A stretch of DNA of 64,000 nucleotides, taken from Lysobacter sp. GTDB taxonomy: Bacteria; Pseudomonadota; Gammaproteobacteria; Xanthomonadales; Xanthomonadaceae. Numbering within the stretch: position 1 is the first letter of the stretch; every line of letters begins with the position of its first letter. Where the stretch lies: NCBI GenBank assembly GCA_011526085.1, contig WYBC01000039.1, positions 62,001-126,000 on the forward strand. Direction: 5' to 3'. This document shows, in pieces, positions 1-64,000 of this stretch. A model generated the notes under the pieces. It made no database searches, was not told the origin of the DNA, and saw only the letters and a list, made by a program, of their open reading frames with translations. A program made the position numbers and the translations under genes.

Positions 1-314
1 AATACAAGGAAGCGCAGGCCGTTCTGGAAGACGGCGTGGCCAAGGGCTCGATTCCCGCATCGCAGACGCTGGCCAACGACTATGCGGTGATCGCCCAGAA
101 CTATCTCGCCGAGGACAAGGTGGCCCAGGCCATCGACTTCTACGGCCGCGCGGCCAAGGTGTCCACCAACGGCGAAGCCGCGCTCAATCTGGCCAAGGTG
201 CTGCGCAACGAGAATCGCATCGGCGAGGCCAAGGCGGCCGCTCGCGAGGCCCTTGCCAAAGGCGTCAAGAAGCCGAAGGATGCGAACGACATCCTGGCGC
301 TGCCGGGCAAGTGA
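1..314 (+). CDS. TPR-repeat protein, C-terminal end (5' partial)
   Basis: The frame is already open at base 3 and runs to a TGA at 312-314, so only the last ~103 residues of a longer protein are visible. They form regular paired helices with TPR-like spacing (for example AIDFYGRAAKV, followed by AALNLAKVLRNENRIGEA). This suggests a protein-interaction scaffold, probably periplasmic or envelope-associated. It lies just ahead of tonB and is separated from it by a strong hairpin, so it probably ends its own transcript. A GTG at base 36 could look like a start but has no ribosome site and interrupts the repeat, so the gene begins outside the window. The exact function is not recognisable. Confidence 0.75.
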   Translation, partial: YKEAQAVLEDGVAKGSIPASQTLANDYAVIAQNYLAEDKVAQAIDFYGRAAKVSTNGEAALNLAKVLRNENRIGEAKAAAREALAKGVKKPKDANDILALPGK

Positions 315-321
315 TGCGAAA

Positions 322-349
322 CCGCCCGATACGGTCACGTATCGGGCGG
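322..349 (+). terminator. Hairpin behind the TPR gene
   Basis: There is a perfect 11-bp stem (CCGCCCGATAC / GTATCGGGCGG) with a 6-base loop, 8 bases after the stop codon. It is followed only by CGTTT, so the T run is short. It is most likely a transcription terminator separating the TPR gene from the TonB cluster. Confidence 0.6.
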
Positions 350-366
350 CGTTTCAGGCAGGGGTG

Positions 367-395
367 TTGGTAAGTCCTGCTGCGATTGGTATAAG
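367..395 (+). promoter_or_regulatory. Candidate sigma-70 promoter for tonB cluster
   Basis: TTGGTA at 367-372 and TATAAG at 390-395 are separated by 17 bases, a good housekeeping-type spacing in otherwise GC-rich DNA. Transcription would start near 402, about 150 bases before tonB. I saw no convincing Fur box beside it. Confidence 0.4.
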
Positions 396-551
396 CTTAC
401 AGATTCCCGCGACCGGTTCTCACTACGAGGGCCTGCCGCGGTTCGACCATTCCGGGGTGTCGTGGTTGGGGGTCGGGTTCACTTTCAGGGATTGATCGCG
501 AACGCGATACCGAATCAGCACCACGAGTCCGCTAAACCGAGCCTGCTGCGC

Positions 552-1220
552 ATGACCCAACCGTTGCCGACCCCTGACAAGCGCGACCGCGAAGAACCCG
601 GCCTGAACTGGCCGCGGATCACCGCCATCAGTTTCGCCATCGCGCTGCATATCGCGGCGCTCATGCTGTTGCTGGTGCCGGTCACTCCGCCGGGCGCCGA
701 GCAGGAAGAAGAGCAGAACACCAGCGTCGTCATCATCGAGCCGCCGCCGAAGCCGCCGGAACCGCCGCCGCCGCCGCCGGAGCCGCCGAAGGAAATCAAG
801 CTCACCCCGCAGGAAGTGCCGCGCGAAACGCCGCCGGAACCCCAGCCCGAGCCGCCGCCGGTGATCTTCGACGAACCGTCGCCGATGGCCGAGCCGGCCC
901 CGCCGCCGGTTCCGCCCGCGCCGCCGACCCCGCCCGCGCCGACCGGTCCGCCGCGCAACGACAACGACCTGCGCGCCAGCCTGTGCGTGCGTCCGTCGCT
1001 GGCGCCGCTGCAGCAGGCCGCCAGCCGCGCCGGCGTCGCCGCCGACCTCGCCCTGATGATCACCTACCAGGCCGACGGCACCATCACCAACGTTGACATC
1101 GTGAAGAGCAGCCGCAACCGCGATCTGGACCGCGCCGCACAGACGTGGGCGAAACGCGCCAAGCTGTGCCCGGGTTCCGCCGGCCAGGGTCGTCTGCCGT
1201 TCTCGTTCGCGACCGAATAA
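552..1220 (+). CDS. tonB: TonB energy-transducing protein
   Basis: This is a 222-residue inner-membrane protein that links the ExbB-ExbD proton motor to outer-membrane TonB-dependent receptors. A cytoplasmic N-terminus is followed by one membrane anchor (about residues 22-44). A proline/glutamate-rich rod with runs of PPEPPP and KPPEP spans about residues 56-140 and would cross the periplasm. A compact C-terminal TonB-like domain (about 145-222) ends the protein. I chose the ATG at 552 (MTQPLPT) because the 30 extra codons upstream are not conserved-looking and lie inside the leader. It is followed by exbB and three exbD genes, the usual Xanthomonas-type arrangement. The C-terminal domain has two cysteines (LCVRP, KLCPG), which might pair in the periplasm. 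Confidence 0.9.
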   Translation: MTQPLPTPDKRDREEPGLNWPRITAISFAIALHIAALMLLLVPVTPPGAEQEEEQNTSVVIIEPPPKPPEPPPPPPEPPKEIKLTPQEVPRETPPEPQPEPPPVIFDEPSPMAEPAPPPVPPAPPTPPAPTGPPRNDNDLRASLCVRPSLAPLQQAASRAGVAADLALMITYQADGTITNVDIVKSSRNRDLDRAAQTWAKRAKLCPGSAGQGRLPFSFATE

Positions 1221-1340
1221 GTCAAAGCGTCATCCCGATTCAGCAAAACCCGCTTCTGCAATTCAGCTTCTGCAAATCCGTTCCATCCCGCTCCACGTAC
1301 CCTTCGTTAGATCCTTCCACACACAAGAAAGGTAAGCGTC

Positions 1341-2105
1341 ATGCTGCAGGAAACCACCACCGCCGCAACCGGGGGCAACGCCGCCGCTCTGAAGCAGATG
1401 GGCGTCGACCATCTGGCGCGCGAAATGCTCGGCAACCCGGGCGACTACGTCGTCCAGCTCGTGGTTGCCGCCACCCTGGTCATCATGTCCGCGATGTCCT
1501 GGTACTGGATCGTGGTCAACTTCATCAAGAACTCCAACCTCCGTCGCCGTGGCGATTCCGTCACGCAGACGTTCTGGGAAACCCCGAACGCGCAGGACGC
1601 GATCCGCTTCATGGAAGAGCAGCCCAAGAGCGAGCCCTTCTCGAAGATCGCCCTCGACGCCGCCCAGGCCGCCGCGCATCACCAGCGCCATGAAGGCTCG
1701 CGTCTGGTCGAATCGCTGAACCGTTCCGAGTTCGTCGACCGCGCGCTGCGCCAGGGCGTCATCCGCGAATCGATGGGCCTGGAAAGCGGCCTCACCGTGC
1801 TCGCCACCGTCGGTTCGACCGCGCCGTTCGTCGGCCTGCTCGGCACCGTGTGGGGCATCTACGGCGCCCTCATCAAGATCGGTGCGACCGGCCAGGCGTC
1901 GATCGACGCCGTCGCAGGCCCGGTGGGTGAAGCGCTGATCATGACCGCCGTCGGTCTGTTCGTCGCCATCCCGGCGGTGCTCGCGTACAACTTCTTCGTG
2001 CGCCTGAACCGCATCACGAACAACAAGTTCGACACCTTCGCCCACGATCTGCACGACTTCTTCGCGACCGGCGCCCGCGTCGGCGAAGTCGCCGGCAAGC
2101 GCTGA
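1341..2105 (+). CDS. exbB: ExbB, MotA/TolQ/ExbB proton channel
   Basis: This 254-residue inner-membrane protein forms the pentameric channel of the TonB motor. Three hydrophobic stretches are visible at about 36-60, 150-182 and 195-222. The hallmark GLLGTVWGIYGAL segment sits in the second and GEALIMTAVGLFVAIPAV in the third. The cytoplasmic loop between the first two segments is rich in charged residues, as in the family. The start at 1341 has an AAGAAAGG-type ribosome site. It is 120 bases after tonB and 38 bases before the first exbD, consistent with one operon. Confidence 0.93.
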   Translation: MLQETTTAATGGNAAALKQMGVDHLAREMLGNPGDYVVQLVVAATLVIMSAMSWYWIVVNFIKNSNLRRRGDSVTQTFWETPNAQDAIRFMEEQPKSEPFSKIALDAAQAAAHHQRHEGSRLVESLNRSEFVDRALRQGVIRESMGLESGLTVLATVGSTAPFVGLLGTVWGIYGALIKIGATGQASIDAVAGPVGEALIMTAVGLFVAIPAVLAYNFFVRLNRITNNKFDTFAHDLHDFFATGARVGEVAGKR

Positions 2106-2143
2106 TCCGCACGCCCAGATCGAACACCTGACGGAGCACAGTC

Positions 2144-2566
2144 ATGGCCTTCAGTACCGGCAACGACAGCGGCGGCCCGATGTCCGAAATCAACGTCACG
2201 CCCCTCGTGGACGTGATGTTGGTGCTGCTGATCATCTTCATGATCACGGCACCGCTGATGTCGCACAAAACCAAGGTCGAACTGCCCGAAGCCAACTACG
2301 ACAAGCGGGAAGAAAAACCGCTCCAGGCGACCCCGATCACGATCGCGGTCACCGAGGAAGGCAAGTACTTCTACAACGACGAGCCGGTCACCCTCGACCT
2401 GCTCGGCAGCCGCTTCTCGACCCAGGCGCAGATGACTCCGCAGCCGCAGGTCAACGTCCGCGGCGACAAGGCCACGCCTTATCGCTACGTGAAACAGGCG
2501 GTCGATCTCGCCCAGGCCAACGGCATGCGCAAGGTCGGTTTCGTGGCCACCCGCGAACGCAACTGA
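2144..2566 (+). CDS. exbD: ExbD, biopolymer transport protein (copy 1)
   Basis: This 140-residue partner of ExbB has the standard layout: a short cytoplasmic tail ending [20 protein letters not shown], with the proton-carrying aspartate in the membrane segment (PLVDVML). A periplasmic domain with the ExbD/TolR fold follows, ending in a KQAVDLAQANGMRKVGFV-type strand. A GGAG ribosome site precedes the ATG. This is the first of three exbD paralogues in a row. All three keep the essential aspartate, so all look functional. Confidence 0.92.
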   Translation: MAFSTGNDSGGPMSEINVTPLVDVMLVLLIIFMITAPLMSHKTKVELPEANYDKREEKPLQATPITIAVTEEGKYFYNDEPVTLDLLGSRFSTQAQMTPQPQVNVRGDKATPYRYVKQAVDLAQANGMRKVGFVATRERN

Positions 2567-2592
2567 CGCGCATCGACGAGAGAGATTGAACC

Positions 2593-3003
2593 ATGGCATT
2601 CGCTTCCAACTCCGGTTCGGGCCCGATGGCCGACATCAACGTCACGCCGCTGGTCGACGTGATGCTGGTGCTGCTGATCATCTTCATGGTGACCGCGCCG
2701 ATCCTGTCCTATCCGATCGACATCGATCTGCCGCAGCCCAACCGTCAGCCGCCGCCGGATACGGAACCGCCGCCGCCGATCAAGCTTCGCATCGATGCCG
2801 CCGGTGCCGTGTACTGGAACGACAGCACCACGCCGATCTCCGCCCTGCGCAGCATGATGCAGGCCGAAGTCGAGCGCGATCCGAACAACCAGCCCACGCT
2901 CGAAATCGACATGAACGAGGATGCGCGTTATGAAATCCTCGCCAAGGTCCTGGCTTCTGCCAAGGACTCGGACATGAAGAAGATCGGCTTCGTCAAGAAT
3001 TAA
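2593..3003 (+). CDS. exbD: ExbD, biopolymer transport protein (copy 2)
   Basis: This 136-residue ExbD/TolR protein has the same N-terminal module ([20 protein letters not shown]) and the conserved membrane aspartate. Its periplasmic domain differs from copy 1 in an insert rich in proline ([16 protein letters not shown]). It starts 26 bases after copy 1, and a terminator follows its stop. In Xanthomonas one of two ExbD proteins is needed only for special substrates, so copies 1 and 2 may serve different receptors; that is inference from a related genus. Confidence 0.92.
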
Positions 3004-3070
3004 CCGCACCATCGGCCGAAGGCGGACCTGCAGCCCGCCTCCGCGCCTCCAACCGCTTGCCTCTTTTCGA

Positions 3071-3097
3071 CGCCGCCCCACGGGGCGGCGTTTTTTT
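3071..3097 (+). terminator. Rho-independent terminator after exbD copy 2
   Basis: A nine-base GC stem (CGCCGCCCC / GGGGCGGCG) has a very tight loop and is followed directly by seven T residues at 3091-3097. This is a textbook intrinsic terminator. It means the third exbD at 3188 probably depends on its own promoter or on read-through. Confidence 0.88.
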
Positions 3098-3187
3098 GTG
3101 GCCATTCGGAGATCCGGCCGGGGGCTTGCCGACGCCGCGGGGACAGGCATAAGGTGAAGCCGTCACCCACACCGGAGAAGCGTCGCC

Positions 3188-3586
3188 ATGGCTTTCGCCC
3201 AAGCACAGACCCGGCAGGACAGCCTTTCGCAGATCAATATCACCCCGCTGGTGGATGTGATGCTGGTGATGTTGGTGATCTTCATGATCGCGGCACCGGT
3301 CTTCAGCCGGCCGATCCCGCTGGACATCGGCCGGGGCGGAACGCCGTTGAAAAATCCCCCCGCGCCGCTCGAACTGCGGATCGCGGCGTCCGGGGAACTC
3401 TTCCTCGGCGGTCAGCCGATGCCGATGTCGGCTTTGCCGTCGGTGTTCTCGGCCGAACTCGAACGTGCCGGCGGCCAGCCGCCGATCCTCAGCATCGACG
3501 CCAATGGCGACGCCGATTACCAGACCGTCGCCAAGGTGCTGGCCGCCGCGCAGAACGCCGGCCTCACCAACATCCGCTTCGAATAA
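3188..3586 (+). CDS. exbD: ExbD-family protein (copy 3)
   Basis: This 132-residue third ExbD/TolR paralogue has the motif [22 protein letters not shown] with the conserved aspartate, then a periplasmic domain. It is more diverged than copies 1 and 2 and has a leading cytoplasmic tail (AQAQTRQDSLSQ). A GGAGA ribosome site sits 8-12 bases ahead of the ATG. It lies beyond a strong terminator, so it may be expressed separately from tonB-exbB-exbD-exbD. It could serve a TolQR-like or substrate-specific role. Confidence 0.88.
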   Translation: MAFAQAQTRQDSLSQINITPLVDVMLVMLVIFMIAAPVFSRPIPLDIGRGGTPLKNPPAPLELRIAASGELFLGGQPMPMSALPSVFSAELERAGGQPPILSIDANGDADYQTVAKVLAAAQNAGLTNIRFE

Positions 3587-3606
3587 GACATCGCGCTCGA
3601 ATGTGC

Positions 3607-3629
3607 GCGGGCGGCGACTCGCCGCCCGC
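3607..3629. terminator. GC hairpin between convergent exbD and pdxJ
   Basis: The inverted repeat GCGGGCGGCGA / TCGCCGCCCGC is separated by one base and lies exactly between two converging stop codons. There is no T run on either strand, so it is only terminator-like. Confidence 0.4.
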
Positions 3630-3634
3630 AGCAC

Positions 3635-4384
3635 TCAACGCCCGTCGAGAATGGCGAGATACGCCTTGACGGTGGCGTCGAGCCCGGCATACAGGGCTTC
3701 GCCGATCAGCGCATGGCCGATCGAGACTTCGAGTACGCCCGGGACGTCGCGCAGGAATCGACCCAGATTGGCCTGGCTCAGGTCGTGGCCGGCATTCACG
3801 CCCATCCCGTGCGCGGCCGCGGCGCGTGCGGTCTCCGCGAACTGGGTGAGTGGCGCGTCCGGCGTTCCCGATGCGAAGGCTTCGGCGTAGGGACCGGTGT
3901 AGAGCTCGATGCGATCGGCGCCGCTGGCGGCCGCGGCCGACAGGTCCGCGCCGGCGTCGGCGAACAGGCTCACCCGGCATCCGAGCGCCTGCAATGCCGC
4001 GACCTGGCCGCGCAGCGCATCGCGCTCGCGGGCGAAATCGAAACCGTGGTCGGAGGTGAGCTGGCCGTCGCCATCGGGGACCAGGGTCGCTTGGGCGGGC
4101 CGCGCCTCCGCGCAGAGCGCTTGGAAGCCGGGATAACCGTCGCGGGGCGGCGCGAACGGATTGCCTTCGAGATTGAATTCGACCCCGTAGCCGCGCGTCA
4201 GCTCGGCGAGTGCGAACACATCGTCGGTGCGGATATGGCGCGCATCCGGTCGTGGATGCACGGTGATGCCGTGGGCGCCGGCGTCGAGACAGGCGCGGGC
4301 GGCGGTCACCACGTCGGGATCGCGTCCGCCGCGCGAATTGCGCAGGACCGCGATCTTGTTGACGTTGACGCTGAGAACGGTCAA
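3635..4384 (-). CDS. pdxJ: Pyridoxine 5'-phosphate synthase
   Basis: This 249-residue cytosolic enzyme condenses 1-deoxy-D-xylulose 5-phosphate with aminoacetone phosphate to form pyridoxine 5'-phosphate, the last ring-forming step of the DXP-dependent vitamin B6 pathway. The N-terminal signature [17 protein letters not shown] and the phosphate-binding segment [14 protein letters not shown] match the family, as does the C-terminal [16 protein letters not shown]. The length is typical. The best start is a TTG at 4384 that gives the family's usual N-terminus ([10 protein letters not shown]); no ATG is available there. It lies 17 bases downstream of a small membrane-protein gene on the same strand and may share its transcript. 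Confidence 0.93.
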
Positions 4385-4401
4385 GACGGTGCCGGGACGA
4401 T

Positions 4402-4677
4402 TCAGGACTGCGGCGCGTTCTGGTCGGCCTGCTGACCGTTGCCAGCTTCCGCGCGCTTGGCCTCGGCCTGTTCGCGCAGACGGCGGAGCTCCTGCGGATC
4501 GATCAGCATGGCCTCGCTGCGGGCGCTGTTGTCCACCCGCTGCGCCAGCAGGGACATCACGCTGAACACGGTGAGCCCGAGGGACGCCAGGGCGCAGACC
4601 ACCAGGAGGGCCATCGATGTGGTCGTCAGCGCGACCATCAGCAGGGCGGCGGCGATGAGGAGGAGCAACCAGGGCAT
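4402..4677 (-). CDS. Small two-pass membrane protein, unknown function
   Basis: This 91-residue protein has two adjacent hydrophobic segments in its first half ([17 protein letters not shown] and [23 protein letters not shown]). A charged, alanine/glutamate-rich cytoplasmic tail follows that looks helical ([20 protein letters not shown]). I prefer the ATG at 4677 over a GTG at 4692 because an AAGGA ribosome site sits 7 bases before the ATG. It is immediately upstream of pdxJ on the same strand. I do not recognise a family. Confidence 0.65.
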
Positions 4678-4822
4678 GAGGGCGTCCTTCACGGGGGACT
4701 GAGGGGCGGGCGTCAGTCTACTCCTGGCGCCCTCGTCGCCGACAGGCCGCCGGGCCGGTCGGCGCCTGCCGTCCGTCGTCCGTGCGTGTCCGACACCGCC
4801 GTCGGCCCGACCGGCGGCCGCC

Positions 4823-6280
4823 CTACAGCAATGGCGACATCAGCCGCGCCAGCGCCTCCGGCAGGCGGGTCCGGAACAGGCGTCGCTGACGGTCGTTGCG
4901 AACCCGCGGGGCGCGGACGAATTCGCCTTCGATCAGCTTCGCCATCCGCGCGCCGAGATCGCGGTCCTGGAACAACATCGCGACCTCGAAGTTCAGGCGG
5001 AAGCTGCGGTGATCGAAATTCGAGCTGCCGACGATCGTCGAGGCGTCGTCCACCAGCAGCGCCTTCGTATGCAGCATCCGTGGCCCGTACTCGTAGATCT
5101 TCACGCCCGCGGCCAGCAGATCGTCGTAGTACGAGCGCGCGGCCAGCGTCACCAGCTTCGAATCGCTCATCCGCGGCACCATCAATCGCACGTCCAACCC
5201 GCCGAGCGCGGCCGAGGTCAGCGCCATCATCGCCGCCTCGCCCGGCACGAAGTAGGGCGTGACCAGCCACACGCGTTCGCGCGCCGCGTGGATCAGGCCG
5301 ACCTGCAGACGATGGATCGCTTCCCAGGAGGAATCCGGGCCGGAGGTGAGCACCTGCGCAGAAATCGCGCCGCTTTCCGGCGCGGGCAAAGTGCGTGCGA
5401 TCTCGGAGATGAAGCTGCGATCGCCGGTGGCGTAGACCCAGTCTTCGGCGAACACCAATTGCAGCGCGCGCACCGCATCGCCTTCGATGCGCAGGTGCAG
5501 ATCGCGATAGGCGTCCGCGCGGACGCGTTCGTTCTCGTCGTCGGTGACATTGATGCCGCCGGTGTAGCCGATGCGGCTGTCGATCACCGCGATCTTGCGA
5601 TGCGTGCGCAGGTTGAGCCACGGTCGCCACCAGAATCGCCAGAAGCGCGTGGGATGGAACCATGCCACCTCGCCGCCGGCGTCGACCAGCGGCGCGAGGA
5701 AGCCGCGGGTGCAGGCGCCGGAACCGATCGCGTCCAGCAGCAGCCGCACCTTGACCCCGCGCTTCACGCAGGCCACCAGCGCATCGCGCAGCGCCGCGCC
5801 GCTCTGGTCGGGCGTGTAGATGTAGTACTCCAGATGCACCTGATGCCGGGCGCGACCGATGTCCTCGATCAGCGCGTCGTATTTCGCCGCGCCATCCACC
5901 AGCAGGCGCACGTCGCGGGCGGTGCCCGGCGGCAGCCCGGTCGCGCCCTGCGCCAGCCGGGCCAGCTCCTGCGCTTCCGGTGAACTCGCGGCGGGGCACA
6001 GACCGCCTTCGATCACGTCGCGCTCCAGCCGGCTGCGCGCGCGGCGCAGCCGCTGGCGCTGGATCTTCTGCGGGCCCAGCAGGTGATAGATCAGAAAACC
6101 GACGTAGGGCAGCAGCGCGAGGCCGAGCAGCCAGCTCAGCGTCGCCACCGGCTCGCGCTTCTGCAGCACGATCCAGCCGCCCAGCACGATCATGTAGACG
6201 ACCCAGCCGATGAACAGCGCCAGCCCGAGCCACGGACCGAATCCGGGAATGCCGTCGATCCAGTCCCACATTGCGAACAT
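4823..6280 (-). CDS. cls: Cardiolipin synthase (phospholipase D family)
   Basis: This 485-residue inner-membrane enzyme joins two phosphatidylglycerol molecules into cardiolipin. Two N-terminal membrane helices (about residues 10-35 and 45-65) are followed by two PLD domains. Both HKD motifs are intact: HRKIAVID near residue 228 and HTKALLVDD near residue 402, each followed by the usual glycine/serine-asparagine segment (GYTGG, GSSNFDHRS). The ATG at 6280 has a GGAGGT ribosome site 6 bases upstream, which decides against the far upstream starts in the same open frame. It is divergent from the radical SAM gene, with only 51 bases between the starts. Confidence 0.93.
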   Translation of the reverse strand: MFAMWDWIDGIPGFGPWLGLALFIGWVVYMIVLGGWIVLQKREPVATLSWLLGLALLPYVGFLIYHLLGPQKIQRQRLRRARSRLERDVIEGGLCPAASSPEAQELARLAQGATGLPPGTARDVRLLVDGAAKYDALIEDIGRARHQVHLEYYIYTPDQSGAALRDALVACVKRGVKVRLLLDAIGSGACTRGFLAPLVDAGGEVAWFHPTRFWRFWWRPWLNLRTHRKIAVIDSRIGYTGGINVTDDENERVRADAYRDLHLRIEGDAVRALQLVFAEDWVYATGDRSFISEIARTLPAPESGAISAQVLTSGPDSSWEAIHRLQVGLIHAARERVWLVTPYFVPGEAAMMALTSAALGGLDVRLMVPRMSDSKLVTLAARSYYDDLLAAGVKIYEYGPRMLHTKALLVDDASTIVGSSNFDHRSFRLNFEVAMLFQDRDLGARMAKLIEGEFVRAPRVRNDRQRRLFRTRLPEALARLMSPLL

Positions 6281-6331
6281 CCGGAGACCTCCGTCGCAGC
6301 GATTGCGACCCGTGCGCGTTAGCCTAACCGG

Positions 6332-7471
6332 ATGGCACACCGCGGCAAAGTCGACGAGGCGACGCACAACCTGGTGCGCAGCGGTCCGATCAAGGGACGC
6401 GGGGCGGCCTCGTACGTGCGCGGACGATTCGAAAAGACCGTGGCCGAAGCCGAGGACGACGGTTGGGGTTCGGTCTACGCGGACGATGACGACTCCACCG
6501 GTACCGCGCAGGCGAAATTGCCCACGCAGGTCACCGAAGAGCGTGCGCGCAGCATCGTCAGCCGCAACGATTCGCCGGACATCCCCTTCAGCCAATCGCT
6601 GAACCCCTATCGCGGCTGCGAGCACGGTTGCGTCTATTGCTTCGCACGCCCGTCGCACGCGTATCTCGACCTTTCGCCCGGCCTCGACTTCGAGACGAAG
6701 CTGTACGCCAAGACCAACGCCGCGGAACTGCTGCGCAGGGAATTCGCGCGCAAGGGGTATCGCTGCTCGCCGATCTCGCTCGGCATCAACACCGATGCCT
6801 ATCAGCCGATCGAACGCCGCTGGCGCATCACCCGCCAGCTGCTGGAAGTGTTCGCGGAACATCGGCATCCGGTGAGCCTGATCACCAAGAGTGCGCTGAT
6901 CCAGCGCGACCTCGATCTGCTCGCACCGATGGCGCGCGACGGCCTGGTGACGGTCTACGTGTCGATCACCTCGCTCGACAACAGGCTCTCGTCGAAGCTC
7001 GAGCCGCGCGCCGCGGCGCCGCACACCCGGTTGAAAACGGTGCAGGCGCTGCACGAGGCGGGCGTGCCGGTGGGGACGATGGTGGCGCCGGTCATCCCGA
7101 TGATCACCGATGTCGAGATCGAGCGCATCCTCGAAGCCGCATACGAACACGGCGCCCGCGCCGCCGGTTACGTGCTGCTGCGCCTGCCGCACGAGTTGAA
7201 GGAGGTCTGGCGCGAGTGGCTGGCGCTGCACTATCCCGAACGCGCCGCGCACGTGATGAGCCTCGTCCGGCAGATGCGCGGCGGCAAGGACTACGACAGC
7301 GCCTACGGCACGCGCATGCGCGGCGAAGGGCCGTTCGCCGATCTGATCGCGATGCGTTTCGCCAAGGCGTACAGGCGGATCGGATTCGGCCGCCTGCCGC
7401 CGCTGGATGCATCGAAGTTCGTGCCGCCCTCGCCTCGGAGGCCCGCATCGCCGCAGGGCGAATTGTTCTGA
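6332..7471 (+). CDS. PA0069-family radical SAM protein
   Basis: This 379-residue predicted iron-sulfur enzyme has the cluster motif RGCEHGCVYC (Cys96, Cys100, Cys103) in an NPYRGC context typical of the PA0069/Rv2578c/SplB-like group. The segment LGINTDAYQPIER and the C-terminal tail rich in basic residues also fit. The reaction of this family is not established; SplB relatives repair DNA photoproducts, but that does not transfer directly. It starts close to the divergent cardiolipin synthase gene and stands alone on its strand. Confidence 0.85.
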   Translation: MAHRGKVDEATHNLVRSGPIKGRGAASYVRGRFEKTVAEAEDDGWGSVYADDDDSTGTAQAKLPTQVTEERARSIVSRNDSPDIPFSQSLNPYRGCEHGCVYCFARPSHAYLDLSPGLDFETKLYAKTNAAELLRREFARKGYRCSPISLGINTDAYQPIERRWRITRQLLEVFAEHRHPVSLITKSALIQRDLDLLAPMARDGLVTVYVSITSLDNRLSSKLEPRAAAPHTRLKTVQALHEAGVPVGTMVAPVIPMITDVEIERILEAAYEHGARAAGYVLLRLPHELKEVWREWLALHYPERAAHVMSLVRQMRGGKDYDSAYGTRMRGEGPFADLIAMRFAKAYRRIGFGRLPPLDASKFVPPSPRRPASPQGELF

Positions 7472-7618
7472 GCGCCTTGGCTGCCGATCGCAGCGGAGGC
7501 ATTTGACGCACGCGTGGGCCCGGGACGTCGCGGCACGGCCGCCCTGCGGCGGCCGCGCCCCATCACCCGACGGGAGGACGGAAGCCGCGTGTCCGATCCC
7601 GGGAGGCGCGGCCCGCCG

Positions 7619-8014
7619 TCAGTGTCCGATGCGGGTCATTCCATATGCGAATCGCGCGAAGCCCTTGCTGTTGTCGATGTTGATCGTCATCTGGGCCTTG
7701 CCCGGCGCAGTCACCGTGATCCGGATCCTGACATCGTCCGATGAGGTCGAAACGAAGACGTTGTCTTCTGCCTGACGCAGCACGGCATCGCCGTTCATGC
7801 CTTCAGGCTTCACGTCCTTCGGCAGGACGAGTCGCCATTGCTGCTCCGGCAGCTCGACGATGGTTGCGGTCAACGTTTCGCCCGACGGCGCGAAAGCGCC
7901 ATCCAGTTTCCAGTTGCCTTCGAGAATACCTGCCTTGGTCGCCGCCATACCTGCTCCGTTGATGATCGATGCCGCCATGACAATCGAAATGATGAAAAGC
8001 CTGCGCGTGAACAT
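7619..8014 (-). CDS. Small exported protein, unknown function
   Basis: This 131-residue protein has a clear signal peptide (MFTRRLFIISIVMAASI, cleavage near GMAATKA). The mature part is beta-rich, with alternating hydrophobic residues (LTATIVELPEQQWRLVLP, VRIRITVTAPGKAQMTINI). It was probably taken to the periplasm or surface. The ATG at 8014 is chosen because the signal peptide starts there and AGGAG lies just upstream; 47 codons further upstream are implausible. No family recognised. Confidence 0.7.
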   Translation of the reverse strand: MFTRRLFIISIVMAASIINGAGMAATKAGILEGNWKLDGAFAPSGETLTATIVELPEQQWRLVLPKDVKPEGMNGDAVLRQAEDNVFVSTSSDDVRIRITVTAPGKAQMTINIDNSKGFARFAYGMTRIGH

Positions 8015-8147
8015 CCTGATCTCCTGATCCTCTCGCTCTCCACAACCGCACACGATGCGGCGAACCCGATGCATCCCGGGTTCCTGCCGCCCGTACGGTG
8101 CCGGCGAGTATCGCCGATCGCGATCTGAAAAGGAGTGGCCCGACCGA

Positions 8148-9311
8148 TCACACACAGGTCCGCACGACTTCGTTCAGTATGGATTCCAGATCGAAACGCC
8201 GGGAGGCAAGGTCGTTTTCGCGCTTGAGCGCCTCCAGCCGCCGCATCGCCTGTGCATGCCACGCGCTCGACGGGTCGATGCATGCATCGAACCCATCGCG
8301 GAATTTCTCCATGAACAGCGTCGCGTCGTCGCCGGGAATGAATCTGCCGACGCCCAGTTCGTGGAGACGGCGCCCGATATCGTCGCGGTCGTAGAAACCG
8401 GACCCGATGCACAGCGAAGGGAGCCCATGCAGGATCGCGTACTGATAAGTACCGCTGCCGCAATGATGAACCATCATGTCGACACGCGAGCAGACCGCGT
8501 GCATGGGCACGAACGGCGCGTAGTGGAACAGTCGATCGTATCCGGCCGGTAGATCCGTCATCCCGACGGTCGAAACGACGGCAACGCCGGCGTCGAGCAT
8601 GTGGAGGATCGCCCGACGGATCGAATCGCTTGGCGCCAGCACCGAGCCCAGGGTGACGAATACGATGCGTCGTTGCGCATGGCGTTCGAAGAACTCCGAC
8701 ACTGCGGCTTCGTCGGGCCGAGTGCGCCCGTCGGGGATCGGCATCAGGCGGTCGGGCAGGTCCAGTGCGCCCGAAAAAAAGAAATCGGGCCTGTCGTCTG
8801 CGTCGAACGGGAGTTGTTCGATGCTCGCGATGCCGGGAACGATGCTGGCATGCGCGGCGCACACATCGGCGAACGATTCCGGTGCGGGAATGCCGAAGCA
8901 CGACTCGCTCTCGCTGAAGTTGGCAGCGAAGTCGAAGCGCGCGATCGATTCGCAGCTGTGGCAGTGATTCGCGTCCCGCGGGACGTATCCGGGAAACGCG
9001 CCCGTCCTGGCGATCGTCACTCTCGGAAGGTCCATGAGCGTCGCGGTCAGAAGCGTCACCAGGCTGAAGTCGTCGACGATGACATCGGGACGGAACCGTG
9101 TGCAGGCGGACATCTCGTCCTGGAATGCGCGCTCGGGACGGTAATCGATGTCCAGCACTTGCTTGCCGAGCGATCTGACCGAGGCATGAAATCTGGCCGG
9201 AGCCAGGAATCCGACCTCGTGCGCCACGGGATCGAGCTTCAGCGCCAATGCCATCAGCGGCGCCAGGTGGGGGACGACCGCGCCGGCATTGGGGATGAAC
9301 AGAATTTTCAA
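8148..9311 (-). CDS. UGT/MGT-like glycosyltransferase
   Basis: This 387-residue GT-B type protein has an N-terminal ILFIPNAGAVVPHLAPLMALALKL typical of UDP-sugar transferases acting on small molecules. Its C-terminal half carries the donor-site pattern VFVTLGSVLAP, followed by FHYAPFVPMHAVCSRVDMMVHHCGSGTYQYAILHGLP, the HCG/SGT region that binds the nucleotide sugar. The start is most likely the TTG at 9311, 2-3 bases after a GGAGGG site. The ATG that overlaps this ribosome site runs straight into a stop after four codons. The acceptor is unknown. It stands alone, next to a decayed gene fragment. Confidence 0.8.
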   Translation of the reverse strand: MKILFIPNAGAVVPHLAPLMALALKLDPVAHEVGFLAPARFHASVRSLGKQVLDIDYRPERAFQDEMSACTRFRPDVIVDDFSLVTLLTATLMDLPRVTIARTGAFPGYVPRDANHCHSCESIARFDFAANFSESESCFGIPAPESFADVCAAHASIVPGIASIEQLPFDADDRPDFFFSGALDLPDRLMPIPDGRTRPDEAAVSEFFERHAQRRIVFVTLGSVLAPSDSIRRAILHMLDAGVAVVSTVGMTDLPAGYDRLFHYAPFVPMHAVCSRVDMMVHHCGSGTYQYAILHGLPSLCIGSGFYDRDDIGRRLHELGVGRFIPGDDATLFMEKFRDGFDACIDPSSAWHAQAMRRLEALKRENDLASRRFDLESILNEVVRTCV

Positions 9312-9470
9312 GCGCCCTCCATCAATCCTTGATTTGGAACGTGGTCGCAGGCACGGAGTGTAACCATGCCGGTATCGGGAATGAAATACGCGTCGGGTGT
9401 CCGCCCGATCGGACCGTACCGGTCCGGTGGCCGCCGCTCCTGGCCATGCGGCCACGGTCGGCAGAAGGAC

Positions 9471-9545
9471 TTCCGCGCGGGAACAGGATCAACGGGGCGG
9501 GATGCATCTGTCGCCGCTTTTCGGCGGTTTCCGCGATGCGTACGC
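9471..9545 (-). pseudogene. Decayed copy of the 3' end of the adjacent 2OG oxygenase gene
   Basis: This stretch in the 385-base gap 9312-9696 aligns base by base, with small indels, to 9718-9794, the last codons of the oxygenase gene at 9697-10401. Shared blocks include TTCCGCGCG, GGAACAGGA, TGTCGCCGC and CCGCGATGCGTA in the same order. The indels break the frame, so it cannot be translated like the parent. It looks like the remnant of a tandem duplication in the same orientation. I see no other gene in this gap. Confidence 0.7.
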
Positions 9546-9696
9546 GACGCTGTCGATCACCGCTGATCGCTGACGGGAACGACACCGTCGTGAAACGGCG
9601 TCCCGAGTACCGCACGGCCATCCCGGCGATCGGCATCGACCGGCGATCGGACGATGTCGTCCGCGGCAAAAATCGCGGCGGGCGTCGCGCGACCCT

Positions 9697-10401
9697 TCAG
9701 CCCTGGGCGAACAGGGTTTCCGCGCGCTGGAACAGGACCCAACTGGTCGCGATGAATTTGTCGCCGCCTTTCGGGCGGTTGCCGCGATGCGTATGGGTGA
9801 AGCCCGCGGGCGCGATCAGCAGCGAGCCGGTCCGCGGCTTCACCTTACGCGCCTGGTACATGAATTCGGTTTCGCCTTCCTCGAACGCGTCGTTGAGGTA
9901 CAGCGTCCACAGCAGATGCCGGTGCAGGGTTTCGCAGCTGGTGTCGCGCGGGTACAGCTCGCAATGCCAGTACGGATAGCCGCCATCGTCGGCGCGGTAC
10001 CACTGCAGGTTGATGTGGCCCGGGCGCAGACAGGTGCGGATCAGTTCGATCAGCCCGGCGTCGTCCTTCGTCGCCACGTCCTCCGCGGACAGCCGCCGCA
10101 GCGTGCCGTCGGGGCCCGGTTGCTGCAGCATCAGCGGCGATATCAGCGCAGACGGGTATTCGCGCAGATAGCGGATGAGCGCGCCGAGCATCGCCATGTT
10201 CAGGGTCTGCTCGACGTCCTGCCATGCCGCGTTGCCGGTGAGGGTGATGTCGCGGCTGTGCTTGAGCTCCGGGAAGACCCCGCCGCCCACCTGGCCCGGA
10301 TGCAGGGACGCCTGGTCGGCGCGCATGCGCGCGACGATCCGGTCGCAGACCTCGCGGGGCAGCGCGTCCGGGGTGATGGTGATGTGGTCCAGGTCCTTCA
10401 T
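9697..10401 (-). CDS. 2-oxoglutarate/Fe(II)-dependent oxygenase
   Basis: This 234-residue enzyme is of the double-stranded beta-helix type. Iron ligands are suggested by YWHCELYPRD (His-x-Glu) and a distal GFTHTHRG histidine. Between them lies the core-strand pattern LWTLYLNDAFEEGETEF seen in prolyl-hydroxylase-like proteins. The final arginine-containing strand would bind 2-oxoglutarate. The substrate is unknown. The ATG at 10401 is preferred (GAGGGA 9 bases upstream); one at 10410 would sit directly on that ribosome site. The 3' end exists in a second, decayed copy just downstream (9471-9545). Confidence 0.8.
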   Translation of the reverse strand: MKDLDHITITPDALPREVCDRIVARMRADQASLHPGQVGGGVFPELKHSRDITLTGNAAWQDVEQTLNMAMLGALIRYLREYPSALISPLMLQQPGPDGTLRRLSAEDVATKDDAGLIELIRTCLRPGHINLQWYRADDGGYPYWHCELYPRDTSCETLHRHLLWTLYLNDAFEEGETEFMYQARKVKPRTGSLLIAPAGFTHTHRGNRPKGGDKFIATSWVLFQRAETLFAQG

Positions 10402-10663
10402 GCCGGTCATTCCCTCGGGCGGGCGTCGAAATCCGGATGGTAGCCGGTGGCGACGACGACGATTGCGCCGATCGGCGCGATTCCCGCGCCTCGATCCGCG
10501 GGAACCGCCGTGGCCGCAGATCGGCTTCGACATCTCCGGCGACCGCACGGGTCGAGCGGCCTTCTGGCCGCCGTCTCGACGATCCCGCCGGGCTTCGCGG
10601 CCCGAAGGGCGCGCTGCCGGCGCTGCTGCAGGGCCGCCGGGATGTCGGATCGGCCCTAAGTAA

Positions 10664-10692
10664 TTGCCTGCGCTGGAAAAGATCGGCATAAT
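10664..10692 (+). promoter_or_regulatory. Promoter of rpmB-rpmG, followed by a ~215-base leader
   Basis: TTGCCT at 10664-10669 and CATAAT at 10687-10692 are 17 bases apart, a strong housekeeping promoter for this GC-rich genome. Transcription would begin near 10699 and leave about 215 bases of untranslated leader before rpmB at 10917. The whole 10402-10916 stretch has no believable gene. The leader has short inverted segments such as GGACGG with CCGTCC that could support ribosomal-protein feedback control, but I cannot show that. Confidence 0.55.
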
Positions 10693-10916
10693 GCCCGGCT
10701 CGCTGCGCCCGGCCCGAGGAATTCCCGCGTGGAACTCCCCGGACGGAGGACTGGAACGCGATCCCGTCCGCAAATCGTCGCGATACCTGCCTTCCCGCAT
10801 CGCGTGGTGGACGTTCCGGCCGCAAGGCCCGGACCGACGCCGGGGCCGCCGTCTCCCGGGCTATGGGAAACAACCGCAGATCGCACGCCCGTGCGTTCTT
10901 TCGATGAGAGGTACGT

Positions 10917-11153
10917 ATGTCCCGCGAATGCCAAGTCACCGGCAAGCGCGTCGCGACCGGCAACAACGTGTCGCACGCGAACAACAAGACCCGCCGCCGT
11001 TTCATGCCCAATCTTCACGAGCGCCGCTTCTGGGTCGCTTCGGAAAACCGTTGGGTGAAACTGCGCGTTTCCACCAAGGCCCTGCGCACCATCGACAAGA
11101 ACGGCATCGACGCCGTGCTCGCCGAGCTTCGCGCCCGCGGCGAAAAGATCTGA
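10917..11153 (+). CDS. rpmB: 50S ribosomal protein L28
   Basis: This 78-residue protein of the large ribosomal subunit begins [25 protein letters not shown], the classic L28 N-terminus, and ends [12 protein letters not shown]. The length matches gammaproteobacterial L28. GAGAGG lies just ahead of the ATG. rpmG follows after 13 bases in the usual rpmB-rpmG pair. The single cysteine pattern is the reduced, zinc-free type common in this group. Confidence 0.97.
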
Positions 11154-11166
11154 GGAGTAATTCACC

Positions 11167-11331
11167 ATGGCTTCCAAGCGCGACAAAATCCGCCTGATCT
11201 CTTCGGCCGGTACCGGTCATTTCTACACGACCGACAAGAACAAGAAGAACACCCCCGCGAAGATGGAGATCAAGAAGTACGATCCCGTCGTCCGCAAGCA
11301 CGTGATCTACAAGGAAGGCAAGATCAAGTGA
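11167..11331 (+). CDS. rpmG: 50S ribosomal protein L33
   Basis: A 54-residue open frame reads [20 protein letters not shown] at its start and ends YKEGKIK, which is L33. The ATG at 11167 has a GAGGAG site 9 bases upstream. It lacks the four cysteines of zinc-binding L33 forms, as is usual for the proteobacterial type. It is co-transcribed with rpmB, and a strong terminator follows 55 bases later. Confidence 0.97.
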
Positions 11332-11385
11332 TCCGCGCTTGACGCGGATCATCCTCGCGACAGCGGGGATCCAGCCTCCACGAAG

Positions 11386-11409
11386 AACCCGCCGAAAGGC
11401 GGGTTTTTT
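11386..11409 (+). terminator. Rho-independent terminator of rpmB-rpmG
   Basis: The stem AACCCGCC / GGCGGGTT has a GAAA tetraloop and continues into a run of T residues (11404-11409). This is a canonical intrinsic terminator. Confidence 0.92.
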
Positions 11410-11460
11410 CGTTTCCGATCGATGCGCGGGCGGGCCGATGCGCCGGCGGGATCGCCCGGG

Positions 11461-11931
11461 CTATGAATGCGCGCGCGCGAAATCCATCGTCCAGTTGGTT
11501 TCCCAGGTCTTGCCGCCGTCGGCGGAGAACGCCTGTTCCCAATGCGGCGCTTGCGGGTCCGTGGCCCGCCACAGGAATCGCACGCGGATCGGCCGGCCCT
11601 CGAAGCGGTCGTCGGCGAAGAACGTGCCGATGCCGCGGTCGAATCCGCCGACCACCGGCGGATCGAGTCGATGCGGATGGCGGCCGTCGAGCCACCAGAT
11701 CGACCATCGCCGCGTCGCCGCGTCGAACGCGCGCAGGGTGACGGCCCGGTAGGCGCCGTCCGGCAGTGCGAGCACGTTGTCGTCGACATTGCCGTCGCCG
11801 CCGAGGAGTGCACGGACGCTGCAGGTGCCGTCGAAGTCGACCCAGTCGTCGCAGCCCGCCAGTCGCGCGCGCAGGCGACGGTGGCGCACCCGCCAGTCGC
11901 CGATGAAGAAGTCGAAGTCGCGCCCGCTCAT
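11461..11931 (-). CDS. DUF1579-like cytosolic protein, paralogue of its neighbour
   Basis: This 156-residue protein has FDFFIGDWRVRHRRL near the N-terminus and ends with WEQAFSADGGKTWETNWTMDF, a beta-rich pattern like the DUF1579 group. Its function is unknown. It has no signal peptide. The start codon overlaps the stop of the upstream paralogue by four bases (ATGA at 11928-11931), so the two are translationally coupled. The pair arose by tandem duplication: both keep GDW/GEW, a RHRRL motif, and DGGKTW or DDGKTW near the end. Confidence 0.7.
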   Translation of the reverse strand: MSGRDFDFFIGDWRVRHRRLRARLAGCDDWVDFDGTCSVRALLGGDGNVDDNVLALPDGAYRAVTLRAFDAATRRWSIWWLDGRHPHRLDPPVVGGFDRGIGTFFADDRFEGRPIRVRFLWRATDPQAPHWEQAFSADGGKTWETNWTMDFARAHS

Positions 11932-12503
11932 GCGCGCCTCCAGTCCATCCGCCAGGTGTCCTGCCAGGTCTTGCCGTCGTCGTACGACAGCGCCTGCGAC
12001 CAGCGGCAGGAAGTCGGCGTGATCCGGTCCCACAGGCCGCGGACCTTGATCGGCTTGTCGCCGTCCATGTCGTCGGCGACGAACACGCCGGCGCCGTCGA
12101 TGAAATGCCCGGGCATGCCCGGCGCGGCGAGGACGCCGGACTTCGCGTTCACCCAGAAATCCGACCACACGCGTTTCTCGACATCCAGCAGGCGCAGGCC
12201 CATGCCGCTGAAATTCCGTGCCGGGATGCGCAGCTCTTCGACGCTGCCGATGCCGCCGAGAAGGGTCCAGCAGGTCGCTTCGCCCTCGAAGACGTCCCAG
12301 TCGTCGCTGCCGGGCGTCTTCAGCCTGCGGTGGCGGATCTTCCATTCGCCGGCGAGGAAATCGAAGTCGCCGGGCTTGCCGGGGGGCGGCGCCACGGCGT
12401 CGGTTGCCGTGGCAGTGCCCACGCCGGCGACGGAGACGGCGAGTCCAGCGGCGGCGGACAGGAGCAGGGTGCGGCGTGCGGGATCGTCGGGGGTCCGGGT
12501 CAT
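11928..12503 (-). CDS. DUF1579-like exported protein with Tat-type signal
   Basis: This 191-residue protein starts with a twin-arginine style leader (DDPARRTLLLSAAAGLAVSVAGVG). The mature part, FDFLAGEWKIRHRRLKTPGSDDW through ALSYDDGKTWQDTWRMDW, resembles the downstream cytosolic paralogue. It is therefore probably exported folded through the TatABC system encoded in this same window. It is divergent from a YafY/WYL regulator at 12626, whose palindromic site lies between them, so it is the likely regulated target. Confidence 0.7.
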   Translation of the reverse strand: MTRTPDDPARRTLLLSAAAGLAVSVAGVGTATATDAVAPPPGKPGDFDFLAGEWKIRHRRLKTPGSDDWDVFEGEATCWTLLGGIGSVEELRIPARNFSGMGLRLLDVEKRVWSDFWVNAKSGVLAAPGMPGHFIDGAGVFVADDMDGDKPIKVRGLWDRITPTSCRWSQALSYDDGKTWQDTWRMDWRRA

Positions 12504-12550
12504 GGCGGGTGCCAGTCAGTAGGAGAGTGCGACCACCGTACGCGGCGATA

Positions 12551-12569
12551 CCTGACATATACCGTCAGG
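12551..12569. promoter_or_regulatory. Palindromic operator candidate for the YafY/WYL regulator
   Basis: The perfect inverted repeat CCTGAC-N7-GTCAGG lies midway between the divergent DUF1579-like gene (start 12503) and the regulator gene (start 12626). Its AT-rich spacer (ATATACC) stands out from the GC-rich surroundings. This is the expected place for an autoregulatory and target operator. Confidence 0.55.
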
Positions 12570-12625
12570 AATAGACTGCGATCCTGTGGACCCATCCCGG
12601 ACGTCTTCCTCCGCCGGACGAACCC

Positions 12626-13618
12626 GTGCGCACCAGTCGACTGTTGTCCCTCCTGATCCTGCTGCAACTGCGCGGCGGCGCGACTGCCGACGCCCTTGCC
12701 CGCGAGTTCGAGGTTTCGGTGCGCACGATCTATCGCGACATCGACCGGCTCGCCGCGGCCGGGGTGCCGGTCTATGCCGACCGCGGACCCGGTGGCGGTT
12801 TCCGGCTGCTCGACGGGTATCGCACCCGGCTCACCGGTCTGGCCACCGACGAAGCCGAAGCGCTGTGCCTGATCGGCATGCCCGGCCCGGCGCAGGCGCT
12901 GGGCATGGGCGAGGCCGCGAGCGCGGCCGCGCACAAGATGATGGCGTCGTTGCCCGATGCCGGCGGCGCGCTGGCGGTGCGCATGCGCGAGCGCTTCCAT
13001 CTCGATCCGGTCGACTGGTATCGCGAGGACGACACGCCGGCGGTGCTGCGTCCGATCGCGCGGGCGGTGCTCGATCGCACCGAACTGGAGATGCGCTACG
13101 ACAGCTGGACCGGCGTGCGCGATTGGGTGGTGCGGCCGCTCGGGCTGGTGCTGAAGGCGGGCCAGTGGTACCTGGTCGCCGAAGGCCACGGCAAGCCGCG
13201 GATCTTCAAGGTCGCGAACATCCGCCATCACCTCGCGACCGATCGGGTGTTCGAACGGCCGCCGGCCTTCGATCTCGCCGCTTGGTGGGCGACGGAGACC
13301 GCACGCTTCGAGGCGCAGTTGCGCGGCGATACCGCGACGCTGCGGGTCACCGCCACCGGGCTGGCGCGGATCGCGGCGCTCGGCGCGTATGCGAAGACCG
13401 CGGCGCAGGCCGCCATCCCGGATGCCGACGGCTGGTCGCGGATGACGCTGCCGATCGAGAACATCGAACAGGCCGCGCTGCTGTTGCTCGGCATCGGTCC
13501 GGAACTGCGGGTGCTGGCGCCCGAGGCGTTGCGGCTGCGGTTGCGGCAGATGGCCGAAGCCGTGATCGCGAGCTGCGATGGCACGCGCAGTGCTCAGACA
13601 CCATCCGCGATGGCATGA
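12626..13618 (+). CDS. YafY-family WYL-domain transcriptional regulator
   Basis: This 330-residue DNA-binding protein has a DeoR-like winged helix-turn-helix in residues 1-55 (LADALAREFEVSVRTIYRDIDRLAAAGVPVY-type). The central and C-terminal part carries the WYL ligand-sensing fold (VRPLGLVLKAGQWYLVAEGHGKPRIFKVANI). Such proteins sense nucleic acid fragments or small ligands. The start is a GTG at 12626 that yields the standard MRTSRLLSLLILLQ N-terminus. It is divergent from two paralogous genes and likely controls them and itself through the palindrome at 12551. Confidence 0.88.
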   Translation: MRTSRLLSLLILLQLRGGATADALAREFEVSVRTIYRDIDRLAAAGVPVYADRGPGGGFRLLDGYRTRLTGLATDEAEALCLIGMPGPAQALGMGEAASAAAHKMMASLPDAGGALAVRMRERFHLDPVDWYREDDTPAVLRPIARAVLDRTELEMRYDSWTGVRDWVVRPLGLVLKAGQWYLVAEGHGKPRIFKVANIRHHLATDRVFERPPAFDLAAWWATETARFEAQLRGDTATLRVTATGLARIAALGAYAKTAAQAAIPDADGWSRMTLPIENIEQAALLLLGIGPELRVLAPEALRLRLRQMAEAVIASCDGTRSAQTPSAMA

Positions 13619-13649
13619 TTCGCGGCGATCACACGACAGAAACCGCGCG

Positions 13650-14138
13650 ATGCGCATGCATTTGCTGATCCTGGCCGGGTTGTGCGCACTGGGCGTCGCG
13701 CCGGGCGCGCAGGCGCAGCTGCGGCCGCTGATGAACGGCGAGATCAACACCCGTCTGTCCTGCGACCAGCAGGAAACCGCGTTGATCGGCATGTACGTCC
13801 ACGCCCGTGACCGGGGAACGCCGAAGGCGGACATGGTCGCGAAGGCGGCGGCGTTGCCGGAGAACGACGGCACGCGGATGGTCGCGCTGTCGCGCATCGA
13901 CGATGTCTACCTCGACCCGCGGCTGACGGCCGCCACGCTGGTCGCGTACCGGTCGAAGAAATGCCAGATCGGTGTGTCGTGGCGCGATGAACCCCATGAG
14001 GCCGAAGCCTACGAACGCGAGCACCTGCTGCAGTGCCAGGCGCTTGGCCTGCCCGGCGATCGCGATTTTCGACGCTGCATCCACGACCTGCTGGAAACGC
14101 TGGAGGAACGCCGGACGCGGCCGGCGGCCGAACGCTGA
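13650..14138 (+). CDS. Small exported protein, unknown function
   Basis: This 162-residue protein has a signal peptide (MRMHLLILAGLCALGVAPGAQAQ, cleavage after AQA). The mature domain is helical and contains three cysteines (LSCDQQ, KKCQIG, LQCQAL) plus one near the end (RRCIHD), which could form two disulfides in the periplasm. The ATG at 13650 begins the signal peptide, and another six bases later is equally possible. It follows the YafY gene by 31 bases and might be read from the same transcript. No family recognised. Confidence 0.65.
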   Translation: MRMHLLILAGLCALGVAPGAQAQLRPLMNGEINTRLSCDQQETALIGMYVHARDRGTPKADMVAKAAALPENDGTRMVALSRIDDVYLDPRLTAATLVAYRSKKCQIGVSWRDEPHEAEAYEREHLLQCQALGLPGDRDFRRCIHDLLETLEERRTRPAAER

Positions 14139-14234
14139 CCGACGGCGATCGCGGGCTTCGACCTTGGTCGGAGCCCTGCGCCCGGCCGTCCGCTCGCCGT
14201 ACACTCGCCGGACCGTGATTCCGCCGAGACGCGC

Positions 14235-17200
14235 ATGATCCCAGGCTGGGTGCTGTTGCTGGTATCGCTGGGCTACGTGGGCGTGCTGTTCGCGGTCGCC
14301 TATCTAGGCGACGTGCGCGGCATGCGGCCGCGCTGGCGCTGGCTGCGGCCGATGGTCTACTCGCTGGCGCTCGCGGTTTACTGTTCCTCGTGGACGTTCT
14401 ACGGTGCGGTCGGCACCGCGGCACGCACCGGGCTGGGCTTCCTGCCGATCTATCTCGGCCCGCTGCTGATGCTGCTGTTCGGCTGGCGCATCCTTGAACG
14501 TCTCGTGCTGATCTCCGGCGAGCATCGCATCGTCTCGATCGCCGATTTCCTGTCCTCGCGCTACGGCCGCGCGCCTGGACTCGCGGCGCTGGTCGCCGCG
14601 GTCGCGCTGGTCGCCGCGGTGCCCTACGTCGCGCTGCAGTTCAAGGCGGTGGCGATGAGCGTGGAGGTGCTGGCGCCGGGCAGCGACGACGCCCTGTTCG
14701 CCGATCCCGCGCTGTACGTCGCATTGCTGCTCGCGGTGTTCGCGATCCTGTTCGGCACGCGCCAGATCGACGCCACTGAACACCATCGCGGCATGGTGCT
14801 CGCGGTCGCGCTGGAATCGCTGGTGAAACTGCTGGCGTTTATCGCCATCGGCGTGTTCGCGCTGCTGCACCTGCCCGGCACCGGCGGCCTGACCGAACGC
14901 ATCGCGCAGGCGACCGATGTCGTCACCGCGCCCGGCGTGCCCACCGGTTTCGTCGCGCAGACGCTGATCGCCTTCGCCGCGATCGTCTGCCTGCCGCGGC
15001 AGTTCCACGTGGCGGTGGTCGAATGCCAGGACCCGGCCGACCTCCGGCCCGCGCGCTGGCTGTTCGGCGGCTATCTCGTGCTCTTCAGCCTGTTCGTCGT
15101 GCCGATCACGCTTGCCGGACAGGCGCTGCTGGCCGGCAGCGGCGCATCGCCCGACACCTACGTGCTGGCATTGCCGCTGGCGCTCGATCGGGAAACCCTG
15201 GCGCTGACGGCCTACATCGGCGGATTCTCCGCCGCCACCGGCATGGTCATCGTCGCCAGCGTCGCGCTGTCCACGATGGTCAGCAACGACCTGGTGATGC
15301 CGCTGCTGCTGCGCAATCGCGCGCTGGTGGCCAGCGGCGGCATCGATCGCCAGGTGCTGTGGGTGCGGCGCATCACCATTCTCGCGCTGGCGCTGATGGC
15401 CTATGGCTACCACCGCATGGCCGCCGCCGCCGGCGATAGCCTCGCGCAGCACGGCCTGCTCGCGTTCGCCGCGGTGGCGCAGTTCGCGCCCGCGCTGATC
15501 GGCGGGCTGTACTGGCGCGGCGCGAGCCGTGCCGGTGCCTTCGCCGGCGTGTTCGCCGGCGCCATGCTGTGGGCCTACACGTTGCTGTTGCCGGCGCTGG
15601 TGCAGAGCAGCGCCTCCGGCGCCGACTGGATCGCGCACGGCCTGTTCGGATTCTCGTGGCTGCGGCCGCAGCAGCTGTTCGGCGTCACCGGCTGGGACCC
15701 GCTGACCCACGGCGTGTTCTGGTCGTTGTTGTTCAACATCGGCGCGCTGTTCCTGGTGTCCGCGCGGCGACGTCCGCTGCTGCAGGAACAACTGCTCGCC
15801 GCGACCTATCTCGATCCCTACGCACAGCGCTCGCCGCTCGGGCCCGGCGGCTGGGCCGGCACCGTGCGCAGCGGCGAACTGCTGGCGCTGGCCGAACGCA
15901 TCGTCGGCGAACGCCATGCCCGCCGCGCGTTCGCGGAGTACGCCGAATCCACCACGCGTCGACAGTGGCAGCCGCAACAGCTCGCCGACCGCGCGCTGGT
16001 GCAGTTCACCGAACGCCTGCTCGCCTCGGCCATCGGTGCGGCATCGGCGCGGCTCACGCTCACCAGCGCGCTGCGCGGTTCGGGCATGGAACTGGGCGAG
16101 GTGGTATCGCTGCTCGACGAAGCCAGCCAGGAACTGCGCTTCAATCGCCAGGTGCTGTCGACCACGCTGGAGAACATCAGCCAGGGCGTGAGCGTGGTCG
16201 ACCCGGAGCTGCGATTGATCGCGTGGAACCGCCGCTATCAGGACATGCTCGGGTATCCCGACGGCATGCTCTACGTCGGCCGCCCGATCGCCGACCTGAT
16301 CCGCTGGAGCGCGGAACGCGCCGAGATGAACGAGCTTGGCCCGCAGGCCGCCGGGCCGGGCGTCGGCGATGCGGAAGACACGCTCGAGAACACCGCGGAA
16401 AACACCGTTGAAAACACCGTGGAAAACCAGGTCCGTCGTCGGCTCGCGCATCTGCGCGCCGGACAGGCCTATGTGTTCCAGCGCCTGCGCGCCAACGGTC
16501 AGGTCATCGAGATGCGCGGCCAACCGTTGCCGGGCGGTGGTTACGTCACCAGCTTCAGCGACATCACCGATTACAAACGCGCGGAACAGGCGCTGCGCGA
16601 GATCAACGAAACCCTGGAACACCGGGTCGAACTGCGCACGCGCGAAGCCGAAGCGGCGCAGCAATCGAAGACGCGCTTCCTCGCCGCGGTGAGCCACGAC
16701 GTGCTGCAGCCGCTGAACGCCGCGCGCCTGTTCGCGTCCGCGCTGCGCGAGACCGAGGACGGCGACGAGCGCGCGCGCCTGGCCGAACGCGTCGACACCG
16801 CGCTGCGCGCCGCCGAGGATCTGCTCGACGGCCTGCTCGACGTGTCGCGCCTCGATGCCGGCGCGCTGCAGCCGGAGCTGTCGCATTTCGAGGCGGCCGA
16901 GCTGCTGCAGGAACTCGCCGCGCAGTACGCACCCAGCGCCGCCGGCCGCGGCCTCGCGCTGCGCGTGCATGCGCGGCCGGGCCTGTTCGTGCGCAGCGAC
17001 CGGCGCCTGCTGCGGCGCGCGCTGCAGAACTTCCTCGCCAACGCGCTGCGCTACACCCGCGAAGGCGGCGTGCTGCTTGCGCTGCGCATGCGCGGGGATG
17101 CGCTGGAACTGCAGGTCTGGGACACCGGCCCCGGCATTCCGGAGCATCATCTGGGCCAGATTTTCGACGAATTCCGTCGTTTCGATATTCCCAGCACCCG

Positions 17201-17768
17201 TCCCGACATCGGCGGCGAACGCGGCCTCGGCCTCGGCCTGTCGATCTGCCAGCGCATCGCCCGCATTCTCGGCCATCCGCTGCAGGTGCATTCCCGTGTC
17301 GGCAGCGGCAGCGTGTTCTCGATCCGCGTGCCGGTCGCCGCGGAGATGCCCGCGCGCGCGCCCGTGGCCACGCCGACGCTCGCGCCGGACGCGCTCGCCG
17401 GGCTGCGCGTGCTGTGCGTCGACAACGATCCGGAAATCCTCGACGGCATGCGCGCGCTGCTCTCGCGCTGGGGCGCGGTCGCGCTCACCGCCGCGACCGT
17501 CGACGAAGCCCTGGCCCACATCGCTCCCGATGATGCGTCGACGCTGCCCGATGTCGCGCTCGTCGACTACCACCTGCACGATCGGCTCGACGGTCTCGGC
17601 GTGATCGCCGAACTCCGGCGTCGCGCGAAACGCGACCTCCCCGCCGCGCTGCTCACCGGCGACGGCAGCGACACGCTCAAGCACGCGGCGCGCGAATACG
17701 GCTGCGCGGTGTTGACCAAGCCGGTGAAGCCGGCATCGCTGCGCGCGTGGCTGGCGGCGCGGGGGTGA
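14235..17768 (+). CDS. crbS: CrbS-like hybrid sensor kinase with sodium-solute-symporter domain
   Basis: This 1177-residue membrane sensor has residues ~1-520 forming a sodium/solute symporter (SSF) bundle of about 13 helices. A linker and PAS domain (about 640-775, VSVVDPELRLIAWNRRYQDML) come next, then a HisKA domain with His821 (AAVSHDVLQPLNA). A GHKL ATPase with DTGPGIP and GLGLGLSI follows, and a receiver domain has Asp1111 (ALVDYHL). This architecture matches CrbS of Vibrio and Pseudomonas, which with CrbR turns on acetyl-CoA synthetase (the acetate switch). acs and a LuxR-type regulator lie close by, supporting that role. The last 44 codons are duplicated at 18601-18732. A run of 12-base repeats lies in the PAS loop. 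Confidence 0.85.
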   Translation: MIPGWVLLLVSLGYVGVLFAVAYLGDVRGMRPRWRWLRPMVYSLALAVYCSSWTFYGAVGTAARTGLGFLPIYLGPLLMLLFGWRILERLVLISGEHRIVSIADFLSSRYGRAPGLAALVAAVALVAAVPYVALQFKAVAMSVEVLAPGSDDALFADPALYVALLLAVFAILFGTRQIDATEHHRGMVLAVALESLVKLLAFIAIGVFALLHLPGTGGLTERIAQATDVVTAPGVPTGFVAQTLIAFAAIVCLPRQFHVAVVECQDPADLRPARWLFGGYLVLFSLFVVPITLAGQALLAGSGASPDTYVLALPLALDRETLALTAYIGGFSAATGMVIVASVALSTMVSNDLVMPLLLRNRALVASGGIDRQVLWVRRITILALALMAYGYHRMAAAAGDSLAQHGLLAFAAVAQFAPALIGGLYWRGASRAGAFAGVFAGAMLWAYTLLLPALVQSSASGADWIAHGLFGFSWLRPQQLFGVTGWDPLTHGVFWSLLFNIGALFLVSARRRPLLQEQLLAATYLDPYAQRSPLGPGGWAGTVRSGELLALAERIVGERHARRAFAEYAESTTRRQWQPQQLADRALVQFTERLLASAIGAASARLTLTSALRGSGMELGEVVSLLDEASQELRFNRQVLSTTLENISQGVSVVDPELRLIAWNRRYQDMLGYPDGMLYVGRPIADLIRWSAERAEMNELGPQAAGPGVGDAEDTLENTAENTVENTVENQVRRRLAHLRAGQAYVFQRLRANGQVIEMRGQPLPGGGYVTSFSDITDYKRAEQALREINETLEHRVELRTREAEAAQQSKTRFLAAVSHDVLQPLNAARLFASALRETEDGDERARLAERVDTALRAAEDLLDGLLDVSRLDAGALQPELSHFEAAELLQELAAQYAPSAAGRGLALRVHARPGLFVRSDRRLLRRALQNFLANALRYTREGGVLLALRMRGDALELQVWDTGPGIPEHHLGQIFDEFRRFDIPSTRPDIGGERGLGLGLSICQRIARILGHPLQVHSRVGSGSVFSIRVPVAAEMPARAPVATPTLAPDALAGLRVLCVDNDPEILDGMRALLSRWGAVALTAATVDEALAHIAPDDASTLPDVALVDYHLHDRLDGLGVIAELRRRAKRDLPAALLTGDGSDTLKHAAREYGCAVLTKPVKPASLRAWLAARG
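16386..16430 (+). repeat. In-frame 12-base tandem repeats in the sensor PAS region
   Basis: Units GAGAACACCGCG, GAAAACACCGTT, GAAAACACCGTG and a partial GAAAACCAG follow each other and encode the acidic string ENTAENTVENTVEN. Because the unit is a multiple of three, slippage would change loop length without breaking the frame. Confidence 0.8.
17625..17756 (+). repeat. Copy A of a 132-base direct repeat (native crbS 3' end)
   Basis: This segment encodes the last part of the receiver domain (AKRDLPAALLTGDGSDTLKH onward to RAWLA). It recurs at 18601-18732 in the same orientation with 125 of 132 bases identical. All seven differences are silent, so the 44 residues are the same in both copies. 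Confidence 0.95.
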
Positions 17769-17869
17769 TGTGCGGAATGACGCCGCGTTGACCCCATGCC
17801 CCGTGGAATCCACACTTCAAGGTCTGCGGCGTGCGCATGGCGTGCCGCGACACCATCGCCGGAGGTCGC

Positions 17870-18343
17870 ATGAAGTTGCAGATGTTCGCCATCCTGATCC
17901 TGTTGTCGTGGTCTGCCGCAGCGCAGGATCCGCAGCTCGCGCCGAACGCGCCGCAGGACAAACCGATCACCGCCCATTCGAACGAACTGGCCGCCTTCGA
18001 AGCCGCGATCGCGCCCTACGTCGCGGAAGCGAAGCGCACCTATCCCGAAGCGAAGAAGAAATTCCTCGCCGGTCTGCCGGAAGGACAATCGTTCTTCGTC
18101 ACGACGCGGCTGCATGATGGCAGCGGCGCATTCGAGCAGGTCTTCATCGCCGTCCGCAGCATCGACGGTGGCGTGGTCCACGGCAAAATCTGGAGCGAGA
18201 TCAACACTGTCCGTGGATATCGGTTCGGCGATGAATACCGGTTCGCGGAATCCGGACTGCTTGACTGGCTGATCACCCATCCGGACGGATCCGAAGAAGG
18301 CAATGTCGTCGGCAAGTTCCTGGATACCTACGGTCGACGTTGA
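17870..18343 (+). CDS. DUF2314-like exported protein
   Basis: This 157-residue protein has a signal peptide (MKLQMFAILILLSWSAAAQ). A C-terminal domain resembles DUF2314/YegJ: GLPEGQSFFVTTRLHDG, a central FEQVFIAVRSIDGGVVHGKIWSEI, and a GNVVGKFLD ending. The start at 17870 has GGAGG 4-9 bases upstream. The family has no known activity. It sits between the two copies of the crbS 3' end, so it belongs to the inserted or rearranged patch. A 95-base gap separates it from the next gene. Confidence 0.65.
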   Translation: MKLQMFAILILLSWSAAAQDPQLAPNAPQDKPITAHSNELAAFEAAIAPYVAEAKRTYPEAKKKFLAGLPEGQSFFVTTRLHDGSGAFEQVFIAVRSIDGGVVHGKIWSEINTVRGYRFGDEYRFAESGLLDWLITHPDGSEEGNVVGKFLDTYGRR

Positions 18344-18438
18344 AGGCACGGCGGTCATCGGGAAGGTTCCGACATGCCAACCTTCACGCAATTCGCCCAA
18401 TCCCCGATATGCCGCCGCGCTTCCCGGAGGAGCGGTCC

Positions 18439-18747
18439 ATGTTCGTGATCACCCGCGAGATCATCGACAAATCGGTCCAGGCGCAACCGCTCTGCGCCGA
18501 GGAACCGTTCCTGTCCGGCGACGAGGCGGCGGTGGCCGGATTCTACAAGCGCATGTTCGCGGCCCTGCCCCGCGACGGCGTGGATGTCCTGATCGAAGCC
18601 GCGAAGCGCGATCTGCCCGCCGCCCTGCTCACCGGCGACGGCAGCGACACCCTCAAGCACGCGGCGCGCGAATACGGCTGCGCGGTGTTGACCAAACCGG
18701 TGAAACCGGCATCGCTGCGCGCGTGGCTGGCGGTGGGGCGCTGGTAA
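18439..18747 (+). CDS. Chimeric ORF: unknown N-terminus fused to crbS receiver tail
   Basis: This 102-residue frame starts at an ATG with GGAGGAG just upstream. The first 54 residues (MFVITREIIDKSVQAQPLCA onward to DGVDVLIEA) are not recognisable. The remaining 44 are identical to the end of the CrbS receiver domain, and four codons differ at the very end. The receiver part lacks the phospho-accepting aspartate and keeps only the lysine-containing output half, so it cannot be phosphorylated normally. It may be a rearrangement product rather than a working gene, although the reading frame and ribosome site are intact. Confidence 0.5.
   Translation: MFVITREIIDKSVQAQPLCAEEPFLSGDEAAVAGFYKRMFAALPRDGVDVLIEAAKRDLPAALLTGDGSDTLKHAAREYGCAVLTKPVKPASLRAWLAVGRW
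18601..18732 (+). repeat. Copy B of the 132-base direct repeat
   Basis: This second copy of the crbS 3' end is 94.7% identical to 17625-17756. Only synonymous positions differ, as if it derived from an allele of a related strain rather than from a recent local copy. The AT-rich FRG gene begins 56 bases further on. Confidence 0.95.
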
Positions 18748-18788
18748 GATAAAATCTGAACTACATGCAATTACAAGGAGGGAAATTC

Positions 18789-19715
18789 ATGCAGCCATTT
18801 TTTCCAAGAAAAACAGATAAAAAAGACAATCGCTTTAGAGTTGATTTGAGTGAAATAAATACATCTTATGCAAAAAACATTACTCACCAGCAAGCCAATT
18901 TGATCGAAGGTAAATTTTGTCCTTATATAGAAACATCTTCTATACAGGCATTTACGCAAGCCGTTGGATATTTTAAATTTAAATACAAAGACCATTTCAC
19001 GATTTTATACCGCGGACAAAGAATTGATTATGGAAGTCTTGTTCCTTCTATTTTTAGAGGCGTTTCAACAGAATCCGCAATTCAGGCTAGAAACAAGTCA
19101 ATTGATGACCTGCTTCTAGCTGTTGGTCATAACAAGTTGTTTATTGATGGCGTGCCTGATTATGCAATGGAACCCATATTGCAACACTACGGAATAAATA
19201 CGAGGTGGCTTGATTTAGTTGACAATCATTGGATTGCATTATGGTTTTCATTGCATAAGTTTCTTGAAACAAAAGATGGAATGAATGTGCATTGCGAGGC
19301 AAGAAATATAGATGACGATGACGGGTTCGCATACATAGTTCTCGTTGCTGCCCCCAGGTTGTGGGGAAATATACGGAAACCGGGACTTTTTGAAGATACG
19401 GATGCCACTTTAGTGGACTTGAGAATTTGTGCGCCGAGCATTTATTTAAGGCCGCATAGCCAGCATGCGTACTTAATGCGAAGATCTTCTGTCTATAAGG
19501 GAGAGCAAGCAGATCTTCGAAACCGTGTTGTCGGGATTGTCAGAATTCCTATTAGTGCGGGGAGAACATGGCTTGGTGTCGGTGGACTGATCAGTGCAAA
19601 CACTCTTTTTCCACCTCCTTATTACGATAGTGGCTATCATAGACTCTTGGACAAGCGGCCGCAGATCACTAGAGAGCTTTCTACGATCAAATACTTTTAT
19701 CCTTCAAACGACTGA
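18789..19715 (+). CDS. FRG-domain protein in an AT-rich island
   Basis: This 308-residue soluble protein carries the FRG domain: FTILYRGQRIDYGSLVPSIFR (Tyr74-Arg75-Gly76) and LQHYGINTRWLDLVDNHW, which matches the family pattern QHYG.PTRLLD. The biochemical role of FRG is not settled; such genes often occur singly in accessory and defence-like islands. The ATG at 18789 is chosen over 18765 because AAGGAGG lies 7 bases ahead of it. Base composition drops sharply at about 18750 and recovers near 19790, and codon use is unlike all neighbours, so transfer from a low-GC source is likely. It sits directly behind the repeated crbS fragment. There is no obvious partner gene. Confidence 0.85.
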   Translation: MQPFFPRKTDKKDNRFRVDLSEINTSYAKNITHQQANLIEGKFCPYIETSSIQAFTQAVGYFKFKYKDHFTILYRGQRIDYGSLVPSIFRGVSTESAIQARNKSIDDLLLAVGHNKLFIDGVPDYAMEPILQHYGINTRWLDLVDNHWIALWFSLHKFLETKDGMNVHCEARNIDDDDGFAYIVLVAAPRLWGNIRKPGLFEDTDATLVDLRICAPSIYLRPHSQHAYLMRRSSVYKGEQADLRNRVVGIVRIPISAGRTWLGVGGLISANTLFPPPYYDSGYHRLLDKRPQITRELSTIKYFYPSND

Positions 19716-19808
19716 TTTCAATTGTTTTTAAAAAAATAGCAGTAATAATTTGAAATTATGACGAAGAAATGCCAATGAATAATTTTGAGCTAAATGTTCT
19801 GGCGCAAG

Positions 19809-19994
19809 ATGAATGACACCGCGTTCGTGCAATGCCCGTACTGCGGCGAAGAGGTCGAGATCGTCGTCGACGGTTCGGTCGAGCATCAGCAGTACGTTGA
19901 GGATTGCAGCGTCTGCTGCCGTCCGATCGTGTTCACCGTGGTTGCCGAGGACGGCGAAGTGCTGAGCGTCGACGCGCGCTCCGAAGACGAATAG
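19809..19994 (+). CDS. CPXCG-motif cysteine-rich small protein
   Basis: This 61-residue protein has two zinc-knuckle pairs, CPYCG (Cys9, Cys12) and CSVCC (Cys33, Cys36), plus an acidic tail. It fits the CPXCG family of short zinc-binding proteins found across gammaproteobacteria; the function is unknown. I start at the ATG at 19809 (MNDTAFVQ), since the five codons upstream do not fit the family. No good ribosome site is visible. Its native upstream region may have been replaced, because AT-rich island sequence runs right up to it. Confidence 0.75.
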   Translation: MNDTAFVQCPYCGEEVEIVVDGSVEHQQYVEDCSVCCRPIVFTVVAEDGEVLSVDARSEDE

Positions 19995-20082
19995 ACCGCG
20001 GTCCTGGCGGCGGAGACCGTCCTGTTCGCCTCTCGTGCCGTTGCAGACGGACGACATCGAGCCCGCATCGAGCCGGAAAATA

Positions 20083-20189
20083 CCCCTGTAGGAGCGACGC
20101 AAGTCGCGACAGCTTGCAGGCTTTCAACAGCCGAATGGCGGGTCAAGATTTTCCGTAGACCGTCGCGACTTGCGTCGCTCCCACAGGGG
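20083..20189. repeat. Paired GTAG-type REP hairpins (head-to-head)
   Basis: Two 28-base arms, 20083-20110 and 20162-20189, are inverted copies differing at one base. Each contains its own small hairpin (GCGAC-GCAA-GTCGC) preceded by GTAGGA or a GTGGGA variant, the pattern of GTAG-headed REP elements in Stenotrophomonas and Xanthomonas. The pair lies in the 252-base gap between the CPXCG gene and the crbR-like gene, with nothing else recognisable there. It may also end transcripts from both sides. Confidence 0.85.
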
Positions 20190-20246
20190 CTGCGGTGACA
20201 GATCAGGCCGCTTTAGCGATGCCATCCGAACATTTCGAACGGGCGC

Positions 20247-20924
20247 TCAGTCCTCTTCCGGCGGCGGCATCACCGCTTCGGGATCGATCGCGAGCTTGCC
20301 GGCGATCAGCACCGCCTGGGTGCGGTTGTTGGCGCCGAGCTTGCGCAGGATCGCGGTCATGTGCGCCTTGATCGTGGCTTCGGACACCCCGAGCTCGTAG
20401 GCGATCTGCTTGTTGAGCAGGCCGTCGCCCAGCATCTGCAGCACGCGGAACTGCTGCGGCGTGAGTTCGCGCACGCGCTGCGCGGCGTCGTGTTCGTCCG
20501 CGGCGGCGGCCGGTGCCTTCAGCGCGGCGGCCGGTGCCCAGCGATCGCCGGCGAGCACGGTGTCGATGGCTTCGCCCAGGGTGGTCGCGTCGGCGGATTT
20601 CGGCAGGAAACCGACCGCGCCGTGATCCAGCGCGCGGCGCATGACCGCCGGCTCCTCGCGCGCCGAGACCACCATCACCGGCAACTGCGGGAAATGCGCG
20701 CGCAGGTGCACCAGCGCGCTGAACCCGTGCGCGCCCGGCATGTTCAGATCGAGCAGCAGCAGATCGGCATCGGGTTCGCGTTCGACCAGCGCGTACAGCG
20801 CGTCGACGCTGTCGGCCTCGCGCAGTTGCGCATGGGGCAGCGCCCGCGCCACCGCATTGCGCAGGGCCTCGCGGAACAGCGGGTGGTCGTCGGCGACAAG
20901 AATGGTGGGCATGGGGTGCGGCAT
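20247..20924 (-). CDS. crbR: CrbR-like LuxR-family response regulator
   Basis: This 225-residue regulator has an N-terminal receiver domain with the acidic pair ADDHP and phospho-acceptor Asp59 (LLLLDLN), then VSARE and LPKSA. A LuxR-type helix-turn-helix follows at about 160-215 (LTPQQFRVLQMLGDGLLNKQIAYELGVSEATIKAHM). In other gammaproteobacteria CrbR activates acs when CrbS signals. Here it is the gene directly downstream of acs on the same strand, and the kinase lies 2.5 kb away across an accessory patch. The ATG at 20924 is preferred, and 20912 (MPTILVADD) is possible. Confidence 0.82.
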   Translation of the reverse strand: MPHPMPTILVADDHPLFREALRNAVARALPHAQLREADSVDALYALVEREPDADLLLLDLNMPGAHGFSALVHLRAHFPQLPVMVVSAREEPAVMRRALDHGAVGFLPKSADATTLGEAIDTVLAGDRWAPAAALKAPAAAADEHDAAQRVRELTPQQFRVLQMLGDGLLNKQIAYELGVSEATIKAHMTAILRKLGANNRTQAVLIAGKLAIDPEAVMPPPEED

Positions 20925-21000
20925 CGCGATGGCGGCACCCCCAAGGTAACGCAGACCGGCGGTGGTCACCAATGGCCTCCGCCGGTCATGGCCGCCCCGC

Positions 21001-22962
21001 TCACTTCACCAACCGTTCCTCGACCAGCGATTTGACCACCGAGGGGTCCGCGAGGGTCGAGGTGTCGCCGAGCTGATCGGGCGCGTTTTCGGCGATCTTG
21101 CGCAGGATGCGGCGCATGATCTTGCCCGATCGCGTCTTCGGCAGGCCGGGCGCCCACTGCACGAAATCCGGCGTGGCGATCGGGCCGATCTCCTTGCGCA
21201 CGTGCGCGACCAGCACCTTGCGCAGATCCTCGGTCGGGGTTTCGCCGGCCACCAGGGTGACGTAGGCGTAGATGCCCTGGCCCTTGATGTCGTGGTTGAA
21301 GCCGACCACCGCCGCCTCCGCGACCAGCGGATGCGAAACCAGCGCGCTCTCCACTTCGGCGGTGCCGATGCGGTGGCCACTGACGTTGATCACGTCGTCG
21401 ACGCGACCGGTGATCCAGTAGTAGCCGTCGGCATCGCGGCGGCAGCCGTCGCCGGTGAAGTACATGCCCGGATAGGTCTTGAAATAGGTGTCGATGAAGC
21501 GCGGGTGGTCGCCGTAGACCGTGCGCATCTGCCCGGGCCAGGAGTCCAGCAGCACGAGATTGCCTTCGGTCGCGCCTTCGAGCAGGCCGCCGTTGGCATC
21601 GACCAGCGCCGGCTGCACGCCGAAGAACGGCTTGCTGGCCGAACCGGGTTTGAGGTCGGTCGCCCCGGGCAGGGGCGAGATCAAGACGCCGCCGGTTTCG
21701 GTCTGCCACCAGGTGTCGACGATCGGGCAACGGCCCTCGCCGACCACGTCGTAGTACCAGCGCCAGGCTTCGGGATTGATCGGTTCGCCGACGGTGCCGA
21801 GCAGGCGGATCGATTGTCGCGAAGTCTTCTTCACCGGCGCTTCGCCTTCGCGCATCAGCGCGCGGATCGCGGTCGGCGCGGTGTAGAAGATGGTGACCTG
21901 ATGTTTGTCGACGACGTCCCAGAAGCGCGAGACCGTCGGGTAGTTGGGCACGCCCTCGAACACGACGGCGGTGGCGCCGTTGGCCAGCGGCCCGTAGGCG
22001 ATATAGCTGTGGCCGGTGACCCAGCCGACATCGGCGGTGCACCAGTAGATGTCGTCCTCGCGCAGATCGAACACCGATTCGTGGGTGTAGCTCGCCCACA
22101 CCAGATAGCCGCCGGTAGTGTGCAGCACGCCCTTGGGTTTGCCGGTGCTGCCGGAGGTGTAGAGGATGAACAGCGGATCTTCGGCGTTCATACGCTCGGG
22201 TTCGCATTCGGTCGGCTGGCTGTCGACCACCGCGTCGTACCAGCGGTCGCGTGGCATCTGCATGCCGACCGCGCCGCCGGTGTGGCGGATCACCAGCACC
22301 GTTTCCACCGAGTCGGTGCCGGGCATCTTCAGCGCGGCGTTGACGTTCTCCTTCAGCGGCACCGACTTGCCGCCGCGCAAGCCTTCGTCCGCGGTGATGA
22401 CGAGCTTGCTGCCGCAATCGGCGATGCGGTCGGCGATGGACTGCGGCGAGAAACCGCCGAACACCACCGAGTGGATCGCGCCGACGCGCGCGCAGGCCTG
22501 CATCGCGACGACCGCATCGGGAATCATCGGCAGATAGATGGTGACGCGGTCGCCCTTCTTCACGCCGAGATGACGCAGCGCATTGGCCAGTTTGCACACG
22601 CGCTCGTACAGTTCGCGATAACTGATCCGCTGCGAAGGCGTGGCCGGATCGTCGGGTTCGAAGATCAGCGCGGTCTTGTCGCCGCGGGTCGCGAGGTGGC
22701 GATCGAGGCAGTTCACGCTGGCGTTGAGTTCGCCGTCTTCGAACCAGCGGATGTGGAAGTCCTCGACGTGGTAGCTCACGTCCTTGATCTTCGTCGGCGC
22801 CTTGAACCAGTCCAGACGCTGCGCGATGCGGCCCCAGTAGGCCTCGGGATCGGCGACGGCGGCGGCGTAGTCGCGTTCGTAGTCTTCGCGTCGGATGCGC
22901 GCGCGCGCCGCGAAATCGGCGGGCACGGGATAGACGGACGGGGCGGTGTCGGTCTGCGACAT
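21001..22962 (-). CDS. acs: Acetyl-CoA synthetase
   Basis: This 653-residue cytosolic enzyme makes acetyl-CoA from acetate, ATP and CoA through acetyl-AMP. It has the AMP-binding signature [19 protein letters not shown], the WWQTETGG motif, and [17 protein letters not shown]. The C-terminal SGKIMRR carries Lys614, the residue that is reversibly acetylated to switch the enzyme off. The length is normal. It is upstream of crbR on the same strand and divergent from the porin and transporter genes. The 208-base intergenic region 22963-23170 therefore holds promoters for both directions and is the likely CrbR target. Confidence 0.97.
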
Positions 22963-23170
22963 GAGGGCTTCCTCCGCGGGATGACGGGACGAGTCTGCGC
23001 ACAGTGTGCCGCAATCGCGTCGTTTTGCGCTGCAACATCGCGCTTAGACCATGGTCGCAAAAACCGCCGTATCCCGCGTTCCTTCGACCAATGGCGAATA
23101 GGCGATGCGGTCGAGCACGCACAGTCTGCGCTCACCGTGCATCCGCATGCGCCCTCGGGAGGGGCTCACC

Positions 23171-24559
23171 ATGAATCATCGACTGCATTGCAGACGGCCG
23201 CTGACATTGTCGCTGCTGGTCTGTCTGCTGGCGCCGGGCCTCGCGCTCGCGCAAAGCGCCACGCCGAAGGAACAGCAACTGGAGGCGCGCGTCGCCGAGC
23301 TGGAGAAAATCGTCCAGCAGCTGATCGCGCAACAACAGCAGACCGAAACCACCGTCAGTCAGGTGCAGGCGGCGCAGACCGCAGCGCCCGCGGCCAAACC
23401 CGCCGACGACGGCAAGCCGAAGATCCAGTCCACGCCGATCCTCACCGCCGCCAATCCGGGCACCGCGTTCTCGTACGGCGGTTTCATCAAGCTCGACGCG
23501 ATGGTCACCGACACCAGCGACGGTCGCATCGCCGACGGTTCCGCCGGTCGCCTGTTCTATCTGCCGTCCGCGATTCCGGTCGGCCCCGCCGGCGCCGATG
23601 GCGGCGACGCCTACGCCGATTATCACGCGCAGTTCTCGCGCTTCTGGTTCAGCGCCGATCACACCACCGGCGACGGCGACAAGATCAAGGGCTATATCGA
23701 AGCCGACATGTTCGGCGGCGGCAGCAACGCGCTGGTCGGCAACGAAACCGCGACCAACACCTATGCGGTCTCGCTGCGCCAGGCCTACGTCAGCCTGACC
23801 CGTCCCAACGGCGCGCAATGGCTGGCCGGCCAGACCTGGTCGAACTTCATGGACGTCGCCGCGCTGCCCGACAGCGTCGACTTCGTCGGACCGACCGAAA
23901 GCACCGTGTTCGTGCGCCAGGCGCAGGTGCGCTACACCAAGGGCCCGTGGTCGTTCTCGGTGGAAAATCCGCAGACCACGGTCACGCCGTTCCTCGGCGG
24001 CGCCACGCGCGCGAATTCGGGCGACAACGTGCTGCCCGATGTCACCGCGCGCTGGCAGAAGAAGGGCGATTGGGGCCATTTCAGCGTCGCCGGCCTGCTC
24101 CGCCAGTTCAAGCGTCTCGACGAAACCACCAGCGGCGCGTCGGTCAGCGTGTCGGGCAAATTCAATCTCGGCGCCAGCGACGATCTGCGCTACGCGGTCA
24201 ACGCCGGCCAGGGCATCGGCCGCTACATGGGCTTCGGCCTCGGCGCCGACACCGTGGCCGACGCCGGCGGCGATCTGGAAGCGATCGACGGCTACGGCGC
24301 GTTCGTCTCCTGGCGCCATGCGTTCTCGCCGAAACTGCGCGGCAACCTGTTCTACTCGACCGCGCACTTCGACAACGACACCGCGCTCACCGGCTTCGCC
24401 GCCACCGAGAGCGCGCAGTCGTTCCACGCCAACCTGATCTATTCGCCGCTGCCCAAGCTCGATGTCGGCGCCGAACTGATCTGGGGCCAGCGTTCGCTCG
24501 AGAACGACCTCGAAGGCGATCTCCGCCGCATCCACACCCACGTCAAGTACAGCTTCTGA
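23171..24559 (+). CDS. DcaP-family trimeric outer-membrane porin
   Basis: This 462-residue protein has a signal peptide (LTLSLLVCLLAPGLALAQS). A coiled-coil segment (EQQLEARVAELEKIVQQLIA, about 30-65) is typical of DcaP, followed by a beta-barrel beginning SYGGFIKLDAMVTDTS. The chain ends with the aromatic residue expected for outer-membrane proteins (VKYSF). DcaP porins admit dicarboxylates and other anions. The start at 23171 has a GGGAGGGG site. Divergent from acs and followed by an MHS transporter after 46 bases, it is likely part of the carboxylate uptake route. Confidence 0.85.
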   Translation: MNHRLHCRRPLTLSLLVCLLAPGLALAQSATPKEQQLEARVAELEKIVQQLIAQQQQTETTVSQVQAAQTAAPAAKPADDGKPKIQSTPILTAANPGTAFSYGGFIKLDAMVTDTSDGRIADGSAGRLFYLPSAIPVGPAGADGGDAYADYHAQFSRFWFSADHTTGDGDKIKGYIEADMFGGGSNALVGNETATNTYAVSLRQAYVSLTRPNGAQWLAGQTWSNFMDVAALPDSVDFVGPTESTVFVRQAQVRYTKGPWSFSVENPQTTVTPFLGGATRANSGDNVLPDVTARWQKKGDWGHFSVAGLLRQFKRLDETTSGASVSVSGKFNLGASDDLRYAVNAGQGIGRYMGFGLGADTVADAGGDLEAIDGYGAFVSWRHAFSPKLRGNLFYSTAHFDNDTALTGFAATESAQSFHANLIYSPLPKLDVGAELIWGQRSLENDLEGDLRRIHTHVKYSF

Positions 24560-24605
24560 CGCGCCTCACCACATCGTGCCCCATCACAACCTGAGGGAAC
24601 GGACC

Positions 24606-26273
24606 ATGTCCAGTGTCACCGCAACCCCCGCCGCACCCGCATCCGGTGCGCTCACCCAGGGCCACAAGAAGGTCATCTTCGCGTCGAGTCTCGGCACCGT
24701 CTTCGAGTGGTACGACTTCTACCTCTACGGGTCGCTGGCCGCGATCATCGCCAAGCAGTTCTTCAGCGGCCTCAACGAAACCTCGGCCTTCATCTTCGCG
24801 CTGCTGGCCTTCGCCGCCGGTTTCGCGGTGCGGCCGTTCGGCGCGATCGTGTTCGGCCGTCTCGGCGACATGGTCGGCCGCAAGTACACCTTCCTCGTCA
24901 CCATCGTGATCATGGGCCTGTCGACGTTCCTGGTCGGCATCCTGCCCAACTACGCCAGCATCGGTTTCGCCGCGCCGGCCATCCTGATCGCGTTGCGATT
25001 GCTGCAGGGCCTCGCGCTCGGCGGCGAGTACGGCGGTGCCGCCACCTACGTGGCCGAACACGCGCCGCACGGCAAGCGCGGTCTGTACACCAGCTTCATC
25101 CAGACCACGGCGACGATCGGCCTGTTCCTGTCGCTGCTGGTGATCCTCGGCGTGCGCACCTATCTGGGCACCGAGGAATTCGAAGCCTGGGGCTGGCGCA
25201 TCCCGTTCCTGCTGTCGATCATCCTGCTCGGCGTGTCGGTGTGGATCCGCATGCAGCTGCACGAATCGCCGCTGTTCCAGCAGATGAAGTCGGAAGGCAA
25301 GCAGTCGAAGGCGCCGATCACCGAAAGCTTCTTCAGCAAGAACGGCCGCATCGTGCTGCTGGCCCTGTTCGGCGCGACCGCCGGCCAGGCGGTGGTGTGG
25401 TACGCGGGCCAGTTCTACGCGATGTACTTCCTCACCCAGTCGCTCAAGGTCGACGCCACCACCACGTGGCTGCTGATCGCCGCAGCGCTGCTGCTGGGCA
25501 CGCCGTTCTTCATCGTGTTCGGCTGGCTGTCGGACAAGATCGGCCGCAAGAAGATCATCATGGTCGGCTGCCTGATCGCCGCGCTCACCTACTTCCCGCT
25601 GTTCAAGGCGCTGACCCACTACGCCAATCCGGCGATCGACGAAGCCCGCGCGCGCGCGCCAGCCGTGGTCGTCGCCGACCCGGACACCTGTTCGTTCCAG
25701 TTCGATCCGGTGGGCAAGAAGGTCTTCAGCAACTCCTGCGACATCGCGACCGCGGCGCTGGCCAAGGCCGGCATCCCGTACACCATCCAGTCGGCGCCGG
25801 CGGGCACGCTGGCGCAGGTGAAGATCGGCGAGACCGCGGTCGACGCCTACGAAGGCGCGGGCCTGAGCAAGGACGACGGCAAGGCGAAGGGCGACGCCTT
25901 CACCGGTGCGCTGAAGGGCGCGCTCACCGCCGCGGGCTATCCCGAGAAGGCGGACCCGGCGCGCGTCAACAAGCCGATGGTACTGCTGATCCTCACCGTC
26001 CTGGTGATCTACGTGACGATGGTCTACGGCCCGATCGCGGCATGGCTGGTCGAACTGTTCCCGACCCGCATCCGCTACACCTCGATGAGTCTGCCGTACC
26101 ACATCGGCAACGGCTGGTTCGGCGGCTTCCTGCCGACGATCTCCTTCGCCCTCGTCGCCGGCAGCGGCAACATGTACCAGGGCCTGTGGTATCCGATCGT
26201 GATCGCGTCGATGACCTTCGTGATCGGCTCGCTGTTCCTGCGCGAGACCAAGGACGTGGACATCACCCAGTAG
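24606..26273 (+). CDS. MHS-family MFS transporter with large periplasmic insert
   Basis: This 555-residue, 12-helix transporter is of the metabolite:H+ symporter group (FASSLGTVFEWYDFYLYGSLA, GRLGDMVGRKYTFL, LALGGEYGGAATYVAEHAP). A ~117-residue insert (about residues 338-455, between helices 9 and 10 on the periplasmic side) contains two cysteines (DTCSF, NSCDI) and a helical tail. Most MHS proteins are about 430 residues, so the insert is unusual. Next to acs and a DcaP porin it probably imports a small carboxylate such as acetate or a dicarboxylate. The start is at 24606, with GAGGGA upstream. The stop TAG is supplied by a REP element. Confidence 0.85.
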   Translation: MSSVTATPAAPASGALTQGHKKVIFASSLGTVFEWYDFYLYGSLAAIIAKQFFSGLNETSAFIFALLAFAAGFAVRPFGAIVFGRLGDMVGRKYTFLVTIVIMGLSTFLVGILPNYASIGFAAPAILIALRLLQGLALGGEYGGAATYVAEHAPHGKRGLYTSFIQTTATIGLFLSLLVILGVRTYLGTEEFEAWGWRIPFLLSIILLGVSVWIRMQLHESPLFQQMKSEGKQSKAPITESFFSKNGRIVLLALFGATAGQAVVWYAGQFYAMYFLTQSLKVDATTTWLLIAAALLLGTPFFIVFGWLSDKIGRKKIIMVGCLIAALTYFPLFKALTHYANPAIDEARARAPAVVVADPDTCSFQFDPVGKKVFSNSCDIATAALAKAGIPYTIQSAPAGTLAQVKIGETAVDAYEGAGLSKDDGKAKGDAFTGALKGALTAAGYPEKADPARVNKPMVLLILTVLVIYVTMVYGPIAAWLVELFPTRIRYTSMSLPYHIGNGWFGGFLPTISFALVAGSGNMYQGLWYPIVIASMTFVIGSLFLRETKDVDITQ

Positions 26274-26293
26274 GAGGGCCTACAGGCCCGAGC
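26270..26293. repeat. Single GTAG-type REP element overlapping the transporter stop codon
   Basis: This 24-base element, GTAG followed by a GGGCCT-AC-AGGCCC hairpin, matches the pair at 31293-31372 with one mismatch. Its TAG (26271-26273) is the stop codon of the MHS transporter gene, so insertion of the element fixed the present C-terminus. Confidence 0.85.
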
Positions 26294-26343
26294 TCTTCGG
26301 CCAGGTCCAAGCGCGGATCATGCGCGCTCGTACCAGGAGCAAC

Positions 26344-26378
26344 AAAAAACGACGCCGGCGAAAGCCGGCGTTGTTTTT
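26344..26378. terminator. Bidirectional terminator between convergent genes
   Basis: The stem ACGCCGGC / GCCGGCGT with a GAAA loop is flanked by A6 on the left and T5 on the right, so it can work on both strands. It serves the transporter (stop 26273) and the SnoaL-like gene (stop 26388). Confidence 0.88.
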
Positions 26379-26387
26379 CGGGTCGGG

Positions 26388-26795
26388 TCATGCGGCGGGA
26401 TCGATCACGGCCGTGCCCCATGGGTTGTCCACCACGATCATCCACTTGCCGTCCGGAAACCTGCGAAGCACATCCGACGAGCGGCCTTCCATTCGGACGG
26501 TCTTCATGTGGATGTCCGCGTCTTCCGGGGCGGGCGCGGTCATCGTCCATGCGCCGTGATACAGCGCCGTGTCGCCGATTTCGAAGACGCACGCCGTTGC
26601 AGTGACGAGCGTCGGTTGCATCGCCAGCATGCCGTCGAGGGCCTCACGGATGGCCGATCGGTCGCGCAGCGTTTGCCCGGGTTCGGCGACGAACACGGCA
26701 TCGGGGGCGTAACAATCGAGGGCGGCATCGAGATCGCCGCGGTTCATCGCCGCCACGAAGGTGCGGACGGTGGCGGAAGGGGAGTGCTGGGACAT
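26388..26795 (-). CDS. SnoaL/NTF2-like domain protein
   Basis: This 135-residue protein has the cone-shaped NTF2-like fold pattern: an N-terminal helix VRTFVAAMNRGDLDAALDCYAPDAVFV, then RDRSAIREALDGML and a final VLRRFPDGKWMIVVDNPWG strand. Such proteins bind or turn over small molecules, and some are stand-alone adaptors. No catalytic pair can be assigned with confidence. The start at 26795 (MSQHSP) is taken because a GGAG lies ahead and the upstream codons look random. It stands alone between a terminator and the tat operon. Confidence 0.75.
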   Translation of the reverse strand: MSQHSPSATVRTFVAAMNRGDLDAALDCYAPDAVFVAEPGQTLRDRSAIREALDGMLAMQPTLVTATACVFEIGDTALYHGAWTMTAPAPEDADIHMKTVRMEGRSSDVLRRFPDGKWMIVVDNPWGTAVIDPAA

Positions 26796-26874
26796 GGGAG
26801 GGCTCCGGCGCGGAAAGGAGACCCATTGCACCGGATGTCGTCGACGGCGCGTGTCAGCAGTGCTGCGGCGCCCG

Positions 26875-27618
26875 TCAATCTTCCGCGGGTTTCCGCGCCA
26901 CCAGCTTCGCCGCGAGGATGCCCGCCTCGTACAGCAGGCACATCGGGATCGCCAGCAGCAGCTGCGAGATCACGTCCGGCGGGGTGATCACCGCGGCGAC
27001 GATGAAGATGCCGACGATGGCGTAGCCGCGCCATTCCGACAGCTGCTTGGGCGTCACCCAGCCCAGCATCACCAGGATGACCAGCGCCACCGGCAGTTCG
27101 AAGCTGATGCCGAAGGCGAGGAAGATCACCAGCACGAAATCGAGGTAGGCGTTGATGTCGGTCATCATCGCCACGCCATCGGGCGTGACCTTGGCCAGGA
27201 ATCCGAACACCGACGGCAGCACCACGAAGAACGCGAACGCGCAGCCGCTGTAGAACAGCACCAGTGCCGAAGCCAGCAGCGGCAGTGCGAGGCGTTTCTC
27301 GCGCCGGTACAGGCCGGGGGCGACGAAGGCCCAGGCCTGGTAGAGCAGCCACGGCATGGTCGCGAAGATCGCGACGAAGAACGCGAGTTTCAGCGGGGTG
27401 AAGAACGGCGAGGCCACTTCCACCGCGATCAGCTGGCCGCCCTTGGGCAGCTTGTCCAGCAGCGGCTGAGCGAACCAGCCGTAGACCTTGTTCGCGAACG
27501 GCAGCAGGCCGAGGAACACCACCAGCAGGCCGGCGACGCCGCGGATCAGGCGTGCGCGCAGTTCGATGAGATGACCGATAAGCGTACCGTCGACGGAATC
27601 GGGATCAACCACGGTCAT
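26875..27618 (-). CDS. tatC: Sec-independent protein translocase TatC
   Basis: This 247-residue inner-membrane protein has six helices and is the receptor that recognises twin-arginine signal peptides. It has IGHLIELRARLIRG near the start, the FFTPLKLAFFVAIFATMPWLLYQAWAFVAPGLYRREKR stretch, and FGISFELPVALVILVMLGWVTP. The start at 27618 (MTVVDPDSVDG) gives the normal N-terminus and overlaps the end of tatB by 14 bases, in another frame. It is the last gene of tatA-tatB-tatC. At least one Tat-type substrate (the 12503 gene) is present nearby. Confidence 0.96.
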   Translation of the reverse strand: MTVVDPDSVDGTLIGHLIELRARLIRGVAGLLVVFLGLLPFANKVYGWFAQPLLDKLPKGGQLIAVEVASPFFTPLKLAFFVAIFATMPWLLYQAWAFVAPGLYRREKRLALPLLASALVLFYSGCAFAFFVVLPSVFGFLAKVTPDGVAMMTDINAYLDFVLVIFLAFGISFELPVALVILVMLGWVTPKQLSEWRGYAIVGIFIVAAVITPPDVISQLLLAIPMCLLYEAGILAAKLVARKPAED

Positions 27619-28060
27619 CGCGGGTCTCATGGGTGGGAAGCGATGCGTTTGCAGTCGTACCGGCGGGCAACGGCAAATCGTCGGTCGATGCGTATTCCAG
27701 CAGGTCCACGGGGCTGGACTCCGGCTCGCCCGACACCGCCGGCCTGTCGCCGGCATCGAGGCCGATGTCGCCGCGGATCGCGTCGAACTCGCGCCGGGCC
27801 TCGATCCTGGCGTTGCGGATGCCGTCGCCGATCTCCGCGTCGATGTCGGCGACCGCGCGACGGGTGTCCTGCAGGCTGCGCTTCAGTTCCTCGGCGGCCA
27901 GCTCGCGTTCCAGTTCGCTCTTGACCGAATACCACTGCGCCCGTGCCCGCCGCACCCACAGTCCGGCGAAGCGCGCGGCCTTGGGCAGGCGTTCGGGACC
28001 GAGCACGATCACCGCGATCACGCCGATGATCAGCAATTCCCAGCCGTCGATGCCGAACAT
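27605..28060 (-). CDS. tatB: Sec-independent protein translocase TatB
   Basis: This 151-residue protein starts MFGIDGWELLIIGVIAVIVLGPERLP, the TatB membrane anchor, followed by an amphipathic helix (ARFAGLWVRRARAQWYSVKSELERE) and a variable acidic tail. It works with TatC in the substrate-receptor complex. The gap to tatA is 21 bases, and it overlaps tatC by 14 bases, in another frame. Confidence 0.94.
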   Translation of the reverse strand: MFGIDGWELLIIGVIAVIVLGPERLPKAARFAGLWVRRARAQWYSVKSELERELAAEELKRSLQDTRRAVADIDAEIGDGIRNARIEARREFDAIRGDIGLDAGDRPAVSGEPESSPVDLLEYASTDDLPLPAGTTANASLPTHETRDDRG

Positions 28061-28081
28061 GTGGTCGCCGCCCGCGGCGGC

Positions 28082-28306
28082 TCAGCGCGCGACGTTGTCG
28101 TCGTTGCGCTGCGACTCGGACGACGCATCGCGCTTCGACTGGTCGCTCAGCTGCGCGGGCTTCTCGTCCTCTTCGCGCATGCCCTTCTTGAACTCGTTGA
28201 CCGCTTTGCCGATGTCCTTGGCGCCGCTGGTCAGGCGCTTGGTGCCGAACACCAAGAGAACGATGACCAGCACGATGATCCAGTGGGTGATGCTCCAACT
28301 GCCCAT
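28082..28306 (-). CDS. tatA: Sec-independent protein translocase TatA
   Basis: This 74-residue protein, [25 protein letters not shown], has a short membrane helix and then the amphipathic [19 protein letters not shown] helix of TatA, which polymerises to form the transport pore. The ATG at 28306 is the standard start; the longer upstream reading (17 codons) is not homologous-looking. It is first gene of the tat operon, and its promoter lies before 28410. Confidence 0.93.
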
Positions 28307-28409
28307 GGCGTTTGCTCGGTGTGTGTAGAGGCGCTCAGGATACCGCAGACGCGACACCCGGGCCCGGACCCCGGTTCAGGAACCGCGATCGCCGCGCGTT
28401 CGGCGATCG

Positions 28410-29258
28410 TCAGGGCGTGCCGGGCAGCGGCTCCACCTTGGCCGGATTCTCGACCGGTTCGAACGGCTGCGGTTGGGGTTGCACCTGCGGCTGCGCGGGT
28501 GCGGGCGTCGTTTCGCCGGTGGCGACCGTCGGCACCGGGGCCGGCGCGGGCGTGTCCTGGCGCGCGGCGCGCGCGGTGTCGCTGGCCCGGATCAGGCGTT
28601 CGCGCACGCCGGCGACGGCCGGCGACGGGACCTGCGGCACGCGATCCTCGAAGATCATGCGTGGCGTGGTGTCCTGGCCGTAGACGGATTCGTTGGCCGC
28701 GTCGTCGATCGACAGCACCGCGCCGTCGAGAGCGACGCCGGCGAACAGGCCGCGGGCGCGCGACCAGGACCAGATTTCGGCCTTCATCTGGCCGTCGGTG
28801 GCGGCGGCGGCGTTGCGGCCCATCGGCCCGGCGGCGACGCCGGCATCGGCGCCGAGGGTGAACTTGCCGTTGACGATGGAATCGAGCCCGCGTTCGCTGC
28901 GGAACACCAGCACCACGTCGGCGGACTGCACGCCCACCTGCAGGCCCACGCTGCCGCCGGTGAGTTTGACGAAGCTCGGGTTCGACCAGCCGCCGTCGGC
29001 GGTGCGCACCGACATCACGCCGTGGCCGCGGCGGCCGCCGAGCACGAGGCCGGCCTTGATGGTGTCGGGAACGATCACGATCGCCTTGGCTTCGTCGAGC
29101 AGCTTGTCCGGAATGCCCGACTCGGGGATCGCCTGGATCTCGTTGAGCACGCGCACGGCGTTGTCGGCCTGGGCATCCTCGCGGGGGCCGGCGTGCGCGG
29201 GGGCGGCCAGGGCGAGCGAAAGGGCGAGGGACAGGGCGGCGATACGCGTGTGCGGCAT
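28410..29258 (-). CDS. YSC84/SYLF-domain exported protein
   Basis: This 282-residue protein has a signal peptide (IAALSLALSLALAAPAHAG). The SYLF/Ysc84 lipid-binding domain (about 30-200) shows LLDEAKAIVIVPDTIKAGLVLGGRRGHGVMSVR and GLFAGVALDGAVLSID. The tail is rich in proline and glutamine (PAQPQVQPQPQPFEP). The domain binds phosphoinositides in eukaryotes; in bacteria it is probably a periplasmic lipid-associated protein. The start at 29258 has a GGAG-type site 11 bases upstream. It is divergent from hemH, with 154 bases between. Confidence 0.88.
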   Translation of the reverse strand: MPHTRIAALSLALSLALAAPAHAGPREDAQADNAVRVLNEIQAIPESGIPDKLLDEAKAIVIVPDTIKAGLVLGGRRGHGVMSVRTADGGWSNPSFVKLTGGSVGLQVGVQSADVVLVFRSERGLDSIVNGKFTLGADAGVAAGPMGRNAAAATDGQMKAEIWSWSRARGLFAGVALDGAVLSIDDAANESVYGQDTTPRMIFEDRVPQVPSPAVAGVRERLIRASDTARAARQDTPAPAPVPTVATGETTPAPAQPQVQPQPQPFEPVENPAKVEPLPGTP

Positions 29259-29412
29259 GGGGGAGGCGTCTCCAGCGGGGTTGCGGCCGAGCGTAGTGCG
29301 CGCGCCATGAACCGTGGCAGTACGCACCGTGGCGGCACTCATCGCGGTCGCAGGGACTGGCGAATGCCGCCCGCGAAGCCGCGCTGACGACCGCGGGCGC
29401 AACTGTCATCCT

Positions 29413-30423
29413 ATGCGCATGACCCCCACGACGCCCGCTTCCGTGCCCGACACCGCCGTCCTGCTGGTGAACCTCGGTACCCCCGATGCGCCCACCCCGC
29501 CCGCCGTACGCCGTTATCTGGCGGAATTCCTCCACGACCATCGCGTGGTGGCGCTCAGCCGCTGGCTGTGGTGCCCGATCCTGCACTTCATCATCCTGCC
29601 GCTGCGCGGGCCGAAGGTGGCGAAGAAATACGCGCAGATCTGGATGGAGGGCGGCTCGCCGCTGGCGGTGCATACCCGCGATCTCGCCGCGGCCATGCAG
29701 GACCGTCTGCCCGGACTGCGGGTCGCGTGGGCGATGCGGTACGGCCATCCGTCGATGGCCGGCGCCGTGGCCGCGCTGCGCGCCGACGGCGTGCGCCGGA
29801 TCGTGCTGTTGCCGCTGTATCCGCAGTATTCGACCACGACCACCGCGTCGGTCACCGATGTCGCCGAGCGTCTGGCGCGCGAGGCCGGCGATGCGCTGCG
29901 CATCGACACCATCGCCGACTACCACCTCGATCCGGCGTGGATCGCGGCGGTCGCCGGTTCGATCCGCGCCCACTGGGCGCAACACGGTCGCGGCGAACGC
30001 CTGCTGTTCTCGTTCCACGGCATTCCGCAGCGCCTCGTCGACGCCGGCGACCCGTACCGGGCGCAATCGCAGGCCAGCGTCGACGCCATCGTCGCCGCGC
30101 TCGCCGACGCGCCCGGTTTCGAACCGGCGCAGGCGATGCTGACCTTCCAGTCGCGCTTCGGTCGCGAGCCGTGGCTGCAGCCGTACACCGACAAGACCCT
30201 GGAAGCGCTGGCCGCGCAGGGCGTGAAGCGGATCGACATCGTCTGCCCGGGGTTCGCGGTGGACTGCCTCGAAACGCTGGAGGAGATCACGGTGGAGAAC
30301 GACGCGCTGTTCCGCGCCGCCGGCGGCGACGCGCTGCGCTACATCCCCTGCCTCAACGCCGCGCCCGCGCATGCCGATGCGCTGGCCGCGCTCGCCCGGC
30401 GCAGGGTCGAGGAGAACCGCTGA
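29413..30423 (+). CDS. hemH: Ferrochelatase
   Basis: This 336-residue enzyme inserts Fe(II) into protoporphyrin IX, the last step of protoheme synthesis. The conserved segments are VLLVNLGTPDAPTP at the start, LPLYPQYSTTTTAS, the catalytic-histidine segment LLFSFHGIPQR, and TFQSRFGREPWLQPYTD with the VCPGFAVDCLETLEE region. The ATG at 29413 (or 29419) begins this homologous part; the longer frame upstream is an artefact. Its stop codon shares one base with the next gene (TGATG), so the two are co-translated. Confidence 0.95.
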   Translation: MRMTPTTPASVPDTAVLLVNLGTPDAPTPPAVRRYLAEFLHDHRVVALSRWLWCPILHFIILPLRGPKVAKKYAQIWMEGGSPLAVHTRDLAAAMQDRLPGLRVAWAMRYGHPSMAGAVAALRADGVRRIVLLPLYPQYSTTTTASVTDVAERLAREAGDALRIDTIADYHLDPAWIAAVAGSIRAHWAQHGRGERLLFSFHGIPQRLVDAGDPYRAQSQASVDAIVAALADAPGFEPAQAMLTFQSRFGREPWLQPYTDKTLEALAAQGVKRIDIVCPGFAVDCLETLEEITVENDALFRAAGGDALRYIPCLNAAPAHADALAALARRRVEENR

Positions 30424-31259
30424 TGCGCGAGATCTTCATCGACAGCGCGCGCGGCCGCTTCGCCGCGTTGCGCAACGACCGCACGCATGCGCCGAAACTG
30501 CTGGCGATGCACGGCTGGCTGGACAACGCGGCCAGCTTCCGGCCGATGGCGCCATGGCTCGCGCACTACGACCTCGTCGCGCTGGACATGCCCGGCCACG
30601 GCCGCAGCTTCCATTACCCGGACGATGCCGAGTACAGCATGTTCAGCACCATCCTCGATCTGCTCGCGGCCGCCGACGCGCTGGGCTGGCCCCGGTTCGC
30701 CGTGCTCGGGCATTCGATGGGCGGCGCCATCGCCAGCATGCTCGCCGCGGCCGCGCCGGAACGCATCGAACGCCTGTTCCTGATCGAAGCGCTGGGCCCG
30801 CTGGCCGCGCCGGAGGACACCACCGCGTCGCGCCTGCGCGATTCGGTGACCCAGCGCCGCGCGCTGGACGGCAAGCGCAAGCGCGTCTTCAGCGACCCGC
30901 AGGTCGCGGTGCAGGCGCGCATGCAGACCAGCATCACCGCACTGGATGAAGGGTCGTCGCGGTTGCTGGTGGAGCGCGGCATCCGCGCGGTCGAAGGCGG
31001 CTACGAGTGGAGCAGCGATGCGCGGCTGACGCTGCCGACCGCGGTGCGCATGAGCGAGACCCAGATCCGCGATTGCCTGCGCGCCATCGCCTGTCCGACG
31101 ACGCTGCTGGTCGCGGACCCGCCACCGCCGTATTTCACGCCCGCGCTGCGCGACGCGCGCGTCGCCTGCGTGCGCGACATCCGCTGCGTGTCGATGCCCG
31201 GCAGCCATCATCTGCACATGACCCATCCGGCCGAAGCGGTCGCGGTGCTGGGGCTGTGA
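30423..31259 (+). CDS. Alpha/beta-hydrolase
   Basis: This 278-residue hydrolase has HGWLDNAASFRPMAPWL as the oxyanion region and the nucleophile elbow GHSMGGA. A catalytic histidine lies near the end (GSHHLHMTHP), with an aspartate between them (LLVADPP). The substrate is unknown; the overlap with hemH (1 base at 30423) indicates co-expression. It resembles the MhpC-type esterase/epoxide-hydrolase group by spacing. The GTAG repeat pair follows its stop by about 30 bases. Confidence 0.85.
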   Translation: MREIFIDSARGRFAALRNDRTHAPKLLAMHGWLDNAASFRPMAPWLAHYDLVALDMPGHGRSFHYPDDAEYSMFSTILDLLAAADALGWPRFAVLGHSMGGAIASMLAAAAPERIERLFLIEALGPLAAPEDTTASRLRDSVTQRRALDGKRKRVFSDPQVAVQARMQTSITALDEGSSRLLVERGIRAVEGGYEWSSDARLTLPTAVRMSETQIRDCLRAIACPTTLLVADPPPPYFTPALRDARVACVRDIRCVSMPGSHHLHMTHPAEAVAVLGL

Positions 31260-31292
31260 TCGGGTTTGCCGCGCCGATGTCGCGTATCGCAC

Positions 31293-31372
31293 GTAGGAGG
31301 GCCTTCAGGCCCGAGCCTTTTCCGAACGATCGCCGCGATTACTGGAAAGCTCGGGCCTGAAGGCCCTCCTAC
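31293..31372. repeat. Head-to-head pair of GTAG-type REP elements
   Basis: Two perfect 24-base inverted copies, 31293-31316 and 31349-31372, each begin with GTAGGAG and contain GGGCCT-TC-AGGCCC. The pair lies between the convergent alpha/beta-hydrolase and YgjP-type genes and may form a large cruciform that stops transcription. The unit differs by a single base from the element at 26270-26293. Confidence 0.92.
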
Positions 31373-31405
31373 AGTGCCTGCATCACGCAGACCATCTACG
31401 CCGGT

Positions 31406-32194
31406 TCAGCGCAGCAGCGCCTGCAGCGTCGCCTTCAGGCGGCGGCCTTCGTCCTTGAAATAATCGCGCTGGTCGCGCCATTCGGGAAAGCGCGCGTCCA
31501 CTTCGCGCCAATAGGCGGGCGAATGATCGTGGTGGATGAGGTGGCACAGCTCGTGCACCAGCACGTATTCGAACGCCGGCGGCGGCGCCAGCACCAGCGA
31601 CAGATCCAGGGCGACGGTGCCGTCAGGCGCCAGCGAGCCCCACTGCGAACTCATCACCTTCAACTGCACGCGGCGCGGCGCGCGCGGCAGCGACGGCAGG
31701 TAGCGCGGCATCCAGCGACCGATGTCGGCGCGGGCTTCGGCTTCGTAGAAATCGCGCAGCGCGCGGCGCAGCGCCGCGTCGCCGGCGCGGGCGGTGGTCA
31801 TGAACACCAGCGCGTCGTCGTCGTCGCGCTGCAGCGCGGTGAAGCGCCCGCGTTCCCAGCGCAGCGGCACCGCGGCGCCGCGCAGCGGCAGCGTGGCGGT
31901 GTCGTCGCGGCGCAGCGCGATATCGTCGATGTCGACCAGCCGGGTGAGCTGCGCGTGCAGCCAGCCGCGATGTTCGGCGAGGAAGCGATCGCCGGCGACG
32001 AGGCTGGCGCGCTCCGGCAGGGTGAGCCGCACGCCGCGTTCGCTGACCGAAAGTTTGATGCGGTGCGCGCGCGGGTCGCGCACGCGCAGGACTTCGACAT
32101 CGCGACCGTCGTCGAGGCGGAGGGGGACGCGGTCGCGCTGTTGCGCACGGGGAGAGGGCGCGACGGGTGTGCGCAGACGGAAACGGAAAGGCAT
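31406..32194 (-). CDS. YgjP-type zinc metallopeptidase-like protein
   Basis: This 262-residue protein has HELCH at residues 214-218 (HExxH zinc motif), followed by HSPAYWREV, the pattern of the YgjP/DUF45 group. The N-terminal half includes a beta-rich domain (VEVLRVRDPRAHRIKLSVSERGVRLTLP). Peptidase activity is predicted but not shown for the group. The ATG at 32194 is the natural start, and a shorter frame inside gives no homology. It stands alone, with rdgC 82 bases upstream on the same strand. Confidence 0.85.
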   Translation of the reverse strand: MPFRFRLRTPVAPSPRAQQRDRVPLRLDDGRDVEVLRVRDPRAHRIKLSVSERGVRLTLPERASLVAGDRFLAEHRGWLHAQLTRLVDIDDIALRRDDTATLPLRGAAVPLRWERGRFTALQRDDDDALVFMTTARAGDAALRRALRDFYEAEARADIGRWMPRYLPSLPRAPRRVQLKVMSSQWGSLAPDGTVALDLSLVLAPPPAFEYVLVHELCHLIHHDHSPAYWREVDARFPEWRDQRDYFKDEGRRLKATLQALLR

Positions 32195-32276
32195 GCGTCA
32201 TGCTAACCGTTGCGACGGGTGCGGGGAAAGCGCGGCCGTCCGCGCGCGCGTTCCCGGGCGGCCCGGGAACGGCGGT

Positions 32277-33182
32277 TCACTCCGCCTTCGACAACTTCAG
32301 CGCGGGTTCGAGGGTCAGGAACAGGCGGCGCACTTCGCCGCTGAACAGCGCGAACCGTGCGTCGAGTTCCGCGCGCAGATCGTCGCGCTCGGTGGATTCG
32401 AGCTGATCCACGGCGCCGTCGAGGAATTTCAGCTTGCGGATCACCAGATCCTCGCCGAGCACGAAACTGAGATGATCGTCGAGCGTGAGCGCCAGGCGCG
32501 TGACCTGCTTGCCGGCTTCCAGATGCTTGGCGATTTCGTCGCTCTGCAGTTCCTGATGCTGGCATTTCACCACCGCGCCGTGGTCGGTGGGATCGCGCAG
32601 TTCGCATTCGTCGCCCAGCGAGAGGCCATGGGGCAGGGTGTCGCCGGCGATCCAGCCGGTGAGGATCGAGCGCGGCGCGACTTCCGCGTTCAGCGGCAGC
32701 GCCGGGAAGCTGCCCAGCGCGTGACGCACGTCGGACACCACCGCTTCGCCGCTCTTGCGCGAGGAGGTATCGATGGCGATGAAGCCGTTGCGGCAGTCGA
32801 TCAGCGCGTCGGTGCGGCCGGGCTTCACGAACGCGCGCGGCAGCAGTTCGTGCACCAGATCTTCCTTCAGCCGCTTGCGCGCGCGGCCGCCGAGCTTGCG
32901 GCCTTCCTTCTCCTCGATCTCGGCGAGTTTCTTCTGCAGCATGTCGTTGACCACCGAGCCGGGCAGGATCTTGTCCTCGCTGCCGGTGGCGACCCAGATC
33001 GCGTCGTCGATGCGGCGCGACAGCGCTTCGCCCTCGCCGCGCCCGAACGGCGAGACGAAGCCGCGCGAGGACAGTTCCAGCGCGCCGACCGGCTTGAGCA
33101 GGCATTCGGCCAGGCCGGTGTCGAGGTCGTCGAAGTTCAGGGACGCGGGGAAACGGAAGAGCGTGAGGTTTCTGAAGAACAT
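32277..33182 (-). CDS. rdgC: Recombination-associated protein RdgC
   Basis: This 301-residue DNA-binding ring protein restrains RecA. It begins MFFRNLTLFRFPASLNF and contains DDHLSFVLGEDLVIRKLKFLD near the C-terminus, with the length typical of RdgC. The start at 33182 gives the canonical N-terminus, and 47 upstream codons of the open frame are spurious. ttcA lies 82 bases upstream on the same strand, and the two may share a transcript. Confidence 0.94.
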   Translation of the reverse strand: MFFRNLTLFRFPASLNFDDLDTGLAECLLKPVGALELSSRGFVSPFGRGEGEALSRRIDDAIWVATGSEDKILPGSVVNDMLQKKLAEIEEKEGRKLGGRARKRLKEDLVHELLPRAFVKPGRTDALIDCRNGFIAIDTSSRKSGEAVVSDVRHALGSFPALPLNAEVAPRSILTGWIAGDTLPHGLSLGDECELRDPTDHGAVVKCQHQELQSDEIAKHLEAGKQVTRLALTLDDHLSFVLGEDLVIRKLKFLDGAVDQLESTERDDLRAELDARFALFSGEVRRLFLTLEPALKLSKAE

Positions 33183-33264
33183 GGGTCGTCCGGAAAGAGG
33201 GTGACGCCATCGCCCCTGTACCGACAGTGCCGATCGACGGGGGCGATGGATGGATGTCGAAACG

Positions 33265-34167
33265 TCAGGAAGCGGTCTGTTCGCCGTCGGCTTGCGGTTC
33301 GCCCGCCAGCCACGCATGCGCATCGGGCAGGTCGCCGGCGCCGCGCGTGCCGAGCGAGAGGAAATCGAACAGCTTCGGGTCGCTCAGCTGCGATGGGCGG
33401 ATGTCGCCCAGCGCGCGCGCGATCTGTTCGATGCGTCCGGGCGTCTCGCGTTCCCAGGCGTCCATCATCCTCTTCACCTGCTTGCGCTGCAGGTTCTCCT
33501 GCGAGCCGCAGAGATTGCAGGGGATGATCGGGAATTTCCGCGCTTCGGCGTAGGCGGCGATATCGTCTTCGCGCACGTAGGCCAGGGGGCGGATGACCAC
33601 GTGCTTGCCGTCGTCGCTCAGCAGCTTCGGCGGCATGCCGCTGATCTTGGAATGGAAGAACAGGTTGAGGAAGAACGTCGCCACCAGATCGTCGCGGTGA
33701 TGTCCCAGCGCGATCCGGGTGAAGCCGTTCTGCTCTGCAAACGTATACAGCGCGCCGCGTCGCAGCCGCGAACACAGCGAGCACATGGTCTTGCCCTCGG
33801 GCACCACGCGGGTGACCACCGAATAGGTGTCCTGTTCGAGGATCCGGTAGTCGACGCCGATGGACGCGAGATAGTCCGGCAACACGTGCCCGGGAAATCC
33901 CGGCTGTTTCTGGTCGAGATTCACCGCGGTGATCGAGAACGACACCGGCGCCTTCTTCTGCAACTGCAGCAGGATGTCCAGCATCGTGTAGCTGTCCTTG
34001 CCGCCGGACAGGCACACCATCACCTTGTCGCCGTCCTCGATCATGCCGAAATCGGCGATCGCGCGACCGACCTGATGGCGCAGACGCTTCGCCAGCCGGT
34101 TGGCTTCGTGCGCGGCGCGACGTGCCGGCGGCGGCAGTGGCTCGGAGAGGGGCATGGGGGTGTTCAT
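33265..34167 (-). CDS. ttcA: tRNA 2-thiocytidine(32) synthetase TtcA
   Basis: This 300-residue cytosolic enzyme puts sulfur on C32 of certain tRNAs using an iron-sulfur cluster. The PP-loop SGGKDS is at 54-59, the first CxxC is CSLC (129-132), and the second is CNLC (217-220). [20 protein letters not shown] is also diagnostic. It is the first gene before rdgC on the minus strand. The divergent 217-base region 34168-34384 separates it from the BON gene. Confidence 0.95.
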
Positions 34168-34384
34168 GGGCCGCGCATTTTAGCCTCGAACCGTTGTCGT
34201 GGACCGCTCTCGATCGGGCAGCGCGCAAGCGGCATCGCGCGGATTGCAAGGCAGCGCGCGACACGGGCGCGTGTAACGCATTGATTCGCATGGGCCGTTC
34301 CGGTTGGCACGCGGCATGCGGAGTCTTCGCTGGCCGGCGCATCCGATCGCGTCGGCATTCCCCCAAGCGATATCGGAGATCCAC

Positions 34385-34753
34385 ATGAACAAGTCCCTGT
34401 CCACCCGTTCCCGTCTGATGCCCGCGATGACGATCGCGTCCGCTTTGGCGCTGGCGCTGGTCGTCAGCACCGCCAGCGCGGGCACGGCCACCGGCGAGCA
34501 GACCAAGGCGCACGAAGAATCCGCGCAGCCGGTCAGCGACAGCTGGATCACGACGAAGGTCAAGGCCGATCTCCTCGTGACCGAGGAAACCAAGGGCCTC
34601 GACATCAATGTGACCACCACGAACGGCGTGGTCACGCTGAGCGGCAAGCTCGACAGCCAGGCCCAGGTCGACAAGGCCGTCGCCGTGGCGCGTTCGATCA
34701 AGGGCGTGAAGTCCGTCGACGCCACCACGCTGACCGTGAAGCCGCGCGTCTGA
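34385..34753 (+). CDS. Periplasmic BON-domain protein
   Basis: This 122-residue protein has a signal peptide ([18 protein letters not shown]). One BON domain follows: [51 protein letters not shown] proteins of the OsmY type bind membranes and help with osmotic or envelope stress. The start is at 34385, with GGAG 5 bases ahead. The CsbD-like gene follows closely, which fits a stress regulon. Confidence 0.88.
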
Positions 34754-34826
34754 TCGTCGCGCATCGTCGCTTGATGGTCCGGCGCGCCGCGCGCGCCATC
34801 CCCCACCTGAAGAGGACAACACCCCC

Positions 34827-35033
34827 ATGAACACCGACATCATCAAAGGCAAGTGGAAGCAGCTCAACGGCCGCATCAAGCAGCAGTGGGGCGAGCTGAC
34901 CGACGACGATCTGACCGTTGCCGAAGGCAACCGCGAGTATCTCGCCGGCAAGGTCCAGGAGCGCTACGGCGTGACCAAGGACATCGCCATGCAGCAGGTG
35001 AAGGACTTCGAGAAACACATCGGTCCGCACTGA
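34827..35033 (+). CDS. CsbD-family stress protein
   Basis: This 68-residue protein starts [29 protein letters not shown] and contains [17 protein letters not shown], the standard CsbD pattern. It is small, soluble and helical; family members are induced by general stress in several bacteria. It has a GAGGA ribosome site. It is followed by 490 bases without a gene. Confidence 0.93.
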
Positions 35034-35270
35034 CGTTCCGCGCTCTCCGCCCCGCGCCCGTGCAGGCGCGCGGCGGTTCCGGCCGGGCTTCGCGTCCTCC
35101 CCCTCGAAGCCCGCCGACCCTACCCAACCCGTCCGTGACGGACTCCGGAGATTCCCGAGTGGAATGTTCCCGGGCGGATGGGTGCGGGTCCCGCGCGCCG
35201 CGCCACGGGTCGCATGTGCGGAGGCGATGTCCCACCCGCGAGGTCCCTCAACGACCGCAACGCTGGTCTT

Positions 35271-35304
35271 GCCGCCCCGTGTCCCCCGGGGCGGCTTTTT
35301 TTTT
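35271..35304 (+). terminator. Strong intrinsic terminator in the 35034-35523 gap
   Basis: The stem GCCGCCCC / GGGGCGGC has a 9-base loop and is followed by nine T residues (35296-35304). It sits about 240 bases after the CsbD gene. The rest of the gap contains no believable gene: only this hairpin and the sigma-54-type promoter further on. Confidence 0.9.
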
Positions 35305-35407
35305 GCGACCGCGCCGGATCGTGCACGATGCATGATGACGCTTCGGGGATCGTGCGCGACGCACGGGGGCGGCCGGGCGTCCGCCTGAAAAACCAAGGAC
35401 TTGCGGC

Positions 35408-35422
35408 TGGCATGTGTCTTGC
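35408..35422 (+). promoter_or_regulatory. Sigma-54 (-24/-12) promoter candidate
   Basis: TGGCATG-N4-TTGC matches the consensus TGGCACG-N4-TTGC(A/T) at all positions but one, with GG and GC in the correct spacing. Transcription would start near 35434, 90 bases before the ATG of the sigma-54 activator gene at 35524. This suggests RpoN-dependent, possibly self-activated expression. Confidence 0.65.
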
Positions 35423-35523
35423 GCCGGCCTCTCAGCCATCCACGTCCACGCGGATCACGCCATGGCGGAAGTCCAGCGCGATCGCGTCGACCCTCGTCCT
35501 GCCCGCCCTCGAAGGATTCCCGC

Positions 35524-37002
35524 ATGCCCACCGATACCGTTGCCCGCACCGCCCGCCCGCGCCCGGTGTCCCCGATGGCCATCCTCGGCGCCGTCGGGCA
35601 TGCCTCGGGGGCCGTCGATATAGTGGGGTCCGCCCCGCAGCCCACGGAGCCCTCCCACGTGCCGAAGTCCGCAGCGAAGCCCGCCGGCCGCATCCTGGCC
35701 ATCGACGACGACACCCGCCTGCTCGAGAACTTCTCGCTCGCGCTGGCCCGCGACGGTTACAGCGTCGAGACCGCCGACAATCTCGCCGACGGCCTGCGCC
35801 TGGCCGCGACCCTGCCCTTCCAGGTCTGCCTGCTCGACCACAACATCGGTTACGACTCGGGCATCGAAGCGCTGCCGCGCTTCGCCGAACTCGCGCCGCA
35901 GATGCGGGTGGTGATGATCACCGCCAACAGCGGCGTCGAGGATGCGGTGAAGGCGATCGGGCTGGGCGCGGCCGATTATCTGGTGAAGCCCTGTTCCCCC
36001 GAGCAACTGCGGATCGCGGTCGCGCGCCAGATCGAGACCCGGCGCATGCTCGATCGTCTCGACACGCTGGAGCGCGAAGTCGGCGCCGCCCCGGAACTCG
36101 CCAGCCGCAATCCGGCGATGCAGGCCGCCATCGACATGGCGCTGCAGGTGGCGCGCACCGACGCCAATCTGCTGGTGCTGGGCGAAAGCGGTACCGGCAA
36201 GGGGGTGCTCGCCCGTGCGGTGCATCGCGCCAGTGCCCGCGCCGCCGCCGAATTCGTGACCGTCAACTGTCCGTCGCTGTCGGCGGAGCTGATGGAAAGC
36301 GAACTGTTCGGCCATTCCAAGGGCTCGTTCACCGGCGCGGTGCAGAGCACCGTCGGCCGCATCTCCCATGCCGACGGCGGCACCGTCTTCCTCGACGAGA
36401 TCGGCGATTTTCCGCTCTCGCTGCAGCCCAAGCTGCTGCGCTTCATCCAGGACAAGGAATACGAGCGCGTCGGCGATCCGGTCACGCGCAAGGCCGACGT
36501 GCGCATCGTCGCGGCCACCAATCGCGATCTCGAAACGATGGTGCGCGAGAACCAGTTCCGGCTCGACCTGCTCTATCGCCTCAACGTCATCAGCATCACC
36601 CTGCCGCCGCTGCGCGAGCGCCAGGAAGATCTCGAAGATCTCGCCAACGGCTTCATCCGCCGCTACGCCGCCGACTACGGCCTGCCGCCGCGGCGGCTGT
36701 CGGCATCGGCGCTGTCGAAGCTGCGCACCTATGCCTGGCCCGGCAACGTGCGCGAACTGCAGAACATGATGGAGCGCGCGGTGATCCTTGGCCGCGGCGA
36801 AGAGATCGGCCCCGATCTGCTCGCGCTCAACACCGCGATGCGCGCCGAAGCCCTGCCGGGCGCGCTGATCTCGCTGGAAGCGCTGGAAAAGCTGCACATC
36901 GAGCGCATCCTCGCCGCCAGCGACAGCCTGGACGCGGCGGCGCGCACGCTCGGCATCGATGCGTCCACCCTGTATCGCAAGCGCAAGCTCTACGGTTTCT
37001 GA
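35524..37002 (+). CDS. Sigma-54-dependent response regulator (NtrC/AlgB type)
   Basis: This 492-residue activator has a receiver domain (about 58-170) with phospho-acceptor Asp105 (CLLDHN) and LVKPCSP. The AAA+ domain has Walker A GESGTGKG (220-227), the sigma-54 loop in the form GSFTGA (267-272, usual form GAFTGA), and Walker B VFLDEIGDF. A Fis-type helix-turn-helix follows at the C-terminus (LDAAARTLGIDASTLYRKRKLYGF). The start at 35524 has AAGGA 8 bases before it. It is followed by tspO and two sensor kinases, any of which may be its partner. Confidence 0.9.
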   Translation: MPTDTVARTARPRPVSPMAILGAVGHASGAVDIVGSAPQPTEPSHVPKSAAKPAGRILAIDDDTRLLENFSLALARDGYSVETADNLADGLRLAATLPFQVCLLDHNIGYDSGIEALPRFAELAPQMRVVMITANSGVEDAVKAIGLGAADYLVKPCSPEQLRIAVARQIETRRMLDRLDTLEREVGAAPELASRNPAMQAAIDMALQVARTDANLLVLGESGTGKGVLARAVHRASARAAAEFVTVNCPSLSAELMESELFGHSKGSFTGAVQSTVGRISHADGGTVFLDEIGDFPLSLQPKLLRFIQDKEYERVGDPVTRKADVRIVAATNRDLETMVRENQFRLDLLYRLNVISITLPPLRERQEDLEDLANGFIRRYAADYGLPPRRLSASALSKLRTYAWPGNVRELQNMMERAVILGRGEEIGPDLLALNTAMRAEALPGALISLEALEKLHIERILAASDSLDAAARTLGIDASTLYRKRKLYGF

Positions 37003-37082
37003 CCCCGTCTCTTCTCCCACCGTTTTTCGTTCCCGTCGCCGAGCGCGGCGGTCGCTGTCCAGCACCATAGGTTGTTCCGCGC

Positions 37083-37604
37083 ATGAAAGATCACCGCCCC
37101 GAACCCGCCTCCGGCGACTTCTCCACCACGCCGCTCGGCGATGGGCTGACGCTGGTCGCATGGATGTCGCTGCTGCTCGGCCTCGGCGCCGGCGGCGGCG
37201 CGCTGTTCGCGCCGGATGCGTGGTACGCGGCATTGCTCAAGCCGACCTTCAATCCGCCGGCATGGCTGTTCGGGCCGGTCTGGACCGTGCTGTACCTGAT
37301 GATGGCGGTGGCGCTGTGGCTGGTGCGCCGCGACCGCGACGGCGAGCCCGCGCTGCGTCGCCGCGCGGCCGTCCTGTTCGCGGTGCAGTTCGTACTGAAC
37401 CTGCTGTGGACGCCGCTGTTTTTCGGCCTGCACAGCGCGGGCCTGGCGTTCATCGACATCTGCCTGCTATGGATCGCGCTGCTCACCACCATGCTCGCCT
37501 TCGGTCGCGTGCGCCCGCTGGCCGGCTATCTGCTGTTGCCTTATCTGCTCTGGGTCTCGTTCGCGCTGGTGCTGAACGGTACGATCTGGTTGATGAACGC
37601 ATGA
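37083..37604 (+). CDS. tspO: TspO/MBR family membrane protein
   Basis: This 173-residue five-helix inner-membrane protein binds porphyrins and related tetrapyrroles. It carries the signature KPTFNPPAWLFGPVWTVLYLMM, LNLLWTPLFFGLHSAGLAF, and LLPYLLWVSFALVLNGTIWLMN. The N-terminal extension of about 20 residues is cytoplasmic. Gene order (activator, tspO, hybrid kinase, hybrid kinase) suggests that light, oxygen or tetrapyrrole status is sensed in this cluster; that is inference. Confidence 0.92.
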   Translation: MKDHRPEPASGDFSTTPLGDGLTLVAWMSLLLGLGAGGGALFAPDAWYAALLKPTFNPPAWLFGPVWTVLYLMMAVALWLVRRDRDGEPALRRRAAVLFAVQFVLNLLWTPLFFGLHSAGLAFIDICLLWIALLTTMLAFGRVRPLAGYLLLPYLLWVSFALVLNGTIWLMNA

Positions 37605-37668
37605 CGCGCGCGCGCACTCCGCGCGCCACTTCCACCAACCGATTCCAAGGACACAGGACCGGGCCCGC

Positions 37669-39867
37669 ATGCCGCTGTCGAGCAAGACCCAATTCCGCAA
37701 CCGTGCGAACACCGGTCTGCTGGCGCTCGCATTCGCGGTCATCGCGATCACCTCCGTGGTTTCGCTGCGCTCGATCAACGAACTCCGCGATTCGCTTGAC
37801 TGGATCACGCACACCCTCAAGGTGCGCGAAGAGCTGTCGGGACTGCAGCGCGAGCTGGGGCTGACGGAAGCCGAAGGCCTGCGCTACATGGTCGGCGGCC
37901 TGAAGGCGCATCGGGAAGGCCTCGAACGGCATCTGCGCAATGTCGGCGAAAGCGTCGGTCGCCTCGAACGTCTGGCCACCGACAACGAACATCACCAGGA
38001 AGCATTGGTCTGGCTGCAGGCGGATTACGAACGCCTGTACGGCCGCGCCCTGCGTTCGATCAAGATCAAGGAAGAGGACATGCGCCGCGGCGACGACCGC
38101 GCCGCCATCCGTCGGCTGCGCGACCGCCAGGGCGAGGACATCGTCGATCGCATGCGCGCGCGCATCGACAGCATGGCCGAAGAGGAAGGCCGCCTGCTCG
38201 CCGAACGCCAGGCCAAGCGCGATGCGCTGGTGAAGCAGACCAATGCCACCCTGCTCATCGCCAACGGCCTGGCGCTGTTCGCGGGCCTGCTCGGTTTCGT
38301 GGCGCTGCGGCGCGCGCAGCACGAGGCCGAGAACGCGCTGATCGTCGAGCTGCGCGCGGCGCAGGCGCGCCGCGCCAGCGACGAGAAGAGCGCGTTCCTC
38401 GCCAACATGAGCCACGAGATCCGCACGCCGATGAACGCGATCTTCGGATTCGCGCAACTCCTTGCCGATCACGTCAACGAACCGCTGCAGAAGGAATGGG
38501 TGGCCTCGATCCGCAAGAGCGGCCAGATGCTGCTCGCGCTGATCAACGACGTGCTGGATCTGTCCAAGATCGAGGCCGGCAAGCTGCAGCTCAATCCGCA
38601 GGGCACCGACATCGCCGAACTGGTCGCCGAGAGCGCCGGCCTGTTCGAACCGATGGCCGAGGCCAAGGGCCTGCTGCTGCGTTGCGAGATCGATACTTCC
38701 GATCTGGTGCCGGTAGCGGTCGACGCGCAGCGCCTGCGCCAGATCCTGATGAACCTGCTGAGCAATGCGGTGAAGTACACCGAGACCGGCGAGATCGTCG
38801 TGCGGGTGTCGATGCTGCCGTCGCCGCTCGGCGAAGGACGCGATCTGCGGATTTCGGTCCAGGACAGCGGCACCGGCATCGACCCCGACGAGCAGGCGCG
38901 GATCTTCGAACCCTTCTACCAGGCCGACAGTCTCGACGGGAAACCGCGCCAGGGCACGGGTCTCGGCCTGAGCATCACCAAGCGGCTGGTCGATCTGATG
39001 CACGGCCGGATCCATGTCGCCAGCCGTCCCGGCGAGGGCGCCACGTTCCGCATCGACATTCCTGATCTGCGGCCGGCGGTGCCGACGCCTGCGCTGTCCG
39101 CCGTCGAGGCCGGCGAGCGGGCCGATTTCGACGTGCTGCCGGCGCTGAAGATTCTCGTCGTCGACGACGTCGAGTGGAACATCGAAGTCGCTAAGGGCTA
39201 TTTCCAGGGCAGCCGGCACGAGATCGCGGTCGCCCGCGACGGCCTGGAAGCGGTCGCGATGACGCGCATGTTCCGGCCCGACGTCGTGCTGATGGATCTG
39301 CGCATGCCGAGCATGAACGGCGATCGCGCGGTCGAGACCATCCGTGCCGATCCCGCGCTGCGCGACACCCGCGTGATCGCGGTGACCGCGTCGAGTCTCA
39401 TCGACGAGGACGGCATGCGCCCGATGCGGTTCGACGGATACATCCGGAAACCCTATGCGCCGATGGAACTGCTCGGGGCATTGCGCGCGTTGTTCGGCAC
39501 GCGCGAGGGCGAGGATGCGCGACCGGTCGCGTCCCTGGTGGCGACGGCCGTCGACCCCGGGAGCCTCGCCGATCGTCGCGCCGCGGCGTTGGCGGAATGG
39601 CGGACGGTCCGCGCCGCGCCGCTGCGGGTGTTGCGCCAGCGCATGCGCGTCCGCGAGATCGGCGAGTTCTCGAAATTGTTCGATGCGCTGGCGGCCGATA
39701 TCGGCGATCCTGCGCTCGGCGCAGAAGCGCAGCGGCTGCATCTCGCGGTACAGCGCTTCGACGTGCACCAGATGAAGACGGTGTTGGACCGGCTGGCCGC
39801 GTGGTCCGACGAAGACGAAGACCGACACGCGTCGCAGCAAGCGGAGGGAGAGGGCGATGCCCACTAG
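37669..39867 (+). CDS. Hybrid histidine kinase with CHASE3-like sensor
   Basis: This 732-residue kinase has a membrane helix at ~17-34 and a periplasmic helical CHASE3-like region (RSINELRDSLDWITHTLKVREELSGLQRE, about 35-200). A second membrane helix follows at ~200-220. The HisKA domain has His249 (LANMSHEIRTPMNAI) and the GHKL ATPase has DSGTGI and GTGLGLSI. The receiver domain has Asp543 (VVLMDLRMPSMNGD). The final 130 residues look helical but lack an HPt histidine. Its gene ends 11 bases inside the next, so both are co-expressed. Confidence 0.9.
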   Translation: MPLSSKTQFRNRANTGLLALAFAVIAITSVVSLRSINELRDSLDWITHTLKVREELSGLQRELGLTEAEGLRYMVGGLKAHREGLERHLRNVGESVGRLERLATDNEHHQEALVWLQADYERLYGRALRSIKIKEEDMRRGDDRAAIRRLRDRQGEDIVDRMRARIDSMAEEEGRLLAERQAKRDALVKQTNATLLIANGLALFAGLLGFVALRRAQHEAENALIVELRAAQARRASDEKSAFLANMSHEIRTPMNAIFGFAQLLADHVNEPLQKEWVASIRKSGQMLLALINDVLDLSKIEAGKLQLNPQGTDIAELVAESAGLFEPMAEAKGLLLRCEIDTSDLVPVAVDAQRLRQILMNLLSNAVKYTETGEIVVRVSMLPSPLGEGRDLRISVQDSGTGIDPDEQARIFEPFYQADSLDGKPRQGTGLGLSITKRLVDLMHGRIHVASRPGEGATFRIDIPDLRPAVPTPALSAVEAGERADFDVLPALKILVVDDVEWNIEVAKGYFQGSRHEIAVARDGLEAVAMTRMFRPDVVLMDLRMPSMNGDRAVETIRADPALRDTRVIAVTASSLIDEDGMRPMRFDGYIRKPYAPMELLGALRALFGTREGEDARPVASLVATAVDPGSLADRRAAALAEWRTVRAAPLRVLRQRMRVREIGEFSKLFDALAADIGDPALGAEAQRLHLAVQRFDVHQMKTVLDRLAAWSDEDEDRHASQQAEGEGDAH

Positions 39868-40954
39868 ATTCCAGTCCCCGGTGGCTTTGCCGGTGGTGAT
39901 GATGATCGACGACCAGAGCGCGAACCTGCAGGTCGTCGGGCAGCTGCTGACCCACGCCGATTACGACGTGGTGCCGGTGCTCGACGGTCGCGAAGCGCTG
40001 GCGCTGGCGGAGCGCAGCCCGCCCGATCTGGTCCTGCTGGACATGCGCATGCCCGGTCTCGACGGCTTCGCCGTGCTCGAGGGCCTGCATGCGATGCCGC
40101 AGACCCGCGACGTTCCGGTCGTGTTCCTCACCGCCGATCACGAGCGCGACAGCCTCGTCCGCGCGTTCTCCGCCGGCGCGGTCGACTACATCACCAAGCC
40201 CTTCATCGCCGAAGAGCTGCTGGCGCGCGTGCGCACCCATCTCGATCTGAAGCGGTCGCGCGAGCGGCTGGCCCGCGTCGCCGAAGAGCGCCAGCGCATG
40301 GCCGAGATCGTCAGCCACGACCTCCGCAATCATTTCGCCAACATCCTGTTCTCCGCCGACATGCTGCACGAACCCGGCCTGCCCGAAGACGCACGGCAGC
40401 GCCTGGCGACGTCGATCCGGGAGTCGGCCGACGCCGGCGTGCTGTTCCTGCAGGCCCTGCTCGACCAGCAGGAGAATCAATCGCATGGCGTGCAGTTGCT
40501 GCCGCTGTCCGCGGCGGGTCTCGCGCGCGGCGCGATCGCGCTGCTGTCGCAGCAGGCGGAACGCAAGGGCATCACGTTGCGGCTGTCGGTCGAGGAACCG
40601 GATCCGCGGGTGCTGGCCGAAGAGGCCGGCGCCGGCCACGTGCTGCAGAACATGCTGTCCAACGCGATCAAATACGCCCCGCCAGGCAGCGAAGTGGCGG
40701 TGACGATCGCGCGGCGCGGCCAGTACGGCGCGCTGTCGGTGCACGACCGCGGGCCGGGAATATCCAGACAGGACCGCGAGCGCCTGTTCAAGCGCTACGT
40801 GAGGCTCAGCGCGACACCCACCGGCGGAGAAAGCAGCACGGGCCTGGGCCTGGCGCTGGCGAAACAGCGCGCACGCACCATGGGCGGCGATCTCTGGTAC
40901 GAAGACCACGTGGGTGGCGGCGCGACCTTCGTGTTCGAACTGGCCCTGGCTTGA
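39857..40954 (+). CDS. Response regulator-histidine kinase (REC-HK) protein
   Basis: This 365-residue soluble protein has an N-terminal receiver domain with Asp62 (LVLLDMRMPGLDGF) and YITKPF. A HisKA-like helix follows with His154 (IVSHDLRNHFANIL), and the GHKL ATPase has DRGPGIS and STGLGLALAK. This order is typical of kinases controlled by phosphorylation of their own receiver domain. It overlaps the CHASE3 kinase gene by 11 bases, so the upstream hybrid is the obvious phosphodonor. Confidence 0.9.
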   Translation: MPTRFQSPVALPVVMMIDDQSANLQVVGQLLTHADYDVVPVLDGREALALAERSPPDLVLLDMRMPGLDGFAVLEGLHAMPQTRDVPVVFLTADHERDSLVRAFSAGAVDYITKPFIAEELLARVRTHLDLKRSRERLARVAEERQRMAEIVSHDLRNHFANILFSADMLHEPGLPEDARQRLATSIRESADAGVLFLQALLDQQENQSHGVQLLPLSAAGLARGAIALLSQQAERKGITLRLSVEEPDPRVLAEEAGAGHVLQNMLSNAIKYAPPGSEVAVTIARRGQYGALSVHDRGPGISRQDRERLFKRYVRLSATPTGGESSTGLGLALAKQRARTMGGDLWYEDHVGGGATFVFELALA

Positions 40955-41045
40955 CCGGCCTGGCCGGGCCCGAGTATCGGTTGCCGTTCGATGGCCATTC
41001 GATCGCCGGGCGACCCGCGGCGATCCGCCGCGGGCGCGGGCGTCG

Positions 41046-41213
41046 TCAGACGCTGACTTTTCGGCGACCGAAGATCAGCGACACCACGAACAGCACCAGG
41101 AAGACGAAGAACAGGATCTTCGCGATGCCGGCGGCGGCGCCGGCGATGCCGCCGAAGCCGAGCACACCGGCGATGAGCGCGACGACCAGGAAGACGAGTG
41201 TGTAGTACAGCAT
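41046..41213 (-). CDS. DUF1328 small membrane protein
   Basis: This 55-residue protein starts [23 protein letters not shown] and has a second hydrophobic half ([19 protein letters not shown]), the standard two-helix DUF1328 hairpin. The family is widespread, of unknown role, and often seen near stress genes. The start at 41213 has a GAGGAGA site. It is divergent from the 41527 gene. Confidence 0.92.
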
Positions 41214-41526
41214 GACATTCTCCTCGGGGGATGGACTGCGGCCCGCGATCGCGGGCACGAAGTAAGACCATCAAAACGCGTGCCATCGCGCATTCCGTGG
41301 TGAACGAGCGGCAACGCCCGTTTTTTCAGCGACTTGCGGCCGCCATGCGGCGCGTGCGCGCGGCGGCGGTGTCGCCGGCCGGCGCCGCACCCACCGCATT
41401 CTGCACGTGGCCATGCAGCGCGCACGGCCGATCGGGCCGCGTCGCGTCCGCTTCGCCATGAAAATCGCGTGGTTAGGAGTGGCACGCTATTTGATGGTGT
41501 TGACGTGCCCCTGCGAGGATCCCGTC
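41214..41526. other. 313-base intergenic region
   Basis: No believable gene lies here. Near its right end TGGCACG (41480-41486) followed by CTAT and TTGA resembles half of a sigma-54 promoter, but the -12 element lacks its essential GC, so I do not call it. The rest is GC-rich, with no clear hairpin or T run. Confidence 0.5.
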
Positions 41527-41850
41527 ATGTCCAACGCACTCATCCGCACGTCCCCGAGCCCGCGTTCGTCGCGTCGCCGCCGCCGCATGCGCGCGCTGCT
41601 GGCGATGACCGCGGTCTGGACCCTGTTGTTCGCCTGGGCGCTGTCGTCGGCGCTGTCGGCCATCGACCCGTCATCGGCGGACCTGCACGCGTCGCTGTTG
41701 CCGGTCCCGACCGCGGAGACCCGGGTCGCCGCCGCGACCGAGATCGGCGATGGCGCGCCGGAAGGCGTGCAGGTATCGGTCGACACCGAAGGCGCGCTGA
41801 CCGATGGCCAGCAGATGTCCGAAGCCGCGCTGTACGTTTCGGACCGCTGA
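41527..41850 (+). CDS. Small membrane-anchored or exported protein, unknown
   Basis: This 107-residue protein has a highly basic start (RTSPSPRSSRRRRRMRAL), then one membrane helix or signal anchor (LLAMTAVWTLLFAWALSSALS). An acidic periplasmic part of 55 residues has no recognised domain. The start at 41527 has GAGGA about 7 bases upstream; earlier starts in the same open frame have no support. The gene stands alone. Confidence 0.55.
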   Translation: MSNALIRTSPSPRSSRRRRRMRALLAMTAVWTLLFAWALSSALSAIDPSSADLHASLLPVPTAETRVAAATEIGDGAPEGVQVSVDTEGALTDGQQMSEAALYVSDR

Positions 41851-42004
41851 ACGCGCCGGACCGGGTCCGATCGGTCGCGGCGCCCCGGGCCTGCGGGCTC
41901 TGATCCGGCGTGGCGCACCTTGCCGGGGCCATCCGCCTTGGCTCAGGCCCGCAGGCGGCCTGTGCGACCTATCAAAACGCCATGACACGCTCTAAGCTCG
42001 TGCC

Positions 42005-42223
42005 ATGACCCGCCTTTCCGACCCCGCCGAGATCGCCCGTGTCGCCCAGCGGCTGGCCGAACTGCGCATGGAGCACCGCGACCTGGACCTGGCCATCGAG
42101 CGCCTGCACGAGACCATCGCGGCCGACGAACTGGCGGTGAAGCGCCTGAAGAAACGCAAGCTGCAGCTCAAGGACACCATCATCCGGTTGGAGTCGGCGT
42201 TGATTCCGGACGAACCGGCCTGA
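42005..42223 (+). CDS. DUF465 (YdcH-like) small coiled-coil protein
   Basis: This 72-residue, highly charged helical protein (IARVAQRLAELRMEHRDLDLAIERLHETIAADELAVKRLKKRKLQLKDTI) has the pattern of the DUF465/YdcH group. The function is unknown; it probably forms a coiled-coil dimer. The start at 42005 gives MTRLSDPAE. A 58-base gap separates it from the FAD oxidoreductase that follows. Confidence 0.85.
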   Translation: MTRLSDPAEIARVAQRLAELRMEHRDLDLAIERLHETIAADELAVKRLKKRKLQLKDTIIRLESALIPDEPA

Positions 42224-42281
42224 TCTTTTCCGCGGAACCCGCATCAGTGGCGCGCGATGCGCGCAGCGAAGGACGGTCAGT

Positions 42282-43493
42282 GTGGATCTGAAAAGCGGGT
42301 ATCCGTTCTGGGCCGTCAAGAACGGCCTGATGCAGGCCTTTCCGAAAGTGTCGTCCGACATCGCGTGCGACGTGGCGGTGGTCGGGGGCGGCATCACCGG
42401 CGCGCTCATCGCGCACGCCTTGTCGAGCCATGGTCATGCGGTGGCCGTCGTCGAACAGCGCGACATCGGATGGGGCAGCACGGCCGCGAGCACGGCCTTG
42501 CTGCAGTACGAAATCGACACCCACATGATCGACCTGGCGAAGCGCTACGGCGAAGCGCAGGCGGTGGCGGCCTATCGCGCCTGCGCCGATGCGATTCCCG
42601 CGCTGCAGGCATTGGCCCGCAAGCTCGGCGATGTCGATTTCGCGCGCATGTCGAGTCTCTACTACGCCAGCCGTCGCCGCGACGTGGCGGCGATGCGCGA
42701 GGAATGCGATTCGCGCCGGCGCCACGGCTTCGACGTGCGCTGGCTGGAACGCGACGCACTCCGCGTCGGGTACGCCATCGACGCACCGGGTGCGATCCTC
42801 AGCGCGCTGGCAGCGCGGGTCGATCCCTATCGCATGGCCTACCGCCTGCTGGCGGCGGTGTCGAAACGCGGCGGCGCGGTGTACGACCGCACCTCGATCG
42901 ACACGCTGCACCCGACCGCGCGCGGCGTCGCCCTGCACACCACCGACGGTGTCCGCATTCGCGCCAAACACGTGGTGCTCGCGGCGGGTTACGCCAACCA
43001 GCGCTGGCTGCGCGCGCGCGTGGCGAGGAATCGAAGCAGTTATGCCTTCATCACCGACCCGATCGATGCCGATGTCCTCGGCCCGCTGCGCGACACGATG
43101 GTGTGGGAATCCGCGCGGCCGTATCTGTATCTGCGCAGCACCGGCGACCGCCGCCTGCTGGTCGGCGGCGAGGACGATGCGGTCGACATCCCGTCGCGCC
43201 GCGATCGCCGCGTCGAGGGCAAGGCGCGCCGGTTGCGGAAGAAGGTCGAAGCGCTGTTTCCGCACCTGCCGATGCAGCCGGCGTTCTCGTGGGCGGGCAC
43301 GTTCGCCGAAACCGCGGACGGCCTGCCGTTCTTCGGCCCGCATCCGCAGCTCGGGCCGCGGGTGCATTTCGCGATGGCCTACGGCGGCAACGGCATCACC
43401 TACTCGATGATCGGGGCGGAGCTCCTGCGCGCGCGGATCGAACGGCGCAAGCACCCGCTGGCGGCATTCTTTTCCTTCGAACGCCTGCGCTGA
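42282..43493 (+). CDS. DadA-like FAD-dependent oxidoreductase
   Basis: This 403-residue protein has an N-terminal dinucleotide-binding site (CDVAVVGGGITGALIAHALSSHGHAVAVVE). The domain order is that of D-amino-acid dehydrogenases and glycine/sarcosine oxidases, with a C-terminal GGNGITYS segment. The likely role is oxidation of an amine, amino acid or polyamine-like compound; the substrate is not predictable. The start is a GTG at 42282. The gene is followed, after a convergent gene, by the starch locus. Confidence 0.85.
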   Translation: MDLKSGYPFWAVKNGLMQAFPKVSSDIACDVAVVGGGITGALIAHALSSHGHAVAVVEQRDIGWGSTAASTALLQYEIDTHMIDLAKRYGEAQAVAAYRACADAIPALQALARKLGDVDFARMSSLYYASRRRDVAAMREECDSRRRHGFDVRWLERDALRVGYAIDAPGAILSALAARVDPYRMAYRLLAAVSKRGGAVYDRTSIDTLHPTARGVALHTTDGVRIRAKHVVLAAGYANQRWLRARVARNRSSYAFITDPIDADVLGPLRDTMVWESARPYLYLRSTGDRRLLVGGEDDAVDIPSRRDRRVEGKARRLRKKVEALFPHLPMQPAFSWAGTFAETADGLPFFGPHPQLGPRVHFAMAYGGNGITYSMIGAELLRARIERRKHPLAAFFSFERLR

Positions 43494-43515
43494 GCGCGCA
43501 TCCGACGCCGCGGCC

Positions 43516-43884
43516 TCAGCCCTGCATCGAGACTTCGGTCAGCGCGATCGTGAAGAATTCGACCTTGCCGCAATCCGGGCGGGTGCAGGTGTAGGCGTCG
43601 AAGGCCTGGCGGTCGATCACGCGTTCGCCGAGCGGGCCGTGGATCACGGGCAGCGTCAGCGAGCTCTCGTGCAGGCGCAGGCGGCCGAGCGCCTGCATCG
43701 CCGCGCCGCAGCGCGCGCACGCGAGCTCGCGCAACGCGGGGGTTTCGTCATCGACCAGCAGCGCGTCGTCGTCGACGAAGGTCGCGTCGTGCGCGCCGCC
43801 GTCCGCGGGCAGGCCGCAGTTCCAGCAGATGCCGAACTCGGAATCGTTGTCTTCGCCGCAGCTGGTGCAGTTCCAGATCGCCAT
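43516..43884 (-). CDS. Zinc-ribbon protein with four CxxC/CxxxC knuckles
   Basis: This 122-residue protein starts with NCTSCG (Cys6, Cys9) and CWNCG (Cys20, Cys23). Later come CARCG and CTRPDCG, so up to two zinc ribbons could form. An acidic linker (DATFVDDDALLVDDETP) joins the halves. It looks like a small protein-protein or nucleic-acid adaptor; no family assigned. The start at 43884 (MAIWNC) has GGAG just ahead. It is convergent with the FAD gene. Confidence 0.75.
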   Translation of the reverse strand: MAIWNCTSCGEDNDSEFGICWNCGLPADGGAHDATFVDDDALLVDDETPALRELACARCGAAMQALGRLRLHESSLTLPVIHGPLGERVIDRQAFDAYTCTRPDCGKVEFFTIALTEVSMQG

Positions 43885-44013
43885 GTCTCGCTCCGATGAT
43901 CGCGGCAGGATAGCCGCGTCGTCGTCGTCGATTCCGTCGAAGACGGCACGAACCGCGCCTGGATCCGCCGGAAGGTCGCGCGGCCACGACGGGCGGCCAT
44001 GCTGCACCGCAGC

Positions 44014-44027
44014 AGCAACCGTATTCA
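44014..44027. promoter_or_regulatory. LacI-type operator, site 1 (12 of 14 match)
   Basis: AGCAACCGTATTCA has the central CG and right half-site TATTCA of the two stronger sites at 49253 and 51025. It lies 56 bases ahead of the first MFS gene (start 44083), a normal position for repression. Confidence 0.55.
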
Positions 44028-44082
44028 TGCCTGCCGCCGAACCCACGGGCTATGCTGCCGCACCACCCGGGGAGGACCGCCC

Positions 44083-45534
44083 ATGCTGCGGATGCAAGAA
44101 CGCCTGTCGCTGCCGTTCCTGATGCTGCTGAGCCTGCCGTCGACGGCGATGGGCTTCGCGCTGGCGGTGCAGATTTCCGCGTTGAGCTGGCTGCTGTCCA
44201 CCAAATACGGGTTGAACATCCACGAGATCGGCATCGTCTGGGCCGCGGGTCCGTTGGCGGGCATCCTCGGCCAGGTGCTGATCGGCATCATCAGCGACAA
44301 CGTCTGGCTGTGGGGCGGGCGCCGACGTCCGTTCATCGTGGTCGGCGGCGTGCTGACGTCGCTGATGCTGCTGGCCCTGCCCTCGATCGGCGCGATCGAC
44401 GCAGCGCTGGGCCTCGACGCGATCCTCGGCGTCGCGATCACCGTCGCGCTGGCGCTGGACCTGTCGATCAACCTCGGTTTCAATCCGACCCGTTCGATCA
44501 TCACCGACGTGACCCCGGAAGGACCGAAGCGCACCGCCGGCTATACCTGGATGCAGACGGTCTCCGGCACCTTCGGCGTGCTCGCGTACGCCATCGGCGC
44601 GATCTGGGGGAACATCGCTCTGATCTATTTCGGCGCCGGTCTGGCGCTGGTGTTCTCGATCGTGCCGGCGCTGCTGGTGGAAGAGCCGCGGCGGTTGGCG
44701 CACACCGACACCGGCGCGTCGACCGAGAAACTCGGCGTCGGCGCGCTGTTGATGCTGATGCGGCCGCTGTGGGCGTTCGCGGTGTATGCGCTGATCGCGA
44801 TGGGCATGAAGCTCGCCGGCGTGAAGGCGCACGGCCTGTGGCTGGAAGCGGTGTTCGGCGTGCTGGCGCTGGCGCTGATCCTGCATGCGCTGACCGAACG
44901 GCAGACGCTGGACGGGCGCGAGGACATCGCCGGCTTCCGCAAGGTGCTGGCGGCGCATGCGATCAGCTGGTTCGGCATGCAGACCCTGTTCGTGTTCATG
45001 ATCGGCTTCGTGCAGCAGCGTTTCCCGCAACTGGACGACGATGCGACCGGGCAGTTGATGTCCTTCAGTTTCCTGTCGCTGAACGCGGTCGCCGCGTTGG
45101 TGCCGGCGCTGGTGCTCAGTCCGCTGGCGCTGCGCTTCCGCGAAGTGCGCGTGCATGCGGCCAGCCTCGCGACGATGGCCGCGGGTTTCGGCTTCGTCTA
45201 TCTGTTCGGGTACAGCCACGTCGCGGTCTACGTCGGCATGGGCCTGATGGGCCTGGGCTGGGGCGCGATCGTCAGCCTGCCGTTCGCGATCTTCTCGCAG
45301 GCCGTTTCGCCGGCGCGGATCGGGCTGTACATGGGCGTGTTCAATCTCAGCGTGGTGCTGCCGCAGCTGGCGGTGAGTCTCGGCGTGGGTTATCTGCTGT
45401 CGCAGCTGGAGAACAAGGCGCTGGTGTTCGCGATCGGCGGCGGCTGCATGCTGGTCTCGGCGCTGGCATGGCTGGCGGTGAAGCAGGGCGCACCGCATGC
45501 CCGCGACACGGCGTCGGCCCCGGGCAGCCATTGA
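44083..45534 (+). CDS. SLC45/GPH-like MFS sugar transporter (copy 1)
   Basis: This 483-residue, 12-helix transporter has GRRRPFIVVGG, the loop typical of SLC45-like disaccharide transporters, and FGFVYLFGYSHVAVYVGMGLMGLGWGAIVSLPFAIFS. The start at 44083 has GGGGAGG 8 bases upstream (MLRMQERLS). An operator of the LacI type precedes it, and a LacI repressor gene follows after 97 bases. Together with a second MFS gene at 47659 it probably imports maltose, sucrose or maltodextrins. Confidence 0.85.
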   Translation: MLRMQERLSLPFLMLLSLPSTAMGFALAVQISALSWLLSTKYGLNIHEIGIVWAAGPLAGILGQVLIGIISDNVWLWGGRRRPFIVVGGVLTSLMLLALPSIGAIDAALGLDAILGVAITVALALDLSINLGFNPTRSIITDVTPEGPKRTAGYTWMQTVSGTFGVLAYAIGAIWGNIALIYFGAGLALVFSIVPALLVEEPRRLAHTDTGASTEKLGVGALLMLMRPLWAFAVYALIAMGMKLAGVKAHGLWLEAVFGVLALALILHALTERQTLDGREDIAGFRKVLAAHAISWFGMQTLFVFMIGFVQQRFPQLDDDATGQLMSFSFLSLNAVAALVPALVLSPLALRFREVRVHAASLATMAAGFGFVYLFGYSHVAVYVGMGLMGLGWGAIVSLPFAIFSQAVSPARIGLYMGVFNLSVVLPQLAVSLGVGYLLSQLENKALVFAIGGGCMLVSALAWLAVKQGAPHARDTASAPGSH

Positions 45535-45631
45535 ACCCGGGTTGCGGGTACGGGCCGCCGATGCGGACCGGCGCGTGCGCGCACGCCCCGACCTGACTAC
45601 ACTTCAGATCTGCACTGGATCGGACAGCCCC

Positions 45632-46663
45632 ATGGCGCTTCGCAAAACCAAGGCCACCTCGGTCGACATCGCCCACCGTGCGGGCGTGTCGCAGGCCACC
45701 GTTTCGCGCGTGCTGCGCGGCAGTCCGCTGGTCAACGCCGAAACCCGCAAGCGCGTATTGGACGCGGTGCAGGAACTGAACTACAAGGTCGATCGCCGCG
45801 CGTCGAGTCTGCGCACCCAGCGCGCCGGCACCCTCGCCCTGCTGCTGTTCGAGGATCCGACCGAGGACGAGTCGAACATCAACCCGTTTTTCCTGTCGAT
45901 GCTCGGCTCGATCACCCGCGCCTGCGCGCGCCATCATCACGACCTGCTGGTGTCGTTCCAGCAGCTCTCGGACGATTGGCATGCCGACTACGAAGACAGC
46001 ATGAAGGCCGACGGCCTGATCCTGCTGGGCTACGGCGATTACGTCGATTACCGTCCGAAACTCGAACGCCTGGTCGAACAGGGCACGCATTTCGTGCGCT
46101 GGGGCGCGGTGTTGCCGGACCAGCCCGGCGTGTCGATCGGCTGCGACAACTTCGCCGGCGGCCGCCTGGTCGGCGAACACCTGATCGGTCTTGGCCGGCG
46201 CAGCATCGCCTTCCTCGGCGATGCGTCGAGCCACTATCCGGAATTCCACGCGCGCTACCGCGGCTGCGAACTCGTGCAGCGCGAGGCGGGCATCGCCGAA
46301 GAACCGGCGCTGCAGGTCGATGCGCTGAGTTCCGAGGAAGAAGGTTACGAAGCGGCGAAGGCGCTGCTCGGCCGCGGCGTGCTGTTCGACGCGGTGTTCG
46401 CCGCCAGCGACCTGATCGCGATCGGCGCGATCCGCGCCCTGCTCGAACATGGTTTGCGCGTGCCCGAGGACGTGGCCGTGGTCGGCTTCGACGACATCGC
46501 GATGTCGCGTTTCTGCAATCCGCCGCTGACCACCGTCTACCAGGACACCGCCCACGCCGGTGAGCTGCTGGTCGAGACCCTGCTCAAGCTGGTGAACGGC
46601 CATGCCGCGCAGAGCCAGATGCTGCCGGCGAAGCTGGTGGTGCGGCGGTCGAGCGGGGCGTAG
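45632..46663 (+). CDS. LacI-family repressor of the starch/maltodextrin locus
   Basis: This 343-residue regulator has an N-terminal LacI helix-turn-helix ([35 protein letters not shown]). A periplasmic-binding-protein fold follows, with [23 protein letters not shown] near the C-terminus, the usual effector-domain signature. It begins at 45632; the extra frame upstream overlaps the end of the transporter. Three near-identical 14-base palindromes in front of the transporters, the halogenase-like gene and the pullulanase are the obvious operators. The effector is probably maltose or a related sugar. Confidence 0.92.
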
Positions 46664-46672
46664 GGCGGGCGC

Positions 46673-47149
46673 ATGCACCCGCGCGAAGCGATTTCGCTCG
46701 TGCTCGCGTTTTATGACGCCGGCCTGGCGTCTTCGGATGAAGTCGTGGCCTGGGCCGATGCGCAGATCCGCGCATGCGAACAGCCGGACCCGTTGCTGTT
46801 CGATCTTTCCCTCGAGGGCCCGCGACATTGCCTGCGCAGGCCCGTGCATGAATTTCCGCTGCGGCCCACGAGGATGTCCTTCGCCCAGCGCTTCGCTGCG
46901 CGCGCGTTGGTGCTCTCACCCGACGACGATGCGGCCGGTTTTGCGTTCCTGCACTGGGCGACGGTCGCTTGCATGGGTGAAGATCTCGACGAGCCCCTGG
47001 TGAATTTTTCTCATCTTCTCGATCATCATCTCAACGATCTGGACGACGCGGGTGGCGCGCTGCGGGAACTGCGGGAAGGCCTGCCTGCGCTGATTCCGCA
47101 TTGCAGGCAGCTTTGGCCTTATTCTTTCGAGGATATCTGCATCGCGTGA
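46673..47149 (+). CDS. Unknown 158-residue protein downstream of LacI
   Basis: It starts 9 bases after the LacI stop, so it is probably co-transcribed. It is helical and acidic with a cluster of histidines (FSHLLDHHLNDL). I cannot assign a family. There is no signal peptide or membrane segment, so it is probably cytosolic. Short spacing to lacI argues that it belongs to the starch locus. Confidence 0.6.
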   Translation: MHPREAISLVLAFYDAGLASSDEVVAWADAQIRACEQPDPLLFDLSLEGPRHCLRRPVHEFPLRPTRMSFAQRFAARALVLSPDDDAAGFAFLHWATVACMGEDLDEPLVNFSHLLDHHLNDLDDAGGALRELREGLPALIPHCRQLWPYSFEDICIA

Positions 47150-47200
47150 TCTGATCGCCGTGCCGGATGCGCCGTCGCTATGCGCGATCGGCACGCGGCT

Positions 47201-47575
47201 TCATGCATTTGATCGCCACACCTGCCCGTCGGCATCCGCATGGAACTGCTGCTTGTTCTGGCGCTCCGGTGCGTTTGCCGGCAGCGTCAGCAGTGCCTGT
47301 GCCCAGGCCACGAATGCGGGCAATACCTGCGTTGCGATCACGGCTCTGGCCGCGGCCGCGGTTTGCGAGGGGACATCGCCGCTGACGATGTACAGTCGTT
47401 CTTCGGGTGCGGCGGATGTCGGTGGCCAGAATTCGGCGGAGAAGAAGGTGCGTGCGTTGCCGCAGACCAGCGTGACGTCGAGCGCGATGGTGCCCGCACG
47501 GAGTGCGAGTTCCAACGCACTGGCGGTGAGGACATGGCTGCGGCCTGTTCCGATCGGTCGCTTCTCGATGCGCAT
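47201..47575 (-). CDS. Unknown 124-residue protein downstream of the second transporter
   Basis: This protein, MRIEKRPIGTGRSHVLTASA onward to DGQVWRSNA, has no recognised domain and no signal peptide. The ATG at 47575 has only a weak GGGGG site. It is on the same strand as the SLC45-like transporter, 83 bases downstream, and may share its transcript. The alternation of short hydrophobic stretches (ALELALRAGTIALDVTLV) suggests a small soluble alpha/beta protein. Confidence 0.5.
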   Translation of the reverse strand: MRIEKRPIGTGRSHVLTASALELALRAGTIALDVTLVCGNARTFFSAEFWPPTSAAPEERLYIVSGDVPSQTAAAARAVIATQVLPAFVAWAQALLTLPANAPERQNKQQFHADADGQVWRSNA

Positions 47576-47658
47576 GCAGCGCGCCCCCGGGCTTCGGTGA
47601 TCGTGGATCGCGCCGCAGAACAGGCGTGTGGGCAGGGGCGCCGTGGGCGTCGCTGCCG

Positions 47659-49149
47659 TCAGTGCGCCTTCGGCTCGCGCACCCGCAGCGTGAGCAGCCC
47701 CGAGAGCACCATGCACGTCCCGCCGATGACCAGCGCGTACATCGGCTGATTGCCGAAGAACGTCTTCAGCAGGAAGCCCAGCAGACTGGCCGCGACCAGC
47801 TGCGGGATGACGATGAAGAAATTGAAGATGCCCATGTACACGCCCATCTTCTGCGCCGGCACGCTGTCGGACAGCAGCGCGTAAGGCAGCGACAGGATCG
47901 AGGCCCAGGCGAAACCCACGCCGACCATCGACAGCAGCAGCCACTGCGGATCGCGGATCACGGTGATCGACAGCAGGCCCAGGCCGCCGAGGCAGACGTT
48001 GATCAGATGGGTCCAGCGCAGGCCGAGCCGGCGCGCCATCATCGGGATGAAGATCGCGGCCACCGCCGCGAAACCGTTCGATGCGGCGAACAGCACGCCG
48101 ACCCAGTTGGCGCCGGTGTTGTAGGCCGCCGAAGTGGTGTCCGAGGTGCCGTAGTGCAGCTGGGTGACGGCGCTGGTGGTGTAGATCCACATCGCGAACA
48201 GCGCGAACCACGAGAAGAACTGCGCCCACGCGAGCCGGCGCATGTTGTCCGGCAGCGCGTACATGTCCGACACGACCGTCGCGAAGCCGCCGTCCGCGCG
48301 GAACACGTTCGCCGCGATCAGGCACAGGCCATAGGCGGCGAGCATGCCGCCGAGCACATACAGCATCTTGTCGAGCGCGAAGAACGCGACCACGGCGAGG
48401 AAGACGGCGCCGGCCGCCAGCCAGATCAGGCCGTGGCCGCGCATGCGCGCCGGATCGATCGCGTGCGCGGACAGCGGCGGCGTTTCGTCGAAGGCGTACA
48501 GCTCGTCCGGCGGATACTCGCGGGTGCGCAGCACCGTCCAGCCCATCGCCAGCAGGATCGCCGCGCCGCCGGCGTAGAACGCGTAGCGCACCGTGTCGGG
48601 CACCACGCCGTCGGGCGCGGTGTTGGCCACGCCATAGCGTTCCAGCACCCACGGCAGCAGGCCCGCCACCACCGAGCCGACGCCGATGAAGAAGCTCTGC
48701 ATCGCATAGCCCTTCGCGCGCTGCGACATCGGCAGCTGATCGCCGACGAAGGCGCGGAACGGTTCCATCGAGATGTTCAGCGAGGCGTCCAGCACCCACA
48801 GCGTGCCGGCGGCGATCCACAGCGCGGACGAGTTCGGCATCACGAACAACGCGAGCGACGCGAGGATCGCGCCGATCAGGAAATACGGGCGACGCCGGCC
48901 GAGGCGGGTCCAGGTGCGGTCGGAGAGATAGCCGATGATCGGCTGCACGATCAGGCCGGTCAGCGGCGCCGCGATCCACAGCCCGGGCAGCGCGTCCATT
49001 TCCGCGCCGAGGGTCTGGAAGATGCGGCTGACGTTCGAGTTCTGCAGCATGAAACCGAACTGGATGCCGAGGAAACCGAAGCACATGTTCCAGATCTGCC
49101 AGAACGACAGCTGCGGTTTCTGGTGCGTGGGCGTCGCGTTCGAAGTCAT
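47659..49149 (-). CDS. SLC45-like MFS sugar transporter (copy 2)
   Basis: This 496-residue transporter of the same group as copy 1 has FLGIQFGFMLQNSNVSRIFQTLGA, GYLSDRTWTRLGRRRPYFLIGA and LPYALLSDSVPAQKMGVYMGIFNFF. Such proteins move maltose and maltodextrins in related bacteria (MalY-like). The start at 49149 follows an AGGA site. The operator at 49253 lies about 105 bases upstream, so the LacI protein likely controls it. Confidence 0.88.
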   Translation of the reverse strand: MTSNATPTHQKPQLSFWQIWNMCFGFLGIQFGFMLQNSNVSRIFQTLGAEMDALPGLWIAAPLTGLIVQPIIGYLSDRTWTRLGRRRPYFLIGAILASLALFVMPNSSALWIAAGTLWVLDASLNISMEPFRAFVGDQLPMSQRAKGYAMQSFFIGVGSVVAGLLPWVLERYGVANTAPDGVVPDTVRYAFYAGGAAILLAMGWTVLRTREYPPDELYAFDETPPLSAHAIDPARMRGHGLIWLAAGAVFLAVVAFFALDKMLYVLGGMLAAYGLCLIAANVFRADGGFATVVSDMYALPDNMRRLAWAQFFSWFALFAMWIYTTSAVTQLHYGTSDTTSAAYNTGANWVGVLFAASNGFAAVAAIFIPMMARRLGLRWTHLINVCLGGLGLLSITVIRDPQWLLLSMVGVGFAWASILSLPYALLSDSVPAQKMGVYMGIFNFFIVIPQLVAASLLGFLLKTFFGNQPMYALVIGGTCMVLSGLLTLRVREPKAH

Positions 49150-49252
49150 CGTGGGGTCCTGTGGGGCATGACGTGCGCGGCCGCGCATCGTCGCGCGGCT
49201 ACGATGCCCGTGCGCATCGTGCGCGGCACGTTGCAGTGCAGCATTTCGCGCA

Positions 49253-49266
49253 TGCAAACGTATTCA
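49253..49266. promoter_or_regulatory. LacI-type operator, site 2
   Basis: TGCAAACGTATTCA lies in the 240-base gap between the transporter (start 49149) and the halogenase-like gene (stop 49390). It matches the consensus TGCAWACGTATTCA exactly. Confidence 0.65.
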
Positions 49267-49389
49267 GATCGTTTCGCGCATCGCGGCGACGTTCGCGGGC
49301 GGCGCATGCATGGCATCGTCGCGCTCCCGACCGGCCGGACGTTCCCGCGCATGCGGCATAGAGTTTCAGGCGGCGTCCGCCGCCCCGCG

Positions 49390-50934
49390 TCACATCGGTT
49401 TCGCCGCGCAGTGCTTGGCGATGAATTCCTCATGGGTGGGCATGACCCGCGTGCAATTGGCGATGACGCCGCGGATGCCGGCCATGTATTCGACGATCTT
49501 CTCCTCCGGATACACGTCCACCAGCGCGTGGTAGCCGCGCGGCGTCATCCGCTGGCCGTGCATCACCTGCATCCAGCTGGGTTCGGCGAACAGTTCGTTG
49601 CTGTCGCGGAAGATCCGTCCGTTGCTGTTGAACAGCGCCATCTTGCGGGTGAGCGATTCGGGCACGTCCATGGTCCGGCAGTAGTTCCAGAACGGCGTGT
49701 CGTCGCGCTCGGTGGCGTGGTAGTGCAGGATCAGGAAGTCGCGGATCTTGTCGAACTCGAAATCGGAATGGGCGTTGAATTCGTCGATGTCGGTTTCGTC
49801 GAAACCCGCGTGCGGGAAGAACGCGGTCAGCCGCGCGATGCTGGACTGGATCAGATGGATGCTGGTCGATTCCAGCGGTTCCATGAAGCCGCTGGCCAGG
49901 CCGATGGCGACGACGTTCTTGTTCCAGAATTTCCTGCGCTTGCCGGTGACGAAGCGCAGCACCCGCGGTTCGGCCAGCGCCTCGCCTTCGAGGTTGGCCA
50001 TCAGGGTCGCGACCGCTTCGTCCTCGCTGATGAAGCGGCTGCTGAAGACGTGGCCGTTGCCGACCCGGTGCTGCAGCGGGATGCGCCACTGCCAGCCGGC
50101 GTCGCGCGCGGTCGAACGGGTGTAGGGCGTGAGCGGCGTGGTGCGCACGCAGGGCACGGCCGCCGCGCGGTCGCAGGGCAGCCAGTGGGTCCAGTCGATA
50201 TAACCGGTCTTGAGCGTCTGTTCGATCAGCAGGCCGCGGAAGCCGGAGCAGTCGACGAACAGCTGGCCGGGCACGCGCTCGCCGCTCTCCAGCGTGATCG
50301 CGTCGATGAAGCCGCTCTCGGGATTCTGCTCCACGCCCATGACCTTGCCTTCCGTGCGCACCACGCCGCGCGCTTCGGCGTAGCGGCGCAGGAAGCGCGC
50401 GTAGAGACCGGCGTCGAAGTGATAGGCGTAGGCGATGTCGGCCAGCGGCGAGTTCGGCCGGTCGGTCACCGCGCGCATGAACTTGTTGTGGCGCGCGGCG
50501 AAGGTGTTGATCGAATAATCGTCCAGCGGCGCGGCCTTGCCGGCCTGGTGCATCTTCAGCCAGTACTGGTAGAACGGCACCAGGCCCAGGTCCTGGCCGA
50601 TCTTGCCGAAGCCGTGGATGTAGCTGTCGCCGAGCCGGCCCCAGTTCACGAACTCGATGCCGAGCTTGAACGAGCCCATCGTTTCGCGCATGAACTCCGC
50701 TTCGTCCAGATCCAGCGCGGTGTTGTAGAGCTTGATCATCGGGATCGTCGCCTCGCCGACGCCGACGGTGCCGATCTCCTCGGATTCCACCAGCCGGATC
50801 GAATAGGATCGGCCCAGGACCTTGGACAGCGCCGCTGCGGTCATCCAGCCGGCGGTGCCGCCGCCGACGATGACGATCTGCGAAACGCGTTCGGCGGCAG
50901 GGTTGCCGGTGACGGCGTCGGAAGAGGTGCTCAT
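49390..50934 (-). CDS. Flavin-dependent tryptophan-halogenase-like protein
   Basis: This 514-residue flavoprotein has an FAD site GGGTAGW (24-30), then VGVGEATIP and SFKLGIEF with Lys90, the counterpart of the catalytic lysine of PrnA/RebH. The family motif appears as WQWRIP (281-286), and GFMEPLESTSIHL follows. Lys and Glu residues needed for halogenation are thus present. Such proteins are common in carbohydrate-utilisation loci of Caulobacter and Xanthomonas, and no halogenated product is known there, so the real reaction is uncertain. The start is at 50934. It is divergent from the pullulanase gene. Confidence 0.85.
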   Translation of the reverse strand: MSTSSDAVTGNPAAERVSQIVIVGGGTAGWMTAAALSKVLGRSYSIRLVESEEIGTVGVGEATIPMIKLYNTALDLDEAEFMRETMGSFKLGIEFVNWGRLGDSYIHGFGKIGQDLGLVPFYQYWLKMHQAGKAAPLDDYSINTFAARHNKFMRAVTDRPNSPLADIAYAYHFDAGLYARFLRRYAEARGVVRTEGKVMGVEQNPESGFIDAITLESGERVPGQLFVDCSGFRGLLIEQTLKTGYIDWTHWLPCDRAAAVPCVRTTPLTPYTRSTARDAGWQWRIPLQHRVGNGHVFSSRFISEDEAVATLMANLEGEALAEPRVLRFVTGKRRKFWNKNVVAIGLASGFMEPLESTSIHLIQSSIARLTAFFPHAGFDETDIDEFNAHSDFEFDKIRDFLILHYHATERDDTPFWNYCRTMDVPESLTRKMALFNSNGRIFRDSNELFAEPSWMQVMHGQRMTPRGYHALVDVYPEEKIVEYMAGIRGVIANCTRVMPTHEEFIAKHCAAKPM

Positions 50935-50953
50935 GCAGTGGAGTCCCGTTGAA

Positions 50954-53764
<2,811 letters not shown>

Positions 53765-53796
53765 GTTGCCACCCCACGTTTCGAAGAGGAATTGCC

Positions 53797-55842
53797 ATGC
53801 GCCGCCGCGACCGTCTTCCGTTCCGCATCGCCACCCTGTCGGCGCTCGCACTGTGCATCGCGCTGCCGCTGCGGGCGGCCACCGTCGCCGAAGTCGCCTC
53901 GCCCGACGGCACGCTCCAGGTGCAACTGGATGTCAGCGGCGAAGGCCGGCTGGCCTACCGCGTGGCGCGCAGGGGACAGCCGCTGATCGGCGATTCGCGG
54001 CTCGGCTTCATCCTGCGCAATGGCCGCCAGTTCCTGCGCGGGATCGCGCTGGACACGCAGTCGGCGCGCAGCGTCGACGAGACCTGGGAACTGCCCTGGG
54101 GCGAGCGCCGCGTCGTCCGCAACCATTACAACGAACTGCGCGCGCGCTTCGTCGAGCGAGATCGCGACCATCGCCGTTTCGACGTGGTGGTGCGCGTGTT
54201 CGACGACGGCCTCGGCTTCCGCTACGAGTTTCCGAAGCAGCCGGCGCTGGACGAGGTGCAGATCCAGGAAGAACTGACCGAGTTCGCGATCGCGCGTCCG
54301 GCGACCGCATGGTGGATCCCGGCCTTCGAATGGAACCGCGAGGAATATCTCTACGCCCGCACGCCGCTGGCGGAAGTGGGCATGGCCCAGACCCCGATCA
54401 CGCTGCGGACCGAAGACGGTACCCATCTCTCGATCCACGAGGCCGCGCTGGTGGACTACGCCGGCATGAATCTGGCGAAAGGCGACGGCGGCGTGCTGCG
54501 CGCCGTGCTGACGCCGGGCAGCCCGGCCAAGGTCGTGCGCCGCGCGCCGTTCGCGACCCCATGGCGCACGATCCAGATCGCCGATCGCGCCGGCGGACTG
54601 GTCGAATCCAGCCTGATCCTCAATCTCAACGAACCGAACAGACTCGGCGACGTGAGCTGGTTCAAGCCGTCGAAATACGTGGGCGTGTGGTGGTCGCTGC
54701 ATCTGGACAAGGAAAGCTGGGCGACCGGGCCGAAGCACGGCGCGACCACCGCGAATACCCGGCGCTACATCGATTTCGCCGCGAAACACGGGTTCCGCGG
54801 CGTGCTGGTCGAAGGTTGGAACGTGGGCTGGGACGGCGACTGGTTCGCCAACGGCTGGGATTTCGACTTCAGCAAGCCCACGCCCGATTACGACCTCGAA
54901 GGTCTGGCCGCGTACGCGAAGTCGAAGGGCGTGCACCTGATCGGCCATCACGAGACCGGCTGCGCGGTGTCGCACTACGAGCGGCAGATGGACCAGGCGT
55001 TCGCACTTTTCGCGCGCCTGGGCATCGACGCGGTGAAGACCGGCTACGTCTGCGATGCCGGCCAGATCGAACGCCAGGACACGGTCGGCGGCCCGGTGGT
55101 GCGCGAATGGCACGAAGGCCAGTTCATGAGCAACCACCACCAGCGCGTGCTGGAGGCGGCCGCGAAGCATCACGTCGCGATCAACGCGCACGAACCGATC
55201 AAGGACACCGGCCTGCGCCGCACCTATCCGAACTGGATTTCGCGCGAAGGCGCGCGCGGCCAGGAATTCAATGCCTGGGGCAATCCGCCGAATCCGCCCG
55301 AGCACGAGCCGAACATGATCTTCACGCGGATGCTCGCGGGCCCGATGGATTTCACGCCCGGCGTGCTCAGCCTGGAAGGGCGCGGCCAGCCGCTGCAGAG
55401 CACGCTCGCGCGCCAGCTCGCGCTCTACGTGGTGCTCTACAGTCCGATCCACATGGCCGCCGATCTGCCCGAGCACTACGAACAGCACATGGACGCGTTC
55501 CGGTTCATCCGCGACGTGCCGGTAGACTGGCAGGACACCCGCGTCGTCGACGGCGAAGTCGGCGACTTCGCCACCATCGTGCGCAAGGATCGCAACAGCG
55601 AGGACTGGTATCTCGGCAGCGTGACCGACGAAACCGCGCGCACGCTGTCGGTGCCGCTGGGCTTTCTCGATCCCGGCCGCACCTACCTCGCGCAGATCTA
55701 CCGCGACGGCGACGGCGCGGATTACCGGTCCAACCGATTCGCGTTCAGGCGCGAGACCCGGGAGGTGAAGAACACCGATACGCTGACGTTGTGGCTGGGC
55801 GCGGGCGGCGGCCAGGCGATCCGGTTCGTGCCCAAACCATGA
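53797..55842 (+). CDS. GH97 alpha-glucosidase (SusB type)
   Basis: This 681-residue exported enzyme has a signal peptide (IATLSALALCIALPLRAAT). The GH97 core includes KPSKYVGVWWSLHLDKESW, GHHETGCAVSHYE, INAHEPIKDTG and REGARGQEFNAWGNPP. The Glu residues of these motifs correspond to the inverting (SusB-like) subgroup; the Asp nucleophile of retaining members is replaced (KTGYVC). It releases glucose from maltodextrins. It starts 32 bases after the pullulanase, with an AAGAGGA site, so it is in the same operon. Confidence 0.9.
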   Translation: MRRRDRLPFRIATLSALALCIALPLRAATVAEVASPDGTLQVQLDVSGEGRLAYRVARRGQPLIGDSRLGFILRNGRQFLRGIALDTQSARSVDETWELPWGERRVVRNHYNELRARFVERDRDHRRFDVVVRVFDDGLGFRYEFPKQPALDEVQIQEELTEFAIARPATAWWIPAFEWNREEYLYARTPLAEVGMAQTPITLRTEDGTHLSIHEAALVDYAGMNLAKGDGGVLRAVLTPGSPAKVVRRAPFATPWRTIQIADRAGGLVESSLILNLNEPNRLGDVSWFKPSKYVGVWWSLHLDKESWATGPKHGATTANTRRYIDFAAKHGFRGVLVEGWNVGWDGDWFANGWDFDFSKPTPDYDLEGLAAYAKSKGVHLIGHHETGCAVSHYERQMDQAFALFARLGIDAVKTGYVCDAGQIERQDTVGGPVVREWHEGQFMSNHHQRVLEAAAKHHVAINAHEPIKDTGLRRTYPNWISREGARGQEFNAWGNPPNPPEHEPNMIFTRMLAGPMDFTPGVLSLEGRGQPLQSTLARQLALYVVLYSPIHMAADLPEHYEQHMDAFRFIRDVPVDWQDTRVVDGEVGDFATIVRKDRNSEDWYLGSVTDETARTLSVPLGFLDPGRTYLAQIYRDGDGADYRSNRFAFRRETREVKNTDTLTLWLGAGGGQAIRFVPKP

Positions 55843-55965
55843 GCGTAACCGGGCCCTGACCGCGGGAATGCAGGCCGCGTCTGATCCGCGGTTGCCGGAT
55901 CGAGCGGCGATGCCGACAATCCCTGCGCAGCGCGCGCACGACACTTTTTCCAGGACGCACGGATC

Positions 55966-56793
55966 ATGATCGAACTCGCTCCAGACGATTTTCCGTCGCT
56001 GCTGCCCTGGCTGGAACATGTTCCGTTCAACACGCTGTTCGCGCGCAGCGTGATCGAACGCGCGGTCGAGGGACAGGTCCGGGTGGATCGTCGGCACGCC
56101 CCGGCGGTCGCGCATATCATCCATCCCTACGGAATGAGTCTGCTGCTGGTGCAGGATGACATCGACGATCCGGGCGATGTCGCCGGATACGTCGCCGAAC
56201 ATTGCCGCGCCGGCCGGGAACTGTGGATGCAGGTCCATCCGCAACGACTCGCCTTCCAGTTGGACCGTCTGTTCGATGTCGACCCGACGCCGGAGGCGAC
56301 CGGGTCCGACGCGCCTCGAGTCAGGCGCTACACGCGCACCAACTTCCGTTTCGATGCATCGCGTCATCTTGCGGCACGCCGGACGGCGCCTCCGCTGCCC
56401 GCCGGCATCGAATTGCGCGCCATGCACGCCGCGGAATTCGCCATGCCCGATGTGAGCGTGTCTCCGGCCAGATTCTGGAACGATGCCGGGCAGTTCCTGG
56501 CGCAGGGTGGCGGCTGGTGCACGCTTCAGGACGGCGAGGTGACCGCGATCGCCTTCACGTCTTTCCGCCGGGATGCGCAGCTGGAGATCGGCGTCGAAAC
56601 CCGCCTTCGATACCGCGGCCATGGCCACGCGCGTCATGCCGCGTGCGCCCTCATCGACGCATGCCTGGCATCGGGGCTTGAGCCGGTCTGGTCGTGTCGG
56701 AGGGAGAACGTGGCCTCGTTCCGCCTTGCCGGATCGCTGGGATTCGATCCGGTGTTCGACGGCGCCTACTACCATCTGCCCGCGAACGCCTGA
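55966..56793 (+). CDS. GNAT-family N-acetyltransferase
   Basis: This 275-residue protein has an N-terminal helical half and a C-terminal GNAT fold with the acetyl-CoA pattern GVETRLRYRGHGHARHAACALIDACL. It resembles the ZmaR-like branch (PF12746). The substrate is unknown. The start is at 55966 (MIELAPDDF). It follows the glucosidase by 123 bases and precedes the DUF6445-type gene by 23 bases, so it may be the start of a short second operon. Confidence 0.75.
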   Translation: MIELAPDDFPSLLPWLEHVPFNTLFARSVIERAVEGQVRVDRRHAPAVAHIIHPYGMSLLLVQDDIDDPGDVAGYVAEHCRAGRELWMQVHPQRLAFQLDRLFDVDPTPEATGSDAPRVRRYTRTNFRFDASRHLAARRTAPPLPAGIELRAMHAAEFAMPDVSVSPARFWNDAGQFLAQGGGWCTLQDGEVTAIAFTSFRRDAQLEIGVETRLRYRGHGHARHAACALIDACLASGLEPVWSCRRENVASFRLAGSLGFDPVFDGAYYHLPANA

Positions 56794-56816
56794 CCGTCGC
56801 CACGTCGATCCTTCCC

Positions 56817-57530
56817 ATGTTCAATCCGAATCCGCGCATCGAGATCGTTCCCATCGCCGGTCGCCACGTCTGTCACGTGATCGACGACGCGCTGCTCGAT
56901 CCCGATGCGCTGGTGGCGCAGGCCGCGGCGCATGCCGACGCGTTCGTCGAGACCACCCACAACGCGTATCCGGGGCCGGAGCTGCGGATGCCGGACGGCT
57001 TTTCCGCGCAGCTCGATGCGTTTTTCACCCGGCATCTGCGGCGGGCCTTCGACGTGCGCCGCACCGATCGCATGTACAGCCGCCTGGCGATCACCGCGAC
57101 CCCGCCGGAGCGGCTGGCGCCGTCGCAGTCGATCTGCCATGTCGACCGCCTGAGCGTCGAACCGCGGCATCGGATCGTGGCCTCGGTGCTGTATCTGTTC
57201 CGCGATGCGCGCCTCGGCGGCACCACGTTCTATGCGCCGAAGCATCCGCCCGAGGTCATCCTGCCGATGATCGCGGATGCCGCTGCCCTCGACGCCGAGG
57301 CGTTCCGCGCGCGGTACGGCATCGCGACCGGCTACATGACCGCGTCCAACGACTGGTTCGAGAAGATCCTGACCGTGCCCGCGCGCTACAACCGGATGAT
57401 CTTCTACGAAGGCACGCTGTTCCACAGCGGCGAGATCGCGCATCCGGAACTGTTGTCGCGCGACCCGCGCGCCGGGCGGCTCAGTCTCAACGGCTTTTTC
57501 ACCTGCCGCAGGCATCTGTCGCCGCTCTGA
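56817..57530 (+). CDS. DUF6445-type protein, Fe(II)/2OG-oxygenase-like
   Basis: This 237-residue protein shows ICHVD (His-x-Asp), followed by ASVLYLFRDARLGGTTFYAPK. A distal LFHSGEI histidine and a C-terminal arginine/asparagine strand (RLSLNGFF) complete the pattern of iron/2-oxoglutarate oxygenases. DUF6445 members are often near halogenase-like genes; I recall this but could not verify it. The start at 56817 (MFNPNP) begins the homologous part. It may work together with the flavoprotein at 49390, possibly on a shared protein or sugar target. Confidence 0.6.
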   Translation: MFNPNPRIEIVPIAGRHVCHVIDDALLDPDALVAQAAAHADAFVETTHNAYPGPELRMPDGFSAQLDAFFTRHLRRAFDVRRTDRMYSRLAITATPPERLAPSQSICHVDRLSVEPRHRIVASVLYLFRDARLGGTTFYAPKHPPEVILPMIADAAALDAEAFRARYGIATGYMTASNDWFEKILTVPARYNRMIFYEGTLFHSGEIAHPELLSRDPRAGRLSLNGFFTCRRHLSPL

Positions 57531-57579
57531 GCGGCCGGAGCCGATTGTCGGCGAGGCGTCGCAAGCGTGCCGCGCAGGA

Positions 57580-57605
57580 CAACAGCGCGGCGTACCGCGC
57601 TGTTG
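57580..57605. terminator. Hairpin between convergent genes
   Basis: A perfect 11-bp stem (CAACAGCGCGG / CCGCGCTGTTG) with a CGTA loop lies between two convergent genes. There is no T run on either strand, so it is only terminator-like. Confidence 0.45.
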
Positions 57606-57629
57606 GGGAGTCAGGTGATGAGTGTGCGA

Positions 57630-57980
57630 TCAATGCGGCCGGGGGTCCACTGCCGGGCCGGGTACCACGGCGGGTTTCTGCACGGCCTCCCTTTCGATGG
57701 TGTTCGGCGTCTGTGTGCTGACGCCATCGAGGATAGGTGCGCGGGGATTGATCGGCACGAGTTTGCCGGGGCCGGCAAAATTGCAACGCTTGCCTACGGG
57801 GATAGTGGACGCGCCCTTTTCGCAGTCCGGGCCCTTCTTGCCGGGAGAGGGCGGCGGACAACACCACTTGGTGCCGTTGTCGCCTTTGACGATGAACCCT
57901 TCTTTCGCGATCGCGCGGGGAGAAGTGGAGAGGAAGAAGACGGATACGATCATCGCGGTGATAGCGAGCGCTTGCTTCAT
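57630..57980 (-). CDS. Small exported cysteine-containing protein, unknown
   Basis: This 116-residue protein has a signal peptide (ALAITAMIVSVFFLSTSPRAIA). The mature part has KWCCPPPSPGKKGPDCEKG and KRCNF, four cysteines that can form disulfides, and a proline-rich tail. The start at 57980 has AAGGAAG 5 bases ahead. Its upstream region (57981-58092) is AT-rich (AATAAACAACAATTTATG-like), unlike the surroundings, and probably holds promoters for both divergent genes. No family recognised. Confidence 0.65.
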   Translation of the reverse strand: MKQALAITAMIVSVFFLSTSPRAIAKEGFIVKGDNGTKWCCPPPSPGKKGPDCEKGASTIPVGKRCNFAGPGKLVPINPRAPILDGVSTQTPNTIEREAVQKPAVVPGPAVDPRPH

Positions 57981-58092
57981 GATGGCTTCCTTGAGGGTGC
58001 GGACATTCCGCAGCCCAAGAGTGTTTAACCAATAAACAACAATTTATGAACACAATTTTCACAAATTCATCCTGGGGACAGGAGCAGAAAAC

Positions 58093-60018
58093 ATGTCCAT
58101 CGTCCGATCGACGTCCATGACACCCACGCGCGATGTTTCCCCCGGCGCGCGCGCCGTCTGTATCCGGGCAGCGCTGATCTCGATTTTCCTGATTGCGAAT
58201 TTCGCGCGGGCCGACAACCGGACCCCATCGTCGGATGCGTTGATCGAATCCATCTCCTCGATACAGCGTGCCGCGGATGGGCGCAGCGAGACCCTGATGT
58301 TCGAGGCGCCGGGCATCGATGCCGCCGGCCTGCGCGTTCGCGTGATGCTGCCGCCCGACTACGACCCGGCATCGCCACTCGGCTACGCCGTCCTGTATGT
58401 CAATGACGGTCAGGATGCAGAAGCGGTCGCGCTGCGGCCCTGGCTGGATGCGTTGACCGTGTCCGGCGAGATCGCGCCGGTGATCGCGATCGCGATCGAC
58501 ATGCCGAAGGATCGCATGGGGGCATACGGCTTTTCCGATCGCGCGGCGCAGCGCAGTCTGGTGTCGCCGCTGCGCGTCGGCGCCGTCGGCACACAGGCGC
58601 ATGCGTATTCCGAGTGGGTCGCGACACGGCTGGTGCCGGCGATCGATGCGCGCTACCGCACCCGCGCGCGGCCGGAAGCGCGGACGATCCTCGGCTGGTC
58701 GCTCGGCGGCGCGAACGCGCTCAACCTCGGCTGGCAGTATCCCGAAGTCTTCGCCAATGTCGGCGCGTTCTCGCCCTCGCTGTGGCTGTCGCCGGCGCCC
58801 GACGAGATGGCCGGCATCCAGGCCAGCCGGATCGCGCAGCGCATGATCGCGGCCGGGCAGTATCACCCCGGGTCGAAGTTCTTCTTCGCGGTCGGCGATG
58901 CCGAGGAAACCGACGATCGCGACGGCGACGGCGTCATCGACGTGCTCGACGATACCCGCGACCTGATCGACGGCTGGCGCGTGTCCGGCGAAGCGGAGCC
59001 CCGCGCGAAGGGCCTGCGCCAGCTCGGCCACTCGGTGAATCTCGATCACGCCGCGAAAGTCACGCGCGCCGACGCGTCGCTGTTCGTGCTCGCCGACGGC
59101 AGGCACGCGCAGGCGTCGTGGGCGCGGATGCTGCCGGTGTTCCTGCGCTGGGCGTATGCCGTGCACGCGCCGCCGCTGAACGCGACCGGCACGACCGAGA
59201 GCTGGCAGGGCGTGCCGTCGCGGTATGTCGGTGCGCGCGATGTCGACGTTTGGTTGCCGCCCTCGTACGGCCGCGATCCTGCGCGGCGGTATCCGGTGCT
59301 GTACATGCACGATGGCCAGAATCTGTTCGATCCGGCGCTGGGTTACACCGGCGTCGACTGGGACATCGACGGCGCGATGACCCGGCTGATCGAACGCGGC
59401 GCGGTCCGCGAGGCGATCGTCGTCGGCATCTGGAACACGCCGCTGCGTTTCGTCGAATACATGCCGAAAGCGCCGGCGCCCGCAGGCCCGGTCGTCGCCG
59501 GCGTCGACGCGCCGCCCATGGGCGGCGCCGAAGACCTGCGCTCCGACGACTATCTGCGCTTCCTCGTCGAGGAACTCAAACCCTTCATCGACCAGCGCTA
59601 CCGCACGCGCCCGGGACGCGACGACACCGCCATCATGGGCTCGAGCATGGGCGGCTTGATCTCGCTGTATGCGGTCGCGACCCATCCCGAGGTGTTCGGC
59701 GGCGCCGGCGCCGTGTCCACGCACTGGCCGGCCTGCGACGGCTGCGTCGTCGATTGGCTGGCCGCGCATCTGCCCGACCGTCGAACGCACCGGCTGTATT
59801 TCGACCACGGCACCGTGGCGCTGGATGCGCGCTATGCGCCCTACCAGCAGCGGATGGATGCCGCGATGCGCAAGGCCGGCTGGCGCGAAGGCGACGCGTG
59901 GATGACGCGCAGCTTCGAGGGTGCCGAACACAACGAGACCGCTTGGCGGGTGCGGGTGGAGATTCCGCTGCGCTTCCTGCTCGCGCCGGAACGCGGGTCG
60001 GGCGTCGCGTCGCCCTAA
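58093..60018 (+). CDS. Tandem-domain putative esterase (two alpha/beta-hydrolase modules)
   Basis: This 641-residue exported protein has a signal peptide in the first 40 residues (AALISIFLIANFARAD). Two modules of the enterochelin-esterase/PF00756 type follow. Module 1 has GWSLGG with Ser203 and ADGRHAQASWA; module 2 has GSSMGG with Ser518 and GAEHNETAW. Both keep the Ser and His expected for hydrolysis. The fusion of two such domains is unusual. The start at 58093 has GGAG 8 bases upstream. The likely substrate is an ester such as a siderophore, glycerol-linked or acetylated sugar. Confidence 0.85.
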   Translation: MSIVRSTSMTPTRDVSPGARAVCIRAALISIFLIANFARADNRTPSSDALIESISSIQRAADGRSETLMFEAPGIDAAGLRVRVMLPPDYDPASPLGYAVLYVNDGQDAEAVALRPWLDALTVSGEIAPVIAIAIDMPKDRMGAYGFSDRAAQRSLVSPLRVGAVGTQAHAYSEWVATRLVPAIDARYRTRARPEARTILGWSLGGANALNLGWQYPEVFANVGAFSPSLWLSPAPDEMAGIQASRIAQRMIAAGQYHPGSKFFFAVGDAEETDDRDGDGVIDVLDDTRDLIDGWRVSGEAEPRAKGLRQLGHSVNLDHAAKVTRADASLFVLADGRHAQASWARMLPVFLRWAYAVHAPPLNATGTTESWQGVPSRYVGARDVDVWLPPSYGRDPARRYPVLYMHDGQNLFDPALGYTGVDWDIDGAMTRLIERGAVREAIVVGIWNTPLRFVEYMPKAPAPAGPVVAGVDAPPMGGAEDLRSDDYLRFLVEELKPFIDQRYRTRPGRDDTAIMGSSMGGLISLYAVATHPEVFGGAGAVSTHWPACDGCVVDWLAAHLPDRRTHRLYFDHGTVALDARYAPYQQRMDAAMRKAGWREGDAWMTRSFEGAEHNETAWRVRVEIPLRFLLAPERGSGVASP

Positions 60019-60034
60019 GCCCTCGCGCCCGGGA

Positions 60035-61585
60035 TCATCGTTCCGCGTCGTTCGCCGGCGTTTCGCCTTCGCTGTCGAGATCGCGCAGGACATCGTCGAT
60101 CTCGCGCATGACGTCGTCGAGCCCGCGTGCGAGCCCCAGCGCGTCCCAGTTCGTGGTTTCGCCGACGTCGCAGGCCACATGCTTCGGATTCGCGGCGCAC
60201 AGCGCGTCCAGCGCTTCGGGAATGCCGTCGTCTTCGATGTGCGCGAACACCTGCACGAGGTTTTCGCAGCCGATCCGCACGCCGCCGGCGCATACCTTCA
60301 GGTAGTAGGGCTTCGCGCCGGGCCAGTCGTTCGCGAGCGCGGCCTGGTGCCCGGCGATGTTGCAACCGTGCAGGCTGCCGCGGGCGCAGCAGGCAGCGGC
60401 GCTTTCCGCGCCCGGCTGCGGGCAGTCCTCGACCATCGCCGTTTCCACGAACGCCACCGGCGCCGCGCACGTGCCGGGCTCGCCTTCGCGCCGATACAGC
60501 GCGTAACGGTTCCAGTCGTCGAGACCGAGCAGGCGATCGTCGCCGAGCGGGCGGAACACGAAATCGCCGCCCTTGTCGTGACGGACGCGGACCAGTCCGT
60601 CCTGCAGCCGCGCGCGCAGCGCGCCGCCGATGCCTTCGACACGCCCGCGATCGCCGAAGTCAAGCTCGCTCATCAGGCCGGTCTCGGCGACGTAACGGCC
60701 GCAGGGCAGCGCGTCGGCCGGCGCCGCGCGCAGGGCGCTGTCGTCCAGCGATGCCAGCGAAGCGGTGTGCCTGCATGCCTCCGGGTCCCCGCCGCGTTCG
60801 CAGGCATCCCGCAGCGCCGTGCGTGCGTCGGCATAACGTCCGCCGTTCCACAGTTCCTCCGCGACGATGCCACAGGTCTTCGCCGAACCCTGGCGTTCGC
60901 ACAGCGCGGGCAACGTATCCAGCTGCGTCGACGCCAGCGGCGCGTCGTCGGCGTAGAGAGAGGTCGCGGCCTCCGCCAGCGCTGCGCCCAGCGCCTTCGC
61001 GACCGCGCGCTCGCAGGCCGCGGCGTCGAACGCGGGCGTGCCTTCGCGGCAGACCGGCGGCGGGCCGGCGTCCAGCGGCGACGGCGGCTTCGTCGCATCG
61101 CGCAGGGTCTCGATCCAGCGTCCGCAGGCGTAGGGCACGCCTTCGTCGCAGTAGCGCTTCAGCATCGGGCCCGCGGCCAGATCCATGCCGGCCATGCAGG
61201 CATCCATCGTCGCCGCGCAGGTATCAGGCGACGGCGGCGGCACGTTCGCACAGCGTCCGGCTTCCTGCAGCACGAAGGTCTTGCGGAACGTCGCGTCCTC
61301 GCCGGTCAGCGTGCGCCCATCGGCGCTCACCCGGTAGTCGTCGATGTAGCCGTCGTCGAGGTTGTACAGATGCGCCGCCCCGCCGTCGCGACGATGCCAG
61401 TACGTCGCCGGCGCCATGCCCTCGCGCAGGAGCCGCGCGTTGCGGCCGTCGACGACCGTCAGCCGCGTGCCGGACTCGGCATCGAGGTAGGTGCCGCAGG
61501 CCAGGCTGTCGGCGGAGGCGGGGTGCGCGAACAGGGCGAACGACGCGAGCGCGAGCGCGAGCAGGGCCGAAAGGAATCGTGACAT
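60035..61585 (-). CDS. Large cysteine-rich exported protein, unknown
   Basis: This 516-residue protein has a signal peptide (SALLALALASFALFAHPASA). The mature part has about 20 cysteines spread along the chain in a spaced pattern (GTCAAP, EDCPQP, ACCARGS, GCNIAG), resembling Sel1-like or disulfide-rich repeats. Short repeat-like helices (ATYWHRRD, ALRDACERGGDPEACR) also recur. The start at 61585 begins the signal peptide. It is convergent with the esterase gene, only 16 bases between stops. Its role is unknown. Confidence 0.7.
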   Translation of the reverse strand: MSRFLSALLALALASFALFAHPASADSLACGTYLDAESGTRLTVVDGRNARLLREGMAPATYWHRRDGGAAHLYNLDDGYIDDYRVSADGRTLTGEDATFRKTFVLQEAGRCANVPPPSPDTCAATMDACMAGMDLAAGPMLKRYCDEGVPYACGRWIETLRDATKPPSPLDAGPPPVCREGTPAFDAAACERAVAKALGAALAEAATSLYADDAPLASTQLDTLPALCERQGSAKTCGIVAEELWNGGRYADARTALRDACERGGDPEACRHTASLASLDDSALRAAPADALPCGRYVAETGLMSELDFGDRGRVEGIGGALRARLQDGLVRVRHDKGGDFVFRPLGDDRLLGLDDWNRYALYRREGEPGTCAAPVAFVETAMVEDCPQPGAESAAACCARGSLHGCNIAGHQAALANDWPGAKPYYLKVCAGGVRIGCENLVQVFAHIEDDGIPEALDALCAANPKHVACDVGETTNWDALGLARGLDDVMREIDDVLRDLDSEGETPANDAER

Positions 61586-61787
61586 GGTGGGGCGACCATT
61601 CGTTTTGTAGGCGCTCATTCTGCACCGGTATTCCTGCATTTTACCGGGCGAAGTGCAGGATGCGGAAACGCGGGCCGATTGAGGAAATGGCGCCACCGCT
61701 GTTCGGCTCTTCGTTCGGCACGCCTTCGGCGAATGCGCGCACGCACCGTGCTTCCCGCTCCACGCAATTCCGCCTCAGGTGTGCTGT

Positions 61788-61880
61788 ATCCGCTCCAGCA
61801 TCTTCTGCGCGCGTCGCATGTCGGCGCCCTGCTTCGCGGCCTGACCCGCGGCTCTCGCCAGCAGACCGCCGCCCATCCGT
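61788..61880 (-). pseudogene. Relic copy of the Rhs pre-toxin segment
   Basis: These 93 bases match 63024-63116 inside the Rhs gene at 89 of 93 positions, in the same orientation. The conserved reading gives RMGGGLLARAAGQAAKQGAD followed by MRRAQKMLERI, then stops after HT. It is too short to be a working gene and is probably what was left when the Rhs tip was exchanged. The remaining gap 61586-61898 contains nothing else I can support. Confidence 0.8.
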
Positions 61881-61898
61881 CCGAAGGAGGAATTGAAC

Positions 61899-62045
61899 TT
61901 AGTCGGATGGTATTTCTACGTTGCAAGTGATGGCGATATGCCCAAGCGGACAGTAAGTATCGCCTATTTCATCAGCTGCGCCATTTACCGTTTGCACGGT
62001 CCATTCGTGGCCATGATCGCACCTGTACATTTTGTAGATTCTCAT
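61899..62045 (-). CDS. Small AT-rich ORF with a CxxxH zinc-like pattern
   Basis: This 48-residue frame reads MRIYKMYRCDHGHEWTVQTV and later YCPLGHIAITCNVEI. CDHGH and CPLGH suggest a single metal knuckle. The ATG at 62045 is preferred because GAGAAA lies just ahead. The base composition is much lower in GC than the neighbours. It lies between the immunity gene and the relic, so it came with the Rhs tip cassette. It could be a second immunity or regulatory protein; that is inference. Confidence 0.5.
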   Translation of the reverse strand: MRIYKMYRCDHGHEWTVQTVNGAADEIGDTYCPLGHIAITCNVEIPSD

Positions 62046-62198
62046 TGCTTTCTCAGTAGAACAAATGGATTCATATTCCGCCGATTTCGGTATTGAAATA
62101 CAGACATAAACAGAGCTTTTGGTGATGAAATTTCTCAAAAAAGAAATTTACTTCGACTCATCAAAAATTTTCATCAGGAGAAAATTCTCGAAAGGAAA

Positions 62199-62606
62199 TC
62201 AATTTCTGTAGTGCTCGTAAAATTCCCGATCCTGCCAGTCGTCCTTATATGCCTCTTGGAGGCGATGGGCAACGTCGCCGATGGCGAGCATTGCGTCGCC
62301 GCCAAAGACAGTATTGATGCGCTGTTGCGCAAGCACTTGCAGTTCGGGCCAACGAAACTCATGAGCGACCAGTTCAATAAGCTCTGTTGGCACAGTTCCA
62401 GGATCGAGGCTGCCTGGAGACGACATGGCAAATGTGGTGCGAACTCTCTCGAGAAAGTACTCCTTCAAGACTTCTTCTTTCTTCAGAAGACGAACAATGT
62501 CGAAGAATGAAGATTCGGCCCAGTTCACCCCAAATCCTGCTGCCAATATTCGCAGTGCGTTTTCGATGAGCACATCAAGAAGTTTTTGGGAAAAGTTGGC
62601 GTCCAT
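62199..62606 (-). CDS. Putative immunity protein to the Rhs toxin
   Basis: This 135-residue, helical, acidic cytosolic protein (FSQKLLDVLIENALRILAAGFG onward to DREFYEHYRN) starts exactly at the end of the Rhs gene. The Rhs stop and this ATG share one base (TAATG), as is usual for toxin-immunity pairs. I recognise no family. Its composition is lower in GC than the core genes, as with the toxin tip. Confidence 0.75.
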   Translation of the reverse strand: MDANFSQKLLDVLIENALRILAAGFGVNWAESSFFDIVRLLKKEEVLKEYFLERVRTTFAMSSPGSLDPGTVPTELIELVAHEFRWPELQVLAQQRINTVFGGDAMLAIGDVAHRLQEAYKDDWQDREFYEHYRN

Positions 62607-64000
62607 TAGAAGGTCCTTTCGATGTACTTGTTGGCCGAATCAAATCCTGCGCGTTGAAATGCCGACTCAGCAGCACTTTGAGCCATCGTCCCGCTTGGAC
62701 GATAATGGCCCGATGCATTGTCAATGGAACGAAGTGCACCGTTCACAAAGCGTGCCTCGCCTGCCGCGAGTACGTCGGCGCCCCGGGACAGGCTCGTGTG
62801 CGGCGTCCGTCCAATGATCAACTCTCCTGATTCCTTAACCACGTATGTCAAGCGTCCGCTATAGCCAACTTTCTGAATTTGACTCGCAGGGAACAGAACA
62901 GCAGGAATGATTTCGTCTGTAGGTGCAAGGTTGTGGAACCGCTTCGCTATATCATCACACCCCTGCGGCACCTCATCCGTTCCGCGCTTCCCGCCCCGTC
63001 CGATCCTGCCCCAGATGCCCTGCATCCGTTCCAGCAGCTTCTGCGCGCGCCGCATGTCGGCGCCCTGCTTCGCGGCCTGACCCGCGGCTCTCGCCAGCAG
63101 GCCGCCGCCCATCCGTTCCACGAGCGGTCGGGCGATCATCGCGCCGATGCGCTGGCCCCAGCCGCTGCCTGGGCCGCGGCCCTGAAGTCCCAGCGGGTCG
63201 CTGAACCCCAGCGGCGCGCCATTGCCGTAGGCGTAGGTGCTGATGCCGCCGGCCAGTCCGATCGGATCGCTCTGCACGTAGCGGCCGATGGCCGGATCGT
63301 AATCCCGGAAGTAGTTGTGATACAGCCCGGTCGCGGCGTCGTAGCGCTGACGGGGAAAGCGCATGTCCAGTACGAAGGCGATACCGTCGCCGTCCGGGTC
63401 TTCGTTCGGGAGCGTTTCGCCGAAGGCTTCGCCGGTGAGATCCCAGCGCCACACGGCCACGTCGCGGACCGGATCGATGGCGACGCGCGGGCTGCCCAGC
63501 GCATCGGGTTCGAGGTAATACAGCGTCTGGTTCGCGCCGGCGCCGACCAGCAGGCCGACCGGGAGGTCGTCGAGCCAGATCGCCTGCTGGATCGGCTGGC
63601 CGCTGCCGTCGTAGTCGCCCAGCCAGCGGCCTGCCTCGTCGTGCACGGCGGTGACCGATTGCCCGACGCTGCTGCGATGGACGCGTTCGCCGCGGGCGTT
63701 GTAGAGGTAGTCCACCGCCACGACGCCGTCGTGCCGGACCTGACGCATGCGACCGGTGGCGTCGTAGATGAAGTCGCGGACGATGTGGGTCGGGAAGGTT
63801 TTGGTGGCGGTCGAAGTCGCAGCAGGTCCCCTGACTGCGGCTCGGGATGTCGGCCGCGGACGGTCGTGCTTCTCGTCCCTGCGGGCGCGCGCCGGTGTCT
63901 GCAGACCCTGGTGCAAGTTGCGGGTCGGTTTTGCGCGCGTGCCGGAGGCGACCGGCGCCGCCATTTGCGCGGCGCTCGTCGCGGGGGCAATGCGCGTGGT
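62606..64000 (-). CDS. Rhs-family protein with variable C-terminal toxin (5' partial)
   Basis: The open frame continues to the window edge. From about 63770 downward it is Rhs core: YDATGRMRQVRHDGVVAVDYLYNARGERVHRS, then LGDYDGSGQPIQQAIWLDDLPVGLLVGAG. The core ends SDPIGLAGGISTYAYGNG and FSDPLGL, the border after which tips vary. The tip (~205 residues) ends with GRLTYVVKESGELIIGR, HTSLSRGADVLAAGEARFVN and SGHYRPSGT, a recurring polymorphic-toxin pattern whose activity I cannot assign. Upstream of 63770 the reading is not Rhs-like, so that stretch may be rearranged. Confidence 0.85.
   Translation of the reverse strand, partial: TTRIAPATSAAQMAAPVASGTRAKPTRNLHQGLQTPARARRDEKHDRPRPTSRAAVRGPAATSTATKTFPTHIVRDFIYDATGRMRQVRHDGVVAVDYLYNARGERVHRSSVGQSVTAVHDEAGRWLGDYDGSGQPIQQAIWLDDLPVGLLVGAGANQTLYYLEPDALGSPRVAIDPVRDVAVWRWDLTGEAFGETLPNEDPDGDGIAFVLDMRFPRQRYDAATGLYHNYFRDYDPAIGRYVQSDPIGLAGGISTYAYGNGAPLGFSDPLGLQGRGPGSGWGQRIGAMIARPLVERMGGGLLARAAGQAAKQGADMRRAQKLLERMQGIWGRIGRGGKRGTDEVPQGCDDIAKRFHNLAPTDEIIPAVLFPASQIQKVGYSGRLTYVVKESGELIIGRTPHTSLSRGADVLAAGEARFVNGALRSIDNASGHYRPSGTMAQSAAESAFQRAGFDSANKYIERTF

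What the first reader, a model, noticed from the sequence alone, without database searches (positions are those of the whole stretch)
17625..18732. Second copy of the crbS 3' end with only silent differences
The final 44 codons of the CrbS-like sensor are repeated 976 bases downstream. All seven of 132 base differences are synonymous, so the copy behaves like a gene segment from a related strain, not like a decaying local duplicate. The copy is fused in frame to an unrelated 54-residue N-terminus with a good ribosome site. A DUF2314 gene lies between the copies and an AT-rich gene follows. This is the footprint expected when DNA integrates at a gene's 3' end and re-supplies it.
Basis: partly seen in the sequence, partly recalled or inferred. 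Interest (0 to 1): 0.7.

Follow-up and report, generated by a model that had tools for sequence, protein, structure and literature searches.

The report
Displaced crbS tail in cargo hotspot
A spare copy of the last 144 bases of the acetate-sensor gene crbS, sitting beside a foreign candidate anti-virus gene, is most likely the scar left when that gene was imported from a close relative together with the end of the relative's crbS, at a spot where these bacteria repeatedly swap such genes.

Summary
A 144-bp repeat (17624-17767 / 18600-18743) lies 976 bp apart; all 7 differences in 132 coding bases are synonymous (about 1e-4 for random point changes), and none of nine congener tails is as close (95% versus at most 89%). 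The 54-residue leader found no relative in the collections searched. The crbS-crbR gap is a cargo hotspot: 6 to 8,890 bp in 104 loci, with empty states. In the genus of the window DNA similarity ends within 31 bp of the crbS stop in 44 of 45 genome pairs, and behind it lie differing genes, some of them candidate defence genes (FRG here, PtuA-like AAA, DUF4917/PDC-S21). Second tails occur independently in Xanthomonas chitinilytica (~307 bp) and, as a 42-bp remnant, in a congener. Their left ends all differ, no site-specific integrase was seen, and crbS is intact, so site-specific integration that re-supplies the gene is unlikely. Best explanation: cargo that lay directly after crbS in a related donor was imported with that donor's crbS tail by integrase-free recombination (homology at one end, illegitimate joining at the other), as proposed for T6SS immunity arrays and Rhs tips. 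New site, known kind.

The parts
14235..17768 (+). crbS-like hybrid sensor kinase, intact, 1177 aa
   Evidence: Pfam PAS_7, HisKA, HATPase_c, Response_reg. Named by architecture and by its neighbours crbR and acsA; Pfam listed no SSF (SLC5) match for its N-terminus.
17624..17767 (+). crbS 3' end, copy 1 (in the intact gene)
17870..18343 (+). DUF2314-like gene with a signal-peptide-like start, between the two tails
   Evidence: Pfam 20 bits, below cut-off; matches in 8 of 395 family genomes including own, best relative 66%
18439..18600 (+). start of an orphan gene (54 codons), cut off by the junction and fused in frame to copy 2
   Evidence: only the own genome matches among 395 sampled family genomes and 369 sampled class genomes; no match in plasmids or phages
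18600..18747 (+). second crbS tail with its own stop codon; AT-rich DNA begins right after the stop
   Evidence: GC 0.72 in the tail, 0.35 in the next 60 bp
18789..19715 (+). AT-rich FRG-domain gene, candidate anti-phage gene (PADLOC PDC-S15)
   Evidence: nearest of 395 sampled family genomes 38%
19809..19994 (+). small CPXCG cysteine-rich gene, right-hand resident gene of the gap in part of the genus
   Evidence: Pfam PF14255 E 1.2e-19; found before crbR in 5 of the 9 fetched congener regions
20247..20924 (-). crbR response regulator, convergent right flank
   Evidence: Response_reg and GerE; name by context, start codon chosen by eye
21001..22962 (-). acsA (acetyl-CoA synthetase, name by context)
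   Evidence: ORF; found after crbR in 7 of the 9 fetched congener regions

Best explanation
The gap between the convergent genes crbS and crbR is a cargo hotspot that works without a site-specific integrase. In a close relative the AT-rich FRG gene sat directly behind that relative's crbS. A fragment running from the last ~144 bp of that crbS through the FRG gene entered the ancestor of this strain and recombined. Most likely the right end joined through shared sequence near CPXCG/crbR, and the left end joined without extended homology inside a resident gene whose first 54 codons remain. The fused ORF is then a by-product, not a designed gene. Shown: two tails, silent divergence, foreign-looking FRG gene, empty and differently filled sites in relatives, second tails elsewhere with other left ends. 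Inferred: donor, entry route, direction of import.
For: Copies are 95% identical, none of nine congener tails exceeds 89% to either, all 7 differences silent. Gap length 6-8,890 bp in 104 loci, median 1,954. Among 10 genomes of the genus similarity leaves at -31 to +16 of the crbS stop in 44 of 45 pairs; the exception (G006/G004) leaves at +97/+95. G006 and G004 then hold different genes (PtuA-like AAA; DUF4917/PDC-S21), apart from one 63-bp shared stretch, and are alike again from +1963/+2146. Congener G007 has about 1.6 kb between two blocks that lie 244 bp apart in G003; this insert holds a 42-bp, 90% crbS tail remnant left of a 37% GC gene. In X. chitinilytica (L116) a ~307-bp crbS tail, 93.6%, sits between a truncated mntP and new cargo, while the two mntP copies differ at 3 of 465 positions, so one local duplication does not explain both repeats. 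No crbS tail in phage records or viral contigs; in plasmids one partial match, a kinase gene of Azospirillum. ComEC and DprA domains are present in the genome.
Against: No donor with crbS directly followed by this FRG gene was found; 5 of the 394 other sampled family genomes have any FRG match and none is close. FRG relatives (32-37%) lie on three plasmids and two viral contigs, so the gene itself may travel on mobile elements. The leader has no intact relative, so the junction cannot be compared with its parents. Second tails are rare (3 of 104 loci) and the enrichment over other genes is weak (p 0.026, or 0.11 without the window). The G007 remnant is short and flanked by REP-like palindromes. 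Transposase genes do occur in some Stenotrophomonas gaps. ComEC and DprA occur widely and do not prove competence. Which piece was imported is not settled for this window.
Confidence: 0.5

Rival explanations
1. Same kind of recombination, other direction: the imported piece was a donor crbS 3' end with the DUF2314 gene and the orphan gene, anchored by homology in crbS; copy 2 and FRG are the resident's old tail and cargo pushed downstream, as for displaced effector ends in T6SS arrays and Rhs tips.
For: This is the order proposed for Vibrio immunity arrays (PMC5361080, passages) and fits the Rhs tip copy in this same window. It leaves the same junction.
Against: In G007 the blocks on both sides of the insert are shared with G003 at similar identity (79.3 and 79.9%), so tail plus cargo looks like the inserted piece; in L116 near-identical mntP copies with diverged tails fit import of tail plus cargo.
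Confidence: 0.25
2. Local segmental duplication of the crbS end, followed by selection on the chimeric ORF, which works as a small partner of CrbS or CrbR.
For: In-frame fusion with a ribosome site, no amino-acid change in 44 codons.
Against: The tail copy in L116 has gaps of 2 and 4 bases that shift its frame in between and in G007 about 42 bp remain, so a coding role is not general; an in-frame fusion has a one-in-three chance; silent-only divergence is also expected between two functional crbS genes.
Confidence: 0.1
3. Site-specific integration of a genetic element at the crbS 3' end that re-supplies the end of the gene.
For: Tails run to or nearly to the stop codon, cargo starts close behind, cargo is AT-rich.
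Against: Three different left ends; no site-specific integrase among the window genes and 19 cargo proteins scanned; no mobile carrier of a crbS tail in phages or viral contigs; the G007 tail lies 2 kb away from crbS.
Confidence: 0.08

Closest known systems
Homology-facilitated illegitimate recombination, as proposed for Vibrio T6SS effector-immunity arrays (PMC5361080, PMC9711863; passages seen)
   Same: Imported module joined by homology at one end and without it at the other; a displaced gene 3' end is left as a footprint; old cargo is kept beside new.
   Different: The duplicated gene is a metabolic sensor kinase, not an effector; the cargo includes candidate anti-phage genes; here the tail seems to travel with the cargo.
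Hotspots without mobile elements, exchanged by recombination in flanking core genes (PMC5635113; passages seen)
   Same: Conserved flanks, very variable content, no site-specific integrase seen.
   Different: Read here from single-gene scars in species representatives, not from within-species recombination statistics.
Core defense hotspots of Pseudomonas aeruginosa, cDHS1/2 (PMC10250203; passages seen)
   Same: Fixed core flanks with changing defence genes.
   Different: Much smaller (at most 8.9 kb here), no tRNA or tmRNA within 12000-24000 of the window, flanks are the convergent pair crbS/crbR.
Rhs displaced tips (mentioned in PMC5361080 passages; otherwise recalled)
   Same: Gene 3' segment repeated downstream around AT-rich cargo; an example lies in this window at 61746-61880 / 62982-63116.
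   Different: Rhs tails belong to toxin genes; the crbS tail encodes the end of a receiver domain.

Membership tests
Integrase-mediated island at a gene's 3' end | Site-specific recombinase gene in or near the element | tested here: not met
   None among the window genes scanned or 19 cargo proteins of other loci; 189 candidate cargo ORFs exist in 89 loci, so most were not scanned. Transposases, not integrases, were found in Stenotrophomonas gaps: a Y1_Tnp protein (cluster in 7 loci) and an IS110-type one in L115
Integrase-mediated island at a gene's 3' end | Fixed crossover point in the target gene | tested here: not met
   Tail copies begin ~145, ~346 and ~43 bp before the crbS stop
Integrase-mediated island at a gene's 3' end | Mobile element carrying the gene end as att site | tested here: not met
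   No match in phages or viral contigs; one partial plasmid match to a kinase gene; metagenome contigs not searched
Homology-facilitated illegitimate recombination | Homologous segment accompanying foreign DNA at one end | tested here: met
   Second tail directly before the foreign-looking gene here, in L116 and (short) in G007
Homology-facilitated illegitimate recombination | Other junction without extended homology | tested here: inconclusive
   Junction at 18600 joins an orphan leader whose full parent is unknown
Core-gene-flanked hotspot without mobile elements | Conserved flanks, variable content, empty states | tested here: met
   104 loci, 6-8,890 bp; 45 genus pairs
Core-gene-flanked hotspot without mobile elements | Raised homologous recombination in the flanks | not tested
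   Needs many strains of one species
Defence hotspot | Recurrent defence genes in the gap | tested here: inconclusive
   Candidate defence hits for the window's FRG, one G006 and one G004 gene; 7 of the 10 congener proteins scanned had no PADLOC hit and one only a marginal one; in other genera recurrent residents such as mntP fill the gap
FRG-domain candidate defence protein (PDC-S15) | FRG domain | tested here: met
   PF08867 E 2.6e-9, above cut-off; PADLOC PDC-S15 best E 1.1e-13; no NCBIfam match; activity not testable here

The most novel reading that the evidence does not exclude
An integrase-free cassette array: cargo genes carry the tail of crbS as a portable homology arm, and every displaced tail becomes a new landing site, so candidate defence genes can be added one behind another next to a metabolic sensor gene instead of replacing each other.
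Probability: 0.22. Interest if true: 0.65.

Novelty: new member of a known kind. Interest (0 to 1): 0.42.

Why it matters
It names a small landing site for foreign genes, candidate defence genes among them, in Lysobacteraceae and shows how such genes may move without a site-specific integrase: the end of the neighbouring housekeeping gene comes along and leaves a readable scar. If tails act as landing sites, the route can be tested by transformation in a laboratory strain, and crbS-crbR gaps become a place to look for new defence genes.

Tried and rejected
Considered and rejected: a conserved chimeric gene family (leader found only in the own genome among the sampled genomes; none in plasmids or phages); a tRNA or known RNA as target; a phage or viral carrier of the tail; an integron cassette origin for the DUF2314 gene (a 64% relative in G047 lies among many 64-91-bp repeats like attC sites, but the window's intergenic stretches share only 21 nt with them at E 0.46). 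The ~58-68% self-matches of crbS ends in other gaps (plus strand: L034, L104, L200, L212) were not counted as tails, because the minus-strand control gave as many such matches (L075, L211, L212); a 32-bp minus-strand match in L230 was also left out. Polarity of import in the window could not be settled from 132 bp.

Second matches elsewhere: in the protein search of 395 family genomes I count 43 genomes besides the own with two or three matches to the crbS C-terminus. I re-searched 36 of these 43 to see positions: no second match lies near the first; they are on other contigs or at least 80 kb away, mostly long paralogous frames at lower identity, with one whole-gene duplicate (G164). The other 7 were not checked.

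Control for rarity: 658 long genes in the surveyed loci, 69 of them crbS; of the 589 others, 2 have a tail copy within 6 kb (a paralogue-like one in L054 at 71%, and mntP of L116 itself). 3 of 104 against 2 of 589 gives p 0.026; without the ascertained window 2 of 103 gives p 0.11. Thresholds differed between the two counts, and the crbS genes of the window and G007 are cut in their loci and so not among the 69. This enrichment is only suggestive.

Full report
WHAT IS THERE. The window holds, in order: a crbS-like sensor kinase (14235-17768), a DUF2314-like gene (17870-18343), an ORF of 102 codons (18439-18747) whose first 54 codons match nothing found and whose rest is a second crbS end, an AT-rich FRG-domain gene (18789-19715), a small CPXCG gene (19809-19994), then crbR and acsA on the other strand. 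The repeat is 144 nt at spacing 976. Its 132 aligned coding bases differ at 7 places, all silent; 27% of all point changes would be silent there, so chance is about 1e-4. The copies are 95% identical; the nine congener crbS ends compared are at most 89% identical to either. The second copy brings its own stop and C-terminus (LAVGRW), and GC falls from 0.72 in the tail to 0.35 in the 60 bp behind its stop.

THE SITE IN RELATIVES. I gathered 80 named loci, nine congener regions plus the own one, one more congener locus (G010, cut before the stop) and 60 further regions. After removal of repeats 123 distinct loci remained, 104 with crbR in reach. The gap between the two stop codons runs from 6 to 8,890 bp, median 1,954; it is 6-17 bp in seven loci. 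In Stenotrophomonas and other groups recurrent residents fill it, such as mntP (a cluster of 37 ORFs in 36 loci, its representative a Pfam Mntp match). Transposase genes also occur there: a Y1_Tnp type in a cluster of 7 loci and an IS110 type in L115. In the genus of the window the fillings differ strongly, with some blocks shared (G006/G004, G009/G001, G003/G007): in 44 of 45 genome pairs DNA similarity leaves between -31 and +16 of the crbS stop, and only G006/G004 share up to +97/+95. G006 and G004 then differ over about 1.9-2.1 kb (a PtuA/AriA-like AAA gene at 43% GC; a DUF4917 gene that matches PADLOC PDC-S21 at 8e-121), with one 63-bp stretch in common, and are alike again afterwards. 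G005 has an Rhs-repeat gene there. In G008 crbR was not found within the fetched region. Of 19 cargo proteins scanned with Pfam none is a site-specific integrase.

OTHER SECOND TAILS. Two further cases were found among the 104. In Xanthomonas chitinilytica H13-6 (L116) the order is crbS, truncated mntP, a ~307-bp crbS tail whose gaps of 2 and 4 bases shift the frame in between, unrelated cargo (AAA, beta-helix and biotinyl-lipoyl domains), complete mntP, crbR. The two mntP copies differ at 3 of 465 positions while the tails are 93.6% identical, so a single local duplication does not explain both. In congener G007 a 42-bp, 90% remnant of the crbS end lies about 2.1 kb downstream, just left of a 37% GC gene with weak nuclease matches; this stretch sits between two blocks that are only 244 bp apart in sister species G003. 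REP-like palindromes flank the G007 remnant, so I rate it as probable only. The three tails start about 145, 346 and 43 bp before the crbS stop.

MECHANISM. A site-specific integrase would cut at one place and would leave the restored gene end at the junction; neither is seen, crbS is intact, and no phage record or viral contig gave a crbS tail; the plasmid search gave one partial match to a kinase gene. Recombination with homology at one end and illegitimate joining at the other explains tails of varied length next to cargo. The abstract of PMC3240628 defines this process; passages of PMC5361080 and PMC9711863 propose it for effector-immunity modules in Vibrio, and the former describes a displaced effector 3' end. 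Passages of PMC5635113 describe hotspots without mobile elements that recombine in flanking core genes, with more hotspots in transformable species. The own genome has ComEC and DprA domains, which is compatible with uptake of DNA but no proof. G007 and L116 suggest that tail plus cargo is the imported piece; for the window this is by analogy.

CARGO. The FRG gene matches PF08867 (E 2.6e-9) and PADLOC's PDC-S15; PMC9503650 passages call Frg a member of the ADP-ribosyltransferase superfamily and a potential antiviral effector that might act as a NADase. Its relatives are distant: 37% on two Klebsiella plasmids and 32% on an Arthrobacter plasmid, 38% in one family genome, 32-33% in two viral contigs, none in the phage records. 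The leader of the chimera matched none of 394 other sampled family genomes, 368 other sampled class genomes, the plasmids or the phages, so the fused ORF is best read as a broken gene plus a tail.

IN PRINT. The titles listed by searches (20 of 29, 20 of 129, 3 of 3 and 12 of 15 papers) do not describe a crbS-crbR hotspot. The main text of a Stenotrophomonas defence-island study (PMC11680222) has no occurrence of 'acetyl' or 'histidine kinase' (passages seen); its table of flanking genes was not read.

VERDICT. It is the mark of imported DNA, but by recombination without a site-specific integrase rather than by an element that integrates at and repairs the gene end. The site is a new example of a known kind.

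Noticed in passing
window 61746-61880 and 62982-63116: 135-bp, 87% repeat: a part of the tip of an Rhs-type gene (62606-63964, minus; named by eye) is repeated downstream around AT-rich DNA (46% GC), like a displaced Rhs tip; same kind of scar as at crbS.
   Followed up: partly
window 2174-2262 and 2620-2708: Two neighbouring 85% alike stretches that read like paralogous ExbD/TolR genes (name recalled).
   Followed up: no
window ~20090-20200 and 31289-31377: Long imperfect palindromes containing GTAGGAG-like ends, REP-like repeats; one lies between CPXCG and crbR.
   Followed up: no
L140 (G047): A 64% relative of the DUF2314 gene lies in an array of small genes with many 64-91-bp, 89-100% repeats, looking like an integron cassette array.
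   Followed up: partly
L083 and L095, between mntP and crbR: The last ~47 bp of crbR are repeated once (L095) or twice (L083) beside other repeats in the gap, so the other flank also sheds tail copies.
   Followed up: partly
L035:2656-4311 and L036: G006 and G004 carry a lipoprotein-like gene and a DUF6973 gene with a weak XVIPCD match in the same gap, perhaps an antibacterial type IV effector-immunity pair.
   Followed up: no
L005/L034 (G008): In G008 crbS is followed by a sigma-54-type regulator whose relative (by eye) lies at 35401-37002 in the window, and crbR/acsA are not in the fetched region: a rearrangement.
   Followed up: no
L234: An FRG gene on a Klebsiella conjugative plasmid sits between partition genes and a Phd-type antitoxin gene.
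   Followed up: no
L068 and L069; G164: Two contigs of one Lysobacter chinensis assembly give the same crbS locus, and G164 shows the same, probably an assembly duplicate.
   Followed up: no
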